Source of the DNA: Methanolacinia petrolearia DSM 11571
GTDB taxonomy: Archaea; Halobacteriota; Methanomicrobia; Methanomicrobiales; Methanomicrobiaceae
DNA length: 64,000 nucleotides
NCBI RefSeq assembly: GCF_000147875.1
Contig: NC_014507.1
Coordinates: forward strand, 2,232,001-2,296,000
Direction of reading: 5' to 3'
A program made the translations under genes and the position numbers. The stretch's first letter is position 1, and each line of letters starts with the position of its first letter. Under the pieces are notes generated by a model. It saw only the letters and a list, made by a program, of their open reading frames with translations. It did not search any database and was not told the DNA's origin. This document shows positions 1 to 64,000 of the stretch, piece by piece.

Positions 1-194
1 GTGCAGGCGATGTGTTAAGCACCGGCGATAATTTCGGCACGGCGGTTGCAATCTTCGGAATCACTACGACATCGGATATCGATGATAACGAATTTTCGGA
101 ATACGGCTTTGATAGGGGTTCTTCGGTGGAAGTCAATATAATTTACGCACCCAGCCAGACGAGTATTTATAAAGGGACGGTGACGGTAGTATGA
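1..194 (+). CDS. Type IV pilin-like protein, 3' part only
   Basis: The open frame runs in from the left edge (first full codon at base 3) and stops at 194, so only the last 63 or so residues are visible. The visible part has the Gly-Asp-x-hydrophobic signature near its start (GDVLSTGDNF) and a C-terminal strand (SVEVNIIYAPSQTSIY). Both resemble the C-terminal halves of the pilin-like proteins that follow. It overlaps the next gene by ATGA at 191-194, so the two are probably co-translated. The diagnostic N-terminal hydrophobic segment lies outside the window, so the family is inferred from the tail and the neighbours. Confidence 0.6.
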   Translation, partial: AGDVLSTGDNFGTAVAIFGITTTSDIDDNEFSEYGFDRGSSVEVNIIYAPSQTSIYKGTVTVV

Positions 195-853
195 TTCGGA
201 AGATAAACGGAAAAAGAAACGACATGGCCGTATCCCCTGTCGTGGGGGTCATGCTGATGCTTGTAGTTACAATCATAATTGCTTCGATAGTATCTTCGCT
301 TTCGGGAACGCTTGTGGGTTCTGAAAAGACCGCGCCCCAGTCACAGATAGCTGTGGGATATGACGTCCAGATTACAGATACGGACAAGACGAATAATGTC
401 TCGGACAGTCCCCGTAACAACAACCGGTTCACCTTCCGTCTCAGCGGCGGAGAACCGATATCGCTCGACAACATCATGATTGAACTAAACGAGGGCGACA
501 GTTCGATGAAATTCACCTCCGACACCGTACTGAATTCTTCTAATGCAGCTGTAGAGGAGGGAAACAGTCTTGAACTTTATGAGAACAAGGCCGGTAATTC
601 CACTTACTTCGCCGTATCTCCCGGAATGTCGGATATTGTCGGAGTAGGTGACACGTTCATGCTTGTTGCGGATGACAGTTACGACAGCACTCTCGCTACG
701 GATGATTCCATCGAAAAAGGAAGATTCCTTACCTGGACCCCCGAAGGATCGTCCGGTACGTTCAAAGCCCAGTACAACGTTCCTCTCGAGTATATAATCT
801 ACGATACCATCAGCAACAAGCAGATCCAGTCGGGAACGATCATTCTTCAGTAA
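191..853 (+). CDS. Archaeal type IV pilin-like protein (DUF1628 type)
   Basis: A 220-residue protein with a short basic N-terminus followed by AVSPVVGVMLMLVVTIII at residues 13-30. This is the conserved hydrophobic stretch of the archaeal type IV pilin N-terminal family. In that family the leader is cut by a prepilin peptidase and the hydrophobic helix forms the pilus core. The rest is a beta-rich, Thr/Ser-rich variable head with a GDTFMLVADDS motif, also seen in the neighbouring copies. The start codon overlaps the upstream stop. Whether it forms a pilus, an adhesin or a minor pilin cannot be told from sequence. Confidence 0.85.
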   Translation: MIRKINGKRNDMAVSPVVGVMLMLVVTIIIASIVSSLSGTLVGSEKTAPQSQIAVGYDVQITDTDKTNNVSDSPRNNNRFTFRLSGGEPISLDNIMIELNEGDSSMKFTSDTVLNSSNAAVEEGNSLELYENKAGNSTYFAVSPGMSDIVGVGDTFMLVADDSYDSTLATDDSIEKGRFLTWTPEGSSGTFKAQYNVPLEYIIYDTISNKQIQSGTIILQ

Positions 854-867
854 CGGAGACGGCTTGT

Positions 868-1581
868 ATGATGGCAAAGATAAAAAACAGGGCGAAAACC
901 AGTTTTTCCTTTATCAGGGAGGACGAAGCAGTATCCCCTGTCGTGGGAGTAATGCTGATGCTCGTTGTAACGATAATAATTGCAGCGGTCGTGAGCGGTT
1001 TTTCCTCCGGCATTGTCGACACTACGGAGAAATCCCCTACTGTGTCGTATGAATTTACTATAAAAGCCGGAGATACTGCTGACACAGCAACAAAAGCCGA
1101 CGGATATCCGATCGAACTCCGTGTTCTTGCCGGGGATACGGTCCCTTCGGAAGATCTCCAGATCGTAACCACGTATACAGTTCCGGACACTTTTCGCGGA
1201 ACTACCCTTGAATACGGGGGCAGGGTAATCAAACATACGCTTGACGGCTCCATATCCCCGTTCAGGGAAGGGACGACATCTTCGGACACTTCAGTAGATG
1301 TAGATGACACCGTGGAAGGCTATCCTTTTACCCCGCAGGTAAACGGATATTCGACGACGTTATTCCCGAATACCGGTGGTTTTCAGAATACGCAATTTTT
1401 CGGCGTCTGCAACTTCGAACCTAACTGCGTTTATTTCTTCATGTATCCTGAGAAGTTTATGGGATTTGACACTGAAGACAGCCAGTACGGCTATGGAGAA
1501 GGATCAGTCGTACACATAACGGTTGTCCACAAACCCAGCGGCACTGCAATATTCGATAAGGATGTGACGGTCAAATGGTAA
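868..1581 (+). CDS. Archaeal type IV pilin-like protein (DUF1628 type)
   Basis: A 237-residue paralogue with the same hydrophobic core (AVSPVVGVMLMLVVTIIIAAVVSGF) starting at residue 21 after a basic leader. The first in-frame ATG at 868 is followed by a second at 871. The head domain is unrelated to the preceding copy apart from short motifs, and its C-terminus (VHITVVHKPSGTAIF) resembles the end of the partial first gene. It lies 14 bp after the previous pilin and overlaps the next by 7 bp, so the array is probably one transcript. Near-identity of the core DNA between copies suggests duplication or gene conversion. Confidence 0.85.
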   Translation: MMAKIKNRAKTSFSFIREDEAVSPVVGVMLMLVVTIIIAAVVSGFSSGIVDTTEKSPTVSYEFTIKAGDTADTATKADGYPIELRVLAGDTVPSEDLQIVTTYTVPDTFRGTTLEYGGRVIKHTLDGSISPFREGTTSSDTSVDVDDTVEGYPFTPQVNGYSTTLFPNTGGFQNTQFFGVCNFEPNCVYFFMYPEKFMGFDTEDSQYGYGEGSVVHITVVHKPSGTAIFDKDVTVKW

Positions 1582-2315
1582 ACACAGATACAAAAAAAGA
1601 GGCTGTATCTCCTGTCGTGGGAGTAATGCTGATGCTCGTAGTGACGATCATTATTGCCGCAGTAGTTTCAGGGTTCGGAACCGGTATGATCGGAGATACT
1701 CCTACGGCGACTCCCGCTTCGGTTAGGTACGTGGGCATCAGTCCCGGCGGTACGGACAAGGTACTCGACGACGGATTCGTCGGTCTGATCTTTGAAGTTA
1801 CCGGCGGTTCGATTGATCTCGAAAAGCTTAAATTTTATATTTACGGCAGTGATTACGGAGGCGGCGGAGAGGCCTACATGACATACAACGATGTTCCGTG
1901 GAGCAAATATCATATCGGCGGAGAAGGATCAAATGCAAACCAGCTGAAATATCAGTTTAACAATCCCGGAGAAGGTACGCTTGCGTATGATCCCGATGAA
2001 TTCTACTCGAGCCGTATGATGAAATTTACGAACCTCGACTATACGGGTGAAGGCATGTGCCCCGGCGAGACCATACTGACCACTGGCGACAGGTTCATCC
2101 TGTTCTTCGAATATTTCACGCCACAAACGGCGACGAGCTATTCAGTGTCCCCCCCGACACTCGGATTCGGAATGCACCGGAATACCGGAACCGGAGCAAG
2201 TACCGCATTCCAGAGCGGAGCGGTATATGCAAACGGCGACGGACAGGGCATTCTCTCAGGCCTTGACGGAACGGTATACTGGGATGGTTACCTGAAAGCT
2301 TCAGATATCATCTGA
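1575..2315 (+). CDS. Archaeal type IV pilin-like protein (DUF1628 type)
   Basis: A 246-residue protein, the last of the array. The leader is only nine residues before AVSPVVGVMLMLVVTIIIAAVVSGF. The head is large and Gly/Tyr-rich, with a GDRFILFFEY motif matching the GD-x-F-x-L motif of the paralogues. The start overlaps the previous gene by seven bases. A DUF1628-type role in pilus assembly or surface adhesion is known for haloarchaeal relatives; the role here is inferred. Confidence 0.85.
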   Translation: MVNTDTKKEAVSPVVGVMLMLVVTIIIAAVVSGFGTGMIGDTPTATPASVRYVGISPGGTDKVLDDGFVGLIFEVTGGSIDLEKLKFYIYGSDYGGGGEAYMTYNDVPWSKYHIGGEGSNANQLKYQFNNPGEGTLAYDPDEFYSSRMMKFTNLDYTGEGMCPGETILTTGDRFILFFEYFTPQTATSYSVSPPTLGFGMHRNTGTGASTAFQSGAVYANGDGQGILSGLDGTVYWDGYLKASDII

Positions 2316-2645
2316 TATCCAGGTACAATAACATTTTTATTAACTCCTTTTTTATATCGGGAGAGAAATCCTGATCTTTTAACTATTAATTGGTTAGGAA
2401 AGTCTTTCTTAAGAAATAAATAATCAACGCGAATATTTAAGTGAAAAAAAGCTCAGCATATCCTCAAACCCTGAAAGAAACCCCTCTTTAAACTTTTTCA
2501 GCAGGGAATAATTTATGAAAGTTTTATTAAGTTAAATCAACTAATATTGTTATACACATGTACCTGATGGTCTGGACAAAAGCATCCATGTAAAAATGTG
2601 TAGGGGGCTTTTAAAAAGCAATCGGAAAACGAGAAGGAAAAGGCC
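2316..2645. other. AT-rich intergenic region
   Basis: 330 bp without a convincing gene between the pilin array and the HTH-PAS gene. It is AT-rich with several TATA-like stretches and probably holds the promoter of the regulator. I saw no RNA gene or long hairpin. Confidence 0.5.
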
Positions 2646-3200
2646 ATGATGGTTAAAAGAACTCATGAAGAAATTACATCAATTTTAATGGAAACCCTGC
2701 AAAAAAGCAGATATGGTCTGACGATCGCCGATGTTGTTCGTGAAACGGGTATAAGCAGAAATACCGTTGGCAAGTATCTCACTATTCTCTGTACCCTGGG
2801 CCAGGTGGAAATGCACATCGTGGGGCCGGCACAGGTGTACAACCTGTCGAACCGGATTCCCATAACCAAAGTCTGGCTTGAAAAAGTTCCATTCCCATAC
2901 GTTCTTATCTCCGCCGAGGGAAGGATCAGGGACTTAAACAGCAAACTGTGTGAACTGTTCACGATTGAGAGAAAAAAACTGACCGGTGAAAAAATGACCG
3001 AGTCCGGTATCGAAGTGTTTGAAAAAATTGCGGGGTCGTCGGATTACAATCTTGCAGTTCAGGGAAAGATCAAAAAAGAGACCGAATTTGAGTTGATCGA
3101 GGCGGACGGCATAATTTACACGGCATGGACATATCCTGTCGTGCTTTATGACGGAAGCTACGGGATAATCAGTTCCCTGGCACCGCAAAAAACAGAATGA
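2646..3200 (+). CDS. HTH transcriptional regulator with PAS-like domain
   Basis: 184 residues. A winged-helix-like HTH lies at about residues 20-60; LTIADVVRETGISRNTVGKYLTIL reads as helix-turn-helix with a recognition helix. It is followed at about 80-175 by a PAS-like fold (PFPYVLISAEGRIRDLNSKLCELF). PAS domains sense ligand or redox state; the signal here is unknown. A purine-rich Shine-Dalgarno (GGAAAAGG) precedes the tandem ATG ATG start. It sits between the pilin array and the pilus ATPase, so control of surface structures is a reasonable inference, but nothing in the sequence proves it. Confidence 0.75.
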   Translation: MMVKRTHEEITSILMETLQKSRYGLTIADVVRETGISRNTVGKYLTILCTLGQVEMHIVGPAQVYNLSNRIPITKVWLEKVPFPYVLISAEGRIRDLNSKLCELFTIERKKLTGEKMTESGIEVFEKIAGSSDYNLAVQGKIKKETEFELIEADGIIYTAWTYPVVLYDGSYGIISSLAPQKTE

Positions 3201-3357
3201 ATTATAATAATCATGGTACCTTCAGGACAAAAGGTCCAGTAGAATTAAACTGAAAATGGAGGAACCTGATTTTTATTTCCATGTACTGAACTACAAAAAT
3301 TAAGAATAATTGAATTTACGAGAGTCACCTGATGCCCCGGCATCACCTCTTTTTCAT

Positions 3358-5130
3358 TTACCTGTTGCAGGTCTTTCTTAACTCGTTTATGAAGTGGCTT
3401 ATCTGGAGATTGTCATTTATCTTCTTCTCGACAAAACGCTCGAGCATGCTTTTTCTTATCTGGAGATTGTACTCAAGTATCTCGTCATCCCACCCGTGAG
3501 TATACGCGATGTCATCCAAAATCCTGGATCTTTTTTGATTTTTAGTAAATTTATCATTTATATGATCCCACTTATAGATCTCATTCCACCTGATATCCCC
3601 ATCATTCACGATCATCTCATTGATCGAAAGACAGCGCCGGAAACCATGCCCTTCATCAAACTGAAGTCCCTGAATAATCATAAGATCGAGTGCACCGAAC
3701 ATGACACGCGGAACATTTATCGGCTCATGTGTAAGCCTGTTGATGGCTTCACTTACGCCGCCGGCATGAAGGGTCGAATAAGTAGTATGGCCGGTATTCA
3801 TAGCCTGAAACAGTGTCTGTGCTTCTGAACCCCTTACCTCTCCCACGATTATATACTCCGGACGCTGCCTCAGGGCTGCCTTGAGAAGCATGAACATATC
3901 GACATCGGATTCCGTGGCAGAGATACCCGTATCTCTTGTTCTCATGGCAAGCCAGTTTTCGTGCGGGAGCTGGATCTCTCTCGTATCCTCGATAGAGACA
4001 ATTTTTGCAATCGGCGGAATGAAGAAGGATGTGGCATTCATCGTCGAAGTCTTCCCCGATGCAGTGCCTCCTACGATAATTATGCTCTTGTTGTTCTCAA
4101 CTGCAAGCCAGATGAAAGCCATTAACTCTGCATCATATGTCCCAATCGAGATAAGATCCGCAGGAGTCATGGGATCTGTCTTAAATTTTCGGATTGTAAA
4201 GGAACTTCCTTTCGACGATACTATATCACTGTACGTTATCTGTGCCCTCGCACCTGTCGGGAGAGCGGCATCGATTATCGGCGTTGTCAGGGAGAGTTGT
4301 TTGTCCGCTTTCTGGGCAAGTTTGAGAACATATTTATTCAGCTCAATATTGTCGAAAACGAGATTCGTCCTGAGATTGGAATACTTGCGATGGAAGATAT
4401 ACAATGGGATGTTCGCACCGTTGCAGGTAATATCTTCGATATTTTCATCATTCATCATCGGATCGAGCTTACCGTAACCGGTAAAATTCCTCTGCAGGTA
4501 ATAGATCAGGATATCAGTCCTTTCATCGCTTATTGATGGATTAAAGGATTTTATAGCTTTCCGGACAAATTCAGGATCAACTGTCAGATCTCCTTTCGGT
4601 TTAGGAGAATCAAATACCAGGGCTGTTCGAAGGTACTCATAAGTCTCTTCAAGAACAATCAGCTCCTCTTTCGTTATCTTCGGCTCGATAATCGTGTAAG
4701 TCAGATCGAACTCCCAGTTCTTCACAATCTTTACATATGAAAAGGGCGGCTTCAGCCAGTATCGCTCAACAACCCAGTCAATCTCTTCCTCTGTCAATTC
4801 CGGGAGTAAGTATTCAGTATCCAGATAATCCTTCAGGATTTCATCAATCTTTTCATTGACAGTGTTTTTTCCGTGATCAACGGGTTCCTGTTCCTCACTG
4901 TCAGAGTCCGGCCGATCACAGGTTTTGACATCCCGCCTAATTTTCAGCCTGGTTTTAAAAGAGTGAGCAGACCCACCTTCTCCGACCGGTTTTTTGGAAA
5001 TTCTGGATTTTAAAATATCTTTCTTACCATTTTCATAATTATCTGTAATATTTACATTTTCACCGGCTTCCGGGAGAATGGGATTCTCTTCTTCCGGTTT
5101 TGCCGGATGTGACAGCAGTGGAATTTTCAT
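3358..5130 (-). CDS. Type II/IV secretion system ATPase (PilB/GspE/TadA family)
   Basis: A 590-residue hexameric secretion ATPase that would power assembly of archaeal type IV pili. A charged, probably disordered N-terminus (about 1-110) precedes the N-domain. The Walker A is GGTASGKT near residue 350, followed by the Asp box, Walker B (YIIVGEVRG) and the His box (HTTYSTLHAGG). Downstream, where a TadC-like membrane platform gene usually follows, there is only the convergent regulator, so this ATPase is an orphan in this window. It may serve the DUF1628 pilins nearby. Confidence 0.9.
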   Translation of the reverse strand: MKIPLLSHPAKPEEENPILPEAGENVNITDNYENGKKDILKSRISKKPVGEGGSAHSFKTRLKIRRDVKTCDRPDSDSEEQEPVDHGKNTVNEKIDEILKDYLDTEYLLPELTEEEIDWVVERYWLKPPFSYVKIVKNWEFDLTYTIIEPKITKEELIVLEETYEYLRTALVFDSPKPKGDLTVDPEFVRKAIKSFNPSISDERTDILIYYLQRNFTGYGKLDPMMNDENIEDITCNGANIPLYIFHRKYSNLRTNLVFDNIELNKYVLKLAQKADKQLSLTTPIIDAALPTGARAQITYSDIVSSKGSSFTIRKFKTDPMTPADLISIGTYDAELMAFIWLAVENNKSIIIVGGTASGKTSTMNATSFFIPPIAKIVSIEDTREIQLPHENWLAMRTRDTGISATESDVDMFMLLKAALRQRPEYIIVGEVRGSEAQTLFQAMNTGHTTYSTLHAGGVSEAINRLTHEPINVPRVMFGALDLMIIQGLQFDEGHGFRRCLSINEMIVNDGDIRWNEIYKWDHINDKFTKNQKRSRILDDIAYTHGWDDEILEYNLQIRKSMLERFVEKKINDNLQISHFINELRKTCNR

Positions 5131-5526
5131 ATAATTTCACCTCGAGATCAAAGGAACATTTATTGATCCGCCCTCCCCCATCAGAATCAAATTGTATTCG
5201 AAAAGCAGCTTCCTAAAATCGCCCGGATAACCATAGGACCGGATTATCGGCCGGATAATTATTATAAAGCTTACCTGACAGAATATCTGAACAATATATC
5301 AAATTAATTTTAAATATATCTTTTTTATTTGTTTTGCAACAGGAGAGATCGTCTGGCAAAAATAACTTGAAATGCCCTAAATTTTCACTGCACAGGCCAC
5401 ATAAGCGCATTAAGAACGGGCATTCCCGGATCAACAAAAATAAATTTTCACAAACACAACATATATTTATCCGATGTTTTGCAGTTCCCGTTATTATTGC
5501 TGAAAGTCGAACAGCAGGTGTTTTAA
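5131..5526. other. Divergent AT-rich intergenic region
   Basis: About 400 bp between the ATPase (minus) and the CbiZ gene (plus), expected to hold both promoters. Around 5220-5270 there are related GGATTATCGG/GGATAATT stretches with partial dyad symmetry. An AGGTG ribosome-binding site at 5516-5520 serves the TTG start at 5527. No RNA gene was recognised. Confidence 0.5.
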
Positions 5527-6666
5527 TTGACTGATAATATTTCTGAAAATATAGACAATAACAAAGATCCCGTCCTGATATTTGAAACGGCCGGGAAAGA
5601 GAAGATATACCGGTGCGACACTTCCATTGTCGTCAGACTCCCCCCGAATAGAAATGCATTGACGGTTTCCGAGCTCAACGGAGGTTACAGGGAGGATCTC
5701 GAAGCCGTATTCAATCACCAGCCGAAGCCCTCGCAGGGAAAGCACAGCTGCTGCAATCTCGAAGGAAACAGCGTTCCGGAGTACCTGAAGATCACGGCAG
5801 TACGTCTCGGATTGGATCCGGCCAAATCAACAGGAATGATGACGGCGGCAAATATGAAGAATGCCGCAGTCTCGAACAAAAGTTTCAGGGATATCGATGT
5901 AACCGCAATCGTCACGGCAGGGATCGAGGTCAACGGCGGAAGAGCAGGAGATCCTGCTTCCTTTTACGAGGAGGACTGCGAATTCGAACAGATCTGCGGG
6001 ACGATAATTACAATACTCATAATAAATGCAAATCTTCCCGATAGCACTCTTGCAAGGGCAATCGTAACGGCAACCGAGGCGAAGACGGTTGCCATCCAGC
6101 AGCTCATGGCCCCGAGCAGGTATTCGAATGGTATTGCGACAGGTTCGGGAACGGACCAGATATCAGTCATCTCAAACCTTGAGAGCAAAAACAGGCTCCA
6201 GAATGCAGGCAAGCACTCCAAACTAGGGGAGCTTATCGGCAGGTGCGTAATAGAGGCGACCACCAAGGCACTTGAAAAGCAGAGCGGCCTTTGTCCCGAG
6301 TCACAGAGAGACATGATGGTGAGGCTCGAAAGATTCGGGATTGATGAAAAGAAGATCTGGAGTATTGCATCGCGCCTCGAAGGAGAGAACAGGAGATCGG
6401 TCTTCATAAAAAACCTGAGGGAATTTTCAAAAAATCCCGATGTTGTAGCGATGACCGCGTCCCTGCTTCACATTCAGGACGAGATAAACTGGGGTCTGAC
6501 CCCGGAGCTTTCAGGAAAAAGAACAGCAATATCGATTATGAAAACCCTGCCGGAGCTTGCCGGGGCGAAAAAACGCCCGCAGTCCGATATCCTGCTTGAT
6601 GAAAGGGTCGCGATAATCGAAAACTGGATCAGGATCGTTTCCTGGTGCATAAAAAACGGCATTTGA
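5527..6666 (+). CDS. cbiZ: Adenosylcobinamide amidohydrolase family protein (CbiZ)
   Basis: 379 residues. The central block ([20 protein letters not shown], then [15 protein letters not shown] and [22 protein letters not shown]) is characteristic of CbiZ. CbiZ removes the aminopropanol-linked tail from adenosylcobinamide or pseudo-cobamides so that they can be rebuilt. A roughly 95-residue C-terminal extension follows the CbiZ core. The start is TTG at 5527: it is the first codon after an in-frame TAA, has AGGTG six bases upstream, and no early ATG exists. It leads the chelatase/transport/nitrogenase-like operon, with only 8 bp to the next gene. In this setting the substrate might be another tetrapyrrole; that is inference. 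Confidence 0.85.
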
Positions 6667-6674
6667 GGTTTATC

Positions 6675-7715
6675 ATGAGCAAAGATAACCCGGTTTATCC
6701 CTTCTCCGCCATAGTGGGGCAGGAGGATATGAAAGACGCACTCCTCGTCAATGTAGTCGACCCTTCCATAGGGGGAGTCCTGATCCGGGGTGAAAAAGGG
6801 ACTGCTAAATCGACCGCAGTTAGGGCGACAGCCGACCTGCTCCCCGAAAAAAAAGTAATTAAAGACTGCATCTTTCACTGCGAAGCGGGACAGACCAGGT
6901 ACCTCTGCCCTTCATGCAGGGAGCTGATCGAATCCGGCAGAGTCCCTGAATATGAATACACCAGGATGCGTGTCGTAGAGCTTCCGGTAAGCGCAACGGA
7001 GGATCGGGTGGCAGGAACCCTCGACATAGAACACGCGATTACAAAAGGCAAAAAGAAGTTCGAGCCCGGAGTTCTCGCCTCCGCCAACGGGAATATCCTT
7101 TACGTCGACGAGGTGAATCTGCTCGACGACCATATCGTCGATCTACTTCTCGATGCCGCGGCGATGGGCGTCAACTTCGTCGAACGCGAGGGGATATCCT
7201 ACTCCCACCCGTCACGGTTCATCCTCGTCGGGACCATGAACCCCGAGGAGGGAGACCTGCGGCCACAGCTTCTAGACAGGTTCGGCCTCTCGGTGAACGT
7301 CGAAGGTGAGAAAGAGATAGCCACAAGAACGGAGATCATCAGGAGAATACTGGATTTCGAGAGAGATCCGGAAAAGTTCTGTGAATCCTATGAACCGATG
7401 CAGCAGGAGATTCGTGATCGTATTGAAGGAGCGAAGACGATCCTTGGGGAGATCGAACCTGACGATCATCTACTTGAGACCGCGGTAAAGATCTCTCTCC
7501 TCCTCGGTGTCGACGGGCACAGGTCCGATATCACCTTTGTAAAGACAGCAGTGGCTTTCGCCGCACTCGGCGGAAGAGATGAGATCGTGCGGGACGATCT
7601 TATCAGGGCCGCAGGGCTGGCACTACCGCACAGGACGAGAAGGCTTCCGTTCGAAGACGTAAAACCGGAATTCGACAAAGTAAAAACGGTCATCTCGGAG
7701 TGTTACGGCAAGTGA
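6675..7715 (+). CDS. Magnesium/cobalt chelatase ATPase subunit, ChlI-like
   Basis: 346 residues, an AAA+ ATPase of the ChlI/BchI/CobS type that powers metal insertion by a CobN/ChlH subunit. Walker A is GEKGTAKST (39-47). A C-x3-C-x8-C-x2-C cluster at 65-81 matches the cysteine insert of this family. Walker B is [11 protein letters not shown] (140-150) and the sensor region reads [10 protein letters not shown] chose ATG 6675 over an upstream in-frame start because GAGGT lies six bases before it and it falls after the cbiZ stop. It overlaps the next gene by GTGA. The partner large subunit is probably the CobN-like gene at 18714. Confidence 0.88.
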
Positions 7716-9640
7716 ACGAATATCCCGTTTTCCCTTTTCCGGCCATAGTGGGAAACGACTCGGCGAAGAAGGCGATACTCTGCATTCTCTTAAACGAGGA
7801 TCTTAAAGGGCTGCTCATTACCGGCGGCTGCGGTTCCGCTAAAACGACCCTCGCAAGATCTGCCGGGAAAATATCGGACGGTAAAAGCACAACAATTATT
7901 CCGCAGAATACGACAGGGGAGAGGCTCTTCGGCTCCATAGATATTGAAAATGCGATAACTGAAGGAAAAATCAGCATTACAAAGGGAATTCTCGTGGAAA
8001 GCGACCGGAGGATAGTCGTTGTTGACGATATCAACCTCTTCGATGAGAAGATTATCCACACAATACTGGATACCGCCGGTTCCGGGAACCTTCTGCTTGA
8101 GAGAGACGGATTTTCGGAAAACATCCGGACCCGCTACATTCTTGTCGCGACTATGGACCCTGAAGAGGGCAGACTGTCATCCCGGATACTCGACAGGTTC
8201 GACCTTTGCGTAGAGACCGAAAGGATAGAAGACGAATCTGCCAGGTTAAAAATTATCAAGAGCTGCATGGCCTTCGAGAAGGATCCCGTTTCCTTTTCGA
8301 AAGAATACTCCCCTGAGATTGAAGAACTCAGGGAAAATATCAGAAAGGCTAAGGAGAGACTCCCCTTCGTGACGATTCCCGGGTCACTGATAGAACTGAT
8401 ATCGGAATTATGCATAGAACTGAATGTCTCCGGGCAGAGGGGAGACATCGCGCTTGCAAAAACAGCCAAAACTCTTGCTGCAATAGACGGAAGAGACAAC
8501 GTCGTCTTTGAAGACATCAGGCAGGCCGCCCTCCTGGCGCTGGAGCACAGGAGAAGAAGTCCTCCCCCGGGCAGTCCTCAGCGAAATCCCCCGGATGAAT
8601 CCGAACCGGAGGATAGGAGAGAGAACGAAAATAATCGCGACGATGAGGAGAGGCCAGGGAAAGGTAACGACAAAAATGCTGAAAACCGGGAAGATCTGCC
8701 AGATCACGGCAACCGTGAAAGCCCGGAAAACACCCCCTGGGAACCGGGAGAGGCACCACCCGAACAGGTATTTGAGATCGGGTCGGCATTCAACATAATC
8801 GAATTCCTGGACGAACATTCACTGTCGCGACTGAGATCAGGTAATCCGGGAAGCGGCCGCAGGCGAAGAAGCACCAGTAGCGACAGTAGCGGACGTTACG
8901 TTTCGTACAGGCATCGCGACAGGAATAAGAACGACATCGCAATCGACGCAACATTAAGAGCCGCCGCACCTTTCCAGACCGCGAGGGACCGGAATGGGCT
9001 AGCAATAAAGGTCGACAGGGAGGACCTGAGGGAGAAGGTCAGGGAAAAGAGGACCGGCGACATCATCCTCTTCCTTGTCGACGCCAGCGGTTCGATGGGT
9101 GTAAAAAAGAGAATGGTGGCCGTGAAAGGGGCTGTTCTCTCTCTTTTGAACGATGCATACCAGAAGAGGGACACGGTCGGGCTCATGATATTCAGGAGAA
9201 AAGAGGCGACCCTTCTCCTTCCCCCGACCAGGAGTACGGATCTCGCACATAAGTTGCTGAAAGAGATCCCGACCGGGGGAAGAACCCCTCTTTCGGAAGG
9301 TGTCGCCTCAGCTGTGAGACTTCTCTCACAGGGGCGATACTCAAAATCCACGGATTCGAAGACGATCGTTATACTGACGGACGGCAGGGCGAACTACTCC
9401 GGATCGGGCAGGAACCCGTATGAAGAGATGAGAATGACAGCCCTTGCTGCATCTGAAAAGAAGATCCGGTTCGTCGTCGTCGATACAGAGGAGGGATTTC
9501 CAAGGCTGGATTTTGCAATCGCACTCGCATCCGAACTCGGCGCCACCTACCTCCGCCTCGACGAACTCGACAGCAGAAAACTCGCACAATCGATAGAGAC
9601 TATTGTAAAAAAAGGAGCACAACCATGTTTAAAGAACTGA
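7712..9640 (+). CDS. Magnesium/cobalt chelatase subunit, ChlD-like (AAA+ plus VWA)
   Basis: 642 residues. The N-terminal AAA+ domain has Walker [10 protein letters not shown] (38-46) and an acidic VVVDDINLF Walker B. A Pro/Arg/Asp-rich linker spans about 280-370. The C-terminal von Willebrand A domain has an intact MIDAS (DASGSMG, about 457-463; [15 protein letters not shown]). This is the ChlD/BchD/CobT-like layout that bridges the ATPase ring to the large subunit. Both Walker motifs look usable, whereas bacterial ChlD is often degenerate. GTG 7712 (GTGA overlap with chlI) is preferred to GTG 7700 because it gives an N-terminus parallel to the ChlI paralogue. Confidence 0.88.
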
Positions 9641-10608
9641 TAAACTTTTCAATATACGAGTACGACTTCAATAAATTCGACGACAACTGGGACAACCTCA
9701 GGGATTTAATGAAGAGGCAGCAGATAGACGGCATAGAACTCCTCGTCAACTTCGAAGAGGTTCCTGAGAGGATACCGGCTGACATCGTATCTTCGGTCCA
9801 CCTCCCGTCTTTCATGGGATGGTACAGGTTGTGGGAGGATCAAAACTTCAGGATTCCCGAAGAGATCCCGGAAGAATCGGTGAAATATTTTTACGGCGGA
9901 TACAGCAGGGAAGAGGTCGTATCGAACTTCTGCGAATCCATCACATATGCGTCTGTCCTGGAACCCGAATACGGCGTATTTCATGCGGCCTATACCGAGA
10001 TCGGTACCGCTTTCCAAAAAATCCAGCCCTATTCAGACAGGGAGATCCTCAAAGGAACAGCAGAATTCCTGAATGAAGTCGCATCCAGCTTCCCCGGAGG
10101 AGAGCCTCCTTTCGATATCTATATAGAAAATCTCTGGTACCCGGGACTTACGTTTCTCGATCCGGAAGCCGCATCGGATTTCACAGGGATGCTTGAATTT
10201 AAAAACTGGAAGCTCCTGCTGGACACCGGCCATCTGATGAACGCGACCGGTTCGTCGGTCGAAGAGGAGAGATCAATAGAAGCGGTCCTGGATCTGCTCG
10301 GGAGGCTTGACGAAGAGACCATAGACAGCATAGCCGGAATCCACCTTCACCTCAGCACATCCGGCGATTACCTGGAGAAGATCGAGGAGCCGGAGAATTA
10401 CCGGAATATGACACTCGACGAGAAGTATGCGCACATATACGAACTTCTCAAGAACGTGGATCAGCACCGCCCCTTCTCCTCGGAAAGATGCAGGGAGATT
10501 GTGAATTTCATCTCCCCGGATTTTGTGACCCACGAACTCCCGGGAATGACAGCGGAGGAGATCGAGAGCAGGATTGCCCAGCAGGTCAACTCGCTTCGCA
10601 AAACCTGA
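9625..10608 (+). CDS. TIM-barrel protein of the sugar-phosphate isomerase / AP endonuclease 2 family
   Basis: 327 residues resembling xylose isomerase-like TIM barrels. Likely metal-site strands are IYIENLWYPG (about 165-174), LLLDTGHLM (about 197-205) and IAGIHLHLS (about 237-245). These supply Glu, Asp/His and His residues at the expected strand ends. The start has an AAAGGAGC ribosome-binding site and overlaps chlD by 16 bp, so it belongs to the operon. No substrate can be named. An epimerase or isomerase in a metal-tetrapyrrole locus is unexpected and might act on a side chain, or serve as a metal-binding accessory. Confidence 0.7.
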   Translation: MFKELINFSIYEYDFNKFDDNWDNLRDLMKRQQIDGIELLVNFEEVPERIPADIVSSVHLPSFMGWYRLWEDQNFRIPEEIPEESVKYFYGGYSREEVVSNFCESITYASVLEPEYGVFHAAYTEIGTAFQKIQPYSDREILKGTAEFLNEVASSFPGGEPPFDIYIENLWYPGLTFLDPEAASDFTGMLEFKNWKLLLDTGHLMNATGSSVEEERSIEAVLDLLGRLDEETIDSIAGIHLHLSTSGDYLEKIEEPENYRNMTLDEKYAHIYELLKNVDQHRPFSSERCREIVNFISPDFVTHELPGMTAEEIESRIAQQVNSLRKT

Positions 10609-10632
10609 ATTTTATTTGAATACAATTTTGGC

Positions 10633-10665
10633 TTAATTAAAAAAATATTTATTTAGATTAATTAA
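10633..10665. promoter_or_regulatory. Two TTAATTAA palindromes, candidate internal promoter/operator
   Basis: Perfect palindromes TTAATTAA at 10633-10640 and 10658-10665, with centres 25 bp apart, lie in the only sizeable gap (75 bp) of the operon just before the binding-protein gene. A third copy lies at 22486-22493, upstream of the cobN-like gene. AT-rich sequence makes chance matches easy, so this is a suggestion of shared control only. Confidence 0.3.
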
Positions 10666-10683
10666 ATTTTATCTGGACAAGAT

Positions 10684-11910
10684 ATGGATATCAAAAATAA
10701 AGATTTGAAAATATTCTGCATTCTGGTTGTAGTGGTGCTCATTGCGGCCGCCATTGCGATCCTGGCATTTTCCTGGGGGCCCGAGGAAAGCAGTGGCTAC
10801 GATAATCAGGCCGGTCCGACAGCAGGTAGCGGAAAAGATTATTTTTCATCGAAAGCCCTGCCCGAATATGCCGAAGGCTTCGAAGTGGAATACCATGACA
10901 ACTACAAAGTCCTCAGCATTATAGACCCCTGGGGGCGGGAATCAGGAAACCGCACCTACCTGCTCGTGCAAAAAGGGACTGAGGTTCCTGCCGGATACGA
11001 CGATGCCGCGGTATTCTATATTCCGGTCGAAAGTGTTGCCGCCCTCTCGACTACCCAGATCCCGCATATCGCAAATATCGGAGAGATCGACACTATAAAG
11101 ATCGTCAGCAATATCCAGTACATCAATAACCCGGAGATAATCGATCACTACGACGAAGGGCTCATTCATGATGTCAGCACGGCGGACAGCAGCATGACAA
11201 GCGGGCTGGACGCCGAGATCCTGATCGATGCAGAGCCCGATGCGGTCTTCGTCTCGGCTATGGAAAACCCGGATTATGACGACAGCTCAAAGATCAGGGA
11301 GCTCGGATTAAAACCGGTCATCGTCAGTGAATATATGGAGAAAACTCCTCTTGCCCGTGCCGAATGGATAAAATATTTCTCGCTCTTCTACAACAGGGAG
11401 GAAGAGGCCAACGCCCTTTTCGACGAGATAGTGTCCAGGTATGATAACGTCTCCGCGAAAGCGAAAGGAGTCGGTGAAAAACCAACCGTATTCTCCGGGA
11501 ATGATTACTACGGCACCTGGTATATGCCGGGCGGAGAGAGCTACGTAGCACAGTTGATCGAAGACGCCGGAGCGGACTATCTCTGGTCCGATGATAATTC
11601 AACCGGCTCGATCCCGCTCGACTTCGAGGCCGTTTACGACACGGCCGCAGACGCGGACTACTGGATCAATATGGGAACCGCGAACACGGCCGGAGAACTG
11701 CTTGCTGAGGACGAAAGATACTCCAAATTCGATGCCTTCCAAAACGACAGCTTATATAACAACAATGCAAGGGTGAACGAATTCGGCGGAAACGACTACT
11801 GGGAATCGGGCGTAGCGAGACCTGACCTCGTGCTGATGGACCTGATTAAGATATTCCACCCGGAGATCCTGCCCGATCATGAACTGTACTATTATAAGCA
11901 CATCGAATAA
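10684..11910 (+). CDS. ABC transporter substrate-binding protein (FecB/BtuF-like), membrane-anchored
   Basis: 408 residues. One N-terminal membrane segment (about 10-30) has no lipobox cysteine, so it is probably anchored by an uncleaved helix. Two Rossmann-like lobes follow, typical of class III periplasmic binding proteins (LDAEILIDAEPDAVFVS ... KPVIVSEYMEKTPLARAEWIKYFSLFY). It would capture a metallophore, corrinoid or related tetrapyrrole for the permease and ATPase directly downstream (15 bp gap). The ligand cannot be read from sequence. The flanking CbiZ and chelatases favour a corrinoid or metal-tetrapyrrole. Confidence 0.82.
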   Translation: MDIKNKDLKIFCILVVVVLIAAAIAILAFSWGPEESSGYDNQAGPTAGSGKDYFSSKALPEYAEGFEVEYHDNYKVLSIIDPWGRESGNRTYLLVQKGTEVPAGYDDAAVFYIPVESVAALSTTQIPHIANIGEIDTIKIVSNIQYINNPEIIDHYDEGLIHDVSTADSSMTSGLDAEILIDAEPDAVFVSAMENPDYDDSSKIRELGLKPVIVSEYMEKTPLARAEWIKYFSLFYNREEEANALFDEIVSRYDNVSAKAKGVGEKPTVFSGNDYYGTWYMPGGESYVAQLIEDAGADYLWSDDNSTGSIPLDFEAVYDTAADADYWINMGTANTAGELLAEDERYSKFDAFQNDSLYNNNARVNEFGGNDYWESGVARPDLVLMDLIKIFHPEILPDHELYYYKHIE

Positions 11911-11925
11911 AACGGAGAATCCTGA

Positions 11926-12981
11926 TTGACATTACCTGCGGCGTGCAAAATTTCGGGGATACTCTTCCCCGCAGCTTTATTGATCCTGATAACTCTCTTC
12001 GTCCTCGATCTCGTCCTGGGGTCGGTAAATATCCCTATAGAATCGATTATCTCGATCATCACGGGGGCGGAGACGAAGGATACGTGGATCAATATATTTT
12101 ATGACTGGAGGCTCCCCAAGACGCTGACCGCTCTCCTTGCAGGCGCTTCGCTTTCCGTCGCAGGTCTCCTCATGCAGACGCTCTTCAGGAATCCGCTCGC
12201 AGGGCCGTATATTCTCGGGATAAGTTCGGGGGCAAGCCTCGGCGTCGCAATAGTGATAATGGCCGGAGGGATTTCAGGATCGATTGTTGCATCGACCCTC
12301 GGGCTCTTCGGGAATCTCGGGATTGCAGTTGCCGCAACTGCAGGGTCGGCAGTTGTCATGATATTGCTTCTTTTCGCCTCGAGAAAGATCGAGAGCAATA
12401 TCACGATACTGATAATCGGCATGATGTTCGGGTACATCACAAGCTCTATCGTCTCCGTTCTGATGCAGTTCTCTGCTTCCGAGACGATGCAGTCTTACGT
12501 ATACTGGTCGTTCGGAAGCTTCTCGGGCGTGACCTGGTCGCAGCTCTTCATACTTCTTATAGCTTCGATAGCCGGACTGGTGATCTCCTTCCTGCTGGTA
12601 AAGCCGCTTAATGCACTGCTCCTGGGGGACAAATATGCAGTCAGCATGGGGATCGATTACAAAAAAATCAGGTATATAATAATCATAAACACCTCGCTCC
12701 TTGCGGGAATCGTCACCGCGTTCTGCGGCCCGATCGGGTTTCTGGGAGTCGCAGTCCCGCATCTCTGCAGGAGCCTGTTCGTTACGGGAAACCACAGGAC
12801 ACTTGTCCCTGCATGCATCATCATGGGTGGTATAATCGCAATAGCCTCGGACATAATCGCACAGGTGCCCGGGACCGGGCTGGTCCTTCCCCTTAACGCA
12901 GTCACGGCACTATTCGGTGCGCCGGTCATCATATGGATTATCCTGAGGGGCACGAAATACGGACGGGGGATCTCCACGTGA
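11926..12981 (+). CDS. FecCD/BtuC-type ABC permease
   Basis: 351 residues with about ten membrane helices. Family signatures include RLPKTLTALLAGASLSVAGLLMQTLFRNPLAGPYILGISSGA (approximate sites 50-90) and the GFLGVAVPH loop near 270, the coupling region for the ATPase. The start is TTG at 11926 with a CGGAGA ribosome-binding site; no ATG lies close by. It overlaps the ATPase gene by GTGA. It belongs to the iron-siderophore/vitamin B12 uptake family and forms a dimer in that family. Confidence 0.88.
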   Translation: MTLPAACKISGILFPAALLILITLFVLDLVLGSVNIPIESIISIITGAETKDTWINIFYDWRLPKTLTALLAGASLSVAGLLMQTLFRNPLAGPYILGISSGASLGVAIVIMAGGISGSIVASTLGLFGNLGIAVAATAGSAVVMILLLFASRKIESNITILIIGMMFGYITSSIVSVLMQFSASETMQSYVYWSFGSFSGVTWSQLFILLIASIAGLVISFLLVKPLNALLLGDKYAVSMGIDYKKIRYIIIINTSLLAGIVTAFCGPIGFLGVAVPHLCRSLFVTGNHRTLVPACIIMGGIIAIASDIIAQVPGTGLVLPLNAVTALFGAPVIIWIILRGTKYGRGIST

Positions 12982-14048
12982 ACTCCCCTGAACTCCTTTC
13001 ATGCAGGAACCTCGCCATCGGCTATTCCAGCAAAAAGGGAGGAGTAAAGAGAGTCTCCGAAAACCTGAACATCACCCTGGAGAAGGGCGAACTCGTTTCG
13101 CTCATCGGCCCGAATGGATCGGGCAAATCCACGCTGATCAGGACACTCACTGCTCTCCAGCCGTCCCTCGAAGGCGAAGTCCGCATCAATGGCAGGGATA
13201 TCAGGTCTTTCTCGCCCGAAGAAAAAGCGAAGACCATGAGTGTTGTGCTTACGACTCCGGTGCAGGCCGGAAACATGAAGGCATTCGACATAGTTGCGCT
13301 CGGAAGATACCCTTATACGAACTGGGCGGGGAGCCTGGGAGCAAAAGACGAAGAGGCGGTAATGAACGCCCTGTCGTCTGCCGGAGCGGCGGATCTCGCC
13401 CATCGTTTCATCCATGAACTGAGCGACGGTGAGAGGCAGAAAGTAATGATTGCAAGGGCGATTGCACAGGATCCGGACCTCATGGTCCTCGACGAGCCTA
13501 CGGCCTACCTGGACCTCCCGCACAAGATCGAGATCATGCGTGTCCTGAAACAGGTGGCGCATAAGTACGGAAGAACTATCCTCCTGTCGACCCACGATCT
13601 GAATCTCGCGATAAAATGCTCGGACCGGATGTGGATAATGAAGGGCGGCGGGGAGTTCAGGTCTGGAACACCGGAGGACCTCATACTTTCGGGAGAGCTC
13701 GAATCTGCATTCAACCTCGGAGGGGTCAGATTCGACAGGATGAAGGGGGACTTTACGATACCTGTCGAAAAGACCGGGATGGTGCTCCTGAAGGGAGAGC
13801 AGTCCGCCGAGTATACATGGACTGTGAACGCCCTGGAAAGGACGGGCATAGAGATTGCCGGGGGGCCAGGGCAACCGGATGAACCGGGCAGTCCTGAAGA
13901 TTCATGCATAATCTCCATAGAAAAAACGGACGAGGGGACGAGATGGATTGTCAGGAAAGAGGACACCCAGTTCGGGATGACATGCGAAAGCATAGGGGAA
14001 CTTGTTTCGGCACTACTGTTCTTATTCAAAGGAGGCGGCAGCGATTAA
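12978..14048 (+). CDS. ABC transporter ATPase (FecE/BtuD-like) with C-terminal extension
   Basis: 356 residues. Walker A is GPNGSGKS, the signature motif is LSDGERQKVMIARA, Walker B is LMVLDEPTAYLD, and the switch His is in LLSTHDL. About 110 residues after the ABC domain (roughly from 245) form an extension of unknown fold. The start is GTG 12978, overlapping the permease stop as GTGA and preceded by GGGGGA. The 3' end carries AAAGGAGG, which looks like the ribosome-binding site for the next gene. Confidence 0.88.
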   Translation: MNSPELLSCRNLAIGYSSKKGGVKRVSENLNITLEKGELVSLIGPNGSGKSTLIRTLTALQPSLEGEVRINGRDIRSFSPEEKAKTMSVVLTTPVQAGNMKAFDIVALGRYPYTNWAGSLGAKDEEAVMNALSSAGAADLAHRFIHELSDGERQKVMIARAIAQDPDLMVLDEPTAYLDLPHKIEIMRVLKQVAHKYGRTILLSTHDLNLAIKCSDRMWIMKGGGEFRSGTPEDLILSGELESAFNLGGVRFDRMKGDFTIPVEKTGMVLLKGEQSAEYTWTVNALERTGIEIAGGPGQPDEPGSPEDSCIISIEKTDEGTRWIVRKEDTQFGMTCESIGELVSALLFLFKGGGSD

Positions 14049-16302
14049 AATTGCAGTATACGGGAAGGGAGGAATAGGGAAATCCACAATCTCGGCCAAT
14101 ATCTCGGCCGCACTTTCCCTAAACGGGAACAGGATCCTGCAGGTGGGCTGCGATCCCAAACACGACTCCACGAGACTGCTCCTGGGAGGCAGGGTCCCGG
14201 AGACCGTCCTCGATTATATCAGGGAAGTGGCGCCGGAACAAAGAAGTCTCGACGACATAGTCTTCTGCGGTTTCGGTAATGTCGCATGCGTCGAAGCCGG
14301 CGGCCCCGAACCCGGCGTAGGCTGTGCGGGCAGGGGCATCATCACCACGTTCGGTCTTCTGGAATCTCTCGGCCTGGGCCGGATCGATTTCGATTACGAG
14401 ATATACGATGTTCTCGGCGATGTCGTATGCGGCGGGTTTGCCGTCCCCATACGAAAGGAGTACGCTGAAACGATCTATCTCGTAACTTCCGGCGAATTCA
14501 TGGCGATCTATGCTGCAAACAACATCCTCAGGGGGATCAAAAACTTCGGCGATTCGCCGGAGAGGGTCGCCGGGATTATTTACAACAGCCGGAACCTGAA
14601 GGACGAAGACGAAAGGATTCGTGCATTTGCGGAAGCGGTGAAGCTGCCTGTCGTCGCCCGCATTCCGAGAAGCGATCTCTTTGCATCCGCGGAGAAAGAA
14701 GGAAAGACCGTCATAGAAGCATACCCGGATTCCCAGGAGGCTGAAATCTTCAGGGAGATTGCGGCGAATATCTCCGGGATTCGTCCAGCAGGCGGCGGAA
14801 GACTTCACGGAGCCCTTCCGCTCGACGACGAGACCCTCGAAGCCGTTGTCCTGGGCGTTCGTAAAAAGGATATTCACAAAAAAAGGACGCACCAAAAATC
14901 CGAACCGGCCAAAGCAACTACACAGAATGCATCACCTACGCCCTCATCTGCTCACTGTCCTTTCCGCCCCGGCGAAAAATGCAGCACTGATGTATCCGAT
15001 AAAAAAACGGATGCCTCCGTGAACTCCCGGACGAAGTATCCTCTTCACGGCTGTGCTTTTGCAGGTGCGGCCTGCGTTACCGCACAGATAATGGATGCCT
15101 ACACCATCCTTCACGGCCCTAAGAGCTGTGCCCACATGATGTGGGGAATCATCGAGAATTCACTCCTCAGGATGAACCGCCTCTACGACTTTTCCACGGA
15201 TTTCGATATCACGAAAAGAACAGGGACCACTAACATGGACGACGAAGATTTCATCTTCGGCGGAGAAGCAAAACTGAGAGCTGAAATCGGGAAGGCGATC
15301 GATAACGGCTGGAAGCATATCTTCATAATAACAGCATGCCCACCCGGAATAATCGGGGACGACACATCACTCGTCGCGGAAGAGATGATGAAACAGCACC
15401 CAGGAACAACAATCGAACCTATCCCTGTCGACGGGAATATCGATGGGGATTTTTCGCAGGGATACATCCGCACGTTCGGGATAATCGCGAGGTACATCGA
15501 CCGGAGCGGCGGGGGAAGAAAGGAGAATTCGGTCAATATAATCGGGGAGAAGTCGCTTGCAACAAACGAGGAGTACGACTTCGGGTCGATAAAAGATCTC
15601 CTTGACGCTATCGGGATCTCGGTGAACACCCGTTTTATTACCAGGACCGATATCGCTTCGATCAGGAATCTCGACAATGCATGCATGAACCTCCCTGCAC
15701 ACGGCGACTTTACCTCGGCGATGATCTCTGAGATAGTAGCCGGGAATTCCTCCCTGCCCTTTCTGAATATGCCGTTTCCGACGGGATTCGGGGAGACATC
15801 CGCGTGGCTCACGAAGATAGCGGAATTTTTCGGCAAAACGAAGAAGGCCGAAGAACTGATCGAATCCGAAGAGAAGATCTACAGGAAGAAGATCTCCGGG
15901 CTGAAGGTATCGACGAAAGGAAAGAAGCTCCTGGTCAGTACATATTCGCGGAATATCGACTGGATCATCGAACTCGCATGCGATCTCGGGATGGAGATCG
16001 TCCGCATCGGCCTTATGCATTCGCCTGAAAAAGAGCCGCTGAGAACACGGTACGAAGACCTCCCTGTAAGGGACGATTATGACCCGGAGATACGCAGAGA
16101 GGAGATCGGATTGCTCTCCCCGGACCTCGTGCTGCTCGACCGGCCGGCCCCGGGGCAGGGAGAGTATGTAAGATACGATACCATACCCTATTCCGCGGGA
16201 TTCGGATTTCAGGCCGGGCTTTTCTGGGCTGAAAGATGGAGCAGGGTTATGAAACTGCCGCCTGCCGAAGAGTGGAGATATGACGGAGAGGACGTATGCT
16301 GA
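14044..16302 (+). CDS. NifH-NifD fusion, nitrogenase-like reductase/catalytic subunit
   Basis: About 752 residues. The NifH-like part (1 to about 265) has the P-loop GKGGIGKS at 7-14 and both bridging [4Fe-4S] cysteines, Cys94 (GVGCAGRG) and Cys129 (DVVCGG). A hydrophilic linker of about 60 residues follows. The NifD/CfbD-like part keeps three cluster cysteines: about 337 (HGCAFAGA), 362 (GPKSC) and 432 (TACPPGIIGDD). In this superfamily NifH passes electrons to a NifDK-type dimer that reduces N2, protochlorophyllide, chlorin or Ni-sirohydrochlorin. A single-chain NifH-NifD is unusual. Start: a TTG at 14002 exists, but AAAGGAGG eight bases before ATT 14044 and the ATTAA overlap with the upstream stop favour ATT. 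Confidence 0.85.
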   Translation: MKIAVYGKGGIGKSTISANISAALSLNGNRILQVGCDPKHDSTRLLLGGRVPETVLDYIREVAPEQRSLDDIVFCGFGNVACVEAGGPEPGVGCAGRGIITTFGLLESLGLGRIDFDYEIYDVLGDVVCGGFAVPIRKEYAETIYLVTSGEFMAIYAANNILRGIKNFGDSPERVAGIIYNSRNLKDEDERIRAFAEAVKLPVVARIPRSDLFASAEKEGKTVIEAYPDSQEAEIFREIAANISGIRPAGGGRLHGALPLDDETLEAVVLGVRKKDIHKKRTHQKSEPAKATTQNASPTPSSAHCPFRPGEKCSTDVSDKKTDASVNSRTKYPLHGCAFAGAACVTAQIMDAYTILHGPKSCAHMMWGIIENSLLRMNRLYDFSTDFDITKRTGTTNMDDEDFIFGGEAKLRAEIGKAIDNGWKHIFIITACPPGIIGDDTSLVAEEMMKQHPGTTIEPIPVDGNIDGDFSQGYIRTFGIIARYIDRSGGGRKENSVNIIGEKSLATNEEYDFGSIKDLLDAIGISVNTRFITRTDIASIRNLDNACMNLPAHGDFTSAMISEIVAGNSSLPFLNMPFPTGFGETSAWLTKIAEFFGKTKKAEELIESEEKIYRKKISGLKVSTKGKKLLVSTYSRNIDWIIELACDLGMEIVRIGLMHSPEKEPLRTRYEDLPVRDDYDPEIRREEIGLLSPDLVLLDRPAPGQGEYVRYDTIPYSAGFGFQAGLFWAERWSRVMKLPPAEEWRYDGEDVC

Positions 16303-17603
16303 ACTTCGACTGCGATGGATTTTACGGGACACTGTTTGCCATAGAGGGGATATCGGACGGAAGAGCAGTACTCAACGGCCCGACGGGATGCAGGGGCCAC
16401 CCGGCATATTTCTCCGACCGGGTCTTTTCGAGAAACAATCCGTTCAAGAAGATAAACCCTGAAGAATTTTTCTTCTTCGGGCTGCCGAGAATACCGTTGA
16501 CATATCTCGACGCCGACGATTACATCGCCGGATCAGGTGAAAAGCTGGAGGCGATACTGCCGAAGATCGCGGATATGGACGGGTCTTTTATCGCGATCGT
16601 AAATTCACCGGGAGCGTCGCTTATCGGTGACGACCTCAACAGGTTCCTGCGTGATGCAGGACTTCAGGAGAGATGCATGGCCTTCGAGAGCTCTTCGTAC
16701 TCGGAAACGGTGGCAGCAGGCTTCGATGCCGCGATAGTTTCGGTACTTAAATGGCTGAAGTTAAACCGTCTCCCCGGAATCAAAAAGAGAATCAACCTGC
16801 TGGGGCTGAGCATATACCACAAGCACTGGGAGGGGACGCGGGACGAACTGGTGAAGATCTGCATGCTGATGGGGCTTGATGTCATATCTTCACCCGGCGC
16901 CGGCTCATCCGTTGCAGAGATGAAGGAATCGGCCTCCGCTTCATTTAACGTGATCGTCTTCCCTGAATATTCCGAACGGACTGCAGGATGGTACGAGGAT
17001 GAACTGGGCATTCCGTCTATAAGATCCCCGCATGGGGCTCCGGTCGGTTTTTCGGCAACCGAGGAATGGATAAATACAATAGCAGATGCCACCGGCGCCG
17101 ATCCCGAACCTGCGCTTGACTACATAAAAGAGATGAGAAGGATTGCTTTCCACAAACTCGGCAGGTTCTACAACGAGAGAGGATTTCCGAAGGGAATGAC
17201 TTTTTCAGTCGAAGCCGACGCATCAATCGCCCTGCCGCTGGTCAGGTGGCTCTACGAATATCTCAATATGTTCCCTGTCTCGGTCTCGATCAAACCTGAA
17301 AGCGATGCCGGGTACGGCAGAACCCTCTGCGATTTTCTCGAATCGAATTCGATCGGGGAATCCCTCCGGGTCAGACCCGATGATGTCCCGTCGGATGTTT
17401 TCGTAGGCGAAGGCCTAAAGGGTTCGATATTGAGGAACAACGGCCTCTGCCTCGCGAATATCGATATCGCAAACAGGAGCGGCGATTATATCGACGTCGT
17501 GCCGAAGACTCATCTCGGCGGCGCCGGTGCACTCTACCTGCTCGAACAGATCCTTAATGCGGCCAACAGAATAAGATACAAAAACTTTTTAAATAAAAAA
17601 TAA
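16296..17603 (+). CDS. NifK/NifE-like nitrogenase component 1 family protein
   Basis: 435 residues, overlapping the fusion gene by seven bases, so it is almost certainly its partner. It has the oxidoreductase/nitrogenase component 1 fold with Cys6 (FDCDGFYGT) and Cys32 (GPTGCRGH) at the first two cluster positions. At the third, NifD/NifK Cys aligns with Pro105 next to Ser104 (NSPGASLIGDD). The cluster shared with the NifD half would therefore have an incomplete cysteine set, as in other nitrogenase-like enzymes where one ligand differs. No FeMo-cofactor ligand pattern is evident. The substrate is unknown; a tetrapyrrole is suggested by context only. Confidence 0.82.
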   Translation: MLNFDCDGFYGTLFAIEGISDGRAVLNGPTGCRGHPAYFSDRVFSRNNPFKKINPEEFFFFGLPRIPLTYLDADDYIAGSGEKLEAILPKIADMDGSFIAIVNSPGASLIGDDLNRFLRDAGLQERCMAFESSSYSETVAAGFDAAIVSVLKWLKLNRLPGIKKRINLLGLSIYHKHWEGTRDELVKICMLMGLDVISSPGAGSSVAEMKESASASFNVIVFPEYSERTAGWYEDELGIPSIRSPHGAPVGFSATEEWINTIADATGADPEPALDYIKEMRRIAFHKLGRFYNERGFPKGMTFSVEADASIALPLVRWLYEYLNMFPVSVSIKPESDAGYGRTLCDFLESNSIGESLRVRPDDVPSDVFVGEGLKGSILRNNGLCLANIDIANRSGDYIDVVPKTHLGGAGALYLLEQILNAANRIRYKNFLNKK

Positions 17604-17800
17604 TAATTTGAGTTTTAAGCTTCATGACAATAAATATTTTTATTTTTTTTTTCACGACAAATTCGATCTATTTTAACTCAAATAATTATAATTTACAATA
17701 ATTCGGATCCAAAGCTTTCTAAAACAAAATAGAAATATTTTTAAGCATAAAATATACACTATTGATCGAAATATAAATCTATCCAATAGAGTGAAAGATC

Positions 17801-18649
17801 ATGAAAGGACATGGAAACAAACCAGAAAGCCACGGAGCGGTACTTGTGGTCGCGATGGGAACGACTCAGGAGGAAGGCCGTGCAGTGGTCGACAGATGCA
17901 TTGAGCTTGTGAAGAAGACGTATCCCAAGGCCGACGTCGAATTCGCATTCAATTACGAAGCGGTGAGGCTGGTCCTGAAGGAGAACGGCGAGGAAGTGCT
18001 CAGCCCGCTTGCCGCCATGACGAGACTTCTCGACAAGGGGCACTCGCAGGTCGTAGTTCAGCCGCTTTACCTCACGCCAGGAATGGGATACCACGAGCTT
18101 TACAGGATCATCGTGGCATTAAACGATCTTGCAGGAGCACACGGTGCGATCGGCTTCGACGGAATCCTCATAAGCAGACCACTGCTGATGAACACGGAGG
18201 ATTATTTCGAAGTCGCGGAGATTATCGATGGAATCTATGCCGGATCTCTTGCCGAGGACGAAGCCCTCGTACTTGTCACTCCCACCTCCGAAGGAGGAGC
18301 GGACACCTCGCTCTGCCAGATGCAGATGGTCATGGACGACATCTGCAAGTCCGGAAAGATCGTGATCGGTGCGGTTGGCGGGTACCCCGGAGTAGAAAGA
18401 GCAGTCAAAAGGCTCGGACATGTCGGGGCGAAAAAGGTCAGGCTCGTTCCCTTCTCGCTCGTACCGGGGATACATGCATGGATCGAGACCTCAGGGGAGA
18501 GCAATCCGGATTCATGGAAGAAGGCTCTCGAATCGGAAGGCTACCAGGTGACAGTCGATGAAAAGGCCCTCGGCGAGCATGAAGAGATCATAAGCGTCTT
18601 TGCCGGAAGGCTGAAGGACGCCGTGGGTTCGCACGGATTTTTAAAATAA
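17801..18649 (+). CDS. CbiK-family protein (sirohydrochlorin cobaltochelatase-like) with altered metal site
   Basis: 282 residues. Collinear with CbiK: the N-terminal strand VLVVAMGTT, VVVQPLYLTPGMGYHEL, and the C-terminal VRLVPFSLVPGIHAW followed by DSWK. From remembered Salmonella CbiK, His207 is kept (GIHAW). The segment carrying His145 (GHG) reads TPTSEGG here, and the NGDE segment with the acidic ligand reads TPGMG. It may therefore bind a different metal or act as a carrier or scaffold rather than a classic chelatase. A 197-bp AT-rich gap separates it from the nitrogenase-like genes, so it probably has its own promoter. It is convergent with the CobN-like gene. Confidence 0.75.
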   Translation: MKGHGNKPESHGAVLVVAMGTTQEEGRAVVDRCIELVKKTYPKADVEFAFNYEAVRLVLKENGEEVLSPLAAMTRLLDKGHSQVVVQPLYLTPGMGYHELYRIIVALNDLAGAHGAIGFDGILISRPLLMNTEDYFEVAEIIDGIYAGSLAEDEALVLVTPTSEGGADTSLCQMQMVMDDICKSGKIVIGAVGGYPGVERAVKRLGHVGAKKVRLVPFSLVPGIHAWIETSGESNPDSWKKALESEGYQVTVDEKALGEHEEIISVFAGRLKDAVGSHGFLK

Positions 18650-18713
18650 AAGGGATTTTAATTCCGTAATTAATTTTTTTTATTTTTCCAGATTTCGTTT
18701 TATTTGTTCTGTG

Positions 18714-21700
18714 TTATTCCGACATCTCCTCGATGATCCCTTCGGATTCAAGGTAGATTTCTTTCAGGCGCCGGATCGTCTCCTCACCGGCGTCCCAGAA
18801 TCCTCTCTCATACGCTTCCAGGAGCCTTCCGGCCATGCTGCGAAGAGCGTGCGGATTATTCTCCTCTATCCATTCGCGTGTCTCGTCGTCGAAGAGAAAA
18901 TGCTCGGCAAGCTCCTCGTACTCCCAGTCGTCAACCGCATCCGAGGTCGCATCCCAGCCTAAGGTGTACTCTACATTCGAGACAAGCTCCTGCACCCCGC
19001 GGTAGCCATGCGGCTTCAGGCCCTCAAGCCATTTCGGGTTTAAGATCCTGCTCCTGAAGAGATATCTGATCTCCTCGTCGACGGACTTCGTCTTAACCCT
19101 CGCAGGGTCGGACGCGTCGCCGATAACCGAAAGCGGATCTTTTCCGCCGTAGACCTTTGCACATGCGTTCATTCCGCCGAGGTACATGTAATCATCATCG
19201 TGATCAAGGATGTCGAGTTCGCGTGAAACATGGTTCTTCACGGTTACGTCGACACTTCCGAACCTCTCCCTGAAAAGCTCAACAAAACGTTCGCCTTTAA
19301 GATTGCGGCCGTATGCATGTGCGCCCCAGTTTGTATAAACGTCGGCGAGATCCTTTCTTTCAGTCCATGCTGATGCCGACACGACCTCGGATATTCCTGC
19401 TCCGTAATTTCCGGGAGGGCAGCCGAATATTCTGACCAGCGACTGCCTCCGGGCCTCTTCGGGTGAGAGCCCCTTCTCGATCTTATCGAGGAGATCGCGC
19501 CTCAGGTGGGCCGAAAGATAGTTGATGTCGTCAGATTCGTCGAGTGTCGCGATCATTCCTACCCCATCATCGATCATGTGCATGAGCGTGGGGAAGACAT
19601 CCCTGAAGAGGCCGCTGATCCTGAGAGTGACATCGATCCTCGGCCTCCCGAGCTCCTTCGACGGAATGATCTCAAGGCCCGTGACCGCTCCCCCTCGTTC
19701 GGACCAGACAGGACGAAGGCCCATAAGCCACAGGAGATATGCGATATCGTCCCCGCCACTCTTCATTGAATCCGATGCGAACACCACGATCCCGACATTT
19801 TCCGGGTAACAGCCGTTCTCGTCGATGTATCTCGCGATCATCTGGTCAGCAAGCACCTGCCCGGTTTTCCAGGCGGAAGGTGTAGGAATTGTCGCGGGAT
19901 CGATCGAGTAGAAGTTTTTGCCGGTAGGGAGTATGTGTGCATTCCCTCTTGTCGGTGCTCCGGACGGTCCGGGCGGAACATAGCCCCCGTCCAGACCCCT
20001 TAAAAGATTTTTAGTCTCGTCGGTCGTTTTCAGGAGGTCCGGAACGATCCCGTTGCAGATGTATTGTACCGTCTTTTTTATTTCCTCGTTTTCAGCAGGG
20101 TAGAACGAATCGACGATGCCGTCGCACGACTGCAAATCGAATTCTTTCCCGGCGAGCGACACGATTAGATCGCGGGCTTCGCTGTCGATCTCTTCTAACA
20201 GTTCTCCTCTGCACCGTCCGCTCTTCTCGTCTAAGACTGAAGGATCTTCAGCAAGGTCTTGTATGTCATAGCCCCTATGCCCGGCAACTGCTTTTCTCAA
20301 CGAAATATTCCTGCCGTTGTCGAGCCTTGTCAGTGCATAGATCATCTCGTTCAGCCTTTCGCCTGAAGGGGGGCGGCCGAATATATGAAGCCCGTCTTTT
20401 ATCAGGGCGTCCTTGACCTCGCAGGTATAGTCATACAGCCGTTCGGCATTCGCCCTGAGTTCATCTTTCCCGATCTCATCTTCAAAGCCGAGGTCGGTGT
20501 AGAATTTCTTCCCGTTGACTACTCCGAGAATTTCTTCGAGCAGATCTTCCGCTTTGGCAGTCTCCTTCGCGCTCTTCGCCCTGAAATATTCCTGCAGCAT
20601 GCTCCCGAGATCTTCGACCTCGCCGTAGCCGTCCGCACGCATCATCGCAGGTATAAGGTGGGAGAGGATCGCCGCAATACTCCTCCTCTTCGCCTGCGTT
20701 CCCTCGCCGGGATTGTCGATGATGTACGGGTAGAAATGCGGGATGTCATCGAGCACTAGATCCGGATAACAGTTTTCAGAAAGGCCCGTGCTCTTTCCCG
20801 GCAGCCATTCGAGAGTGCCGTGGGTTCCTATGTGCACTACGGCGTGGGCCCCGAAATCGTGTTTCAGCCACCTGTAGTATGCAAGGTAATGATGGGGCAT
20901 CACCAGGTCTGTCGAATGATACATCGTTTCGATCTGCTCGAAGAAACCTCTCGGCGGCTGGATACCGATGAAGATATTTCCGTTCATGACGCCGGGGATC
21001 AGGATCGAGTTCCTGCCGGTCACGAAGATCTCCCCCGGCGGCTGGCCCCAGTCGCGGCAGATCTCTCCTGCGGATTTTTCCGGCACCTTGGAGAACCATT
21101 CAGAGTACCTGTCACCCGGGACTGCGCCGGCCGCCCTCTTCTCCATCTCTTCGGCCGGAATCCAGTTCCTGTCGTTGTTGAGACCTTTAAGCAGTTCTTC
21201 GACTACTTCATTTCCGTTTCCGGGAATACGGTCGACATGATAGCCTGCTTCTTTCAGTTTCTTCAGGATCTCTATTATGCTTTCAGGGGAGTCCAGGCCG
21301 AAAGCACCGCCGATTCCGTCGCTGTCACCCGTGTACTGGTAGAGCAGCAGAGCAACCCTCCTTTCGGCGGGAGGAGTCCGGCGTAGAATCGCAAATTTTT
21401 CTGCAATGGATACGATCTTCTCAACGCGGTTTTTGACTGGGACATCGATCCTCCTGCCGTCTATATCCCCCTTGCACGAAAGCGGGACTCCTATAAGCTG
21501 ACCGTCGAATTCGGGCCAGACCAGTGACGAAGAGATCTCCAGCGGCAGGAGTCCGTCGATATCCTCCGTCCATTCGTTGAATGTCTTGTTCGTCGACATG
21601 ACCTGGAGGAGCGGGACATCGAAGTCATCGAAGAAGTTGTATGGCAGTTCCTCTTTAGTCCCGTCATTCGGATCGGAGAGGGATATCTGTGAAAATCCCT

Positions 21701-22466
21701 GGTTGATGATGAGAACATCGACTAATGGTCTTCCGTTTTCTGTCAGGTATTCTTCAACAACCCTCCGCACACCCATTGCGCCGGTCACGGGATTCGGAAC
21801 GGTTCCGAAGAAAACCGCCAGGGCTGAAAGACCACGGTCTTCGATCTCCCTTACCAGTGCATCGACGGATTTCAGGTTTGAAGAATGGTATGCTCCCTGG
21901 TATATGCTGATCCCGATCACAGGTTTAGCAGGATTTATTCTTTTCAGGTGGGAATCGCGATCGATAACTCCGGGCATATCAGGATGATAAAATCCTTCTG
22001 TCGCCGGGTGGGCAAGCGGAGGGATTTCCACGTCTAATCCACCGATCTTTTTGCAGGCCCATAAGACGAGCGACCTGAAATTTTCTTTTCCACCGAGTTC
22101 GAGGCAGGCATAGAGATGATTGTAATCCTCTTCAGGGAAAGAGAAAAGATCCCGGGTTTCTTCCATCTCCTCGGGGAGCGAGCTCTCTATGAAGGCATCC
22201 GTACCCCTGGTCCTGATAAATTCGAGGAGCCTTTCGAATTTTTTGAAATGTGTCATGCTCCCGTGAATTGTTATGAATACGAAAGAGCAATCCCTGAGCT
22301 CTTCGACGAGCTCTGCGAACTTCCTCTCTTCAGTATCCAGAGATTCGGAATCGGCCTGGACTATGGTCACGTGGATTCCGGTTTCTTTCAGTTCACCGGA
22401 TATCTCATCGAGCCATGGGTTCTTTCCCGTTCCCGATCCTACGTGAGCGATTTTGAAAAGTTTCAC
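18714..22466 (-). CDS. cobN: CobN/ChlH-type large chelatase subunit
   Basis: 1250 residues, the usual size of CobN/BchH. These subunits bind the tetrapyrrole and metal, and insert the metal with ChlI/ChlD-type ATPases. Family blocks include YQGAYHSSNL, MPHHYLAYYRWL, VVHIGTHGTLEWLPGKS, IIDNPGEGTQAKRR and FGCPPGNYGAGI. The start is GTG at 22466 without a clear Shine-Dalgarno. It is transcribed towards the main operon and is the only large-subunit gene in the window, so it is the natural partner for chlI (6675) and chlD (7712). Whether it inserts cobalt, nickel or another metal cannot be decided from sequence. Confidence 0.9.
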   Translation of the reverse strand: MKLFKIAHVGSGTGKNPWLDEISGELKETGIHVTIVQADSESLDTEERKFAELVEELRDCSFVFITIHGSMTHFKKFERLLEFIRTRGTDAFIESSLPEEMEETRDLFSFPEEDYNHLYACLELGGKENFRSLVLWACKKIGGLDVEIPPLAHPATEGFYHPDMPGVIDRDSHLKRINPAKPVIGISIYQGAYHSSNLKSVDALVREIEDRGLSALAVFFGTVPNPVTGAMGVRRVVEEYLTENGRPLVDVLIINQGFSQISLSDPNDGTKEELPYNFFDDFDVPLLQVMSTNKTFNEWTEDIDGLLPLEISSSLVWPEFDGQLIGVPLSCKGDIDGRRIDVPVKNRVEKIVSIAEKFAILRRTPPAERRVALLLYQYTGDSDGIGGAFGLDSPESIIEILKKLKEAGYHVDRIPGNGNEVVEELLKGLNNDRNWIPAEEMEKRAAGAVPGDRYSEWFSKVPEKSAGEICRDWGQPPGEIFVTGRNSILIPGVMNGNIFIGIQPPRGFFEQIETMYHSTDLVMPHHYLAYYRWLKHDFGAHAVVHIGTHGTLEWLPGKSTGLSENCYPDLVLDDIPHFYPYIIDNPGEGTQAKRRSIAAILSHLIPAMMRADGYGEVEDLGSMLQEYFRAKSAKETAKAEDLLEEILGVVNGKKFYTDLGFEDEIGKDELRANAERLYDYTCEVKDALIKDGLHIFGRPPSGERLNEMIYALTRLDNGRNISLRKAVAGHRGYDIQDLAEDPSVLDEKSGRCRGELLEEIDSEARDLIVSLAGKEFDLQSCDGIVDSFYPAENEEIKKTVQYICNGIVPDLLKTTDETKNLLRGLDGGYVPPGPSGAPTRGNAHILPTGKNFYSIDPATIPTPSAWKTGQVLADQMIARYIDENGCYPENVGIVVFASDSMKSGGDDIAYLLWLMGLRPVWSERGGAVTGLEIIPSKELGRPRIDVTLRISGLFRDVFPTLMHMIDDGVGMIATLDESDDINYLSAHLRRDLLDKIEKGLSPEEARRQSLVRIFGCPPGNYGAGISEVVSASAWTERKDLADVYTNWGAHAYGRNLKGERFVELFRERFGSVDVTVKNHVSRELDILDHDDDYMYLGGMNACAKVYGGKDPLSVIGDASDPARVKTKSVDEEIRYLFRSRILNPKWLEGLKPHGYRGVQELVSNVEYTLGWDATSDAVDDWEYEELAEHFLFDDETREWIEENNPHALRSMAGRLLEAYERGFWDAGEETIRRLKEIYLESEGIIEEMSE

Positions 22467-22485
22467 TATATTAATTTCTATTAAA

Positions 22486-22516
22486 TTAATTAAAAAAAAG
22501 TTGTTCGCTATACAAC
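22486..22516 (-). promoter_or_regulatory. Candidate operator upstream of cobN-like gene
   Basis: The inverted repeat GTTGT-N7-ACAAC occupies 22500-22516 and a TTAATTAA palindrome lies at 22486-22493. Both are 20-50 bp upstream of the GTG start. On the minus strand a TATA-like GGTATATTTTTG (about 22518-22529) lies just upstream, so a repressor here would block transcription. This is a positional inference. Confidence 0.4.
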
Positions 22517-22688
22517 AAAAATATACCCTGTAATATTAAAAGACTGTTTAAAATATCCAGAATCAATCTGATTTAAATCTTATTTATCAAATGAATCTGT
22601 TAACAACGCAAACCAGCATTATTTTTTGAGATAAATTCACAAGAACTGTGTTTATACAAAAAAGGTTATTTTAAAGAATTGAACCGGC

Positions 22689-23324
22689 TTATTGAGTAAG
22701 GAATAGTTCACCGCTTGTAATAACACGCTCGCTTGCCTTATCAATAACCTTGTACTCGATTTTGCTGTTCATATATGCTCCAAAGCCACCGGAAGCACCG
22801 ACAGGCTTCCATGAGATTTTTGCGTCATAATAGCCATAGCCGTATTCAGTCAAATCCTGTGCAACCAAACTGCTATCAGCGTAAAGCATGAATTTGTCGC
22901 CCGGTGCAATAGCAACATCATTTGTAGATGTATTTCCTATTTTTTGGAAATAGCCTTCATTATATGTAATTCCCTCGGGCAGGCATACTCCCGAACCGCT
23001 ACTCCAGTTTACCTTATCAGAAGTTGTTAAAGTATACTTCGTATCCTCAGACTGGAGCTGGATCTTAATATCATTTAATGAAAATGTATCCCCACCGGTG
23101 TTCTCAAACATAAGGCCGTTTTCATACTCAGTAGGATCAGAAGAGTTCAGGGAAAATCCGGCGATTTGGGAATTTACCGAAAGCGTCGTCTGGGGCGTCT
23201 TTTCCTGATTGCCAGCAAGACCTCCGGCAAAAGCACTTACGACCGATGCGATAATAATCGTCACGACCAGCATCAGCATGACACCAACAACTGGCGAAAC
23301 CGCCTCGTTCCGATTTTGTTTCAT
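22689..23324 (-). CDS. Archaeal type IV pilin-like protein (DUF1628 type)
   Basis: 211 residues. A seven-residue leader is followed by AVSPVVGVMLMLVVTIIIASVVSAFAGGL. The head contains the GDKFMLYADSS motif seen in the first array. It is the second gene of a two-pilin unit and overlaps the upstream pilin by ATGA (23321-23324). The core is nearly the same as in the 191-2315 array 20 kb away, pointing to a dispersed gene family. Confidence 0.85.
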   Translation of the reverse strand: MKQNRNEAVSPVVGVMLMLVVTIIIASVVSAFAGGLAGNQEKTPQTTLSVNSQIAGFSLNSSDPTEYENGLMFENTGGDTFSLNDIKIQLQSEDTKYTLTTSDKVNWSSGSGVCLPEGITYNEGYFQKIGNTSTNDVAIAPGDKFMLYADSSLVAQDLTEYGYGYYDAKISWKPVGASGGFGAYMNSKIEYKVIDKASERVITSGELFLTQ

Positions 23325-23932
23325 ATTACAACAACCTCCTTATCAAAAATATACTGCCCACTGGGAACATGCAGAATTTTCACATCAACTACACTACCAC
23401 TTCCAAAGTCTGGATCAGCAATGCCATGTGGACTGGCAGTATCATTAATTGCTAAGAGGTCAGCCGTACCTGCAGTACTTCCTGTGCTGAGTACATCGCC
23501 GGTCGACCACGTGAAATTACCAAAGTCCTTCAGAGGATTATCCCCGGAATAACCTAAACGCATATCATTGATGAAGGGTACTCTTGTGAGAGTTCCATAA
23601 CCATAAAGGTCTGAAGCGACACTCGTCGCTGTCTGCCTGTTTTTATAGATCTGTCCACTATTATTTTCATAATAAGTAATTATGGCAATATCTTTGGTCA
23701 AAATGGAATCTCCGCTTAAAGAAGTAAAGGTTATTACATCATTTGTGCCGCCCATTCCATCACTTGCACCTGTAGTTATCTCCACATCAATCGATGCCTG
23801 TGGTGCAACCTGCGTATTGCCTGCAAGTCCGCCGGCAAAACCCGACACAACGGCCGCAATTATAATGGTCACGACCAGCATCAGCATAACGCCGACTACC
23901 GGCGAAACCGCATCTTCGCTATATTTAATCAT
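23321..23932 (-). CDS. Archaeal type IV pilin-like protein (DUF1628 type)
   Basis: 203 residues, first gene of the minus-strand pilin pair. The core AVSPVVGVMLMLVVTIIIAAVVSGF begins at residue 8. The C-terminal VVDVKILHVPSGQYIFDKEVVV resembles the ends of the 868 and 1-194 genes (KPSGTAIFDKDVTV and SVEVNIIYAPSQ). This suggests two alternating head types, each represented in both arrays. It is divergent from btuF. Confidence 0.85.
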   Translation of the reverse strand: MIKYSEDAVSPVVGVMLMLVVTIIIAAVVSGFAGGLAGNTQVAPQASIDVEITTGASDGMGGTNDVITFTSLSGDSILTKDIAIITYYENNSGQIYKNRQTATSVASDLYGYGTLTRVPFINDMRLGYSGDNPLKDFGNFTWSTGDVLSTGSTAGTADLLAINDTASPHGIADPDFGSGSVVDVKILHVPSGQYIFDKEVVVI

Positions 23933-23960
23933 TTTTTCATCTCTCCGTCTCTAATCAACA

Positions 23961-24067
23961 AAACAAGTTAAATTGAGCTAACTCAAAATAACCATTCTCA
24001 AAAGTGAGGTTTGACTGGATATATAACTTTTCAAATTATGTTTATCTAAAAAAATTTAACTTGTTTA
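23961..24067. promoter_or_regulatory. Perfect 14-bp inverted repeat in the pilin/btuF divergent promoter
   Basis: AAACAAGTTAAATT at 23961-23974 is repeated as its exact reverse complement at 24054-24067. One arm lies 28 bp before the pilin start and the other 18 bp before the btuF start. A separate dyad, TTGAG-N4-CTCAA, lies at 23973-23986, and a TATA-like GATATATAACTT lies near 24019-24030. The symmetrical placement suggests one regulator acting on both operons, or a repressor loop. Confidence 0.5.
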
Positions 24068-24085
24068 TAGGCCAATATTTCTGTA

Positions 24086-24988
24086 ATGTCCAGATGGTTT
24101 CTCCGAACAACTCTTCTGTTATTCGTATTTATCGGGATCCTGCTTTCCTGTTCCGGGTGTACGGATAATATAACTACAGATAACACAGGCAGCAATACTT
24201 CGGCAACAACATCGACAAGGGTAATATCCCTCGCACCCAGCGAGACCGAGATATTCTACGCGATAAACACCCCGGATTCAGGCATCTCGCTTGTAGGGAG
24301 AACGGATTACGACGATTACCCGCCTGAAGCTCTCTCCGTTCCGTCTGTAGGCGGTCCGCAGACACTCAGCATCGAATCGATCGTATCAAAGGATCCCGAC
24401 CTGATTATCGGAACGACACTTGCGGACAAAACGGTCGTTGACAGTCTGAAAAGTCTCGGTTACGATGTGGAAATCTATGATCTCGAAACAATAGACGATG
24501 TATACTCCAATATCGAATCACTCGGGGAGATCCTGGGGCTTGAGGAGAGTGCCGGGGCACTCGTAGACAATATGACATCCCGCCAGACGGCAATCGAAGA
24601 TGCCCCCAAGGAGACGCCCGCGCCAAAGACCTGGTATGTGGTTGCGGTCGAACCGCTCTATGCCGCGGGCAACAACACCCTGCAGGGTGAGATGATAGAG
24701 GAAGCTGGTGGAGTGAATGTCTTTGCCGACATGGACGGATATTTCGTAGCCTCATATGAGGCAGTGATCGAAAGGGCGCCTGAGGTCATCATAGTTCCTT
24801 CAGGCCACGGAAGCACCACGGTTAATTTCACACAGCAGATCCTCTCGATCCCCGAATTCAGGGATCTTCCGGCAGTAAAGAACGGCAGGGTCTACACAGT
24901 AGACGACAACACGGTCTCAAGACCCGGACCAAGGATAATCGACGGACTGGAGCAGTTCTATCAATGTATAAACGCAGAAATACTGTGA
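24086..24988 (+). CDS. btuF: Cobalamin ABC transporter substrate-binding lipoprotein (BtuF-like)
   Basis: 300 residues. An N-terminal hydrophobic signal ends in a lipobox (LLSCSGC), then a Thr/Ser-rich spacer and a BtuF-type two-lobe fold. The motifs are RVISLAPSETEIFYAI, LVGRTDYDDYPPEA, SVGGPQTLSIESIVSKDPDLIIG and GRVYTVDD. It would bind corrinoids outside the membrane. The 3' end overlaps btuC by 25 bp. No Shine-Dalgarno is visible, so the message may be leaderless or nearly so. Confidence 0.87.
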   Translation: MSRWFLRTTLLLFVFIGILLSCSGCTDNITTDNTGSNTSATTSTRVISLAPSETEIFYAINTPDSGISLVGRTDYDDYPPEALSVPSVGGPQTLSIESIVSKDPDLIIGTTLADKTVVDSLKSLGYDVEIYDLETIDDVYSNIESLGEILGLEESAGALVDNMTSRQTAIEDAPKETPAPKTWYVVAVEPLYAAGNNTLQGEMIEEAGGVNVFADMDGYFVASYEAVIERAPEVIIVPSGHGSTTVNFTQQILSIPEFRDLPAVKNGRVYTVDDNTVSRPGPRIIDGLEQFYQCINAEIL

Positions 24989-25986
24989 TGATCTCGGCAG
25001 GATTGTTCCTGCTCACGATTATCATAATGCTCTTCTCCGTCGGTATCGGCGAATCCAATATCAGTGCGGAGACTGTAATCGCGATTCTCACCGAACCGCT
25101 GACTCACCAGACGGCATTCTGGTCGTCAGGCGATGCAACGATTATCTGGGAAATTCGCCTGCCAAGGGTGATACTCGGTGCACTCGTCGGCCTTTGTCTT
25201 GCAATAAGCGGTGCGGCACTCCAGAGCCTCTTCAGGAACCCGATGGCAGATCCGTACATCCTTGGAATTTCAAACGGTGCTGCGCTCGGGGCGACTATCG
25301 TCTTCGTGTACGGAGCCGCATGGGCCCTGAGCCTCTATACACTGCCGCTGCTTTCGTTCGTATTCGGAATTATCACTATATTTCTTGTATACTATGTAGG
25401 AAAAGTAGGAAACCGGGTTCCGGTGAACACACTCCTCCTGTCGGGTATCGCAATATCGGCCTTTTTGTCGGCAATAAATTCATTCATGATGTTTACGGGC
25501 GGACAGAACCTCCAGCAGATCATGTTCTGGATGATGGGCGGACTTTCAGGGAGGGGATGGAATTATATCTGGATAATAATACCATTCGCAATAATCGGTT
25601 CCCTCGCGATGATAACAATGGCAAGGAGCATGAATGCCATCATGTTCGGGGAAGAATCGGCACAGTACCTCGGGATCGATGTTGAAAAGATGAAGAAGAT
25701 CCTCCTTGTCCTGACCGCATTTGTCACAAGTGCGGCGGTCGCGGTAAGCGGCGTCATCGGATTCGTCGGCCTCATCGTCCCGCACATAGTAAGGCTCATT
25801 GTCGGACCTGACCACAGGATACTGATCCCCGTATCGATATTTACCGGAGCAATATTCCTTGTTATTGCAGACGACTTTGCAAGAATCGTGATATCGCCCG
25901 CAGAACTCCCGCTCGGAGTGCTGACCGCACTTTGCGGTGCACCGTTCTTCCTCTATCTCCTCAGGTCGAAGCGGGGTGAACTCTGA
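24964..25986 (+). CDS. btuC: Cobalamin ABC transporter permease (BtuC-like)
   Basis: 340 residues with about ten hydrophobic helices. FecCD signatures are RLPRVILGALVGLCLAISGAALQSLFRNPMADPYILGIS (residues about 65-105) and GFVGLIVPHIVRLIVGPDH (about 257-275). It overlaps btuF upstream and shares a base with the btuD start downstream, so the three genes are one operon. It is a paralogue of the permease at 11926. Confidence 0.88.
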   Translation: MYKRRNTVMISAGLFLLTIIIMLFSVGIGESNISAETVIAILTEPLTHQTAFWSSGDATIIWEIRLPRVILGALVGLCLAISGAALQSLFRNPMADPYILGISNGAALGATIVFVYGAAWALSLYTLPLLSFVFGIITIFLVYYVGKVGNRVPVNTLLLSGIAISAFLSAINSFMMFTGGQNLQQIMFWMMGGLSGRGWNYIWIIIPFAIIGSLAMITMARSMNAIMFGEESAQYLGIDVEKMKKILLVLTAFVTSAAVAVSGVIGFVGLIVPHIVRLIVGPDHRILIPVSIFTGAIFLVIADDFARIVISPAELPLGVLTALCGAPFFLYLLRSKRGEL

Positions 25987-27221
25987 TGCCGATAAGCATT
26001 GAAGGGATTAAGTTCGGTTACACCGAATCGAGAGAAGTCCTGAAGGATATGAACTTCACCTGCCGCGACAACAGGATCACCGGCATTATCGGACCGAACG
26101 GGTGCGGCAAGACGACGGTCCTGAAGGTCATCGCAGGATTCCTTCAGCCTTCGGCGGGATGCATCAGGTACAATGACACGGTCATCGGAGAAGTGCCCCC
26201 GGTAGAACTGGCAAAGATGCGAGCCGTGGTCGAGCAGAAGATTTATACGCCATTTTCTTTTCCGGTATACGATTACGTTATGCTCGGGAGAAGCCCTTAC
26301 CAGAAGAATTTTCAGCCGGATTCAAACGAAGATCACAGGATTGTAACCGATTCGCTCAGGGACGCGAGCGTAATCCAGTTCCAGGACCGAAAGATCAACG
26401 AACTCTCGGGTGGAGAACTCCAGCGGGTAATGATCGCAAGAGCGCTTGCACAGGAGCCGGAGTTTCTTATGCTCGACGAACCGACCTCGCATCTCGACAT
26501 CAGGCATCAGCTTGAACTTATGAAGCTTCTCTCCAGACTGACAAAAGAAAAATCGGTCGTGTGCATCATTCACGAAATAAACCAGGCGTCGTCCTACTGC
26601 GATGATATCGTGATAACAAAGGACGGATACGTTCTGAAGGAAGGATCTTCAGATGATGTCCTCTCGGCAGAGACTCTCGAGGATGTATTCGGTGTTCTTG
26701 CAATGCAGTATCCCGGACCCGACGGCAAAAAGAAACAGTTCGCCTTCTCCCTTCCGCCCGAAAAGAAAACCGAAAAGAAAAGAAGAATTCATGTCATAAG
26801 CGGAGAAGGAATGGGAAGGCAGATTATCATGTCCCTTCATTCAGCCGGGATTGATGTTTCCGCGGGAATACTCAACCAGGGAGACCAGGACTACGAATCT
26901 GCAAAATCAATAGGAATTGAGACAATCTCCGCCCCTCCGTTCACCGGATATTCGGACAAGGAGACAACAGACCTCAAGAAAGCCTGCGATCTTGCCGACA
27001 CGATTATAATCGTAGCTGTAAATGTCGGCAAAGGAAACCTGCCGAATCTTGAGATTGCCGCCGAATACCTCGACAAGAAAGAGGTCATATTCGTAAACCC
27101 TAACAGGAACCTGAAGAAGAAGGATCTAACCGAGGGAAGGGCGACAGAACTTTACAATCTTATACGGTCCAAAGCAAAATGCGTTGAGAATACCGATGAA
27201 GTTTTGGAAGAGCTGCTTTAA
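25986..27221 (+). CDS. btuD: Cobalamin ABC transporter ATPase (BtuD-like) with long C-terminal domain
   Basis: 411 residues. The ABC domain (1 to about 245) has Walker A GPNGCGKT, signature LSGGELQRVMIARA, Walker B FLMLDEPTSHLD and CIIHEI at the switch. After a Lys-rich hinge (about 255-265) comes a roughly 140-residue domain beginning RRIHVISGEGMGRQIIMSLHSAGIDVSAGIL. It has a nucleotide-binding-like beta-alpha pattern (DTIIIVAVNVG, EVIFVNPN). The role of that domain is unknown; it might sense corrinoid or nucleotide status. Confidence 0.87.
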   Translation: MPISIEGIKFGYTESREVLKDMNFTCRDNRITGIIGPNGCGKTTVLKVIAGFLQPSAGCIRYNDTVIGEVPPVELAKMRAVVEQKIYTPFSFPVYDYVMLGRSPYQKNFQPDSNEDHRIVTDSLRDASVIQFQDRKINELSGGELQRVMIARALAQEPEFLMLDEPTSHLDIRHQLELMKLLSRLTKEKSVVCIIHEINQASSYCDDIVITKDGYVLKEGSSDDVLSAETLEDVFGVLAMQYPGPDGKKKQFAFSLPPEKKTEKKRRIHVISGEGMGRQIIMSLHSAGIDVSAGILNQGDQDYESAKSIGIETISAPPFTGYSDKETTDLKKACDLADTIIIVAVNVGKGNLPNLEIAAEYLDKKEVIFVNPNRNLKKKDLTEGRATELYNLIRSKAKCVENTDEVLEELL

Positions 27222-27243
27222 TTAGGAATTCTCTTTTTTTTAG

Positions 27244-27498
27244 AAGGGCATAAGTCCCTCGCGGGGCAGCCCCATGCTCAGTTCGCTTCGCAAGCTACGC
27301 GAACTTTCGCAATGATGATACCCCGGCCTTCGGTCAGGAGGAAGAACATATTCTGGAAAAAATCATGACTTAAAATCATCCTAAATTTCGAAAAAATGAG
27401 ATCAACTCTTAGAGCCGGAGGGATGCTTGCCCATCCCGACGGCGACCTATCGCCGTGAGGGGGAGGGTCAAAGGGAGGGGGAAACTTCCCCCTCCCTT
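27244..27498 (+). repeat. Structured intergenic repeat, copy A
   Basis: First of the dispersed family. It begins GGGCATAAGTCCC, holds a stem around TTCGC..GCGAA (27281-27310), then the GGATGCTTGCCCATCCC and GGCGACCTATCGCC hairpins (27420-27454). It ends in a 13-bp perfect stem of purine-rich AAGGGAGGGGGAA and its complement (27472-27499). The middle GC hairpin (CTACCCGTTCGGGTAG in other copies) is missing here. It lies between the convergent btuD and ecfT genes. Confidence 0.75.
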
Positions 27499-27514
27499 CT
27501 ACAAATATATTTTT

Positions 27515-27784
27515 AAGGGCATAAGCCCCTGACGGGGCAGCCCGAGCGCAAGATTGCTCCGCAACTTGCGCAATTGTGATAACCCGGCCTGGACGCTACC
27601 CGTTCGGGTAGCCTCGGACGGGTGGAGAATAATCAGAAATAGAAAAGCAATAGTTAAGATCGTTTAGATCTCCAAATAAACAAAATTTATTTTCTGGAGC
27701 AAACGGGGATGCTTGTCCATCCCGACGGCGACCTATCGCCATGAGGGGGAGTGGCTAGGGGAGGGGAAACTTCCCCCTCCCTTT
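27515..27784 (+). repeat. Structured intergenic repeat, copy B
   Basis: A second copy in the same orientation 17 bp after copy A and the most complete in layout. It starts with GGGCATAAGCCCCTGACGGGG. Then come a GCAAG..CTTGC stem, AACCCGGCCTGG, the perfect CTACCCGTTCGGGTAG hairpin (27596-27611), about 90 bp of AT-rich variable DNA, and GGATGCTTGTCCATCCC. It ends with GGCGACCTATCGCC and a terminal purine/pyrimidine stem. No open frame is conserved between copies. Confidence 0.8.
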
Positions 27785-27821
27785 CAATGACGAAAATATC
27801 TACCTATACAAAATAAAAAAC

Positions 27822-28622
27822 TCAAATCAGCCCGATGTTCATGGCATAATAAAAAACAAACAAAACGACACACACGACAATCCCTCCGATCATGAGATAA
27901 TCGGCCGCTCCCGGGGGATTCTCCATCACGTGCGTTCTCTTCATCGTCCGAAGGCCCCTGAGATCGATCGTCAGGCCCAGGACGTTAGCCTTCCCCAGTG
28001 CATTTGAGACGAGCGGGATCATAACAGGAGCCATGGAATTGATCTTTCCTTTCACTCCTTTCCCGGGATTGTACGCCCTCGCAAGCTGTGCCTCCTGAAT
28101 TCTCTTCCCTTCCAGCTGGAGGCTTGGAATGAAACGTATCGCTATTAAGAGCATCAGTGTATAGTCCACAGGGAGCCTCATCGTTTGTAAGGCGTGAACC
28201 AGTTCTCTCGGCTGTGTCGAAATGATCACAATCTGGAATGCAAACAACATCACGAAGAAGCGAAGCGAGAGGATCATCGCAAAGGTCAGGGCTCCGCTCG
28301 TTATCGGCACAACGCCACCGATCAACGGGATGAATGACGGTATAAGATATCCGACCGTGTCTCCCGCCTGCATAGTGATAATCGTCAGGAGGAAAAGGCC
28401 CAGCGATAGGAATATCAGCATCGGAACCTGCCTTAAGAGCTCCATGTGCATCTTTCCGGCGATCGACAGAAGGAAGATCACGGCAACGATCCCGAGAAGG
28501 ACAATCGGATCTGTTGAAATTATTGCCGCGATTATGACGAACACAAGGAAGATGACCTTCGTTAATGCGTTCATCCGGTGAAATACTCCGTTCATCCTCT
28601 TATACTGCAAAATCTCCGACAT
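27822..28622 (-). CDS. ecfT: ECF transporter T component (EcfT/CbiQ family)
   Basis: 266 residues with about five to six membrane helices. Cytoplasmic coupling motifs of EcfT are visible (EAQLARAYNPGKGVKG, and GLTIDLRGLRTMKRTHV at about 225-240 with the Arg-Gly pattern). It links the ATPases to the substrate-binding S subunit. It touches the upstream S-A-A fusion gene end to end (28622). The pair forms a complete ECF importer with its own S domain. Confidence 0.87.
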   Translation of the reverse strand: MSEILQYKRMNGVFHRMNALTKVIFLVFVIIAAIISTDPIVLLGIVAVIFLLSIAGKMHMELLRQVPMLIFLSLGLFLLTIITMQAGDTVGYLIPSFIPLIGGVVPITSGALTFAMILSLRFFVMLFAFQIVIISTQPRELVHALQTMRLPVDYTLMLLIAIRFIPSLQLEGKRIQEAQLARAYNPGKGVKGKINSMAPVMIPLVSNALGKANVLGLTIDLRGLRTMKRTHVMENPPGAADYLMIGGIVVCVVLFVFYYAMNIGLI

Positions 28623-30664
28623 TATTCGTTCACCTCCCTGAAAGTATCCGAAACGATCTTCCCGTCTGCCATCTTTATGATTCTCGCCGCATGGTTCCTG
28701 ACGATATCCAAATCATGGCTCACCATGATTATCGTATGTCCGGCTCCTGAAAGACCCTCAAGGATATTCATGATCCTCTCCGACTCAACCGGATCGAGGC
28801 CGGTCGTAGGTTCGTCGAGAAGAATCACTTTCGGTTTCATGGCAACGACACAGGCGATCGCAAGCCTCTGCCTCTCCCCGCGGCTCATCGATCTTGGGAA
28901 CGCCCCTTTCTGCTCAGAAAGCCCTACCTCGTCAATGACCTCGTCGATGTATCCTTCCTGATAATCCATCGAGATGTTCTTCAGGCCGAACTCGATCTCC
29001 CTCTCGATCGTATCCTCGAAGAGCATCGTATCGGGATTCTGGAAAACAAGCCCGACATGGCGGGAGAGTTCGATCACACCCGAACCCGATGAATCGATCC
29101 CCGAGATCATAACAGTCCCCGATGTCGGCTTCAGGAGACCATTAAGATGCTTCGAAAGGGTAGTCTTACCAGAACCGTTCTCTCCGATTATTGCAATAAA
29201 CTCCCCGGGGTAGAAATCTACGGAAATTCCGTCAAGTGCCCTGAATCCACCGTAGTCATGGACAAGGTCACGGATCGACACGACCGGTTCGCCGCTGCCA
29301 TTTCTGTTCTTCCCGTCCAGGCTGTACCCGAATGTTACGGTCTTCTCCGCTTCCTCCTTCTCTCTCTCGCTGAAGAACTCCGAAGGCGAGATCTCGTTCA
29401 CCAATCTTCCGTTATCTATGAAGATCACCCTGTCGGCGATCGCCGAGAGTGCTTTGGGCTTCTGTTCGACGACTATGATGGTCTTTCCCTCATTCTTCAG
29501 CCTCGTAAGAACGGCAATAATTTGTTCGGTTGCAACCGTATCCAGTTCAGCGGTAGCCTCGTCAAGGATTAGACAGTCGTTTCCCGATGCAAGCGTCGAT
29601 GCAAGGGCCACCCTCTGCTTCTGGCCGCCCGACAGGGTATGCGGCGACCTGTAGCGGAGGTGCTCGATATTGGTCAGCTTCATTATATCTTCGAGCCGTT
29701 TTACTACATCTTCCGCCTCAAGACCCCTGTTCTCAAGCCCCGAGAGAACTTCCTCCTCCACAGTCGTAAAGATCAACTGGGCATCGGCATCGTCGAAGAC
29801 TACTCCGACATGTTTCCCGATATCACCCATATCGGCATAAGAGGAGACATCTCTCCCGAATATCGAGATAGTCCCTTCTTCCCTGCCTTCGTATTCATGA
29901 TGAAGGATGCCTGCCGCTGCAAGACAGAGCGTCGTCTTTCCCGCACCTGTCGTCCCGTTGATTAGCACGCACTCTCCCCTGTTTATTTTGAGATTTATGT
30001 CAGAGAGCGCGGGCCTTTTGCCTGCCGGATAGTTATACGTATAATCTTTGAACTCAACCGCCACGGGAGATATTATCCCTTCTCCGGAAGGTGAGATCCC
30101 TTCTGCCTTTGCAGGAGCAGGCTCCGCCTCACCCTTTATCCCCCTCATAAGTATCCTCGATGACGGGAAGTAGAGCACCTGTGTTATTACCGAATTAAAG
30201 ACCGCGGTCGCGATGACTATAGGAGAGAGTGTAACGACGAATGCCCCTATCGTATTATACTGTCCTGCCAGCGGAATAATGCCTGCTACAATCACTACGA
30301 TGCTCACCAGCAGGAACGTAAAACCGCTTGCAAGAGTGGCCACAAGCGTTGAAATCCCCGGGGAAAGGGGGAGCCTCTTCCTTGTTACCGAATAGACGCC
30401 GAGACACACCAGGGCTCCGACCGGTTCGCTTATGAGATTTCCCGGCGGAAAGATCGAGTGGCTGATCAGGGCGGAGACGATTCCCGCAACGATACCAATG
30501 CCGAGCGCGTCCCTCGCCCTGGGAGCAATCAGGATAATCGCAAGACAGTAAAGTGCAATAATCGGGTTTGCGACGATCGCACCGGGAATAATATTTGAAA
30601 AATATCTCAGAATCGCACCAATCGCCAGAAGAATACCCACGATCGCAATGTCTTTTGATTTCAT
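28622..30664 (-). CDS. ECF transporter S-A-A fusion (substrate subunit plus two ATPase domains)
   Basis: 680 residues. Residues 1 to about 175 are an S component with five to six helices (AIVGILLAIGAILRYFSNIIPGAIVANP...). The first ATPase spans about 205-430 (NGTTGAGKTT, LSGGQKQRVALAS, CLILDEATAELD). The second spans about 455-680 (GENGSGKTT, MSRGERQRLAIAC, ILLDEPTTGLD). Fusing the S subunit to both ATPases is uncommon; usually S is separate. The substrate is not identifiable. Its S domain is closely similar to the stand-alone protein at 30776. Confidence 0.87.
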   Translation of the reverse strand: MKSKDIAIVGILLAIGAILRYFSNIIPGAIVANPIIALYCLAIILIAPRARDALGIGIVAGIVSALISHSIFPPGNLISEPVGALVCLGVYSVTRKRLPLSPGISTLVATLASGFTFLLVSIVVIVAGIIPLAGQYNTIGAFVVTLSPIVIATAVFNSVITQVLYFPSSRILMRGIKGEAEPAPAKAEGISPSGEGIISPVAVEFKDYTYNYPAGKRPALSDINLKINRGECVLINGTTGAGKTTLCLAAAGILHHEYEGREEGTISIFGRDVSSYADMGDIGKHVGVVFDDADAQLIFTTVEEEVLSGLENRGLEAEDVVKRLEDIMKLTNIEHLRYRSPHTLSGGQKQRVALASTLASGNDCLILDEATAELDTVATEQIIAVLTRLKNEGKTIIVVEQKPKALSAIADRVIFIDNGRLVNEISPSEFFSEREKEEAEKTVTFGYSLDGKNRNGSGEPVVSIRDLVHDYGGFRALDGISVDFYPGEFIAIIGENGSGKTTLSKHLNGLLKPTSGTVMISGIDSSGSGVIELSRHVGLVFQNPDTMLFEDTIEREIEFGLKNISMDYQEGYIDEVIDEVGLSEQKGAFPRSMSRGERQRLAIACVVAMKPKVILLDEPTTGLDPVESERIMNILEGLSGAGHTIIMVSHDLDIVRNHAARIIKMADGKIVSDTFREVNE

Positions 30665-30775
30665 CTCATTTTTCCTCCGGACATATTATCAGAATTACCT
30701 GTTAATTATTTTGTCCCTCAATGTATAAACGTGTCCATCGAGGCGTATTTTTATCCAAAAGAGTACCCGGTGAAA

Positions 30776-31294
30776 TTACCGGGAGAGAATTCTTTTTGCA
30801 GGGAAGTACAGGACCTGCGTAACGATACAGTTGAAAACCGCCGTGATGATCACGATTGGTGCAACAGCCGCGAAGAATCCCATAACTGTTCCTGTGGGAA
30901 TTGAGATTATCAAGGCAAGCATCACAAGCATGCAGACGAGAATGAACGAAAAACCGCTCACGCATGTTGCAACAAATGTCGTAATCGCCGGTGCGACTGC
31001 AATCTTGTTCTCGAGCATTGAGTAAAGGAGCATACATACAATGGCGCCCAGCGACTCACTGACAAGATTCGCCGGCGGAAAGATCGAGTGGCTGATCATC
31101 ATCGAAACGATCGCAGCGACGATTCCTATCCCGAAAGCCTCTTTTACGGTAGGATGAATCAGTATGATCGCAAGACAATACAGTGCGATTACCGGGTTTC
31201 CCACGATTGCACCGGGGAACATGTTCGCGATAAATCTCAGGATCGCCCCTATGGCGAGGAGAATTCCTACTACTGCGATATCCCGGGATTTCAT
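30776..31294 (-). CDS. Stand-alone ECF transporter S component
   Basis: 172 residues. It is a close paralogue of the S domain of the fusion, sharing MKS(R/K)DIAVVGILLAIGAILR, GAIVGNPVIALYCLAIILI, SHSIFPP and FNCIVTQVLYFPAKRIL. It ends about where the fusion's ATPase linker begins. It lies 111 bp upstream of the fusion and is transcribed in the same direction, so it could swap in as an alternative substrate subunit. It is divergent from the cytosine deaminase gene. Confidence 0.85.
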   Translation of the reverse strand: MKSRDIAVVGILLAIGAILRFIANMFPGAIVGNPVIALYCLAIILIHPTVKEAFGIGIVAAIVSMMISHSIFPPANLVSESLGAIVCMLLYSMLENKIAVAPAITTFVATCVSGFSFILVCMLVMLALIISIPTGTVMGFFAAVAPIVIITAVFNCIVTQVLYFPAKRILSR

Positions 31295-31370
31295 CTCAGA
31301 ATCCCCCCGCAGATTCAGATTTTTTCCGTAGAACAGTACCAGTCATAATATAACCACCAATTGTCATCAA

Positions 31371-31386
31371 TGTACATATCTGTACA
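31371..31386. promoter_or_regulatory. Paired TGTACA operator-like site
   Basis: Two palindromic TGTACA hexamers, at 31371-31376 and 31381-31386, are spaced ten bases apart (one helical turn). They lie in the divergent control region between the S component and the deaminase. A TATA-like GTATAAAT follows at 31392-31399. The spacing suggests a dimeric regulator. It overlaps the longest possible reading of the deaminase, which argues for a downstream start. Confidence 0.4.
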
Positions 31387-31456
31387 ATATTGTATAAATA
31401 TGTTGCCAAACGATTACCAAAAATTCCAAATCCGGGAAATACCCAAAAGTAATGAA

Positions 31457-31903
31457 ATGAACCCTGCAACAGACAGATTTATGACCGCGGCAATAATCGA
31501 GGCGAAAACGGGACATGACGAAGGCGGAATCCCAATAGGTGCGGTTCTCGTCAGGGACGGCAAAATCATCGGCAGTGGGCACAACAGGCGTATCCAGGAG
31601 AACGACCCCATAATTCATGCAGAGATCGACTGCCTGAGAAACGCAGGAAGGATCGGGAGCTACAAGGACACGACCCTCTACTCCACACTCATGCCATGCT
31701 ACCTTTGTGCGGGAGCCGTAGTGCAGTTCGGGATCCGCCGGGTTGTTGTGGGAGAGTCGAGGAACTTTGCAGGCGCAAAAGAGTTCCTGATATCGATGGG
31801 CGTCGAGGTGACAGATCTCGACCTTGATGAATGCGCCGATATGATGGCGGAGTTCATAAAGAACAATCCGGAGTTGTGGAACGAGGATATCGGGGAACTG
31901 TAA
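31457..31903 (+). CDS. Cytosine deaminase, yeast Fcy1-like (CMP/dCMP deaminase fold)
   Basis: 148 residues from ATG 31457. Zinc motifs are HAEID and PCYLC, with the catalytic Glu in HAE. Beyond the fold, several blocks match the yeast enzyme: GGIPIGAVLV, GSGHNRRIQ, DTTLYSTLMPC, IRRVVVGESRNF and the C-terminal ELWNEDIGE. The likely reaction is cytosine to uracil (or a related base such as creatinine or isocytosine). In-frame ATGs at 31361 and 31400 give longer forms. I prefer 31457 because its length is close to the yeast protein and the TGTACA pair lies upstream. It is divergent from an ECF S gene, which suggests base or precursor uptake. Confidence 0.8.
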   Translation: MNPATDRFMTAAIIEAKTGHDEGGIPIGAVLVRDGKIIGSGHNRRIQENDPIIHAEIDCLRNAGRIGSYKDTTLYSTLMPCYLCAGAVVQFGIRRVVVGESRNFAGAKEFLISMGVEVTDLDLDECADMMAEFIKNNPELWNEDIGEL

Positions 31904-31939
31904 AATCAATTTTTCAGGCATTTGGCAGGCACTTTTTAA

Positions 31940-32299
31940 AAGGGCATAAACCCCCGGAGTTTTCTCAATTTTTTTAGATCGGGCGTAAGTCTCTGGAATT
32001 TCCTTATTTTTTTTAGATTGGGCTTAAGCCCCTGACGGGGCAGCCCCATCGCAAGTTTCTACGAAACTTGCTCAATGATGATAACCCGACCTGGGCGCTA
32101 CCCATTCGGGTAGCCCCGGCCGGGAGAGAGGGATCTAATAACTTAAAACAAGTTATAACAGGTAGCCAGAATTCATCCAGTAATTTATAATGGCGATGAA
32201 AATTCTCTGGAGCCGGAGGAATGCTTGTCCATCCCGACGGTGACCTATCGCAATGAGGGGGAGGGTCCAAGGGAGGGGGAATCATCTCCCGCCCTTCCC
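31940..32299 (+). repeat. Structured intergenic repeat, copy C, with tandem partial starts
   Basis: The core runs 32029-32299 (GGGCTTAAGCCCCTGACGGGG; GCAAGTTT..AAACTTGC stem; CTACCCATTCGGGTAG; about 100 bp variable; GGAATGCTTGTCCATCCC; terminal purine stem). Two shorter head fragments precede it at 31940 and 31980 (GGGCATAAACCCCC, GGGCGTAAGTCTC), spaced about 40-45 bp. This is an array of partial starts not seen in other copies. It lies between the convergent deaminase and usp genes. Confidence 0.78.
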
Positions 32300-32324
32300 A
32301 TCAATACATATTATCCAAAAAAAA

Positions 32325-32774
32325 TTATCTTAAGATTAGAATAGGGACATTGATCGATGTGGAGATCTCCTTGAACAGGGTCCCGACCCTTATATTGGAT
32401 CTCTTACCAAAGGCTCCCATGACAACGAGATTGTATCCACCGGAGGAGAACTCCTTCAGGATCGCGTCCTCACGCTTCCCCTCGACGATCTTCGAACTCC
32501 CTTTCAGGTTCATCCTGTTCATGTTCAGGGTCAGCTCGTTCAGATCCTCTCCGATGCTCTTCTTTAAGTCCCTGTATATCTTGTCCTCGTGCTCGTTAAC
32601 GAGATCGCACCTGTTGCTCTGCTGGCAGAAATAGAAGGCTGCGGCACGGGTCTCCTCCCGGTCGATAACCGAGAAGATCGTTATTTCCGCATCCTTCTTC
32701 TTCGCAATCTCTATGGCGTTTATTGCCGCTTTGTAACTCCACTTCGAACCGTCCAGAAGTACTAATATTTTCAT
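32325..32774 (-). CDS. Universal stress protein (UspA family)
   Basis: 149 residues, one Usp domain. The N-terminal strand is MKILVLLDGSKWSYKAAINAIEIA. The C-terminal nucleotide-binding loop reads VVMGAFGKRSNIRVGTLFKEIS, close to the G-x2-G-x9-G-[ST] ATP-binding pattern. It is 19 bp downstream of the transporter gene, so it is co-transcribed and could regulate it. Physical coupling of Usp domains to ion transporters is known in other systems; here it is inferred. Confidence 0.85.
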   Translation of the reverse strand: MKILVLLDGSKWSYKAAINAIEIAKKKDAEITIFSVIDREETRAAAFYFCQQSNRCDLVNEHEDKIYRDLKKSIGEDLNELTLNMNRMNLKGSSKIVEGKREDAILKEFSSGGYNLVVMGAFGKRSNIRVGTLFKEISTSINVPILILR

Positions 32775-32793
32775 CCTTACACCTTCCTTTAAT

Positions 32794-34122
32794 TTAGAAC
32801 ATTATATACAGCATACCCAGACCAATCGCGACCGTGACGACGAGAACGAACATTCCGATCTTCAGGAAATCGAAGAACGTGATCTTTATTCCTTCTCTCT
32901 CCGCTATACCCAGCACGACTACGTTTGCAGACGCCGCAATTGCCGTTCCGTTTCCGCCCAGACAGGCACCGAGCGAAAGTGCCCACCAAAGCGGGTAGAT
33001 ATCGATATTCGGCGCATTCAGCCCGATATCCTGTATCAGCGGTATAAGAGCTGCCGTAAGCGGGATGTTATCCACAATTGCAGAGGCAATCGCCGAGAAC
33101 CATGCGATCACGAACATAGCCTCGCCGGTACTTGTCAGGCTGGACGTCATCATCAGTGCAAGATCGTTTATAACCCCCGTCTCTACAAGTCCGCCGACAA
33201 GGATGAACAGGCCGCCGAAGAAGAACAGGGCGGTCCATTCGACCTTCTCGAATATTACCTCCGGGGACTTTCTCGACCAGAACAATATCAGCGCTGCGCC
33301 GATGAGGGCGACCTCGGCAGGCTCAAGGGTCATCGACGAGTCTACGAACGGAAGGAACGTGTGCAGGATCTCACCGATATTGTTGTGCATGAAGAAGAGC
33401 ATGATTACAATTGCAAGGGCGATGATCGATTTCTTGAACAGAACGGTATCCTGGATCGCCGCACGCTCGTCGAGTGCATCTATAGTCTTCTTTATCGCAG
33501 CTTTTCCTGCATCGTCGACCTTCATCTTCCTTCCGTATATGACATAGAATATCAACAGTACCACGAGCAGATCCACGATTGCGATCGGCGCCATCGTTAA
33601 GAGGAATTCGTTGAATGTCAGGCCCGCAGCGGATGCAATCATGATGTTCGGCGGATCTCCGATAAGAGTCGCCATTCCGCCCACGTTCGAGGATAAAATC
33701 TCGGCAAGGAGGAACGGGATCGGGTTTAAATCCATGACCTTTGCGATGTAGAGAAGCATCGGGGTCATCAGGAGAACCGTGGTAACATTATCAAGGAAGG
33801 CGCTCGTCACTGCGGTGACACACGAGAATAAAACCAGCACCATAATCGGGCTGCCCTTCGCCGCCTTCGCCGTGATTATCGCGAGATATTCAAACAGACC
33901 GCTGTTGCTCGCGACATTCACGATGATCATCATTCCCATCAGAAGGAATATCGTCCCGAAATCCACATGGTCGAGCAAACTATCCCATGGGACGATCCCG
34001 AGGAATACCAGAACAGCAGCACCTGCCATCGCCGCAACGGCCCTGTTTATCCTCTCGTCGACTATCAGGGCATACGTAATCAGGAATACAACTACTGCAA
34101 TTAATGCCTCAATTAATGCCAT
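32794..34122 (-). CDS. ArsB/NhaD-type ion transporter (IT superfamily)
   Basis: 442 residues with about 11-12 helices. Family marks are DNVTTVLLMTPMLLYIAKV (about 112-130) and the GGMATLIGDPPN loop (about 150-161), mirrored by a second half with SAIVDNIPLTAALIPLI and LGACLGGNGTAIAASANVVV. It could move arsenite, Na+/H+ or a dicarboxylate; the sequence does not decide. No arsR or arsenate genes are nearby, which weakens an arsenic role. It is sandwiched between two Usp-like genes. Confidence 0.8.
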   Translation of the reverse strand: MALIEALIAVVVFLITYALIVDERINRAVAAMAGAAVLVFLGIVPWDSLLDHVDFGTIFLLMGMMIIVNVASNSGLFEYLAIITAKAAKGSPIMVLVLFSCVTAVTSAFLDNVTTVLLMTPMLLYIAKVMDLNPIPFLLAEILSSNVGGMATLIGDPPNIMIASAAGLTFNEFLLTMAPIAIVDLLVVLLIFYVIYGRKMKVDDAGKAAIKKTIDALDERAAIQDTVLFKKSIIALAIVIMLFFMHNNIGEILHTFLPFVDSSMTLEPAEVALIGAALILFWSRKSPEVIFEKVEWTALFFFGGLFILVGGLVETGVINDLALMMTSSLTSTGEAMFVIAWFSAIASAIVDNIPLTAALIPLIQDIGLNAPNIDIYPLWWALSLGACLGGNGTAIAASANVVVLGIAEREGIKITFFDFLKIGMFVLVVTVAIGLGMLYIMF

Positions 34123-34146
34123 ATGAATGCTTCACCTCCAAAAACC

Positions 34147-34692
34147 TCAGTATAAAATAGTGGATACACTCATCTGCTGGACAAGACGCTGTGCAACAGG
34201 GCTTATCTCGTTTTCATCGCCCCTGCCTCCGCCATAGCACTTGGAGATCGCGACAAGGTCGTAATTTTCGGACATTATCTCGACATCGTCCCATTTATGG
34301 CCGGAATACTGGCGGCGGTTCACAGCCATTCCCCGCCCTTCAAGCTCTCCCGATATCTTTTCGAGAAGTTTCGTGCCGTACTCCTCTTTTCTGGCCTGGT
34401 AGACCCCTGCCGTATCTTCTCCCAGAACATCGCTTATTATCGAGACGACATCGGAGTCGGTAATATATACCAGATTTATTTCAATACCGTCAAAAGCGGT
34501 CAGGAGATCATAAAGATCCTCCGATGCCCCCTTGACAAAAATATCGAGCGGCATCAGAACCTTCCTGAAATTACAGATGACGATCTCGTCTTCGGTCAGG
34601 AGGAACTCGCGGTAATCTTTTAAAACATCTTTGTACCGGGTTCCGACAACATCCTTGAATTTTCTATTGATCAGCGATTTGAAATATTCCAT
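34147..34692 (-). CDS. UspA-like protein, divergent
   Basis: 181 residues from ATG 34692 (207 if ATG 34770 is used). It has Usp-like beta-alpha units (KVLMPLDIFVKGASEDLYDLLTAFDGIEINLVYITDSDVVSIISDVLG ... ENYDLVAISKCYGGG). The usual ATP-binding loop is replaced by CYGGGRGDENEIS. I prefer 34692 because CCGGAGA lies just upstream, and because 34770 would put the start codon inside a hairpin. It is 25 bp upstream of the transporter gene in the same direction. Confidence 0.65.
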   Translation of the reverse strand: MEYFKSLINRKFKDVVGTRYKDVLKDYREFLLTEDEIVICNFRKVLMPLDIFVKGASEDLYDLLTAFDGIEINLVYITDSDVVSIISDVLGEDTAGVYQARKEEYGTKLLEKISGELEGRGMAVNRRQYSGHKWDDVEIMSENYDLVAISKCYGGGRGDENEISPVAQRLVQQMSVSTILY

Positions 34693-34750
34693 ATCAATCT
34701 CCGGAATATGAGTGAATACTCTGATTTGTATTGACCACTCCTTAAGCTTT

Positions 34751-34769
34751 TGCAACCTCGAAGGTTGCA
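34751..34769 (-). terminator. Hairpin downstream of the lipoprotein gene
   Basis: A perfect 8-bp stem (TGCAACCT/AGGTTGCA) with a three-base loop, 21 bp after the lipoprotein stop. It could end that transcript or act in the leader of the Usp-like gene. There is no long T-tract, so it is not a textbook terminator. Confidence 0.4.
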
Positions 34770-34789
34770 TTTATCTTCCGCAAAAATGT

Positions 34790-35389
34790 CTAACGATATT
34801 CCTCGAGGAACGATATATTCGAATTCAATGATTCAAGCATTGCATCGAGTTCTCCACGGATTACACCGATAGCCTGCGTATAGTCCGAACTGATCAGGTT
34901 CTTGTCTATATCGCCGCCCATAACCTGTAGGAAGAGAATTCTCTGTCGTATATTTTGATAATCGTTAAGGACTTCAACAAGGCCGGTCCTGAATTCAGGC
35001 GTGCTCGTCTGGAAGATCGCTTCGGCCTCATCGTCCACAGCGGCCAGTTCCGAACATACATCGAGGAAATCGATCTTGAACTGAAGGGATTTTATTCTTG
35101 CCTCATACCCGTATCCTTCCAGATAGAAGGTCGGGCCGAGTGCATAGAGCTTATCGAGAGCCTCTTTGTACTGGGTCTCTGAGGCCCCGAGCTGGGAGTA
35201 GAATATCTCGTCCTGTGTCGTGAAATCGATCGCGATCAGCCTGTTGTCGGCAAGCTTCTCGATCGAATTGATCTCCCCCAAAGTTGCATTATTGACTTCA
35301 TCCTGCGAAGAGCAGCCGGAAGAGATCGAAACTGCAACCAGGATGAGGACGGCGATAAGAGGGAGGAAAGTGCTAAAGCTGGATCTCAT
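34790..35389 (-). CDS. Exported lipoprotein, coiled-coil-like, unknown function
   Basis: 199 residues from ATG 35389, chosen because AAAGGAGG precedes it by seven bases. The longer reading to 35452 lacks such a site. The signal peptide ends with the lipobox ISSGC, then about 170 residues with mostly helical, Leu/Glu-rich sequence. No enzyme motif was recognised. It overlaps the upstream transglutaminase-like gene by 17 bp, so the two are translated from one message and may work together at the cell surface. Confidence 0.75.
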   Translation of the reverse strand: MRSSFSTFLPLIAVLILVAVSISSGCSSQDEVNNATLGEINSIEKLADNRLIAIDFTTQDEIFYSQLGASETQYKEALDKLYALGPTFYLEGYGYEARIKSLQFKIDFLDVCSELAAVDDEAEAIFQTSTPEFRTGLVEVLNDYQNIRQRILFLQVMGGDIDKNLISSDYTQAIGVIRGELDAMLESLNSNISFLEEYR

Positions 35390-36221
35390 ACAGAGCCTCC
35401 TTTCCGAATACATCCTCTTCGTAGTAACCGTGACCGGGCGTATCGGACGCATAGGTTCCGTCGGGGTAATAGAATACAGCCTGCTGACCTACACCGTAAT
35501 AACTCTCACCGGGATGCACCAGTTCATGATAATTGGAGGTATCCCCGTAGACATAGTATCCCATATCCGGATTCCGGCCTACCGACCAGTCGAAGTTCAG
35601 CCAGTATGCAGTCTCCCCGCTCTGCCCGTCGATACTGTAATAGACCCTCTCACAGTCATAACGGGCGGAGATATACCTGCATTGCCCGATCACTTCATCT
35701 TCATTCGTTCCCAGGTAATATTCAGGAAACGCATGTCCCGGATTACCCCCGGTCCCCGCGACATTTACAATCCTCATCTCCGCACCCACGGAGCCGGCAA
35801 GCCCGGCCATCAGGACCGAGTAATCGTCGCAGTCTCCCCTGAGATCAGCCTTTATCGATTCAAGCGAGGACGAGATATACTCAGGGCCAAGAGGATCGCT
35901 GACGACCTTCCAGTTGCTGTTGAGGTCATCCCATATATCGCAGGCATACTGCAGGGTCTCTCCGTCAGGATCAACGGCCGTCGTTCTCAGCAGGGCGTAA
36001 CCGAGAACGGCGGAATTGTTCGTCTGGAGTGCATCCGCATAGAGAACCGCCTTCTTCTGGTCGTACGGAATCACGGGCGATTCGACAATGTCCTGCGTCT
36101 CCTGGGAGGAATATACCAGGACGCCCGCCTGAGTTGCCGCGATAATGCAGCATATTCCTGCAACGGCCAGAACAAAACCGCAGAAATTCCAGCTGCTCTT
36201 TTTCAATCCCTTCCCCTTCAT
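35373..36221 (-). CDS. Membrane-anchored transglutaminase-like cysteine protease-fold protein
   Basis: 282 residues. An N-terminal membrane helix (about 14-36) is followed by a transglutaminase-like core. The catalytic triad positions are all present: Cys in RGDCDDYSVL (about 128-137), His in GHAFPEYYL and Asp in NFDWS. The active part faces outside. The family includes peptidases, transglutaminases and peptide N-glycanases; the substrate is unknown. It is followed by the lipoprotein gene and preceded 38 bp upstream by a degenerate paralogue. Confidence 0.82.
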   Translation of the reverse strand: MKGKGLKKSSWNFCGFVLAVAGICCIIAATQAGVLVYSSQETQDIVESPVIPYDQKKAVLYADALQTNNSAVLGYALLRTTAVDPDGETLQYACDIWDDLNSNWKVVSDPLGPEYISSSLESIKADLRGDCDDYSVLMAGLAGSVGAEMRIVNVAGTGGNPGHAFPEYYLGTNEDEVIGQCRYISARYDCERVYYSIDGQSGETAYWLNFDWSVGRNPDMGYYVYGDTSNYHELVHPGESYYGVGQQAVFYYPDGTYASDTPGHGYYEEDVFGKEALYEIQL

Positions 36222-36259
36222 ATTTCACCCCGTTTCTGCCTGTTCGTCCTCACCTGAAA

Positions 36260-37357
36260 TTACCCGATTATCGGCGCAACCTTTTCATTAACTCTCACCG
36301 ATTTATACGAACCGTCGGAATAATATACCATCGCTGAACCGGCGTCGCTGTATCCGGTATCACCGGGATATTCCCCGAAAAGTTCCAAAGGAAGCCAGTA
36401 TGTAACCCCGCCGTTCTCCTCTACGTAATAATCGTAATTCAGGTTCCTTATATCACGGGTCTCCTTGTACCTGTCATCATACCCCCCGTATCTCACCTGT
36501 ATATAAAGCGCCTGGAAATCTATCGCATTCGTATCGGGGAACAGGAGCAGGTAATTGATAAGCTTCGGATATGTGTAGCAGATCTCCCCGTACTTCTCAG
36601 GTTCGTTCATGATCTGCATAAGCGGATCCATGAAACTGTAACAGGTATCGCCGCTGCACAGCGTCCCATACCTGTATTTGAATATAGTCAGGCCGCTCGG
36701 GTCCTTTTCGAATATTGCCGAGTAATTCGATTTGAAGGCCTCGTATTTTTCCGGGCTGATTATCTTTGTATTGTAATCTTCGCTGTTGCCGAGATAAAGT
36801 TCGGCAACTGCATATTCGCCGGATTCAGGATCAACACCGCTCTTTATCCTTGCCTCCCCCCCGGCCCCTTTTATCATCGACGCAAGAAAAACTGCAAAGT
36901 CGGCCTCATCTCCCGTAAGACCTGTGTTGATGCTCCGGCTTGCAGAAGAAATATCCAGGAGCCCACCGTCTTCTCCCGAATATGTCCAGTCGGCAACCGA
37001 ACCGTCCCGGATATCGCATGCCTGCTCGATCGTAAAAGTGCCTGCATGATCGGATGGGATGTAGCGGACCGCATAATCCCTTGTTGCAGGAAGATAATAG
37101 TCCATACCCTGCGAGACCTGCCTTGAGATCAGCCAGTTCCTCTCGGCCTTCGTGAGATATGACGGAAGCCCGTACTGCAGAGTCAGGCCGCCGGAAGCAT
37201 TGTCCGCCAAAGATACTTCGGCAGTTGCACCCGGAACGGAAGTGTTGACACCTGCCTTGTCATCCTCTCCGGCAGTTGAATTGACCATAAATGCAATAGC
37301 CGCAACAATGCAAAGGGCAGCGATGAATGCAGCAATATCAAGGGTCCGCGGATCCAT
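36260..37357 (-). CDS. Transglutaminase-like paralogue lacking catalytic residues
   Basis: 365 residues with an N-terminal membrane helix (about 8-26). It is collinear with the neighbour at 35373: same membrane-anchored layout, the ACDI(R/W) segment, and a block where GDCDDYSVLMAGL is matched by GDEADFAVFLASM. The catalytic Cys is therefore replaced, and the His region (GHAFPEYYLG) reads YAVAELYLG. The fold is kept without the triad, so it is probably a binding or regulatory partner. The C-terminus (YWLPLELFGEYPGDTGY ... AMVYYSDGSYKS) also parallels the active copy. Confidence 0.72.
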   Translation of the reverse strand: MDPRTLDIAAFIAALCIVAAIAFMVNSTAGEDDKAGVNTSVPGATAEVSLADNASGGLTLQYGLPSYLTKAERNWLISRQVSQGMDYYLPATRDYAVRYIPSDHAGTFTIEQACDIRDGSVADWTYSGEDGGLLDISSASRSINTGLTGDEADFAVFLASMIKGAGGEARIKSGVDPESGEYAVAELYLGNSEDYNTKIISPEKYEAFKSNYSAIFEKDPSGLTIFKYRYGTLCSGDTCYSFMDPLMQIMNEPEKYGEICYTYPKLINYLLLFPDTNAIDFQALYIQVRYGGYDDRYKETRDIRNLNYDYYVEENGGVTYWLPLELFGEYPGDTGYSDAGSAMVYYSDGSYKSVRVNEKVAPIIG

Positions 37358-37406
37358 TATTAATCAGTATTTAATCTTTTACAATAATACCGTTTCTTTA
37401 TATGCT

Positions 37407-37949
37407 TTAATCGGAAAACCTGTAGAGATTCAGGTACTGCCTGCATTCAGGGCACAGCGTCTTCTTTTTCCGGTCAAGTTCATCGAGAGTCTGGGGGTAG
37501 TACATTATGCATTCCGGGTTTTCGCAGTGATCGAGCCCCATACAGTGGCACAGCTCGTGACACCCCTCCTTAACCAGCCTGTCCATGAGATCTTCATCGC
37601 TCTGCTGCCTACCGTACCAGCGGTTGTCGAGTCTCGCCGTCGATACGACGGAAACCTTTACTCCCGGCCTTGCAAGACCGAAGACAAAGTCACGCCCCCT
37701 GATATAGAGGTCTTTTCCCGTAACAAGCAAAACAGCCTCTTCACATCCCGCCCGCCGGGTGTATATATCCTGCATATCCCCGAGTATCCTGCTTGCATCG
37801 TTCTGATTTCTCGAACGATCAAAACCCCTGAGCATCATGCCGTTGGGCTGGGCTGACGCGGGCATATCGAGAGTGTGAGAGACCATCCGGACGAAAGGCT
37901 GCTGGAGGCCTTCAGGGACATCTTCATCCCAAAAAATAAGAATCCCCAT
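37407..37949 (-). CDS. amzA: Archaemetzincin (zinc metallopeptidase)
   Basis: 180 residues. The zinc site is CHELCHCMGLDHC (HExxHxxGxxH followed by Cys), then ECIMYYPQTL with the metzincin Met-turn, and a C-terminal CPEC. This makes the family's second, structural zinc knuckle with the first cysteines. Archaemetzincins are small intracellular peptidases of unclear substrate. The start is ATG 37949, and the gene is divergent from UPF0146 with only 18 bp between starts. Confidence 0.92.
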   Translation of the reverse strand: MGILIFWDEDVPEGLQQPFVRMVSHTLDMPASAQPNGMMLRGFDRSRNQNDASRILGDMQDIYTRRAGCEEAVLLVTGKDLYIRGRDFVFGLARPGVKVSVVSTARLDNRWYGRQQSDEDLMDRLVKEGCHELCHCMGLDHCENPECIMYYPQTLDELDRKKKTLCPECRQYLNLYRFSD

Positions 37950-37967
37950 TCAGATTATATTTTGACA

Positions 37968-38369
37968 ATGGTCAATTATAAGAGTATTGAAGAACGAATC
38001 GCGGAATACCTGGCCGGACATTACAAATCCGCAGTCGAAGTAGGCATCGGCAGGAATACCACGACAGCCGGTATTCTCGCCGAAAGGGGCGTCGATATAT
38101 GCGCAACCGACATCAGGGAATGCCCCGGATGCCCTGTTATTTTCACCCGGGACGATATCACATCCCCGGATCTCTCCATATATTCAGGCAGGGAACTCAT
38201 TTATTCCGTCCGTCCTGGTGTAGAGATGGTCCCGGATCTCATTAAGACTGCAAAGGCAGCAGGAGCCGACCTGATCGTATACCACCTGGGAAATGAGATA
38301 TATGAAAACGGCGGCGAGATAATAGACTGTGGTGTAATCCTGCACAGATATTATCAAAAAAGTTCATGA
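37968..38369 (+). CDS. UPF0146 family protein
   Basis: 133 residues from ATG 37968; an upstream in-frame start at 37875 would run through the divergent gene. The N-terminal block KSAVEVGIGRNTTTAGILAERGVDICATDI looks like the SAM/NAD-binding half of a Rossmann fold. It then has GRELIYSVRPGVEMVPDLIKTAKAAGADLIVYHLGNE. This is a small archaeal conserved family without a known reaction. Confidence 0.82.
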   Translation: MVNYKSIEERIAEYLAGHYKSAVEVGIGRNTTTAGILAERGVDICATDIRECPGCPVIFTRDDITSPDLSIYSGRELIYSVRPGVEMVPDLIKTAKAAGADLIVYHLGNEIYENGGEIIDCGVILHRYYQKSS

Positions 38370-38421
38370 AAATTCAACAGCACAGGGAATCTAAATTTTC
38401 TCGACCGGATTTCAAAACAAA

Positions 38422-38480
38422 AGTTCATGAAATAAAGTTTCATGCACTGATTCATGTAAATCACAAAGTGATTTGCATGC
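38422..38480. repeat. TTCATG/AAATC-hairpin repeat, copy 1 (downstream side of rfcL)
   Basis: Contains GTTCATGAA, GTTTCATG, ACTG, ATGTAAATCAC, AAA, GTGATTT and GCATGC in order. A closely similar run lies at 40063-40134 on the other side of rfcL, with compensating changes in the AAATC-N-GATTT stem (CAC/GTG here, CGC/GCG there). Confidence 0.5.
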
Positions 38481-38497
38481 AAAACCGAATAAACAGC

Positions 38498-38619
38498 CCG
38501 GGGACCCTTGCCGGTCCCCGGAGCGTGCCGTTAGAAGATTATCTTCGAGCAAGGCCCCCGGGCAGGGGCCTCTTATCATGATAGACCGCTCAGGGGATAG
38601 ACGAGTATCCCCTGAGCGG
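38498..38619. repeat. Three-hairpin cassette, copy 1, between convergent genes
   Basis: Hairpins are CCGGGGACC/GGTCCCCGG (38498-38521), GAAGA/TCTTC (38534-38546), GGCCCC/GGGGCC (38553-38570) and a perfect 14-bp stem CCGCTCAGGGGATA with a six-base loop (38586-38619). The last two recur in reverse order at 42557-42652. It probably acts as a bidirectional terminator between UPF0146 and rfcL, or as a repeated RNA element. Confidence 0.65.
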
Positions 38620-38634
38620 AAATATACGGCAGGC

Positions 38635-40038
38635 TCAGAACCCGTCGAAGAGCGTCGACTGGGACGAGTCCTCCTTTTTTTCCGTGGCTTCGACGGCGGG
38701 CTCCGCGGCCGGTTCGGTATTCTGTTCCTGCTCCAAAACGACAGGAGGATCTACAGAGGCAGGCTTTTTGGTGATTTTTTTCTTCTTCTCCGCCTTTGCC
38801 TTTTCTTTTTCCGCCTTTTGAATATCCTTTATTACTGCATCCGATCTCGCCTTGTCATGGAGGAAGAAGTCGAGTTCGTCCTTATCGAGATTATTCTGCC
38901 TTGCGAATTCATGGGGTGATTCGTCTGCGATGATGGAGAGCGGTATCAGCATATCGTCCCGCAGGGTGTCCTCGGGCATATGGTAGGTCTCCGACAGATT
39001 CCTGAAGAGAGAATCCCTGAGACCCTTTTGCTTCTTCGCCCTGAACAGCCTTCCCCATCTTGATGGAGGCATTATCCTGCCGGAGACTCCCGCACCCCCG
39101 GCCGATACCGCAGTTCCGATAAGCATCACGGCTCCGGCGTATCTCCAAAGTGTGTAATACTGTCTCCTGTAGGTATCCCCGAGGAATTCATCGGCCTTCG
39201 AAATATACCTGTACGCAAGCGCCATATCGGCGGGATCTTTAATCGACGAAAGATTGTCCTCGATCCACTGCTCGGTCGTCTCCGGGGTGTCGGGAATCTC
39301 GTACGAGATGGACATGAGCCTTTTATCATCCTTCCCTTTAAATGCGGCGCCGACAAGATCGAAGATCGTCGATCTCTCGTCCTTTGAGGAGGTTGCAACC
39401 TCCCTCTCGCTCACGTCCGCACCTGCCGAAGCCGCATGAAGCATATTTATCGCCGACCTCAGGTCCCCGGATGACTCATCGGCAATATCCAGCAGAGCAT
39501 TCTCCTCGCACTTTATCCCCTCGGACGAGCAGATATATTTCAGCCGGGGAACGATCGATCTCGCCTGGAGCGACCTGAACTGGACCTGAATACAGACGGA
39601 TTTGAGCTCCTTTGCAACACCATATATATCGTTTGCTATAAGGACGATCGGCTGGCAGGAATTTTTTATCGTATCGAGAATCGCCCTGGCCCCGCCCCTG
39701 TCCGCGTTACCGTGAAGGTTGTCGGCCTCGTCGAATACGATAAGTTTTCTCGACGCCCCGGTAAGGCTCATCGTGGTGGCAGTCGAGCCGGCGATCTTAT
39801 CGATGACAGATTTCGTCCGGTCGTCGCTCGCGTTCAGTTCGACGACCTCCCAGTTCATATCGGCCGCAAGTGCATAAACCGCAGAGGTCTTGCCTATACC
39901 GGGTTTTCCGTATATTAAAACCGGTTCGTCCCCGATCTTCCAGTTTGCCGCCCATTCGGCCAGCTGCCTGACTGCGGCATTGTTGCCGACTATATCCCCG
40001 AGACTCTTCGGCCTGTACTTCTCAACCCAGTCCAGCAT
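38635..40038 (-). CDS. rfcL: Replication factor C large subunit
   Basis: 467 residues from ATG 40038 (MLDWVEKYRPK, the usual N-terminus); an in-frame ATG at 40068 is less likely. The AAA+ clamp loader has Walker A GKPGIGKT (44-51), Walker B LIVFDEADNL and a sensor region. A Lys/Glu-rich tail ends in the PCNA-binding box QSTLFDGF at the very C-terminus. It loads PCNA with the small subunit, which is not in this window. Confidence 0.92.
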   Translation of the reverse strand: MLDWVEKYRPKSLGDIVGNNAAVRQLAEWAANWKIGDEPVLIYGKPGIGKTSAVYALAADMNWEVVELNASDDRTKSVIDKIAGSTATTMSLTGASRKLIVFDEADNLHGNADRGGARAILDTIKNSCQPIVLIANDIYGVAKELKSVCIQVQFRSLQARSIVPRLKYICSSEGIKCEENALLDIADESSGDLRSAINMLHAASAGADVSEREVATSSKDERSTIFDLVGAAFKGKDDKRLMSISYEIPDTPETTEQWIEDNLSSIKDPADMALAYRYISKADEFLGDTYRRQYYTLWRYAGAVMLIGTAVSAGGAGVSGRIMPPSRWGRLFRAKKQKGLRDSLFRNLSETYHMPEDTLRDDMLIPLSIIADESPHEFARQNNLDKDELDFFLHDKARSDAVIKDIQKAEKEKAKAEKKKKITKKPASVDPPVVLEQEQNTEPAAEPAVEATEKKEDSSQSTLFDGF

Positions 40039-40062
40039 GCAACTCACATAATATTGGTATGG

Positions 40063-40134
40063 TTTCATGAAAACGTTTATGAAAGATATGTTTCATGGAC
40101 TGTTTGATGTAAATCGCAACGCGATTTTCATAAA
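40063..40134. repeat. TTCATG/AAATC-hairpin repeat, copy 2 (upstream side of rfcL)
   Basis: It carries TTTCATGAAA, TTTATGAAA, GTTTCATG, ACTG, ATGTAAATCGC and GCGATTTTCAT, paralleling 38422-38480. It lies in the 5' region of rfcL and the divergent marker 2 gene, so it may hold rfcL promoter or operator elements. Confidence 0.5.
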
Positions 40135-40237
40135 AGAACTGAATGGTTATGCAGCAGTTACCAACCGGATAAACCGTTCAATAACAACAATGTAATAGCA
40201 TAGAAAGACTGAATAATTAGATAAGTTGGTGTTAAGA

Positions 40238-41227
40238 GTGGAGAAAAAATGTTCCACTGAGCAGATAGCACAGGTAGTGCGCGAATATGCAGGAGTCACG
40301 AGGAAACGTGCGATCGGAGAGATTATCCAGTCTCTGCGAATAGAATCAGACAATGTTATCGTGTCCTTCGGGGAAGATGCCGCCTTAATAAAAAATAATG
40401 AAGATGGCCTTCTTCTTGCTGCAGACGGGATCTGGAGTATGCTGATGGAGGCCGATCCTTATTGGGCCGGGTTCTGCTCAGTCCTTGTCAACGTGCACGA
40501 TATTGCGGCGATGGGAGGGACACCTCTTGCGATGGTCGACATTCTCTCCGTTCAGGACGAAAATATCTGCCACGATGTTCTCCGGGGAATGGCCGACGCC
40601 TCCAGAAAGTTCGGTGTCCCGATAGTCGGAGGACACCTCCACCCCGACTCTCAGTTTTCCGCCGTCGACGTTGCGATACTTGGAACGGTAAAACCCGACG
40701 AGGCGATCTTCTCCCATACGGCAAAGGAGGGAGACAGGATAATCGCTGCATTCGATCTCGACGGCCGGGTCCATCCTTCCTGCGCCCTGAACTGGGACAC
40801 TGCAACACTCCGTGACACCGAAACTCTCCGCAGCCAGATAAGGATGATGAAGACCCTGGGCGAACGCCGTCTCGTTACCGCAGGAAAGGACATCAGCAAC
40901 CCCGGTGTAATAGGCACTCTAGGAATGCTCCTTGAGACAAGCAAAAAAGGAGCGTCCATAAGCCTTTCAAAGATCCCGAGACCCGACCTCGCAAAGGCCG
41001 GCATCGATTTTTATCACTGGGTGCGGATGTACCCCGGAATGGGCTTCATTCTCACGGCCGAGGAGAAGAACGTCGCAGAGATTATCAGGCTCTTCTCCGA
41101 AGTAGGCATTACGGCCGCAGATATCGGCGAGATAAATAATACAAACCTTCTCACTGTAAAATACGGCGATATGGAAAGCGAGGTTTTCGATCTCGGTGAA
41201 GAAGGAATCATGCACCTCTTCATCTGA
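40238..41227 (+). CDS. Methanogenesis marker protein 2 (AIR synthase-related)
   Basis: 329 residues from GTG 40238, preferred because GGTG lies seven bases before it; GTG 40229 and TTG 40226 are alternatives. It has the PurM/SelD/HypE-type ATP-binding fold, with [24 protein letters not shown] at the N-terminal beta hairpin and a Gly-rich [10 protein letters not shown] segment. This matches methanogenesis marker 2, a protein of unknown function found widely in methanogens. It is followed 17 bp later by marker 4, as a probable operon. Confidence 0.75.
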
Positions 41228-41244
41228 TTACGGAGGAATCAGGG

Positions 41245-41997
41245 ATGCATATCGGCATCGGAATAGATAAAAATGCAGGGAGAGTGATGGAATCGCTCAC
41301 CAGTGCATCGAAGAGCAACAGGATCACCATTTTTTCTAAGACCGGCATTCCAGGCACGCCTTACGATATAGTTGTCAGTGACAATGCCGAAGAGGAACTC
41401 GTCAAAGCATTGTATGAGGGACGGATCGACGCCGCCGTCAGGGGGACGCTTCCGGCCAACGCCGTAATGAAACTCCTGAAAAAGTACGGAAACGTGAAAT
41501 CGCTGAAACGGATCGCACTCCTCGAGACGCAGTCGGGAACAAGGTTCCTCCTCGCACCGGTCGGAGTCGACGAAGGCTGGACAAGGGAAGAGAAAGTAGA
41601 TTTCGTAGGCTACGCAAGAGAGATCGCATCTGCACTCGGAATGAACGAAAAGACTGCAATACTCTCAGGAGGGCGTCTTGGGGACATCGGAAGGCACCCT
41701 GTCGTCGACAAAACTATCGAGGATGCCGAGGCCGTTGCGGAAGGGACAGGTTCCGATCACATGGAGATCCTGATCGAGGATGCAGTCAAAGATCATGGCA
41801 TAATAATCGCGCCGGATGGCATCTCCGGCAACCTTGTCTTCAGGACTCTTGCACTTCTCGGAGGAGGGCGGGCACACGGTGCTCCGGTGGCAAATCTCAG
41901 CAGGATCTTTGTAGATACTTCGCGCGCCTCCTATGATTATTCAAATGCCGTTTTTCTCGCTTCAGCATTGGCCGATTACAAACAAAAGACATTTTAG
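41245..41997 (+). CDS. mtxX: Methanogenesis marker protein 4 (MtxX-like)
   Basis: 250 residues. It has a phosphotransacetylase-like fold ([61 protein letters not shown]). The MtxX/marker 4 family is linked to methanogenesis but no reaction is established. It is translated from ATG 41245 with a GGAGG ribosome-binding site. Confidence 0.82.
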
Positions 41998-42126
41998 GAT
42001 TATTTTTGAGATCTGACCAGACTATGAGGGTTTTAAGACTTTTAATATTTTTTCTTTTATTTTTGCATAAAAATCAAAAAATGCAGTAATTATTTGTTTA
42101 TATTCCTCAAAACCCTCTAAATTCCC

Positions 42127-42169
42127 AAAAAGTATTTATGTTCCCCGATATACTTTTCAAATGAGGTGG
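42127..42169 (+). promoter_or_regulatory. Histone gene promoter and ribosome-binding site
   Basis: A TATA-like AAAAAGTATTTATG occupies 42127-42140, with an initiation region expected near 42155-42165. A strong GAGGTGG ribosome-binding site lies at 42163-42169, seven bases before the ATG. The element is inferred from position. Confidence 0.5.
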
Positions 42170-42176
42170 AATTGAA

Positions 42177-42383
42177 ATGGCGAATGATCTACCAATTGCA
42201 GCAGTTGTAAGAATTGCAAAGAAGAATGGAGCAGAGAGAGTAGGCAGCGATGCCGCACAGGCAATCGTTGACGCAGCAGAGGCATACATTGCAAACCTCA
42301 CAAAAGAGGCATCAAAGTACGCCCAGCATGCAGGCCGCAAGACGATCAAGAAAGAAGATGTTGACATGGCAGTCAACGCCTGA
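42177..42383 (+). CDS. Archaeal histone (HMf/HTa-like fold)
   Basis: 68 residues, the standard length of a single archaeal histone fold. It contains LPIAAVVRIAKKNGAERVGSDAAQAIVDAAEAYI followed by ASKYAQHAGRKTIKKEDVDMAV, including the conserved RKTIKKEDV loop-helix. It packages DNA as dimers or longer filaments. It is single and separately transcribed. Confidence 0.95.
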   Translation: MANDLPIAAVVRIAKKNGAERVGSDAAQAIVDAAEAYIANLTKEASKYAQHAGRKTIKKEDVDMAVNA

Positions 42384-42556
42384 ATCTTTTTTCTTTTGAA
42401 TTAATTAGCTATTGTAGTATCCTTTATTTTCTAAATATCGACTTTCTGTATCTATCTGCGGAGCATAGCCCCGAATTCTTTCAGGAAGAAACCATCCAGT
42501 TACACATCATAAGTGTACCCTGTCAAATCGTGGGATATTGAATCAACCGCGTCTCT

Positions 42557-42652
42557 CCGCTCAGGGGACACTCGCCTGTCCCCTGAGCGGTTATCGCCAC
42601 AGAGAGGCCCCGAGGCCGGGGCCGATCCGCGGGCCGGTTGGGCGGCCCGCGG
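42557..42652. repeat. Three-hairpin cassette, copy 2, between convergent genes
   Basis: A 14-bp perfect stem CCGCTCAGGGGACA with a six-base loop (42557-42590), GGCCCC/GGGGCC (42606-42623) and a 10-bp stem CCGCGGGCCG (42627-42652). Relative to 38498-38619 the order is reversed, and one pair in the long stem has changed T-A to C-G on both sides. It lies between histone and hisB. Confidence 0.65.
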
Positions 42653-42711
42653 CGAGGGGTTGCCAAAATATGCTATTAACCGGATGTTAAAAAAGATTAT
42701 TAAAAAAAAGA

Positions 42712-43290
42712 TCAGAGTTGTCCTTTTGTACTCGGTATTCCCTTGTCGGGATCTACTCTCGTAGCCGCTCTCAGGGCGACACCGAAGGCCTTGAAGACAG
42801 CCTCGCACTTGTGGTGGGCATTTTTTCCCTCGAATGCTATGTGAGCGGTGATATCCGCATTCGAGCAGAGACTGTAGAAGAAATGCTCCAGAAGGTCTCC
42901 GGGTATGCCGGATACCGGGTACTCGCCGAGCGAACCGTTCATCACCAGGTAAGCCCGACCGCCGCAGTCGAGGGTAACGTAGGCTATCGATTCATCCATG
43001 GGGACTGCCGTGTGGGAGAATCTCGCAATCCCCTTCCCGTCGCCTATCGCTTCGCCTATAGCCTTGCCCAGGACGATCCCTATATCCTCGACGGTGTGGT
43101 GGCAGTCCACGTCGAGATCCCCTTTCGCCTTTATCGTCAGGTCGAACATGCCGTGCCTTCCGAACGCGTCGAACATGTGATCGAGGAACGGAATTCCGGT
43201 ATCCGCCTTCACAATCCCTTTTCCGTCAAGATCAATCCATACGGAAATATCAGTCTCTTTCGTCTTCCTCGACTTTTCAAAGCATCTCAT
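42712..43290 (-). CDS. hisB: Imidazoleglycerol-phosphate dehydratase
   Basis: 192 residues, the monofunctional archaeal length. Mn-binding histidine motifs are LDHMFDAFGRHG, DVDCHHTVEDIG, DLLEHFF and NAHHKCEA(V)F. It catalyses dehydration of IGP in histidine synthesis. It overlaps hisA by four bases (ATGA at 43287-43290), third of a hisG-hisA-hisB run. Confidence 0.95.
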   Translation of the reverse strand: MRCFEKSRKTKETDISVWIDLDGKGIVKADTGIPFLDHMFDAFGRHGMFDLTIKAKGDLDVDCHHTVEDIGIVLGKAIGEAIGDGKGIARFSHTAVPMDESIAYVTLDCGGRAYLVMNGSLGEYPVSGIPGDLLEHFFYSLCSNADITAHIAFEGKNAHHKCEAVFKAFGVALRAATRVDPDKGIPSTKGQL

Positions 43291-44006
43291 TTGGAAACCT
43301 CCATGGCAGCCCCGAGGCTGATCCTCCCGCTGTAAAGAGCAGAACCCAGTACTATTCCATCTGCTCCAATCTTCTTTATCTTTACTACGTCCTCAGGCGA
43401 GGAGATACCGCCTGCGACGATTACCGGAAGGGATGTGGCCTTCACAAGTCTTTCCACCGGAACCGGATCGATTCCTTTCTGTAGTCCCTCGACATCGACG
43501 TTAGTGAAGAGAAGGGCTCCCGCACCCGCCTCTTCGAACCTCTTCGCCCACTCGATGTAGTCGCCGGCCGAATTCTCCCAGCCCTTCACGACGACCTGGC
43601 CGCCGCGGGCATCGACACCCGCAACGACCCTCTCCTTCCCAAAGAGATCGGAGACCTCGGTAACGGCCTCAGGATGCTCTGTCGCGAGCGTACCGAGGAT
43701 TACCCTGTCCACACCGGTATCGAGCCACCCGGAGGCATCCTCGACGCTCCTGATGCCCCCTCCGAGCTGGACGTAGGCCCCGGTCTCCCTGACGAGTTCG
43801 CGGATCAGCTCCGCGTTGCTCCCCGCACTCCCGAACGCCCCGTCGAGATTGACTATATGGAGGCGATCCGCACCCTCGTCTATCCATCGCTTCGCACAGT
43901 CAAGCGGTGCGCCGTACTCGGTCCGGCAGTCCTTCTTTCCCTGGACGAGCTGCACGCACCTGCCGCCTAGTATATCCACAGCAGGAAAAACCTTCATCCC
44001 CGCCAC
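43287..44006 (-). CDS. hisA: ProFAR isomerase (HisA)
   Basis: 239 residues, a (beta-alpha)8 barrel. The catalytic Asp is in FPAVDILGG near residue 10, with a second Asp in AGVDARGGQV. Phosphate-binding loops are LGGGIRSVED and VAGGISSPED. It performs the fourth step of histidine synthesis and lies directly after hisG with a 5-bp gap. Confidence 0.95.
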   Translation of the reverse strand: MAGMKVFPAVDILGGRCVQLVQGKKDCRTEYGAPLDCAKRWIDEGADRLHIVNLDGAFGSAGSNAELIRELVRETGAYVQLGGGIRSVEDASGWLDTGVDRVILGTLATEHPEAVTEVSDLFGKERVVAGVDARGGQVVVKGWENSAGDYIEWAKRFEEAGAGALLFTNVDVEGLQKGIDPVPVERLVKATSLPVIVAGGISSPEDVVKIKKIGADGIVLGSALYSGRISLGAAMEVSK

Positions 44007-44011
44007 CCGGA

Positions 44012-44896
44012 TTAACGGATCATCCGTTCGATCGGGATGACGAGAATGTCCCTGGCGCCCGCCTTCTTCAGCTTTCCGACGAGTGAGTAGAGATGGTCTT
44101 CTTTTACGACCGCATGAACCGCCACGAGATTGTCGTCCGACGAGACATCCATCACCGTAGGCCCGGAAAGTCCCGGAAGCTCCCTCTTCACTTCCTCAAG
44201 CGAGGGGCGTGTGACGTTCATCATGAGATAGCACTGGCCGCGAGCCATGATCACGCTCTCGAGAGCGAGGCACAGCTCCGCGATCTTCTCCGGGTGTCTC
44301 TCTTTCGCATCCCTGTTGGCTATGAGAACGGTCGTCGACCTGAGAACCTCGTCGACTACGCGGAGATTGTTCGTGGCGAGAGTAACGCCCGAACTGGTGA
44401 GATCGATTATAGCATCGGCGATCCCGAGATAAGGTGCCGCCTCGCAGGCGCCCCCCACCGGAACGAGCGTGACGTCGATCCCGAGACCGTTGAAATATTT
44501 CTTTGAGATCCCGGAGAATTCTGTCGCGACGCGGAGACCGTCAAGCTGTTTAGGGTCGTTTATGTCGGAGTCGGCCGGGACGGCCAGCACAAGGTTCGCG
44601 TTTCCACTCTGGAGATCGAGAAGCTCCTCCACATCGGAGCCCCTCTCCATGATCATGTCCTTTCCGGTGATTCCGAGATCGGCCGCACCGTCGGCAACGA
44701 ACTCGGGGATATCGATAGGACGTGCGAACAGGACCTCGATCTCCGGATCGGAAGTCCTGGAGATAAGCTTCCTCTGGACGCTGTTTTTTATCCTGAGACC
44801 ACTCTTCTCGACGGTTTCGATGATCGGATCGGCAATCCTGCCTTTATTGGGGATGGCGAGACGTATTACATCACCCGGTTTTGCATCGGAATTCAT
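44012..44896 (-). CDS. hisG: ATP phosphoribosyltransferase, long form
   Basis: 294 residues. The catalytic domain begins RLAIPNKGRI and has the PRPP-loop-like IIDLTSSGVTLATNNLRVV. A C-terminal regulatory domain ends KAGARDILVIPIERMIR. The long form does not need HisZ and is feedback-inhibited by histidine in other organisms. It is 19 bp downstream of the S-adenosylmethionine synthetase gene. Confidence 0.94.
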   Translation of the reverse strand: MNSDAKPGDVIRLAIPNKGRIADPIIETVEKSGLRIKNSVQRKLISRTSDPEIEVLFARPIDIPEFVADGAADLGITGKDMIMERGSDVEELLDLQSGNANLVLAVPADSDINDPKQLDGLRVATEFSGISKKYFNGLGIDVTLVPVGGACEAAPYLGIADAIIDLTSSGVTLATNNLRVVDEVLRSTTVLIANRDAKERHPEKIAELCLALESVIMARGQCYLMMNVTRPSLEEVKRELPGLSGPTVMDVSSDDNLVAVHAVVKEDHLYSLVGKLKKAGARDILVIPIERMIR

Positions 44897-44915
44897 TCTT
44901 ATAAAAATAGTTGTA

Positions 44916-46118
44916 TTAGAAAGTCTTTAATTCACCGCGGATTACCCTCTCGGTAATTGACGCGATATCGGCCAGCCTTTCGTCGATTATCGAATTGATA
45001 TCCTTTTCGACCGAGGTGCTGCACTCTTCTTCGGCGATGTACTGCGCACTTGCCACGAACGGCTGGTCGATTGGCTTTCCTATCTGCGAGAGAAGGCGGA
45101 CGTAGAGATCGTCAATTCCGTCGATCTCGTTTACGCACTGCGTTGCGATCTCGGTCGAGAGAAGGTTGTAGATCTTTCCTATGTGATTTATCGGGTTCTT
45201 ACCGCTCGTTGCCTCCATGCTCATCGGCCTCTGTGGAGTAATGAGGCCGTTGCAGCGGTTGCCGCGACCGACGGATCCGTCGTCGCCCATCTCCGCCGAG
45301 GTTCCGGTAACTGTAAGGAAGATGCTTCCCTTGTCTACGCGGTCGCCGGTGTTTATCCAGACGTTGACCTTACGGTCGGTGCAGCCGGATGCAACCTTCT
45401 TTACTTCTTCGCCTATGAAGCCGACTGCATCGACGTAGTCGTCCATCGAGCCGCAGAACCTGTCGATCATCGGGACGCAGAGCGTCAGGTTGATCTCGTT
45501 GTTCTGCCGGAGTCCCATAATCTTTACATCAGTTCCGATTATGGGGTTCTTGGGCCTGACATTGTTGTCGATGTGTTCGCTTACCCTGAGGATTATGTTT
45601 TCAAGGTCGCTGAAGGGTGCGTGGCCGATACCGAACGAGGTGTCGTTTGCATGAGGTACGGGATTGTCGCCGCATGCCCTGAAGACGTCGCGGAGATCTG
45701 ACGACCCGACTCCCATCCTGCAGTCAACGATTACGTCCCTCTCCATATCGAGGAACTGGAGCGTCTCCCTGAGATAGTTGCGGGCTGCCTCGACTGCAAT
45801 GGCGTCGGTGGGGATGGTCTTTCCCTGGAAGTCCTTCGTCGCACGGCCGGTAAGTAGGATGTAAATAGGCCTTGTTACATTTCCACCGCCGAATTTCGGT
45901 ATGGACTCTCCTGCGACGACTTCGCCCTGGTCTGTGTTGTGGTGAAGGACCGCATCGCATTCTTCAAGGTATTTCCTTGAAAGGGCCCTCGATACCGCCT
46001 CCGCGATTCCGTCCGCAAGACTGTCGGGATGACCGATGCACTTCCTTTCGGCAATCTCTATCTGCTGCTTTTCTATTGGTGTCTGTGTAAGTTTCTCAAC
46101 TGAGATGTTTCTCTGCAT
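44916..46118 (-). CDS. mat: S-adenosylmethionine synthetase, archaeal type
   Basis: 400 residues, the archaeal MAT length, distinct from bacterial MetK. Markers are [23 protein letters not shown] at the N-terminus, [28 protein letters not shown] and [11 protein letters not shown]. It makes SAM from ATP and methionine. A GGGAG site precedes ATG 46118. It is upstream of and probably co-transcribed with hisGAB. Confidence 0.94.
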
Positions 46119-46302
46119 AACTTTCTCCCAAAAGACAATTCTATATTACTTTAATTCAGTTATACAATATATTTTGCTTATTGAATATTACTATGAGTAA
46201 TACGCGGAAGATTGTCGCCTGCCGCATATGACAGGGGAAAAAAGGCGGCCCGTGTTTCCGCAATGAAAAATATTTAGTTTCAGGGGAATAATGCGGCGGA
46301 AT
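46119..46302. other. Intergenic leader with possible stem-loop
   Basis: 184 bp upstream of mat (minus strand). GCGGAA at 46204-46209 pairs with TTCCGC at 46256-46261, enclosing GC-rich sequence, with TATA-like AT-rich DNA between 46141 and 46200. It could be the mat promoter or leader, or the end of the downstream gene's transcript. I did not recognise a riboswitch. Confidence 0.35.
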
Positions 46303-47076
46303 TCAGCCCCTGACTCCGGCGCCTTCCGTCATTTGATCGGTGTCGAACTTGCCGCCGGTAAGATATCCTGTAAGAGTCCCCCAGATCTCCGATGCTTTCT
46401 TCCCGATCTCATCGAATATCGACATTACTGCACCGACTGCCCCGGTTTCGCCGCTTTCCGTCTCTATCGACCATACCGAACCGGATGAAAATGTCCTGCC
46501 CGAACCGAGACTGAAGAATTCGATCGTAACCTGCGAGCCGTCTTCGCACGACACCCGGTCTCCGACGAGTATTATTTCGCCTACTTTAGCAGGGAGGATG
46601 CGATCGCCCCTCTTGATATAACAGCTGCCGCTTACCGAATCGACCCTGCCTGCTTCATGGTCGGTGTCCGCGGGAAGGTACAGAGTCTTCACCTGTCCGT
46701 CGGCACTGCCGGCCGAAGAACCGGATTTTTTGAACAAAACTGCAAGGCCGTCGGTCCCTCCCCCGAACATCTGCGATGCGGACCTGTCGGAGAGCGAAAT
46801 GTCGGCATACGCACCTCTCTGCAATATCAGGATGTCACCGTCTTCGATCGAATCCCCGGCGGACGCAGGAAAGACGTCTGTCCCACGAGTTATTGTAACC
46901 GAATACGATCCGATCTCGGGCACCGTCGTAACAGAGACGATCTTTCCGAGAGTCGAACTGTCGGTATCGACCGTCATCTCGACGTTCTGGTATGCCTGTG
47001 CGGATACGGGCACTATCGCAACCGCCGCGACCAAAAGAACGATCAATAACAATACACGAGAAAAGGAAAATCTCAT
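46303..47076 (-). CDS. Secreted protein with FecR-like repeats
   Basis: 257 residues. The signal peptide (about 1-28) ends SAQA. Two related beta-rich units of about 90 residues follow: TITRGTDVFPASAGDSIEDGDILILQRGAYADISL and GSCYIKRGDRILPAKVGEIILVGDRVSCEDGSQVTIEF. These resemble the FecR/LPS-export-like beta domain (GD-x-I-x-T-G-x-A pattern). It is likely extracellular. No partner sigma or transport gene is adjacent, so a role in signalling is not supported. Confidence 0.6.
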   Translation of the reverse strand: MRFSFSRVLLLIVLLVAAVAIVPVSAQAYQNVEMTVDTDSSTLGKIVSVTTVPEIGSYSVTITRGTDVFPASAGDSIEDGDILILQRGAYADISLSDRSASQMFGGGTDGLAVLFKKSGSSAGSADGQVKTLYLPADTDHEAGRVDSVSGSCYIKRGDRILPAKVGEIILVGDRVSCEDGSQVTIEFFSLGSGRTFSSGSVWSIETESGETGAVGAVMSIFDEIGKKASEIWGTLTGYLTGGKFDTDQMTEGAGVRG

Positions 47077-47225
47077 AAAATTAAAGCTCTTTTTGCGTAT
47101 ATTAATTTAGTCATTTATATAATGGATGCCACATTTTACATTTAGTAAAACAATCTTTCTAAAATATGCCGGGGTACTCAAAGGGTTATAGCGAAAGTAA
47201 TGATTAAGGACTGAATACACATCCT

Positions 47226-47278
47226 CCACCGGTGCAGGATTTGCGGTTTCCTGAGGAGACGTAACCTGCCACCGGTGG
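47226..47278 (+). promoter_or_regulatory. Long hairpin in the leader of the secreted Ig-like protein
   Basis: CCACCGGTG-CAGG (47226-47238) pairs with CCTG-C-CACCGGTGG (47265-47278), giving a 13-bp stem with one bulged base and a 26-base loop containing GAGGAG. It lies about 30-80 bp before the ATG at 47311, so it could control that message or its transcription. Confidence 0.4.
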
Positions 47279-47310
47279 TTAGAATACAGTGTAGAACCTG
47301 AATTTAATTC

Positions 47311-48105
47311 ATGAGGAGGATGAATAAAATCAAAACAATTAGCATAGGAATACTGCTATTGCTGCTCCTTTCATCCGCCCCGGCTTCTGCGTCATCCGGC
47401 GGGTCCGATCAGCCCTTATCGATCAACATCACCTCACCGGAAAACGGAACGAGTTTCAACAGCGACGTCGTTCCCCATGAGGTCAGGGTCATCGCCGACA
47501 TCTCCTCAAAGTATGCGATTGCAAACATAACCGTCGACAGCGGTTGGGAGACCGTTGAAGCCGGTCCCTCCTCTCATATTGAAGAGTCCGTCCACGTGGA
47601 AAGCGGTGGGGAAAATTCTATTGTTGTCACAGTCACGGACGAAAAAGGCAATTCGGTATCCGAAACAACTACATTTACAATAATTACCGGACCGCCGCTT
47701 TCGCCCGGATATACAATCCAATATGCGGTATACGGAGAGGTCACGGACCCGGAGGGTGAACCGCTGCAGGATTGCCGGGTGACGATAAACTCATCAGTCT
47801 GGCTCGATTTTAACAACGTTCCTTTAGGATCAACCAGCATGACAGATACCAGTGGCAATTACCTGATCGAAAATGTCTACGGCCCTGAGCTTATGATTAC
47901 GGCGGACAAAGAAGGCTTCAGGCGGTATAGAAGTGTAGAGAGTTTCGACAACACCAGCGTCGAATTCAACATCGTCATGGTGCCGGAGGAAAAAGAGTCG
48001 CCCGGTTTCGGTTTTATCACAGGAATTTCCGGGATCGCTTTTGCGGCCATTTGTGTGATATTTATCCACGCAGGAAACAGAGCACAGAGATCCCTTGAAA
48101 AATAA
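47311..48105 (+). CDS. Exported Ig-like / carboxypeptidase-regulatory-like protein with C-terminal anchor
   Basis: 264 residues. The signal peptide is followed by a Ser-rich junction. An Ig-like domain spans about 35-125 (LSINITSPENGTSF ... ITVDSGWETVEAG). A carboxypeptidase-regulatory-like domain spans about 140-220 (VYGEVTDPEGEPLQDCRVTI, GNYLIENVYGPELMITADKEGF). A C-terminal membrane helix (about 235-255) and a basic tail follow. Probably a surface-anchored binding protein. The start ATG-AGG-AGG-ATG offers two in-frame ATGs (47311, 47320). Confidence 0.7.
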   Translation: MRRMNKIKTISIGILLLLLLSSAPASASSGGSDQPLSINITSPENGTSFNSDVVPHEVRVIADISSKYAIANITVDSGWETVEAGPSSHIEESVHVESGGENSIVVTVTDEKGNSVSETTTFTIITGPPLSPGYTIQYAVYGEVTDPEGEPLQDCRVTINSSVWLDFNNVPLGSTSMTDTSGNYLIENVYGPELMITADKEGFRRYRSVESFDNTSVEFNIVMVPEEKESPGFGFITGISGIAFAAICVIFIHAGNRAQRSLEK

Positions 48106-48115
48106 AAAGTGAGAT

Positions 48116-48913
48116 TTAACGTATCCTTATATCAGACCTGATGGTCAGGACACAGGCCCCGTCCCTGAACACCCTCACGATTCCGCCCGACTCCGACACC
48201 GTAACACCCACCACAGGGAGATCCATCGTAATCGCCGCAGCCGCAAGGTGCCTTCCGCCCATTCCGCCCGGAAGCTTCACCGTTCCGGTATTGATATTCA
48301 GGTACCTTCCCGCCGAGACGATCTGCCCTTCGGTATTTACGATAAAAACACCATCGAGCTGGGCGAACTCCTTTATGCTCTCCCAGTTGTGCTCGTTCTT
48401 GATGTTGCAGTCCTCCGGCTTCTGCCCCTTGTACGGGTTGATAATCGCCTGGTAAGAGTGGGTATAGATCTTGTTCTCGTCGCCGATGATGAACGCAGTT
48501 CCGATATTGCGCCCCTCCCGCCCCTGCCGGGAGATCTCCAGGGCCACCTTCAGCACCGCCGACATCACATCCCTCGGGATGATATCTTCGAAGCTCCTGA
48601 CGTTGATAAACGAACTCCCGTCCTTGATATCGAACGTAATCAACGCATGCGGGAAGACTCCGACGACAATCCCCTCCTCGAACTCTTTGGCGAGGTATAT
48701 CTGGACGGCGGCATCGTTGAGATGTTTCTCGGAGACCTCAAGGATATCGTGCATGGTCAGGTCCTTTAGGACATCGAGCTGGAGATCCTCGACCCAGATC
48801 ACCGGAATACCGGATTCGAATTCCAGTGGAGAGAGGAAGGAAACGATCGCTTTGGCACCCGTCTTCGCGGCCAGATCAGCCGCAGTCTGCATCATAAGAA
48901 GTTCGGAATTCAC
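48116..48913 (-). CDS. dacZ: Diadenylate cyclase (DacZ), c-di-AMP synthase
   Basis: 265 residues. The C-terminal DAC domain has DGVFIV (DGA-type motif, about 190) and GGMGGRHLAAAAIT (RHR-type motif). The N-terminal domain is of the archaeal DacZ type. It makes c-di-AMP from two ATP, a messenger linked to osmotic control in archaea. The start may be GTG 48913 or ATG 48895. Convergent with the preceding gene by 10 bp. Confidence 0.88.
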   Translation of the reverse strand: MNSELLMMQTAADLAAKTGAKAIVSFLSPLEFESGIPVIWVEDLQLDVLKDLTMHDILEVSEKHLNDAAVQIYLAKEFEEGIVVGVFPHALITFDIKDGSSFINVRSFEDIIPRDVMSAVLKVALEISRQGREGRNIGTAFIIGDENKIYTHSYQAIINPYKGQKPEDCNIKNEHNWESIKEFAQLDGVFIVNTEGQIVSAGRYLNINTGTVKLPGGMGGRHLAAAAITMDLPVVGVTVSESGGIVRVFRDGACVLTIRSDIRIR

Positions 48914-48955
48914 TAATCTAACATCCCGGCTGATACCTAATAAAATTTATCATTA

Positions 48956-49822
48956 TTATAAAAGTTCCCTGATGAGAACAGGAATGTCGGACGGCTTTTC
49001 CGCCACTGTTATCCCCATAGATTCGAGACGGCGGATCTTGGACCCCGCGTCGCCCTCCCCTCCGGCCACGATCGCGCCGGCATGACCCATTCTTTTCTCC
49101 GGCGGAGCGGAGACCCCCGCAATATATGTGACTAGCGGAAGGTCGGTATAGGACGCACCCTCCTCTTCAAGGTTCCCGCCGACCTCACCGATCAAAACGA
49201 CCGCCTTAGTCTCCGGGTCGTTCTCGAACCTCTCCAAGACATCGACGAAAGTCTCGCCGATCACGGGGTCGCCGCCGATCCCGACGATCGTACTCTGCCC
49301 TATTCCCGCACGGCTGAGCTCGTTCACGACCTCGTACGTCAGGGTTCCGCTCCTCGAAATGACACCGACATTGCCTCTCATCGCCAGCTGTGCAGGCATG
49401 ATCCCGAGCTTCAGCTCGCCCGGCGACATCGTTCCCGGACAATTCGGGCCGATGACGCTGCATCCTTCCAGTCCGGCGTATGATATCGCCTTAATCGTAT
49501 CGTGAACCGGAATGTGCTCGGTAATCGCGACAACGAGATCGAGGCCGTTGTATGCCGCCTCCATGATCGAATCTCCCGCCGCAAAACCGGGCACGAAGAG
49601 GACGCTCACCGATGCGTCGTGTTCGAGGAGGGCTTCCCTTACCGAGTTGTAGACCGGAACCCCGTGGACATCCTGCCCGCCCCTGCCCGGCGTAACACCC
49701 GCAACGACTCCCTTTCCGCCCACCGATTCAGCGTACTTGTTCATCAGTTCGATATGGAAGGCTCCCTGCCTTCCGGTCGCACCCTGGACGATTACGCCAG
49801 TATTTTTATCACCGTATATCAT
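48956..49822 (-). CDS. sucD: Succinyl-CoA ligase alpha subunit
   Basis: 288 residues. The CoA-binding Rossmann domain begins [18 protein letters not shown]; the loop [14 protein letters not shown] and the active-site His in [13 protein letters not shown] (the phosphohistidine) are present. It lies one base after sucC and interconverts succinate and succinyl-CoA. Here it probably runs toward succinyl-CoA to feed Kor. Confidence 0.94.
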
Positions 49823-49823
49823 C

Positions 49824-50933
49824 TCAGTCCGCCTCCTCTACCGCGAACTTTACAACCTCTTCCATCGACCCGAGCATCCTGTACCCCTTCTCCGAGAGGA
49901 TCTTTTTGCCCTCGGCCTCGTTTGTTCCTGCAAGACGGACGACGACCTGCTGGGAGACCCCCGCCTCAACGATCCCGGCGGCCACCTCGTCGCATCTCGT
50001 AATTCCGCCGAGGAGGTTGACGACGATGACCTTCACGCCGTCCATTCCCGAGACAAGCTTCACTGCACTGCAAACCCTTCCCCGGTCCGCTCCGCCGCCG
50101 ACATCAAGGAAGTTCGCAGCCTTGCCGCCGAAATACTCGATCATATCAAGGGTGGACATCGTAAGTCCGGCCCCGTTTCCTATAACGCCGATGTTTCCTT
50201 CAAGCTCGACGTATGAGAAACCGAGATCCTCAGCCAGCCTCTCGCGTTCCGTCAGGTCGCGATTGACCGTGATCCCCTGCCTGCCGAGAGCGTTGTCGTC
50301 GACGATGATCTTCGCATCCGCCGCATAAACTCCCTTCCCAGTCGTTACAAGCGGGTTGATCTCAGCGAGGATAGCATCGCTTTTGCAGAAGACACGGTAG
50401 AGCGACTTTATTACAGGAGCAAGCTCCTTCGGGGCGTCCCTGACAAGCTCCCTCATCATGAAGTCCGGGATATCGTCGAGCATCGGGGAGACCCTGACCC
50501 TGTGGAGTGCACCGGGATTATTCTTCGCCGTCTCCTCGATCTCCACTCCGCCTTCGGCCGAGAAGAGGATCACAGGCGCCTTTTTGGACCGGTCGAGAGT
50601 GATGCTCACATAATATTCGCCCGTTATCGGGAGCTTCTCCTCTACGAGGATCGTGTCGACAAGGACGCCTTTGATATCCTTTGCAAACATCGCGGCCGCT
50701 TTCTCGGGTGCATCGCCCGCAGGACAGATCACGACCCCGCCAGCCTTGCCCCTTCCGCCGACTTCCACCTGGGCCTTGATGACGACCTCGTCTCCGAGTT
50801 CGCATTCTTTTATCCCGGAATTTATTTTTCCGCCCGTTCCGTCACAGTCGGTTTTTTTTACGACAAAACCCTTCGCTACCGGGATTCCGTATTTTTTAAA
50901 AATATCCTTGGCCTCGTATTCCAAAAGCTTCAT
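49824..50933 (-). CDS. sucC: Succinyl-CoA ligase beta subunit
   Basis: 369 residues. An ATP-grasp domain (KLLEYEAKDIFKKYGIPVAKGF, VVIKAQVEVGGRGKAGGV, AEINPLVTT) is followed by the C-terminal CoA-ligase part (GNGAGLTMSTLDMI, GGGADRGRV). It pairs with sucD. It is 12 bp downstream of korC, as part of the fum-kor-suc block. Confidence 0.94.
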   Translation of the reverse strand: MKLLEYEAKDIFKKYGIPVAKGFVVKKTDCDGTGGKINSGIKECELGDEVVIKAQVEVGGRGKAGGVVICPAGDAPEKAAAMFAKDIKGVLVDTILVEEKLPITGEYYVSITLDRSKKAPVILFSAEGGVEIEETAKNNPGALHRVRVSPMLDDIPDFMMRELVRDAPKELAPVIKSLYRVFCKSDAILAEINPLVTTGKGVYAADAKIIVDDNALGRQGITVNRDLTERERLAEDLGFSYVELEGNIGVIGNGAGLTMSTLDMIEYFGGKAANFLDVGGGADRGRVCSAVKLVSGMDGVKVIVVNLLGGITRCDEVAAGIVEAGVSQQVVVRLAGTNEAEGKKILSEKGYRMLGSMEEVVKFAVEEAD

Positions 50934-50945
50934 TATTAAACCTCG

Positions 50946-51482
50946 TTAAAACTCGCAGTTCTCCCCGAGTTCGAAACCTGCGTTAAGAGCATCCATATTC
51001 AGTTTCTCGGTGCCCTTCGGGACGCTGTCCATAACCGCCATCTCTATGGCGCCCCTGCTGACGACTTCGGTCGCGGAAACCAGTGCACCGAGCATAATTA
51101 TATTCGCGACGATCACCTTTCCGAGATTCTTCTTCGCCGTTCCTGTCGCGGGGATCTCGGCATAAGGGCACTCCGGCCTCGAAAAGACGAGATCCGAATC
51201 GAGTAGCATCCTCGCGTCCGCTCCGGCCTTAATACCGTACTTCTCGTAACCCTGCTGAGACATGATCACGTAGATGTCGGGACTCCGCACCTTCGGGTAC
51301 AGAACCTCATCGTCCTCGATGATAACGGCGCTCATCGAAGCTCCTCCGCGGGCTTCCGGCCCGTAGACCTGGGTCTGGACCGCGAACTTGTTGTCGTATA
51401 TCGCGGCTGCCCTGCCGAGGATCACGGCGGAGAGGATAATCCCCTGCCCGCCGAAACCGGAGAACAAAACCTCGTTCCTCAT
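50946..51482 (-). CDS. korC: 2-oxoglutarate:ferredoxin oxidoreductase gamma subunit
   Basis: 178 residues of the POR/KOR gamma family (FSGFGGQGIILSAVILGRAA, YGPEARGGASMSAVII). It overlaps korB by ATGA. It holds the CoA-binding role in related enzymes. With KorA, KorB and KorD it forms the four-subunit enzyme. Confidence 0.92.
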   Translation of the reverse strand: MRNEVLFSGFGGQGIILSAVILGRAAAIYDNKFAVQTQVYGPEARGGASMSAVIIEDDEVLYPKVRSPDIYVIMSQQGYEKYGIKAGADARMLLDSDLVFSRPECPYAEIPATGTAKKNLGKVIVANIIMLGALVSATEVVSRGAIEMAVMDSVPKGTEKLNMDALNAGFELGENCEF

Positions 51483-52288
51483 TTACGTTCACCCCTTACG
51501 CCGAGTGCGGGCCTGTAGCGCTTCACGAACTCGCCGACCGTAAACTGGCCGCCCGAAAGCATCTGCCCTTCGGCCTCCATCCTCTTCGCCTTATTCAGGA
51601 GAACGGCGTTGTCCCTCAGGTACTCAAGCATCGAGGTCGTCGTCCTCAGTTTGTTCCTCCGCCCGAACGACGTCGGGCACTGGGTCATCGCCTCGATGAA
51701 CGACAGGCCGGGGGTCTCCATTCCGGTCTTTATCGCCTTCGTCAGCTCCTTGACGTGGTAGGAAGTCCACCTCGCCGAGTAGTTCGCACCGGCCGCCTCC
51801 GCAAGGCGTGCCAGATCGAAGACAGGCTCGGCCGCTCCGTAGGGAGTCGTCGTCGATATCGCACCGACAGGCGTGCACGGGCTGCCCTGTCCGCCGGTCA
51901 TACCGTAGATCATGTTGTTCATGCAGATGACGGTCATGTCAATATTACGCCTGCATGCATGTATGAAGTGGTTGCCGCCGATCGCCGAGAGATCTCCGTC
52001 GCCGGTGAATACAACCACGTCGAAATCCGGGTTCGCCATTTTCACTCCGGTCGCAAAGGCGAGAGCCCTGCCGTGAGTCGTATGGAGGGAGTCGGTCGTG
52101 ATGTATCCAGGCGCCCTGGACGAGCACCCGATTCCGGATACGAATATCGTATTGTCTATGTCCCAGCCCATCTGCATTATGGCTTCAAGTGTGCAGTTTA
52201 TGACCGTCCCGTTGCCGCATCCCGTGCAGTATATGTGCGGCATCCGGTCGTGCCTGTACCATTCCCCGACTGAGTCTACAGGGGTCAT
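51479..52288 (-). CDS. korB: 2-oxoglutarate:ferredoxin oxidoreductase beta subunit
   Basis: 269 residues from ATG 52288 (ATGA overlap with korA). The same frame is open far upstream but that part is a shadow of korA. It is the TPP-binding subunit: CTGCGNG, GIGCSSRAPGYI, GDGDLSAIGGNHFIHACRRN and NNMIYGMTGGQ with the Mg/TPP motif. It carboxylates succinyl-CoA to 2-oxoglutarate with reduced ferredoxin. Confidence 0.94.
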   Translation of the reverse strand: MTPVDSVGEWYRHDRMPHIYCTGCGNGTVINCTLEAIMQMGWDIDNTIFVSGIGCSSRAPGYITTDSLHTTHGRALAFATGVKMANPDFDVVVFTGDGDLSAIGGNHFIHACRRNIDMTVICMNNMIYGMTGGQGSPCTPVGAISTTTPYGAAEPVFDLARLAEAAGANYSARWTSYHVKELTKAIKTGMETPGLSFIEAMTQCPTSFGRRNKLRTTTSMLEYLRDNAVLLNKAKRMEAEGQMLSGGQFTVGEFVKRYRPALGVRGERK

Positions 52289-53388
52289 CGGGAGTTCCCT
52301 CCCATCGATGCGAAGAGCTCTTCGGGCGTGTGCATCTCGCCGCCGAGCTTGGGTATAGATTCCACTTCCACGTTCGTGTGGCGCTGGATCTCCCTTGCGA
52401 TCTGGCCCATGTTCAGTTCGGGAACGATGAACTTCGATGCGTTCGGGAACTTCTTCAGCGACTCCTCGGGGAACGGCCAGACGATCCTGATATTCAGGTG
52501 GCCGATCTCCATATCCGGGTGGTCGTGCATGAGCTGCCGGACCGCACGTCCCGGCGGGCCGTAGGTTATGAAGACGATCTCGGCGTCCGGGTTGATTACG
52601 TCGTAGTCGGCGATCTCGTGCCTCTTCGACTCGATCTTGTTCACGAGGCGTTTGACGAGATCGCTGTGGAGTTCGCAGTTGGTCGTCTGCGGGTAGCCCC
52701 TCTCGTCGTGGGTGAGGCCGGTGACGTGCACCCTGTGGCCCTTCCCGAAGACGGGGAAGCCGGGGATCATGTCGGCTTCGGGCTCGAATGGGAGCATGCC
52801 CTCCTTCAGCATCTTCCTCGGTTTTATTTCGACCTCTTCGGGTATCGTGATCTTCTCCCTCATATGCCCGATGATCTCGTCGGACATCACGAAGACGGGA
52901 CACCTGAACCTGTCGGCGAGATTGAACGCCTTTGCCGTCAGGTCGAACATCTCCTGGACTGTGGAAGGGACGAGGGCGATCGTGCCGAAGTCGCCGTGCG
53001 AGCCGAACCGGCACTGCATCATGTCTCCCTGTGCCGCCATAGTCGGCTGGCCGGTGGAGGGCCCGCCCCTCTGTATATCCACGATTACAAGCGGGGTCTC
53101 GGTCATGACCGCATACCCGATGTTCTCCATCATCAGCGAAAATCCAGGTCCGCTCGTCGCGGTCATGGAGCGTGCACCTGCCCATGACGCCCCGATTATC
53201 GAGGAGACGCTCGCGAGCTCGTCCTCCATCTGAATGAACGTGCCGCCTTTCTTCGGCAGCATCTTCGCCATATGCTCGGCTATCTCGGTGGACGGAGTGA
53301 TTGGGTATCCCCCGAAGAACGTGCATCCTGCTGCAAGGGCTCCCTCCGCACAGGCGATGTTGCCCTGCATGAATTCAATTCTGCTCAA
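52285..53388 (-). CDS. korA: 2-oxoglutarate:ferredoxin oxidoreductase alpha subunit
   Basis: 367 residues from TTG 53388, which overlaps the korD stop as TTGA. ATG 53370 is an alternative, and the longer reading to 53436 runs into korD. Motifs are GCTFFGGYPITPSTEIAEHM, SWAGARSMTATSGPGFSLM and RGGPSTGQPT, the KOR alpha pattern with the TPP-domain partner loop. Confidence 0.92.
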   Translation of the reverse strand: MSRIEFMQGNIACAEGALAAGCTFFGGYPITPSTEIAEHMAKMLPKKGGTFIQMEDELASVSSIIGASWAGARSMTATSGPGFSLMMENIGYAVMTETPLVIVDIQRGGPSTGQPTMAAQGDMMQCRFGSHGDFGTIALVPSTVQEMFDLTAKAFNLADRFRCPVFVMSDEIIGHMREKITIPEEVEIKPRKMLKEGMLPFEPEADMIPGFPVFGKGHRVHVTGLTHDERGYPQTTNCELHSDLVKRLVNKIESKRHEIADYDVINPDAEIVFITYGPPGRAVRQLMHDHPDMEIGHLNIRIVWPFPEESLKKFPNASKFIVPELNMGQIAREIQRHTNVEVESIPKLGGEMHTPEELFASMGGNSR

Positions 53389-53663
53389 TACTCGATCACC
53401 ACCTTCATGGATTCGTAGGGTTCTTCTTCGACCCACTTTATCGCCTGGTCAGGGCATGTCAGCTGGCAGACGCCGCACAGCCTCCTCCCGTAAAGGTTTG
53501 CCAGCCGGCAATTCGTGCATCTCTCCGGCCTGTCGAGGACCGGAACGACTATGCCCTTTTTGTTAAGCTCACTTCCTTCCTGGAAAATATTGTAGGGGCA
53601 GACCATTGTACATAAATTGCACCCTTTGCAGAGGTTCTGATCAATAACAAGTTTCATGGGCAC
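53385..53663 (-). CDS. korD: 2-oxoglutarate:ferredoxin oxidoreductase delta subunit (ferredoxin-like)
   Basis: 92 residues with two [4Fe-4S] motifs: CKGCNLCTMVCP (residues 12-23) and CTNC...CGVCQLTCP (about 49-71). The second is split by an insertion. It passes electrons to the catalytic subunits and leads the kor genes. Confidence 0.92.
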   Translation of the reverse strand: MPMKLVIDQNLCKGCNLCTMVCPYNIFQEGSELNKKGIVVPVLDRPERCTNCRLANLYGRRLCGVCQLTCPDQAIKWVEEEPYESMKVVIEY

Positions 53664-53731
53664 GACCTGGAGTATTATACTGCTATATTATTGCTTCTTT
53701 TAATTACTAAATAGTCTCTTATTTAACATGA

Positions 53732-54289
53732 TTAATCGGTAGGGAACCCGGACCCGAATGCCTTTTTCGCACCTGCGATGACCCCGGAATAGAGGTTTCC
53801 GCCGTGTGCGTCCATAGCGACGGTGAGCGGGAGCCTGTCGACTTCGATCTCCCAGATTGCCTCGGCCATGCCGAGATCTTCATAATATACGCCTTTTAGT
53901 TTCATCTTCGAGGCTGCGAGTGCGGCGCATCCGCCGGTGTACGCAAGGTAGACTGCCCTTCCTTTCATGAGCGAGGATACTTCGTCGCTCATTCCGCCTT
54001 TTCCTATGAATGCACTGACACCGGCATCGAGGAGGAATTCGCAGAGCGGGTTCATCCTGGCGGATGTCGTGGGACCGGCGGCTATGATCCGGCCGCCGGC
54101 GACTACGGGGCCGCAGTGGAATATGACTGCACCTTCGGGGTCGAATGGTATTCCCGCCTCCTTCATCCTGAGATGGGCTTCGTCGCGTGCGGTGTAGATC
54201 GTGCCGGAGAGCTCGACCCTGTCGCCGGCACGGAGGTCGAGGACTTCCTCTCCGAGGGGGGTTTTGAGCTGTATCGCTCCGGGATTCAT
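53732..54289 (-). CDS. fumB: Fumarate hydratase, beta (C-terminal) subunit
   Basis: 185 residues from ATG 54289 (ATGA overlap with the alpha gene); the longer reading to 54328 is within the alpha gene. It contains GPTTSARMNP, IGKGGMSDEV and TGGCAAL, the class I fumarase C-terminal domain. Together with alpha it interconverts malate and fumarate. Confidence 0.92.
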   Translation of the reverse strand: MNPGAIQLKTPLGEEVLDLRAGDRVELSGTIYTARDEAHLRMKEAGIPFDPEGAVIFHCGPVVAGGRIIAAGPTTSARMNPLCEFLLDAGVSAFIGKGGMSDEVSSLMKGRAVYLAYTGGCAALAASKMKLKGVYYEDLGMAEAIWEIEVDRLPLTVAMDAHGGNLYSGVIAGAKKAFGSGFPTD

Positions 54290-55119
54290 AGTTTCACCTC
54301 CACTGTGGCCCGCCGGCATGCCCAGCACTGGACGTTTACTGCGACGGGGAGGGAGGCGGTGTGGCAGTGGCCCTTCTTCACCTTCACGGCGATGCAGGTG
54401 GTGTCTCCGCCGAGGCCCATCGGCCCGATACCGAGTGCATTTACGGCGTCGCAGATCTCCTGTTCGAAATCCGTCATCTCGTCGACTGGCTGGAGCAGGG
54501 CCTCTTTCGCAAGTGCGGTGACGCTGTCGAATGTTCCGCCGATGCCGACCCCGAGGACGACCGGCGGGCAGGGCCTTCCTCCGGCTATGAGCATGGTTTC
54601 GGCGACGAATTCTTTCACCTTCGAGGTCTCGGAGGGAAGGAGCATCGCCATCCGGGACATGTTCTCGCTTCCGCCTCCTTTGGGCATTGCGGTGATGGTG
54701 AACTTGTCGCCGGGGCGGATATGGATCGCGGGGGTTTCGTCCCCGAGGTTGTTGCCTGTGTTATGGCGTGTCAGGGGGTCGACGGCGTTTGGTCTTAAGG
54801 GAACGCTCTTCGTCGCTCTCTCCACCCCGTCGCGGATTCCGAGAAATATTTCGTCCGTGAACGGGACTTCCGGCGGTATGGTGACATAGAATATGTGGAG
54901 CCCGGTGTCCTGGCACAGCGGGAGGCCGAGCGTCTCCGCCTGCCTGATGTTCTCCATGATATTCGCGTATTCGGACTTTGCAATCTCCCGTGTTTCACGG
55001 GCGATTGTCTTTTCGAACGCACGCATGAAGTCGGCGGGGAGCGTGATCTCGGCCTCCCGTATCGCCTCTTCTGCGGCTTCAGCCACTTTTTCCCTGAGCA
55101 TCGCTATCACTACAACCAT
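54286..55119 (-). CDS. fumA: Fumarate hydratase, alpha (N-terminal) subunit
   Basis: 277 residues. Iron-sulphur ligand motifs of class I fumarases are LPLCQDTGLH (first Cys), GIGGTFD and GLGGDTTC; another Cys is in NALGIGPMGLGGD..C. It is oxygen-sensitive in known members. It sits first in the fum-kor-suc block, with ATG 55119 or an internal ATG at 55101 as start. Confidence 0.92.
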   Translation of the reverse strand: MVVVIAMLREKVAEAAEEAIREAEITLPADFMRAFEKTIARETREIAKSEYANIMENIRQAETLGLPLCQDTGLHIFYVTIPPEVPFTDEIFLGIRDGVERATKSVPLRPNAVDPLTRHNTGNNLGDETPAIHIRPGDKFTITAMPKGGGSENMSRMAMLLPSETSKVKEFVAETMLIAGGRPCPPVVLGVGIGGTFDSVTALAKEALLQPVDEMTDFEQEICDAVNALGIGPMGLGGDTTCIAVKVKKGHCHTASLPVAVNVQCWACRRATVEVKL

Positions 55120-55198
55120 ATCGACTGATTGTCTCTTTTAATACAACGACATTCTTCCTGAAGAACATTTTTCCGGGGGAGGGGTTTTGGGTTTATGA

Positions 55199-55434
55199 TA
55201 GAGGGAGGGGGACGGCTCCCCCTCCCTTTGACCCTCCGGCTCCGTGTATTCTTTTTGGCCGTTTCAAAGCCCGGATGAAACCTAGCTAGCTATTATACCA
55301 TGTTTTACGTTTTCCAAAAGTTTTCTCTCCCGGCCGGGACTACCCGGATGGATAGCGCCCAGGTCGGGTTATCGTCATTGCGCAAATTCGCGTAGCGAAT
55401 TAAGCAGAGGGCTGCCCCGTAAGGGGCTTATTTC
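55199..55434 (-). repeat. Structured intergenic repeat, copy D, internally deleted
   Basis: Reverse orientation. It keeps the head (GGGCAGCCC..), the stem GAATTCGC../..GCGAAT-like, CCCGACCTGGGCGCTATCCATCCGGGTAG, the variable AT-rich middle, and the terminal purine stem. The GATGCTTG/GGCGACCTATCGCC part is missing. The join (CCGGAGGGTCAAAGGG) lies at a GGAGGG direct repeat, so slippage or recombination probably removed it. Confidence 0.7.
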
Positions 55435-55465
55435 CTCTAACAAATTTAAAAAAGCTCCGAATTAA

Positions 55466-55615
55466 CAGGCAGGGGATGGTTCCCCCTCATCACGATAGTC
55501 GCTATCAAGGACCGGCAAGCATCCCCCCGTACTCCAAAATTTTCTTTGGCATTTCAAGTTCCCGGATAACCTTCGGTCACCGGTTTATACCATATTTTAC
55601 ATTTTTCTGCGCTGT
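55466..55615 (-). repeat. Structured intergenic repeat, copy E, 3' fragment
   Basis: A partial copy in the same reverse orientation, next to D. It holds the GATGCTTGCC part and a diverged GATAGCGACTATCGTGA stem, followed by the variable middle (TTTCAAGTTCCCGGATAACC..TATTTTAC). It lacks the head. Confidence 0.6.
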
Positions 55616-56170
55616 AGAGAACGCATCTCTTTTTAGAGAATTCTATTATGAACCAAAATCTGATCTCTTCTCCTTTCCTGTTTAATCGCCCGACCGCTTT
55701 TCCGGGTATTGCTCTGAATGTGAATTGTGAATACAGGATTTCTGCGAGGCTGAAATTTGAATAAAAGAGGGGCAATTACCCTTTTCGGGTCTGCCTCCTC
55801 CCTAAGGAATTAGTGGAGGTTGTATGAGTTTTGAGGTTGAGGACCCGGGGAAGAGTCCTCTTTTGGTGGGGGGTTTGGAGTATTATGAGTTGTTTCTTCT
55901 TTATCGATAGTGTCATTGCAGGAGTCCTGGTGCTCCCTTAACACTCTGATCAATAGATTGTCGGTCGGGTATATAAATGAAGAAAATGCGAAGGATTATT
56001 TCATTTAACCCGCGGGTTATAAGATTGAATGGGAGCCGTTTTGGAACGTGGCACTTGTGTTGCCTTCGGAAAAATTTCTATTTATAAATTGAAAGGGCGG
56101 GGAACGATTCCAGTTCCCTTAGCTCTCTAATAAATTCATTTTATTTTAACTCCCTGCCCCATCAGTCCTG
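55616..56170. other. Accessory intergenic region with decayed small ORFs
   Basis: An ORF at 55824-55910 has a strong GGAGG site and encodes 28 residues (MSFEVEDPGKSPLLVGGLEY...), then stops. A neighbouring frame carries NRLSVGYINEENAKDYF, interrupted by TAA and continuing PAGYKIEWEPFWNVALVL to 56092. This looks like remnants of one or more broken genes. I do not recognise the family. Confidence 0.35.
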
Positions 56171-58768
56171 TTATTCCTCTTTTTTCCTGCGGGGGGCAAT
56201 CGCAGCAATTGCGATTATCGCGATTACGACAAACAGCACAGGAATTACAACAGGCATCCCTGCCTGCTGTTCTTCCGTGCCGCCCGGATTATCCGTTGCC
56301 GCAGTCGATTCTGCGGGAACGTTCGAAGATGAAGAGGTGCTTACCGCAGTTGCAGCCTTCGTGGATTCCGAAGATCCGGAAACGGCAGCCGAATCTTCTG
56401 ATACAGCGATTGCGAACCACGAGAAAGACGGAGTTTCAGCACTGTAATAATAGTAATTACCGTCTTCGCTGAGGAATGTAGTGGGAAGATTCTCCCATTC
56501 TCCCGTCTCCTCGTTGTAGTGAAGCATTACTATGTCGGTGTAATCGTATCCGTTGGCCGTCATCCAGCTCTTTTCAACCTTAAAATTAAATGTTCCGCCG
56601 GACAGCTCGGAGTTGTCGGCATAATAGAGTTCCGCATTCTCGTACTCGTAGACGTTTGTTCCGGGGTTTCCTACCGACGACGGAACCGAGAGTTTTCTCT
56701 GAACCGTTATCATCAGTTTTTTGATATCGGTCCCTGCCGTGATCGATACTATATAGACCGCACCTTTGTCCAAATCAAAGGAGACTGTCTCGCCGGCCTT
56801 AATATCGGTCGCGAATCCTGTTCCGGTATCGAAATTCGATCCACCGCTCCCGCTCCGGGAGGATGAACCACCGGATGAAGATGCCGGATTAACGGTAATG
56901 TAACCCGCCAGGGATTCGGTATCGTTCCCCAATCCGTTGCTGACCGTCAGGTTGACAGTGTAGGTTCCTGCCGACAGGTATGTATGTGTGGCGTTTTTTA
57001 AGCCCGGGTTGGTAGTGTTGAACCATTCGCCGTCCCCGAACGACCAGTTCCAGCAGGTCGGAGAACCGGTGGAGGTATCGGTGAACGATACGACGAGCGG
57101 AACGGTCCCGGATGTAGGCGATCCTGTGAAAGAGGCCGAAGGAACAGGCGATACAATGAGAGAAACGTTGACAGTCTGGTCATCCAGCGTGGCACTGAGA
57201 TTCGTCGTCCCTAAACCGTCCGGGGTAAAAATACTCTCGTTTATTCCTGATATCAGGTATCCGTTTGTTACCGATAAATTGCCGGAACCCCTTGCGATAT
57301 CGAACGACAACGGGATTCCGTCGGGGACATGCCCGATGCCCGAAGTGTCCGTGCCGGCGGAGTTCCACGTCAGGTTGGCCCTGACAGTCGAGGTGCCGGC
57401 CGGCGTTATGGAAGACGGATCAACGATTGCCCCGAGTACGAGCCACGGTTCGACGAAAACATTACTGGAGTTGAAACCCGACGACGGGTTGTTCGTGCCC
57501 CACCAGTTGTTCGTAGCATTGAAGGTGCCGGTGGAATTGACCGTTTTTCCACTACTGCTGCAATTATAAATCCTGGAGAAATGCATCTCACCGGTGCCGG
57601 ATGAATTGATCGCGTTGCCGTTGTATGCCGTGCAGCCGGTCAATGTCGAATTAGTGACTTCGATGGTGCCGCCGATTAAATCGATCGCACCGCCGTTGCC
57701 TCCCTTTGCCGTGCAGATATTGAAAGTAGAAGAATTAATGACCGTGACACCACCATCGGAATAGATCCCGCCGGCGTTACCGGCCGTTGACGTGCAGTTA
57801 TCGAACGTGGAATTGGTGACCGTGACGGAAGTTGAATATGAATTGATCGCGCCGCCCCTTACTTTTGCCGTGCAGCTATCGAACATGGAATTGGTGACGG
57901 TGAAGCTGCTACTGGAAGATGATTGTGTATGGATCGCCCCGCCGTAACTGGTCGTTGCCGTGCAGCTATTGAACGTAGAAGAATTGATGACCGTAAACGT
58001 GCCACTTGAAAAGATCGCACCGCCATCTCTTGCCGTACAGCTGGTCAATGTGGAATTGGTTACGGTGATGTTGCCGCCTGAATAGATCGCGCCGCCGTCG
58101 CCTGCCTTGCAACTCTCGAAAGTAGAAGAATTGATGACCATGACCGTGCCGCTGCCTGAATAGATCGCGCCGCCCGTACAATATGAGGCGATAGGTGTCG
58201 TACAGCTTTCGAACACAGAACTGGTGACAGTGACGGTCCCAGATGAATAGATCGCGCCGCCGTCGATTGTCGCCGTGCAGTGGGTGAAAGTAGAATTGGT
58301 GACGGTGACGGTGTTGTGTGAATGGATCACGCCGCCGTCGTCGGAAGTTGCCGTGCAGCTTTCGAACGTAGAATTAGTGACGGTGACGGGTCCGATTGTA
58401 ACAATCGCGCCGCCGTAACCTCCCCTGCCGTTCCTGAGTGTCAGGCTTTCAATACTGAGCGAATAACTATAACTGTCTGCGATAAAGATCCTTCCCGATC
58501 CCTGCGCATCGATTATGGTATCCGCCGCACCGTGGCCACCCGATGTATTGGCCTTTATTGTCGTGCTGTTTGAGAGGGTGATCGAATTTTGGAAATAGAT
58601 CCCCGGCTCAAGGATGAGCGTTCCGCTGTCGCCGACACAAAGAAGTGCAGCGGCGATCGAAGATGAATTGTCGATCGTAACGGTTGAAGCCGACACGGGA
58701 ACTGCGAACAGCAGAACGAGAAGAAAGAATATGCCCGTAATTATCCGGGTGTTTCTCTCTGCCGTCAT
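56171..58768 (-). CDS. Surface protein with beta-helix repeats, PKD and PGF-pre-PGF domains
   Basis: 865 residues from ATG 58768, chosen because a signal peptide (TRIITGIFFLLVLLFAVPVSA) follows at once; the longer reading to 58921 adds a basic stretch. A right-handed beta-helix of tandem units of about 20-30 residues spans about 60-400 (TVTNSTFESCTA variants). Then come an Ig-like linker, a PKD domain (CWNWSFGDGEW, SAGTYTVNLTVSN) and a Gly/Ser stretch. Next is a PGF-pre-PGF-type domain (VYIVSITAGTDIKKLMITV ... GEWENLPTTF). It ends in a Thr/Ser spacer, a membrane helix and RRKKEE. It is probably anchored in the envelope and glycosylated; a role in adhesion is likely but unproven. Confidence 0.85.
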   Translation of the reverse strand: MTAERNTRIITGIFFLLVLLFAVPVSASTVTIDNSSSIAAALLCVGDSGTLILEPGIYFQNSITLSNSTTIKANTSGGHGAADTIIDAQGSGRIFIADSYSYSLSIESLTLRNGRGGYGGAIVTIGPVTVTNSTFESCTATSDDGGVIHSHNTVTVTNSTFTHCTATIDGGAIYSSGTVTVTSSVFESCTTPIASYCTGGAIYSGSGTVMVINSSTFESCKAGDGGAIYSGGNITVTNSTLTSCTARDGGAIFSSGTFTVINSSTFNSCTATTSYGGAIHTQSSSSSSFTVTNSMFDSCTAKVRGGAINSYSTSVTVTNSTFDNCTSTAGNAGGIYSDGGVTVINSSTFNICTAKGGNGGAIDLIGGTIEVTNSTLTGCTAYNGNAINSSGTGEMHFSRIYNCSSSGKTVNSTGTFNATNNWWGTNNPSSGFNSSNVFVEPWLVLGAIVDPSSITPAGTSTVRANLTWNSAGTDTSGIGHVPDGIPLSFDIARGSGNLSVTNGYLISGINESIFTPDGLGTTNLSATLDDQTVNVSLIVSPVPSASFTGSPTSGTVPLVVSFTDTSTGSPTCWNWSFGDGEWFNTTNPGLKNATHTYLSAGTYTVNLTVSNGLGNDTESLAGYITVNPASSSGGSSSRSGSGGSNFDTGTGFATDIKAGETVSFDLDKGAVYIVSITAGTDIKKLMITVQRKLSVPSSVGNPGTNVYEYENAELYYADNSELSGGTFNFKVEKSWMTANGYDYTDIVMLHYNEETGEWENLPTTFLSEDGNYYYYSAETPSFSWFAIAVSEDSAAVSGSSESTKAATAVSTSSSSNVPAESTAATDNPGGTEEQQAGMPVVIPVLFVVIAIIAIAAIAPRRKKEE

Positions 58769-58921
58769 AAGAAACCGCTCCCGGTCAGAAGGCGGCAATG
58801 ACCCGGATTTTCTTTTTTTCTGTATTTTCCGTATGTTGGGTTCCGGAACGAAACCGCCCCCGCGGGCAGCCCGGACAAGGGTGTAACTGTGCTGACGACT
58901 GGCATATACAATTGCCTCCAT

Positions 58922-59126
58922 TGAAAATTTACAGACCTGAGATTATTGCTACATTATTGAGTACAGCGCTTAATCTCTGAGTGTAAGGTATTTTTCAGAT
59001 CGACACTTAAATAACTTTTGCAATTCTTTTGACATTCAGCCGGCACATCGATTAATAATAAATATATAAGTATTCGATTGATATCCACTTTGACACACAA
59101 TACATGATTTTCGATTCATGTAAATC
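58922..59126. other. Promoter region of the beta-helix gene
   Basis: AT-rich DNA with TATA-like AATAAATATATAAG (59048-59061). TTTTCGATTCATGTAAATC (about 59108) resembles the ATTCATGTAAATC part of the rfcL-flanking repeat. No RNA gene was recognised. Confidence 0.4.
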
Positions 59127-59345
59127 AGGGATGGGCAGGCATCCCTCCGGCTCCGGGAATTTTCTCCTTTAGCGTTTCAAAATACAAGATGAAATCTGAC
59201 TGTCTTTTACAACTTTTTTCACGTTTTTAAACTGGTTTCTCCCCCGGTCGGGGCTACCCGAACGGGTAGCGCCCAGGACGGGCTATCATCTTTGCGAAAG
59301 TTCGCATAGCGAACTGAGCATCGGGTTGCCCCGTCAGGGCTTAGG
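59127..59345 (-). repeat. Structured intergenic repeat, copy F
   Basis: Reverse orientation. It is nearly complete from the head (GGGC..CCCTGACGGGGCAACCCGATG) through the TTCGCTATGCGAA stem, the perfect CTACCCGTTCGGGTAG hairpin (59254-59269), CCCGACCGGGGG, the variable middle and GGGATGCCTGCCCATCCC. The terminal purine stem is missing. Confidence 0.78.
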
Positions 59346-59509
59346 CCCAGATAAATTCCTGAAAAAATGTCTGATTAACACAGCAAATCTAACAAATTTC
59401 AAAAAAATTCCCCACTGTTAAATCCAATTCTCAATTTATTCCACGAATTCCGATTTAATATTATAACAACTCCCTTCCCTATCCTTAACAGGTAACGAAA
59501 TCGCACCCG

Positions 59510-59675
59510 ATGATAATAATGAAAGATACAAAAGAAAGAATAACCGGGGAGATCAGCGAAGCGGCCGGAACCGTCCCCCTCTGCCTGATCAAGCAGGCAC
59601 TCTCCAAAGAGATCCGCGAACTAAAATACGCGATCGTCGATCCGGGTGGAGATGTCACACCGGGGTCGTCATTAG
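59510..59675 (+). pseudogene. N-terminal fragment of a small conserved-looking protein
   Basis: About 55 residues (MIIMKDTKERITGEISEAAGTVPLCLIKQALSKEIRELKYAIVDPGG) look like real protein. The frame then runs into the octamer array, where the reading becomes low-complexity (CSFAATLQQVCSTCC). The continuation may be the zinc-ribbon part at 59947. I do not know the family. Confidence 0.4.
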
Positions 59676-60002
59676 TTTGCAGCTTTGCAGCAACTTTGCA
59701 GCAGGTTTGCAGCACGTGCTGCAAAGTAAAAAAGAGACGGAGGACGATTATTTTACTGAATTCTATGCATTTGAAAGAGATATTCACTCTACGAACAGTA
59801 CTTTGCGGAAAAATTCCAAAGCACAGGAAGCAGATCGTAAGGATTTATCTTCATCCTGTTGTGTGTGTGCGCAGGGGTTTGCTGCAAACATAAATCAAAA
59901 ACGGTTGTATATTTTAGAAAATTAAAAAACATGTGATTATAATGATTTGTTACTTTGCGGAAATGTGCTGCAAACTGCTGCAAACTTCCGCAAAGCTGCA
60001 AA
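59676..60002. repeat. Iteron-like GCTGCAAA octamer array
   Basis: Forward TTTGCAGC at 59676, 59684, 59695 and 59706, then GCTGCAAA at 59718, 59881, 59967, 59977 and 59995. The 59706-59725 pair forms a perfect 20-bp palindrome TTTGCAGCACGTGCTGCAAA. A second motif, CTTTGCGGAA, lies at 59801 and 59953 with its inverse at 59986. Spacing of the first five is 8, 11, 11 and 12 bp. Confidence 0.7.
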
Positions 60003-60234
60003 TGTACCGGGTAATTTGTCAACCGGAGATGTAAAAAGTTCGACTCTTCCTCTTCCCGGTGTTCTCGACCATCGGGATTTTGAGAGAGTGAATAAAGATC
60101 TCGGGAAATGTGATCTCTGCGGAGAAGGGCGGGCCGTTTTTTCTTCGCGGGAATTGAAGATGAGTGTTTGTGAAAGGTGTTTCGGGAGGTTGTTGAGGGA
60201 GTATTTGAGAGAGGGAGAGAAGGGGGTCGGATAA
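59947..60234 (+). CDS. Small zinc-ribbon protein, possibly a C-terminal fragment
   Basis: Up to 95 residues. The last 45 hold a C-x2-C ... C-x2-C knuckle (LGKCDLCGEGRAVF, MSVCERCFGRLL), a plausible zinc ribbon. The N-terminal part is encoded by the octamer repeats and may not be real. A TTG start is implied by the open frame but no ribosome-binding site is evident. It may be the 3' part of the gene begun at 59510, broken by the array. Confidence 0.4.
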   Translation: MLLCGNVLQTAANFRKAANVPGNLSTGDVKSSTLPLPGVLDHRDFERVNKDLGKCDLCGEGRAVFSSRELKMSVCERCFGRLLREYLREGEKGVG

Positions 60235-60298
60235 AAAATCTAAAAAAATCAATCGCCCGCGAGGTAAAATGCGTTGCCGGAATAAATACCGGACGGTT

Positions 60299-60490
60299 TC
60301 ATTTCGGGGCCTGTGTCATCCGGTCCCTGATCTCACCGAGGACGAGTACACCGGTCGCCAGGATGAAAAGGATCGCCAGGCAGCCGGTGACCAGGGTCAG
60401 GAAGGGGAAAGATCCGGTTATCAAATCCAATATGATTCCTATGATGAACAGGCAAAAGGGCAGGGATACGCCAACTCCTTCATTTATCAT
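60299..60490 (-). CDS. Small two-helix membrane protein
   Basis: 63 residues with two hydrophobic segments, about 8-25 (VSLPFCLFIIGIILDLI) and 28-52 (FPFLTLVTGCLAILFILATGVLVLGEI), and a basic tail. The composition looks like a genuine membrane peptide. The ATG lies three bases after the stop of the RelE remnant. No family was recognised. Confidence 0.5.
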   Translation of the reverse strand: MINEGVGVSLPFCLFIIGIILDLITGSFPFLTLVTGCLAILFILATGVLVLGEIRDRMTQAPK

Positions 60491-60493
60491 AGT

Positions 60494-60865
60494 TTATGAT
60501 AAGGCCCGGGGAGAGATAACCGCATCGCAGGGGATTTGATGATTGCTTTCAACGGAATTATTATGATCCTGATCAATATTTCCGGTCGTTTTGCCACGAC
60601 CGCCGATTTCGATGATGAATAGAACCATAACGTTGTCCTCAACGGTCAGGATGATGCGGTACCGGCCGACCCGGTAAGAGTACAGAGGCAGACTATTGTG
60701 TCCCTTCAGCTTTTTGACATACGACCCGGGGTATTGTTCATTTGCGAGATCGGTCAGTTCAGCATGACTGAAGAAGGGGAGATGATCTTGTATGTCAGCA
60801 GACTCATCGAACCCGCAGGATGTACCGGATGGAAAAATAGACCGGCATGAATAATTTTTCTGATG
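60494..60865 (-). pseudogene. RelE/ParE-type toxin remnant
   Basis: A frame without a usable start codon reads KKLKGHNSLPLYSYRVGRYRII, then LTVEDNVMVLFIIEIGGRGKT. This is the core of RelE-family mRNA interferases (KLKG..LYRYRVGDYRVIY..VLVLxIGHR). The N-terminal third is not recognisable in frame, and a TAG lies at 60866. No antitoxin gene lies next to it. It was probably inactivated by a frameshift or loss of its start. Confidence 0.6.
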
Positions 60866-61046
60866 CTACATCCCCACCGAAGAATCCGATTAAGGATTTA
60901 ATTAATTCGCCCGTTTAAAACAGAAAACTGCTTCTATGCCTGACGAATCATTTTTAAAAACCAATAAAGATCATCAGCTCAGGAAAAAACCAAACCAGAC
61001 GAATCAAAAATATTTAGCGGGCATTACACCCAAAAAAATATTTAAT
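60866..61046. other. AT-rich spacer between toxin remnant and L10e
   Basis: About 180 bp of AT-rich DNA, with no ORF of note. A TTTAATTAATT stretch lies at 60897-60907. Confidence 0.4.
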
Positions 61047-61565
61047 TTAAATTTGTGCTGACTTTGACTTCTCGACGACGATACGGGTCGGTGTCGGAAG
61101 CTTGTAGCCTGCACTCCGCAGTGCGGCCTTTGCCTTTTCTGCATATGCCTCAGTAGTGTAGATAGTGAATACCTTCTGCTGGGGGTGAACGCGTGCCGCC
61201 GTTCCGACAGCCTTTCCGAACGCCATCCTCATTCCTTCGGACACACGGTCCGCACCTGCACCGGTTGCCTGCTTGTTCTCGCGGAGAACCTGGTGGGGGA
61301 ACGTACGAAGCTTGAAGTGATAGTTCATCCTTCCGATATCCTTCTGCAGTTTACGGTTGACGCCCATACGTGCGGCTTCAAGAGCCTTGTTCTGAATCTG
61401 GCATGCTTCCTCTGCAAGAATAGATACTTCTACAGGGAACTGTTCCTTAGTGTTGCCCATGTCGAACTGGACGACCTTTGAACCGGGCACACCACCCATA
61501 TATTCTCGCCTTGTATACGCCCTTTTTGAGATGGCTCTGTACATTTTTGCGGGTTTTCGTACCAT
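61047..61565 (-). CDS. rpl10e: Ribosomal protein L10e (uL16 family)
   Basis: 172 residues, full length, with [37 protein letters not shown] at the N-terminus and [13 protein letters not shown] typical of archaeal L10e. GAGGAG precedes the ATG. Structural component of the large ribosomal subunit. A TATA-like TTTATAT lies about 50 bp upstream near 61610. Confidence 0.95.
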
Positions 61566-61643
61566 ATTAAAAAACTCCTCGCTATCTGAATGTGCTATAA
61601 AAAATGGGGATATAAACTAATAAATCTAACTATCCCCTCGCGA

Positions 61644-62405
61644 TCAGATCTTTTCTTCTTCCATAAGAGAGAGGACATGACGCCTGAGATTTGCAAATTT
61701 CTGGTCCGTCCTGTCACGGATTCTAGGCAGATCCACGTCGATTATCTCCCTGATCCTGCCAGGCCTGGGGGAGAGGACAACGATCCTGTCCGCAAGGAAG
61801 ACCGCTTCGTCGACACTGTGCGTAACGAACACGATCGTCTTTTTGGTCTTCGTCCATATATCGAGAAGTTCCCTCTGCATCATGTTCCTTGTCTGCGCAT
61901 CGAGAGCGCCGAAGGGCTCGTCCATCAGCAGGACTTCCGGATCGTTTGCAAGCGCCCTCGCGATCGCGACTCTCTGGCGCATTCCGCCTGAGAGCTCATG
62001 GGGATACGCACGGCCGAACGATTCCAGGTTGACGAGATCCAGGTACTTATCGACAGTCTGCTGCTTCTCAGCCTTTGAGACCCCCTTCATCGTTAAGCCG
62101 AAGCCGATGTTGTCCGCAATCCTCAGCCACGGGAAGAGAGAATACTCCTGGAAGACCATCCCTCTCTCCGGCCCCGGCCCCTCGACGGTCTTTCCGTCTA
62201 CAGTCACGCAGCCCGACGTGGGAAAATCAAGTCCTGCAATAATCCGGAGCAGCGTCGTCTTGCCGCAGCCCGAAGGACCGACGAGGCAGACGAACTCCTT
62301 GTCCTCGATATGAAGATCGATATTGTCAAGGGCGGTAACCGACGCCGATTCGTCACCCTCCTTGGTAAAGACCCTGCACAGGGCCCTTGTGTCGACCGAC
62401 GCCAT
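61644..62405 (-). CDS. ABC transporter ATPase, SsuB/TauB/NrtD family
   Basis: 253 residues from ATG 62405 (TGATG overlap with the permease stop). The same frame is open further upstream, but that is a shadow of the permease. Walker A is GPSGCGKT, signature LSGGMRQRVAIARA, Walker B VLLMDEPFGALD, and the switch is VFVTHSVDEAV. The family imports sulfonates, nitrate, taurine or thiamine precursors. Confidence 0.9.
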   Translation of the reverse strand: MASVDTRALCRVFTKEGDESASVTALDNIDLHIEDKEFVCLVGPSGCGKTTLLRIIAGLDFPTSGCVTVDGKTVEGPGPERGMVFQEYSLFPWLRIADNIGFGLTMKGVSKAEKQQTVDKYLDLVNLESFGRAYPHELSGGMRQRVAIARALANDPEVLLMDEPFGALDAQTRNMMQRELLDIWTKTKKTIVFVTHSVDEAVFLADRIVVLSPRPGRIREIIDVDLPRIRDRTDQKFANLRRHVLSLMEEEKI

Positions 62406-63217
62406 CAGACACCCTCCTCCCACCAGCCGAGAGCCTGCCTGTTCACAAAGTACCTGAACACGAGGTCGATCGTAAGCCCGATAAGACCCAGAACTATCAT
62501 GTACACGACCACGCTCGGCATCTGGTGCAGGTTGTAATAGGTCCAGAGATTCTTGCCGAGTCCGTACTTTCCGCCGCCCGCACCGAATATCTCCGCACCG
62601 ACAAGACACATCCACCCGATGCCCATCGAGATCCTGATGCCGGATACAATCGACGGAAGAGACGACGGAAACGCCACACGTCGGATAAGGCTGAAGTTGC
62701 CAGTGCACCCGAGCACCTTCCCGGCTTCGATAAAGATCCTCGGGACGTTCCTGAATCCGGTATAAGTATTGATGAAGATTGGAAAGACCGCACCTATGAA
62801 GATGATGAAGCCCGCCGACGCATCCGTGAGACCGAACCATATAATCGCAAACGGGATCCATGCAAGCGGAGGTATCGGCCTGATAATCTCAATAATAGGA
62901 TTGATTGCGGTATCGAGATCCCTGAACCACCCCATCGCAATCCCGAGCGGAATTCCAACAATAACTGCGGCTGTGACCCCTATCGCAAAGTGTATGAGAC
63001 TCTTGTAGATATCGGGGAACAGGGTCCCGTTCGGCCCGAAAGTTACCTTATAAAGCGCATCCAGGACATCAGTAAAACTCGGAAGAATGAATGCATCGTT
63101 CACCCAGAACTCCGCAATAATCTGCCACAGGATAATTGCGGCGATAACCGCGGCTATCGGGAGGATATATTTTTTGTACTTAGTATAGGATATTTTGGTC
63201 ATTGTCAGTGCCTGCAT
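62405..63217 (-). CDS. ABC transporter permease, SsuC/TauC family
   Basis: 270 residues with six membrane helices. The EAA coupling loop reads EAGKVLGCTGNFSLIRRVAFPSSLPSIVSGIRISMG (about 155-190). Start alternatives are ATG 63217 or a second ATG five codons on. It lies 78 bp after the binding-protein gene. Confidence 0.9.
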   Translation of the reverse strand: MQALTMTKISYTKYKKYILPIAAVIAAIILWQIIAEFWVNDAFILPSFTDVLDALYKVTFGPNGTLFPDIYKSLIHFAIGVTAAVIVGIPLGIAMGWFRDLDTAINPIIEIIRPIPPLAWIPFAIIWFGLTDASAGFIIFIGAVFPIFINTYTGFRNVPRIFIEAGKVLGCTGNFSLIRRVAFPSSLPSIVSGIRISMGIGWMCLVGAEIFGAGGGKYGLGKNLWTYYNLHQMPSVVVYMIVLGLIGLTIDLVFRYFVNRQALGWWEEGV

Positions 63218-63295
63218 AGGTTAATAGAAACTCTTTCCGACAGGTATTCTGAGATTCCTCTATACAAGTGTGAACTGAAAATAAAAAAGTGTTAT

Positions 63296-64000
63296 TCAGG
63301 CGGATGTCGCCTTTTCATAGAAGGAGAGATCGAAGATCTGGTCCTGAGTGAGCGTATTGTCGATATAGCCGAGTTCCTTCTGGACACTTACGTAATCCAT
63401 CACACCGTCAACGATCAGGTTCGGATCGGAGACCCATGAACCGTCCCAGTTGGCGATGGATTCGCTCGCGATCTCATAGGTGTTCTTTGTGTAGTTTGCA
63501 TAGATATGCGCAGCTTCGTCGGGGTTGGCGAGGTTGTACCCGGTCGCCTTTATGTGAGTCTTCACGAGGGCGGTGACGAGATCGGGGTTCTCCTCGATCA
63601 GCCTGTCGCTCACCAGGAGAACACAGCACGGGTGATTGGGCTTCATGGTGCCGGACCAAACGACTATCTTGCCGTTTCCTTCCTCAACAAGTGTCGTGGG
63701 GGAGGGTGACGGGAGGAACGTTCCGTCGATCTGCTTTGCAGTCATCGCGGTGATCGCGTCGCCGGGGCCCATCGGCAGGACGTCGACTTCCCCTGCATCG
63801 GTGTTCTCTCCGACCGTAATATTGTTTTCAGCGAGCCACTCTCTCAGGATCGTGTCCTGGATCGTTCCGGCCGGGAAGGTCGCGATCGTCAGGCCCTTAA
63901 GATCCTCGGGACTGTTGTATTCGATATCGGGCTGAAGTACGAGTGCGGAGCCCTGCGTCTGGACTGCGGCGACGATCTTCGCCTCAAGCCCGGTCGAGAG
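63296..64000 (-). CDS. ABC transporter substrate-binding protein, SsuA/TauA-like, 5' end outside window
   Basis: At least 234 residues of a NMT1/SsuA-type binding protein, reading in from the right edge. Fragments are LSTGLEAKIVAAVQTQGSAL, DLKGLTIATFPAGTIQD, DVLPMGPGDAITAMTAKQID and GWxS-like HPCCVLLVSDRLIEENPDLVTALVKTHIKAT. It is followed by the permease and ATPase. Substrate not determined; sulfonates, or a thiamine precursor such as formylaminopyrimidine, are possible. Confidence 0.85.
   Translation of the reverse strand, partial: LSTGLEAKIVAAVQTQGSALVLQPDIEYNSPEDLKGLTIATFPAGTIQDTILREWLAENNITVGENTDAGEVDVLPMGPGDAITAMTAKQIDGTFLPSPSPTTLVEEGNGKIVVWSGTMKPNHPCCVLLVSDRLIEENPDLVTALVKTHIKATGYNLANPDEAAHIYANYTKNTYEIASESIANWDGSWVSDPNLIVDGVMDYVSVQKELGYIDNTLTQDQIFDLSFYEKATSA

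Follow-up and report, generated by a model that had tools for sequence, protein, structure and literature searches.

Organization of the locus

The window, which is the whole stretch of 64,000 nucleotides analyzed here, covers positions 2,232,001-2,296,000 of the single 2,843,290-base contig of the Methanolacinia petrolearia genome. A compact run of nine plus-strand genes occupies positions 5527-17603, where most junctions overlap and gaps reach 75 bp at most. It opens with a CbiZ-type adenosylcobinamide amidohydrolase (5527-6666), in which a CbiZ domain (PF01955, 6e-59; 199.7 bits against a gathering score of 27) is followed by a C-terminal extension. The ChlI-type AAA+ chelatase motor subunit (6645-7715; TIGR02442/TIGR02030; P-loop GEKGTAKST) and the ChlD-type AAA+/VWA subunit (7700-9640; Pfam and NCBIfam matches; MIDAS motif DASGS) come next, and are followed by a CbiR-like TIM barrel (9625-10608; PF01261). 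Three genes then encode an ABC importer: a membrane-anchored substrate-binding protein (10684-11910; PF01497, Peripla_BP_2, 4e-23), a FecCD-type permease (11926-12981; PF01032, 4e-79) and an ATPase (12933-14048; PF00005, ABC_tran). The run ends with a NifH-NifD fusion (14002-16302; Fer4_NifH 1e-92, Oxidored_nitro 1e-63) and its NifK-like partner (16296-17603; 8e-35). A CbiK-family gene (17801-18649, plus strand; PF06180, 2e-44) starts 197 bp after the NifK gene, and a minus-strand gene for a CobN-type large chelatase subunit (18714-22466; PF02514, 1240 bits) converges on it. The open reading frames and their Pfam and NCBIfam matches bear out every gene named in the first-pass annotation; the tight packing that it described also stands, with nine genes in place of its eight.

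The module is bordered on either side by genes for archaeal type IV pilins and a T2SSE-type ATPase (868-5130 and 22689-23932). A second importer lies at 24086-27221 on the plus strand. It is a BtuFCD-like system of the corrinoid type (NCBIfam BtuC 340 bits, corrinoid ATPase 268 bits) and is probably functionally related to the module. Beside it, on the minus strand (27822-30664), are ECF-type genes with a CbiQ-like T component and a protein that combines a TrpP-like membrane part with two ATPase domains. A search for riboswitches gave no Rfam match within the window. AT-rich dyads at the gene heads, considered as a candidate promoter motif common to the loci, exceed those in simple base shuffles when the heads of close relatives are counted, mononucleotide shuffling being a poor null.

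The NifH-NifD fusion and its partner

The Fe-protein domain of the fusion has its P-loop and both [4Fe-4S] cysteines intact in 51 of 51 sequences, and with its PF00148 partners it belongs to the nitrogenase superfamily (PF00142/PF00148). The NifD domain has three invariant cysteines (16/16), C8, C33 and C103, which correspond in the alignment to Cys62, Cys88 and Cys154 of NifD. C32 of the NifK-like protein, invariant in all 15 sequences, aligns with NifK Cys95, where BchB has an aspartate; the invariant D7 stands at the position of NifK Cys70. Three cysteines and one further ligand thus form, as judged by sequence only, an inter-subunit [4Fe-4S] pattern like that of DPOR. The FeMo-co ligands Cys275 and His442 are absent from all 16 aligned NifD domains, and of the full P-cluster cysteine set the NifK-like protein retains one residue. 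The loss of these residues, NFL Cys275 among them, places the proteins outside the N2-fixing and MAR-type enzymes.

In the nitrogenase-superfamily tree the NifD domains and the NifK-like proteins each form their own clade (support 100/99), outside CfbD, BchNB, BchYZ, Nif/Vnf DKEN and the Treponema pairs taken as MAR/NFL-type references; the deep branching order among the long branches of this tree is unsure. The profile scores agree: the NifD part reaches 25 bits with the CfbD model (cut-off 268), the DPOR/COR match is 57 bits (cut-off 490), and the proteins group with neither BchN/BchB nor BchY/BchZ. The NifH part is closest to CfbC (NCBIfam, 328 bits). The predicted NifD fold (pLDDT 85) matches NifD and NifE, and the weaker NifK model (pLDDT 67) finds its best matches in BchB and MAR. 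Taken together, the separate clades, the cluster ligands, the missing FeMo-co ligands and the predicted folds lead to the prediction that NifHD-NifK is an ATP-driven DPOR-like [4Fe-4S] reductase and not a nitrogenase. NifHDK forms a separate branch of the nitrogenase-like reductases, one that is probably directed at tetrapyrroles.

Other nitrogenase-like pairs were encountered. At 2,382,889-2,386,000 of the same genome (L058:7920-10855) a CfbC-type NifH adjoins a divergent ABC exporter and a pair of unfused NifD/NifK-like proteins. The NifD of this pair is the sister group of the fused clade, and the two proteins represent a further uncharacterised nitrogenase-like pair. On plasmid pTS2 of Treponema saccharophilum (L134), two pairs of nitrogenase component 1 proteins are encoded together with NifH, NifB/NifX-like proteins, cysK and an ABC importer.

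A fused nifH-nifE gene followed by a nifN-like gene has been noted in Archaea, Firmicutes and Deltaproteobacteria (Dos Santos 2012, PMC3464626). That fusion, given as 'data not shown', left out of the tree and presented without functional context, is almost certainly the same protein family as NifHD. The same paper mentions ABC transporters near other nitrogenase-like genes (PMC3464626). Among open-access papers, none was found that links fused nitrogenase-like genes to CobN, CbiZ or corrinoid genes.

Chelatase, tail-removal and transport proteins

The P-loops of ChlI and ChlD and the ChlD MIDAS motif are intact, and the window CobN retains HIGTHGTLEWLPGK. With these ATPase and MIDAS motifs and the large-subunit motif HxGTHGxLEWLPGK, CobN, ChlI and ChlD correspond to a class I chelatase of the CobN/ChlH type. 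The CobN of the module falls in its own clade (98/100 within the phylum), apart from the two other CobN proteins of the genome. This dedicated subfamily, set at a threshold of at least 1986 bits (next match 1362), is confined to seven of the 394 phylum genomes, each of which belongs to the 21 that have a NifK match. The hypergeometric chance of this overlap, 4e-10, ignores shared ancestry and comes from a profile built from linked copies. The window CobN also matches the HmuS dechelatase at 407 bits, yet its nearer relatives are CobN proteins.

Second CobN copies outside the NifHDK locus sit with CbiK, CbiR-like, ChlID or BtuFCD genes. The two other CobN genes of this genome, at 626-642 kb (L114, L115), each have FecCD-type importer genes nearby, joined at L115 by a DrrAB-type exporter and a ChlD-like protein. 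In two further genomes (L141 in G532, L142 in G480) paired CobN genes occur with CbiZ and several binding proteins in the absence of NifHDK, so the CobN-CbiZ linkage is wider than the module.

The TIM-barrel protein of the first-pass annotation can now be placed more closely, in the AP-endonuclease-2 family; its best NCBIfam match is the CbiR model NF041277, at 22.7 bits well below the cut-off of 105. Its metal ligands (H120, E168, D200, H203, H240, H281 and E304) are kept in nine relatives. CbiR homologues of this superfamily hydrolyse the nucleotide loops of cobamides (PMC7733943).

The CbiK-like protein has an altered metal site. Of His154, Glu184 and His216, which we take to be the metal ligands in the structure of D. 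vulgaris CbiK, the first two are lost in 15 of 15 relatives, and His216 is kept along with four other conserved histidines; the conserved positions are H4, H114, H207, H225 and H278. Because two of the three ligands are lost, a role as metal inserter is doubtful, and metal insertion by CbiK is not supported. Among proteins of solved structure its best relative is the heme-binding protein FetB, and a putative tetrapyrrole carrier, or a protein with an altered site, describes it better than a functional class II chelatase.

The best NCBIfam model for the permease of the first importer is BtuC (NF003001), an assignment to the corrinoid type that comes from the amino acid sequence alone; a sequence search for PDB relatives of its binding protein gave none. 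In many relatives a DrrAB-type exporter adjoins CobN or NifHDK, a feature that lay outside the sequence available to the first-pass annotation; in the window none lies beside CobN.

Conservation of the module

The gene set recurs in many genomes, as the first-pass annotation had proposed to check. It consists of the NifHD fusion, NifK, the FecBCD-type importer, CbiZ, ChlI, ChlD and the dedicated CobN, spans Methanomicrobiales and Methanosarcinales, and appears with almost unchanged gene order in a different phylum, in Methanomassiliicoccales-type genomes. The genes are found together far beyond chance, and the set recurs with NifD domains only 33-46% identical. Relatives of the fusion are present in about 20 of 232 genomes of the class; the module is present in 21 of 394 phylum genomes and also in Firmicutes. 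CbiZ is linked to NifHDK in three archaeal orders.

In Methanomicrobiales, 15 wide-context loci were compared (the window and L039-L052), some of them truncated at the end of the contig or of the retrieved sequence. All 15 have the three importer genes and ChlI/ChlD, 14 have CbiZ and 11 have CobN; the DrrAB-type ABC-2 exporter accompanies nine of the 15, CbiK seven and the CbiR-like gene five. Among Methanosarcinales the set is complete in L117 and nearly complete in L122. It is reduced to CbiZ with CbiK and/or the importer in L116, L118, L121 and L130, and to CbiZ with CbiR in L129. Three genomes picked as relatives of a Methanomethylophilaceae MAG (L166, L167 and L169) share the order importer-CbiZ-ChlI-ChlD-NifHD-NifK, with the exporter and CobN alongside, and many Methanomethylophilaceae loci combine NifHDK with importer and/or exporter genes.

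No corrinoid genes were found near the NifHDK copies of Methanosarcina and most Firmicutes, and no CobN in the three Firmicutes genomes tested. The Firmicutes copies have no consistent shared neighbours (MATE in 2/12, a Nik importer in one). In one Lachnospiraceae-family genome (G607, L178) a MATE exporter and a nickel importer resembling NikABCDE come after NifHD-NifK. The copy labelled 'Bacteroidetes ADurb.Bin145' (L104, MWDJ01000051) is near-identical to a Methanomicrobiales contig (L077) and is probably mis-binned. A search for relatives in viral contigs found none.

Relation to F430 and corrin synthesis

Canonical CfbE, CfbD and CfbB, all above the NCBIfam cut-offs, are encoded at about 1006.0-1009.7 kb of the same genome, and a CfbC-type NifH at 2383 kb. 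Since this standard F430 locus lies elsewhere, the module is not the usual F430 locus, as had been proposed, and F430 synthesis was rejected as its role. The first-pass annotation had named beforehand two findings that would speak against it: a gene set that does not co-occur elsewhere, and a NifD-like protein that groups within CfbD in a genome with no other cfb locus. Neither was made: the genes co-occur in other genomes, the NifD/NifK-like proteins stay apart from CfbD, and cfbEDB is present elsewhere.

CbiC is found in 21 of 21 NifHDK genomes of the phylum sample (284/394 overall). The module is thus an addition to de novo corrin synthesis, and corrinoid auxotrophy was rejected as the reason for import, salvage for auxotrophs being unlikely.

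A possible pathway of corrinoid processing

By combining these observations, it is possible to propose how the proteins may work together. The FecBCD-type importer would take up a cobamide or related corrinoid, whose nucleotide and aminopropanol tail would then be stripped by the CbiR-like and CbiZ proteins. The NifH domain, driven by ATP, would pass electrons through the [4Fe-4S] cluster between the NifD and NifK subunits, in the manner of DPOR and CfbCD, and NifHDK would thus reduce the ring or the metal of the trimmed corrinoid. CobN, with the ChlI/ChlD motor, might subsequently remove or exchange the central metal, the altered CbiK-like protein serving as tetrapyrrole carrier. In genomes with the DrrAB exporter, the ring, once stripped or altered, would leave by this route. 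This scheme of reductive processing with metal removal or exchange is offered tentatively as a whole, as plausible and somewhat short of likely.

We infer the substrate class from CbiZ, the CbiR-like protein and the importer, and likewise the order of the steps, their direction and the product. Uptake of an external corrinoid, suggested earlier, gains support from the association of NifHDK with these same three components. CbiZ, CbiR and CbiK remain with NifHDK where the importer or CobN is missing (L054, L055, L121 and L129), and the neighbours that stay longest, namely CbiZ, the CbiR-like and CbiK-like proteins and the importer, point to a corrinoid. In the canonical anaerobic route cobalt is inserted early, leaving no metal-free corrin for CobN. 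Together with corrin synthesis by the hosts and the frequent exporter, this favours removal or exchange of the metal over plain insertion. The CobN/ChlH homologue HmuS removes the metal from heme without ATP (PMC12583661). The ATP independence of HmuS and the closer relationship of the window CobN to CobN count against the favoured scheme. So does the fact that all nitrogenase-like tetrapyrrole enzymes known to us are biosynthetic, and that the CobN-ChlID enzymes whose role we know insert metal. The NifHDK copies of Methanosarcina and most Firmicutes, with no corrinoid genes nearby, the lack of CobN in the three Firmicutes genomes tested and the lack of an exporter beside CobN in the window weigh against it as well. 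The more specific proposal, that NifHDK reduces corrinoids so that CobN-ChlID can extract cobalt, or replace one metal by another, while the corrin stays intact, is possible if doubtful. If true, this would be the first case of the B12 ring having its metal exchanged by enzymes, in a system that includes its own import and export and has enlarged sets of paralogues in gut methanogens.

Alternative explanations

An imported tetrapyrrole might instead be trimmed, reduced at the ring by NifHDK and supplied with metal by CobN-ChlID, giving an undescribed metal-tetrapyrrole cofactor. This rebuilding, the direction given in the first-pass annotation, would agree with the dedicated CobN clade, with motor motifs that normally drive ATP-dependent insertion, and with the biosynthetic ring reductions of DPOR, COR and CfbCD. 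However, the module has no dedicated methyltransferase, amidase or ring-decorating gene, and its CbiK-like protein is without chelatase ligands; in view of the exporter in many relatives and of precedents of the HmuS type, removal or exchange is no less likely, and the anabolic route itself appears rather unlikely. Scavenging of metal from a non-corrin compound (heme, F430 or a chlorophyll breakdown product), with import, reductive metal release and export of the ring, would make the module an archaeal counterpart of HmuS. The HmuS match of the window CobN, the relationship of the CbiK-like protein to FetB, the presence of both importer and exporter, and the Lachnospiraceae copy with its nickel importer and MATE exporter are in keeping with such a role. 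It is nevertheless unlikely: CbiZ and the CbiR-like protein, both cobamide-tail enzymes, persist in the module, and the CobN is nearer to CobN than to HmuS.

A metallophore cycle, in which a chelator secreted by the exporter is re-imported as its metal complex and the metal is reductively freed by NifHDK, is brought to mind by FecBCD importers, which are of the siderophore/B12 class, and by three Methanomethylophilaceae loci (L173, L177 and L180) with import and export genes beside NifHDK and no CobN. It leaves CbiZ, ChlID and CobN unexplained and finds no chelator-synthesis genes, and its probability is low. Synthesis of F430 or a modified F430 is very improbable: the main hosts are all methanogens and the NifH part is closest to CfbC, but CfbD lies outside the NifD/NifK clade, canonical cfb genes are encoded elsewhere, and the module is confined to a small part of the phylum sample and extends to Firmicutes. 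Nitrogen fixation or methylthio-alkane (C-S) reduction by these members of the same superfamily is hardly credible. The genome does have a separate nif cluster at 270-276 kb, but the missing FeMo-co ligands and P-cluster set contradict such activities, and the proteins form a clade separate from Nif, Vnf and the Treponema pairs.

Comparison with known systems

DPOR (BchL-BchN-BchB) resembles the module in having an Fe protein with a two-subunit nitrogenase-like partner, of which one subunit supplies three cluster cysteines and the second a single ligand, and BchB is the best fold match of the NifK model. The module differs in its separate clade, the cysteine at the aspartate position of BchB, the fusion of NifH to NifD and the corrinoid-type neighbours. 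CfbCD is likewise an ATP-driven [4Fe-4S] reductase with a tetrapyrrole substrate (predicted for the module) and a close NifH part, whereas CfbD is of the single-subunit type, outside the module clade, and its canonical copies are separate in the genome. The heme dechelatase HmuS of Bacteroides, a precedent for metal removal, shares with the module CobN the CobN/ChlH superfamily and a location among import genes; HmuS acts on heme, in the envelope and without ChlID or ATP, whereas the module protein is CobN-type and encoded with ChlI and ChlD. Known cobamide remodelling systems (CbiZ/CbiR with BtuFCD) also combine import and tail removal, but without a nitrogenase-like enzyme or CobN-ChlID.

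The module suggests an undescribed way of importing and chemically reworking B12-like molecules in many methanogens. The function of archaeal CobN was called unclear in 2025 (PMC12583661), and the module provides a testable setting for the role of many of these proteins and for the substrate of a nitrogenase-superfamily branch that is still uncharacterised. Should this substrate prove to be a corrinoid, a nitrogenase-like step would be added to methanogen B12 biology, including the expanded sets of gut Methanomethylophilaceae. Two genomes of this family (G548 and G546; L162-L165 and L179) show a large paralogue expansion, often adjoining importers and exporters, and G548, from the gut, has 13 CobN and 7 NifK matches.
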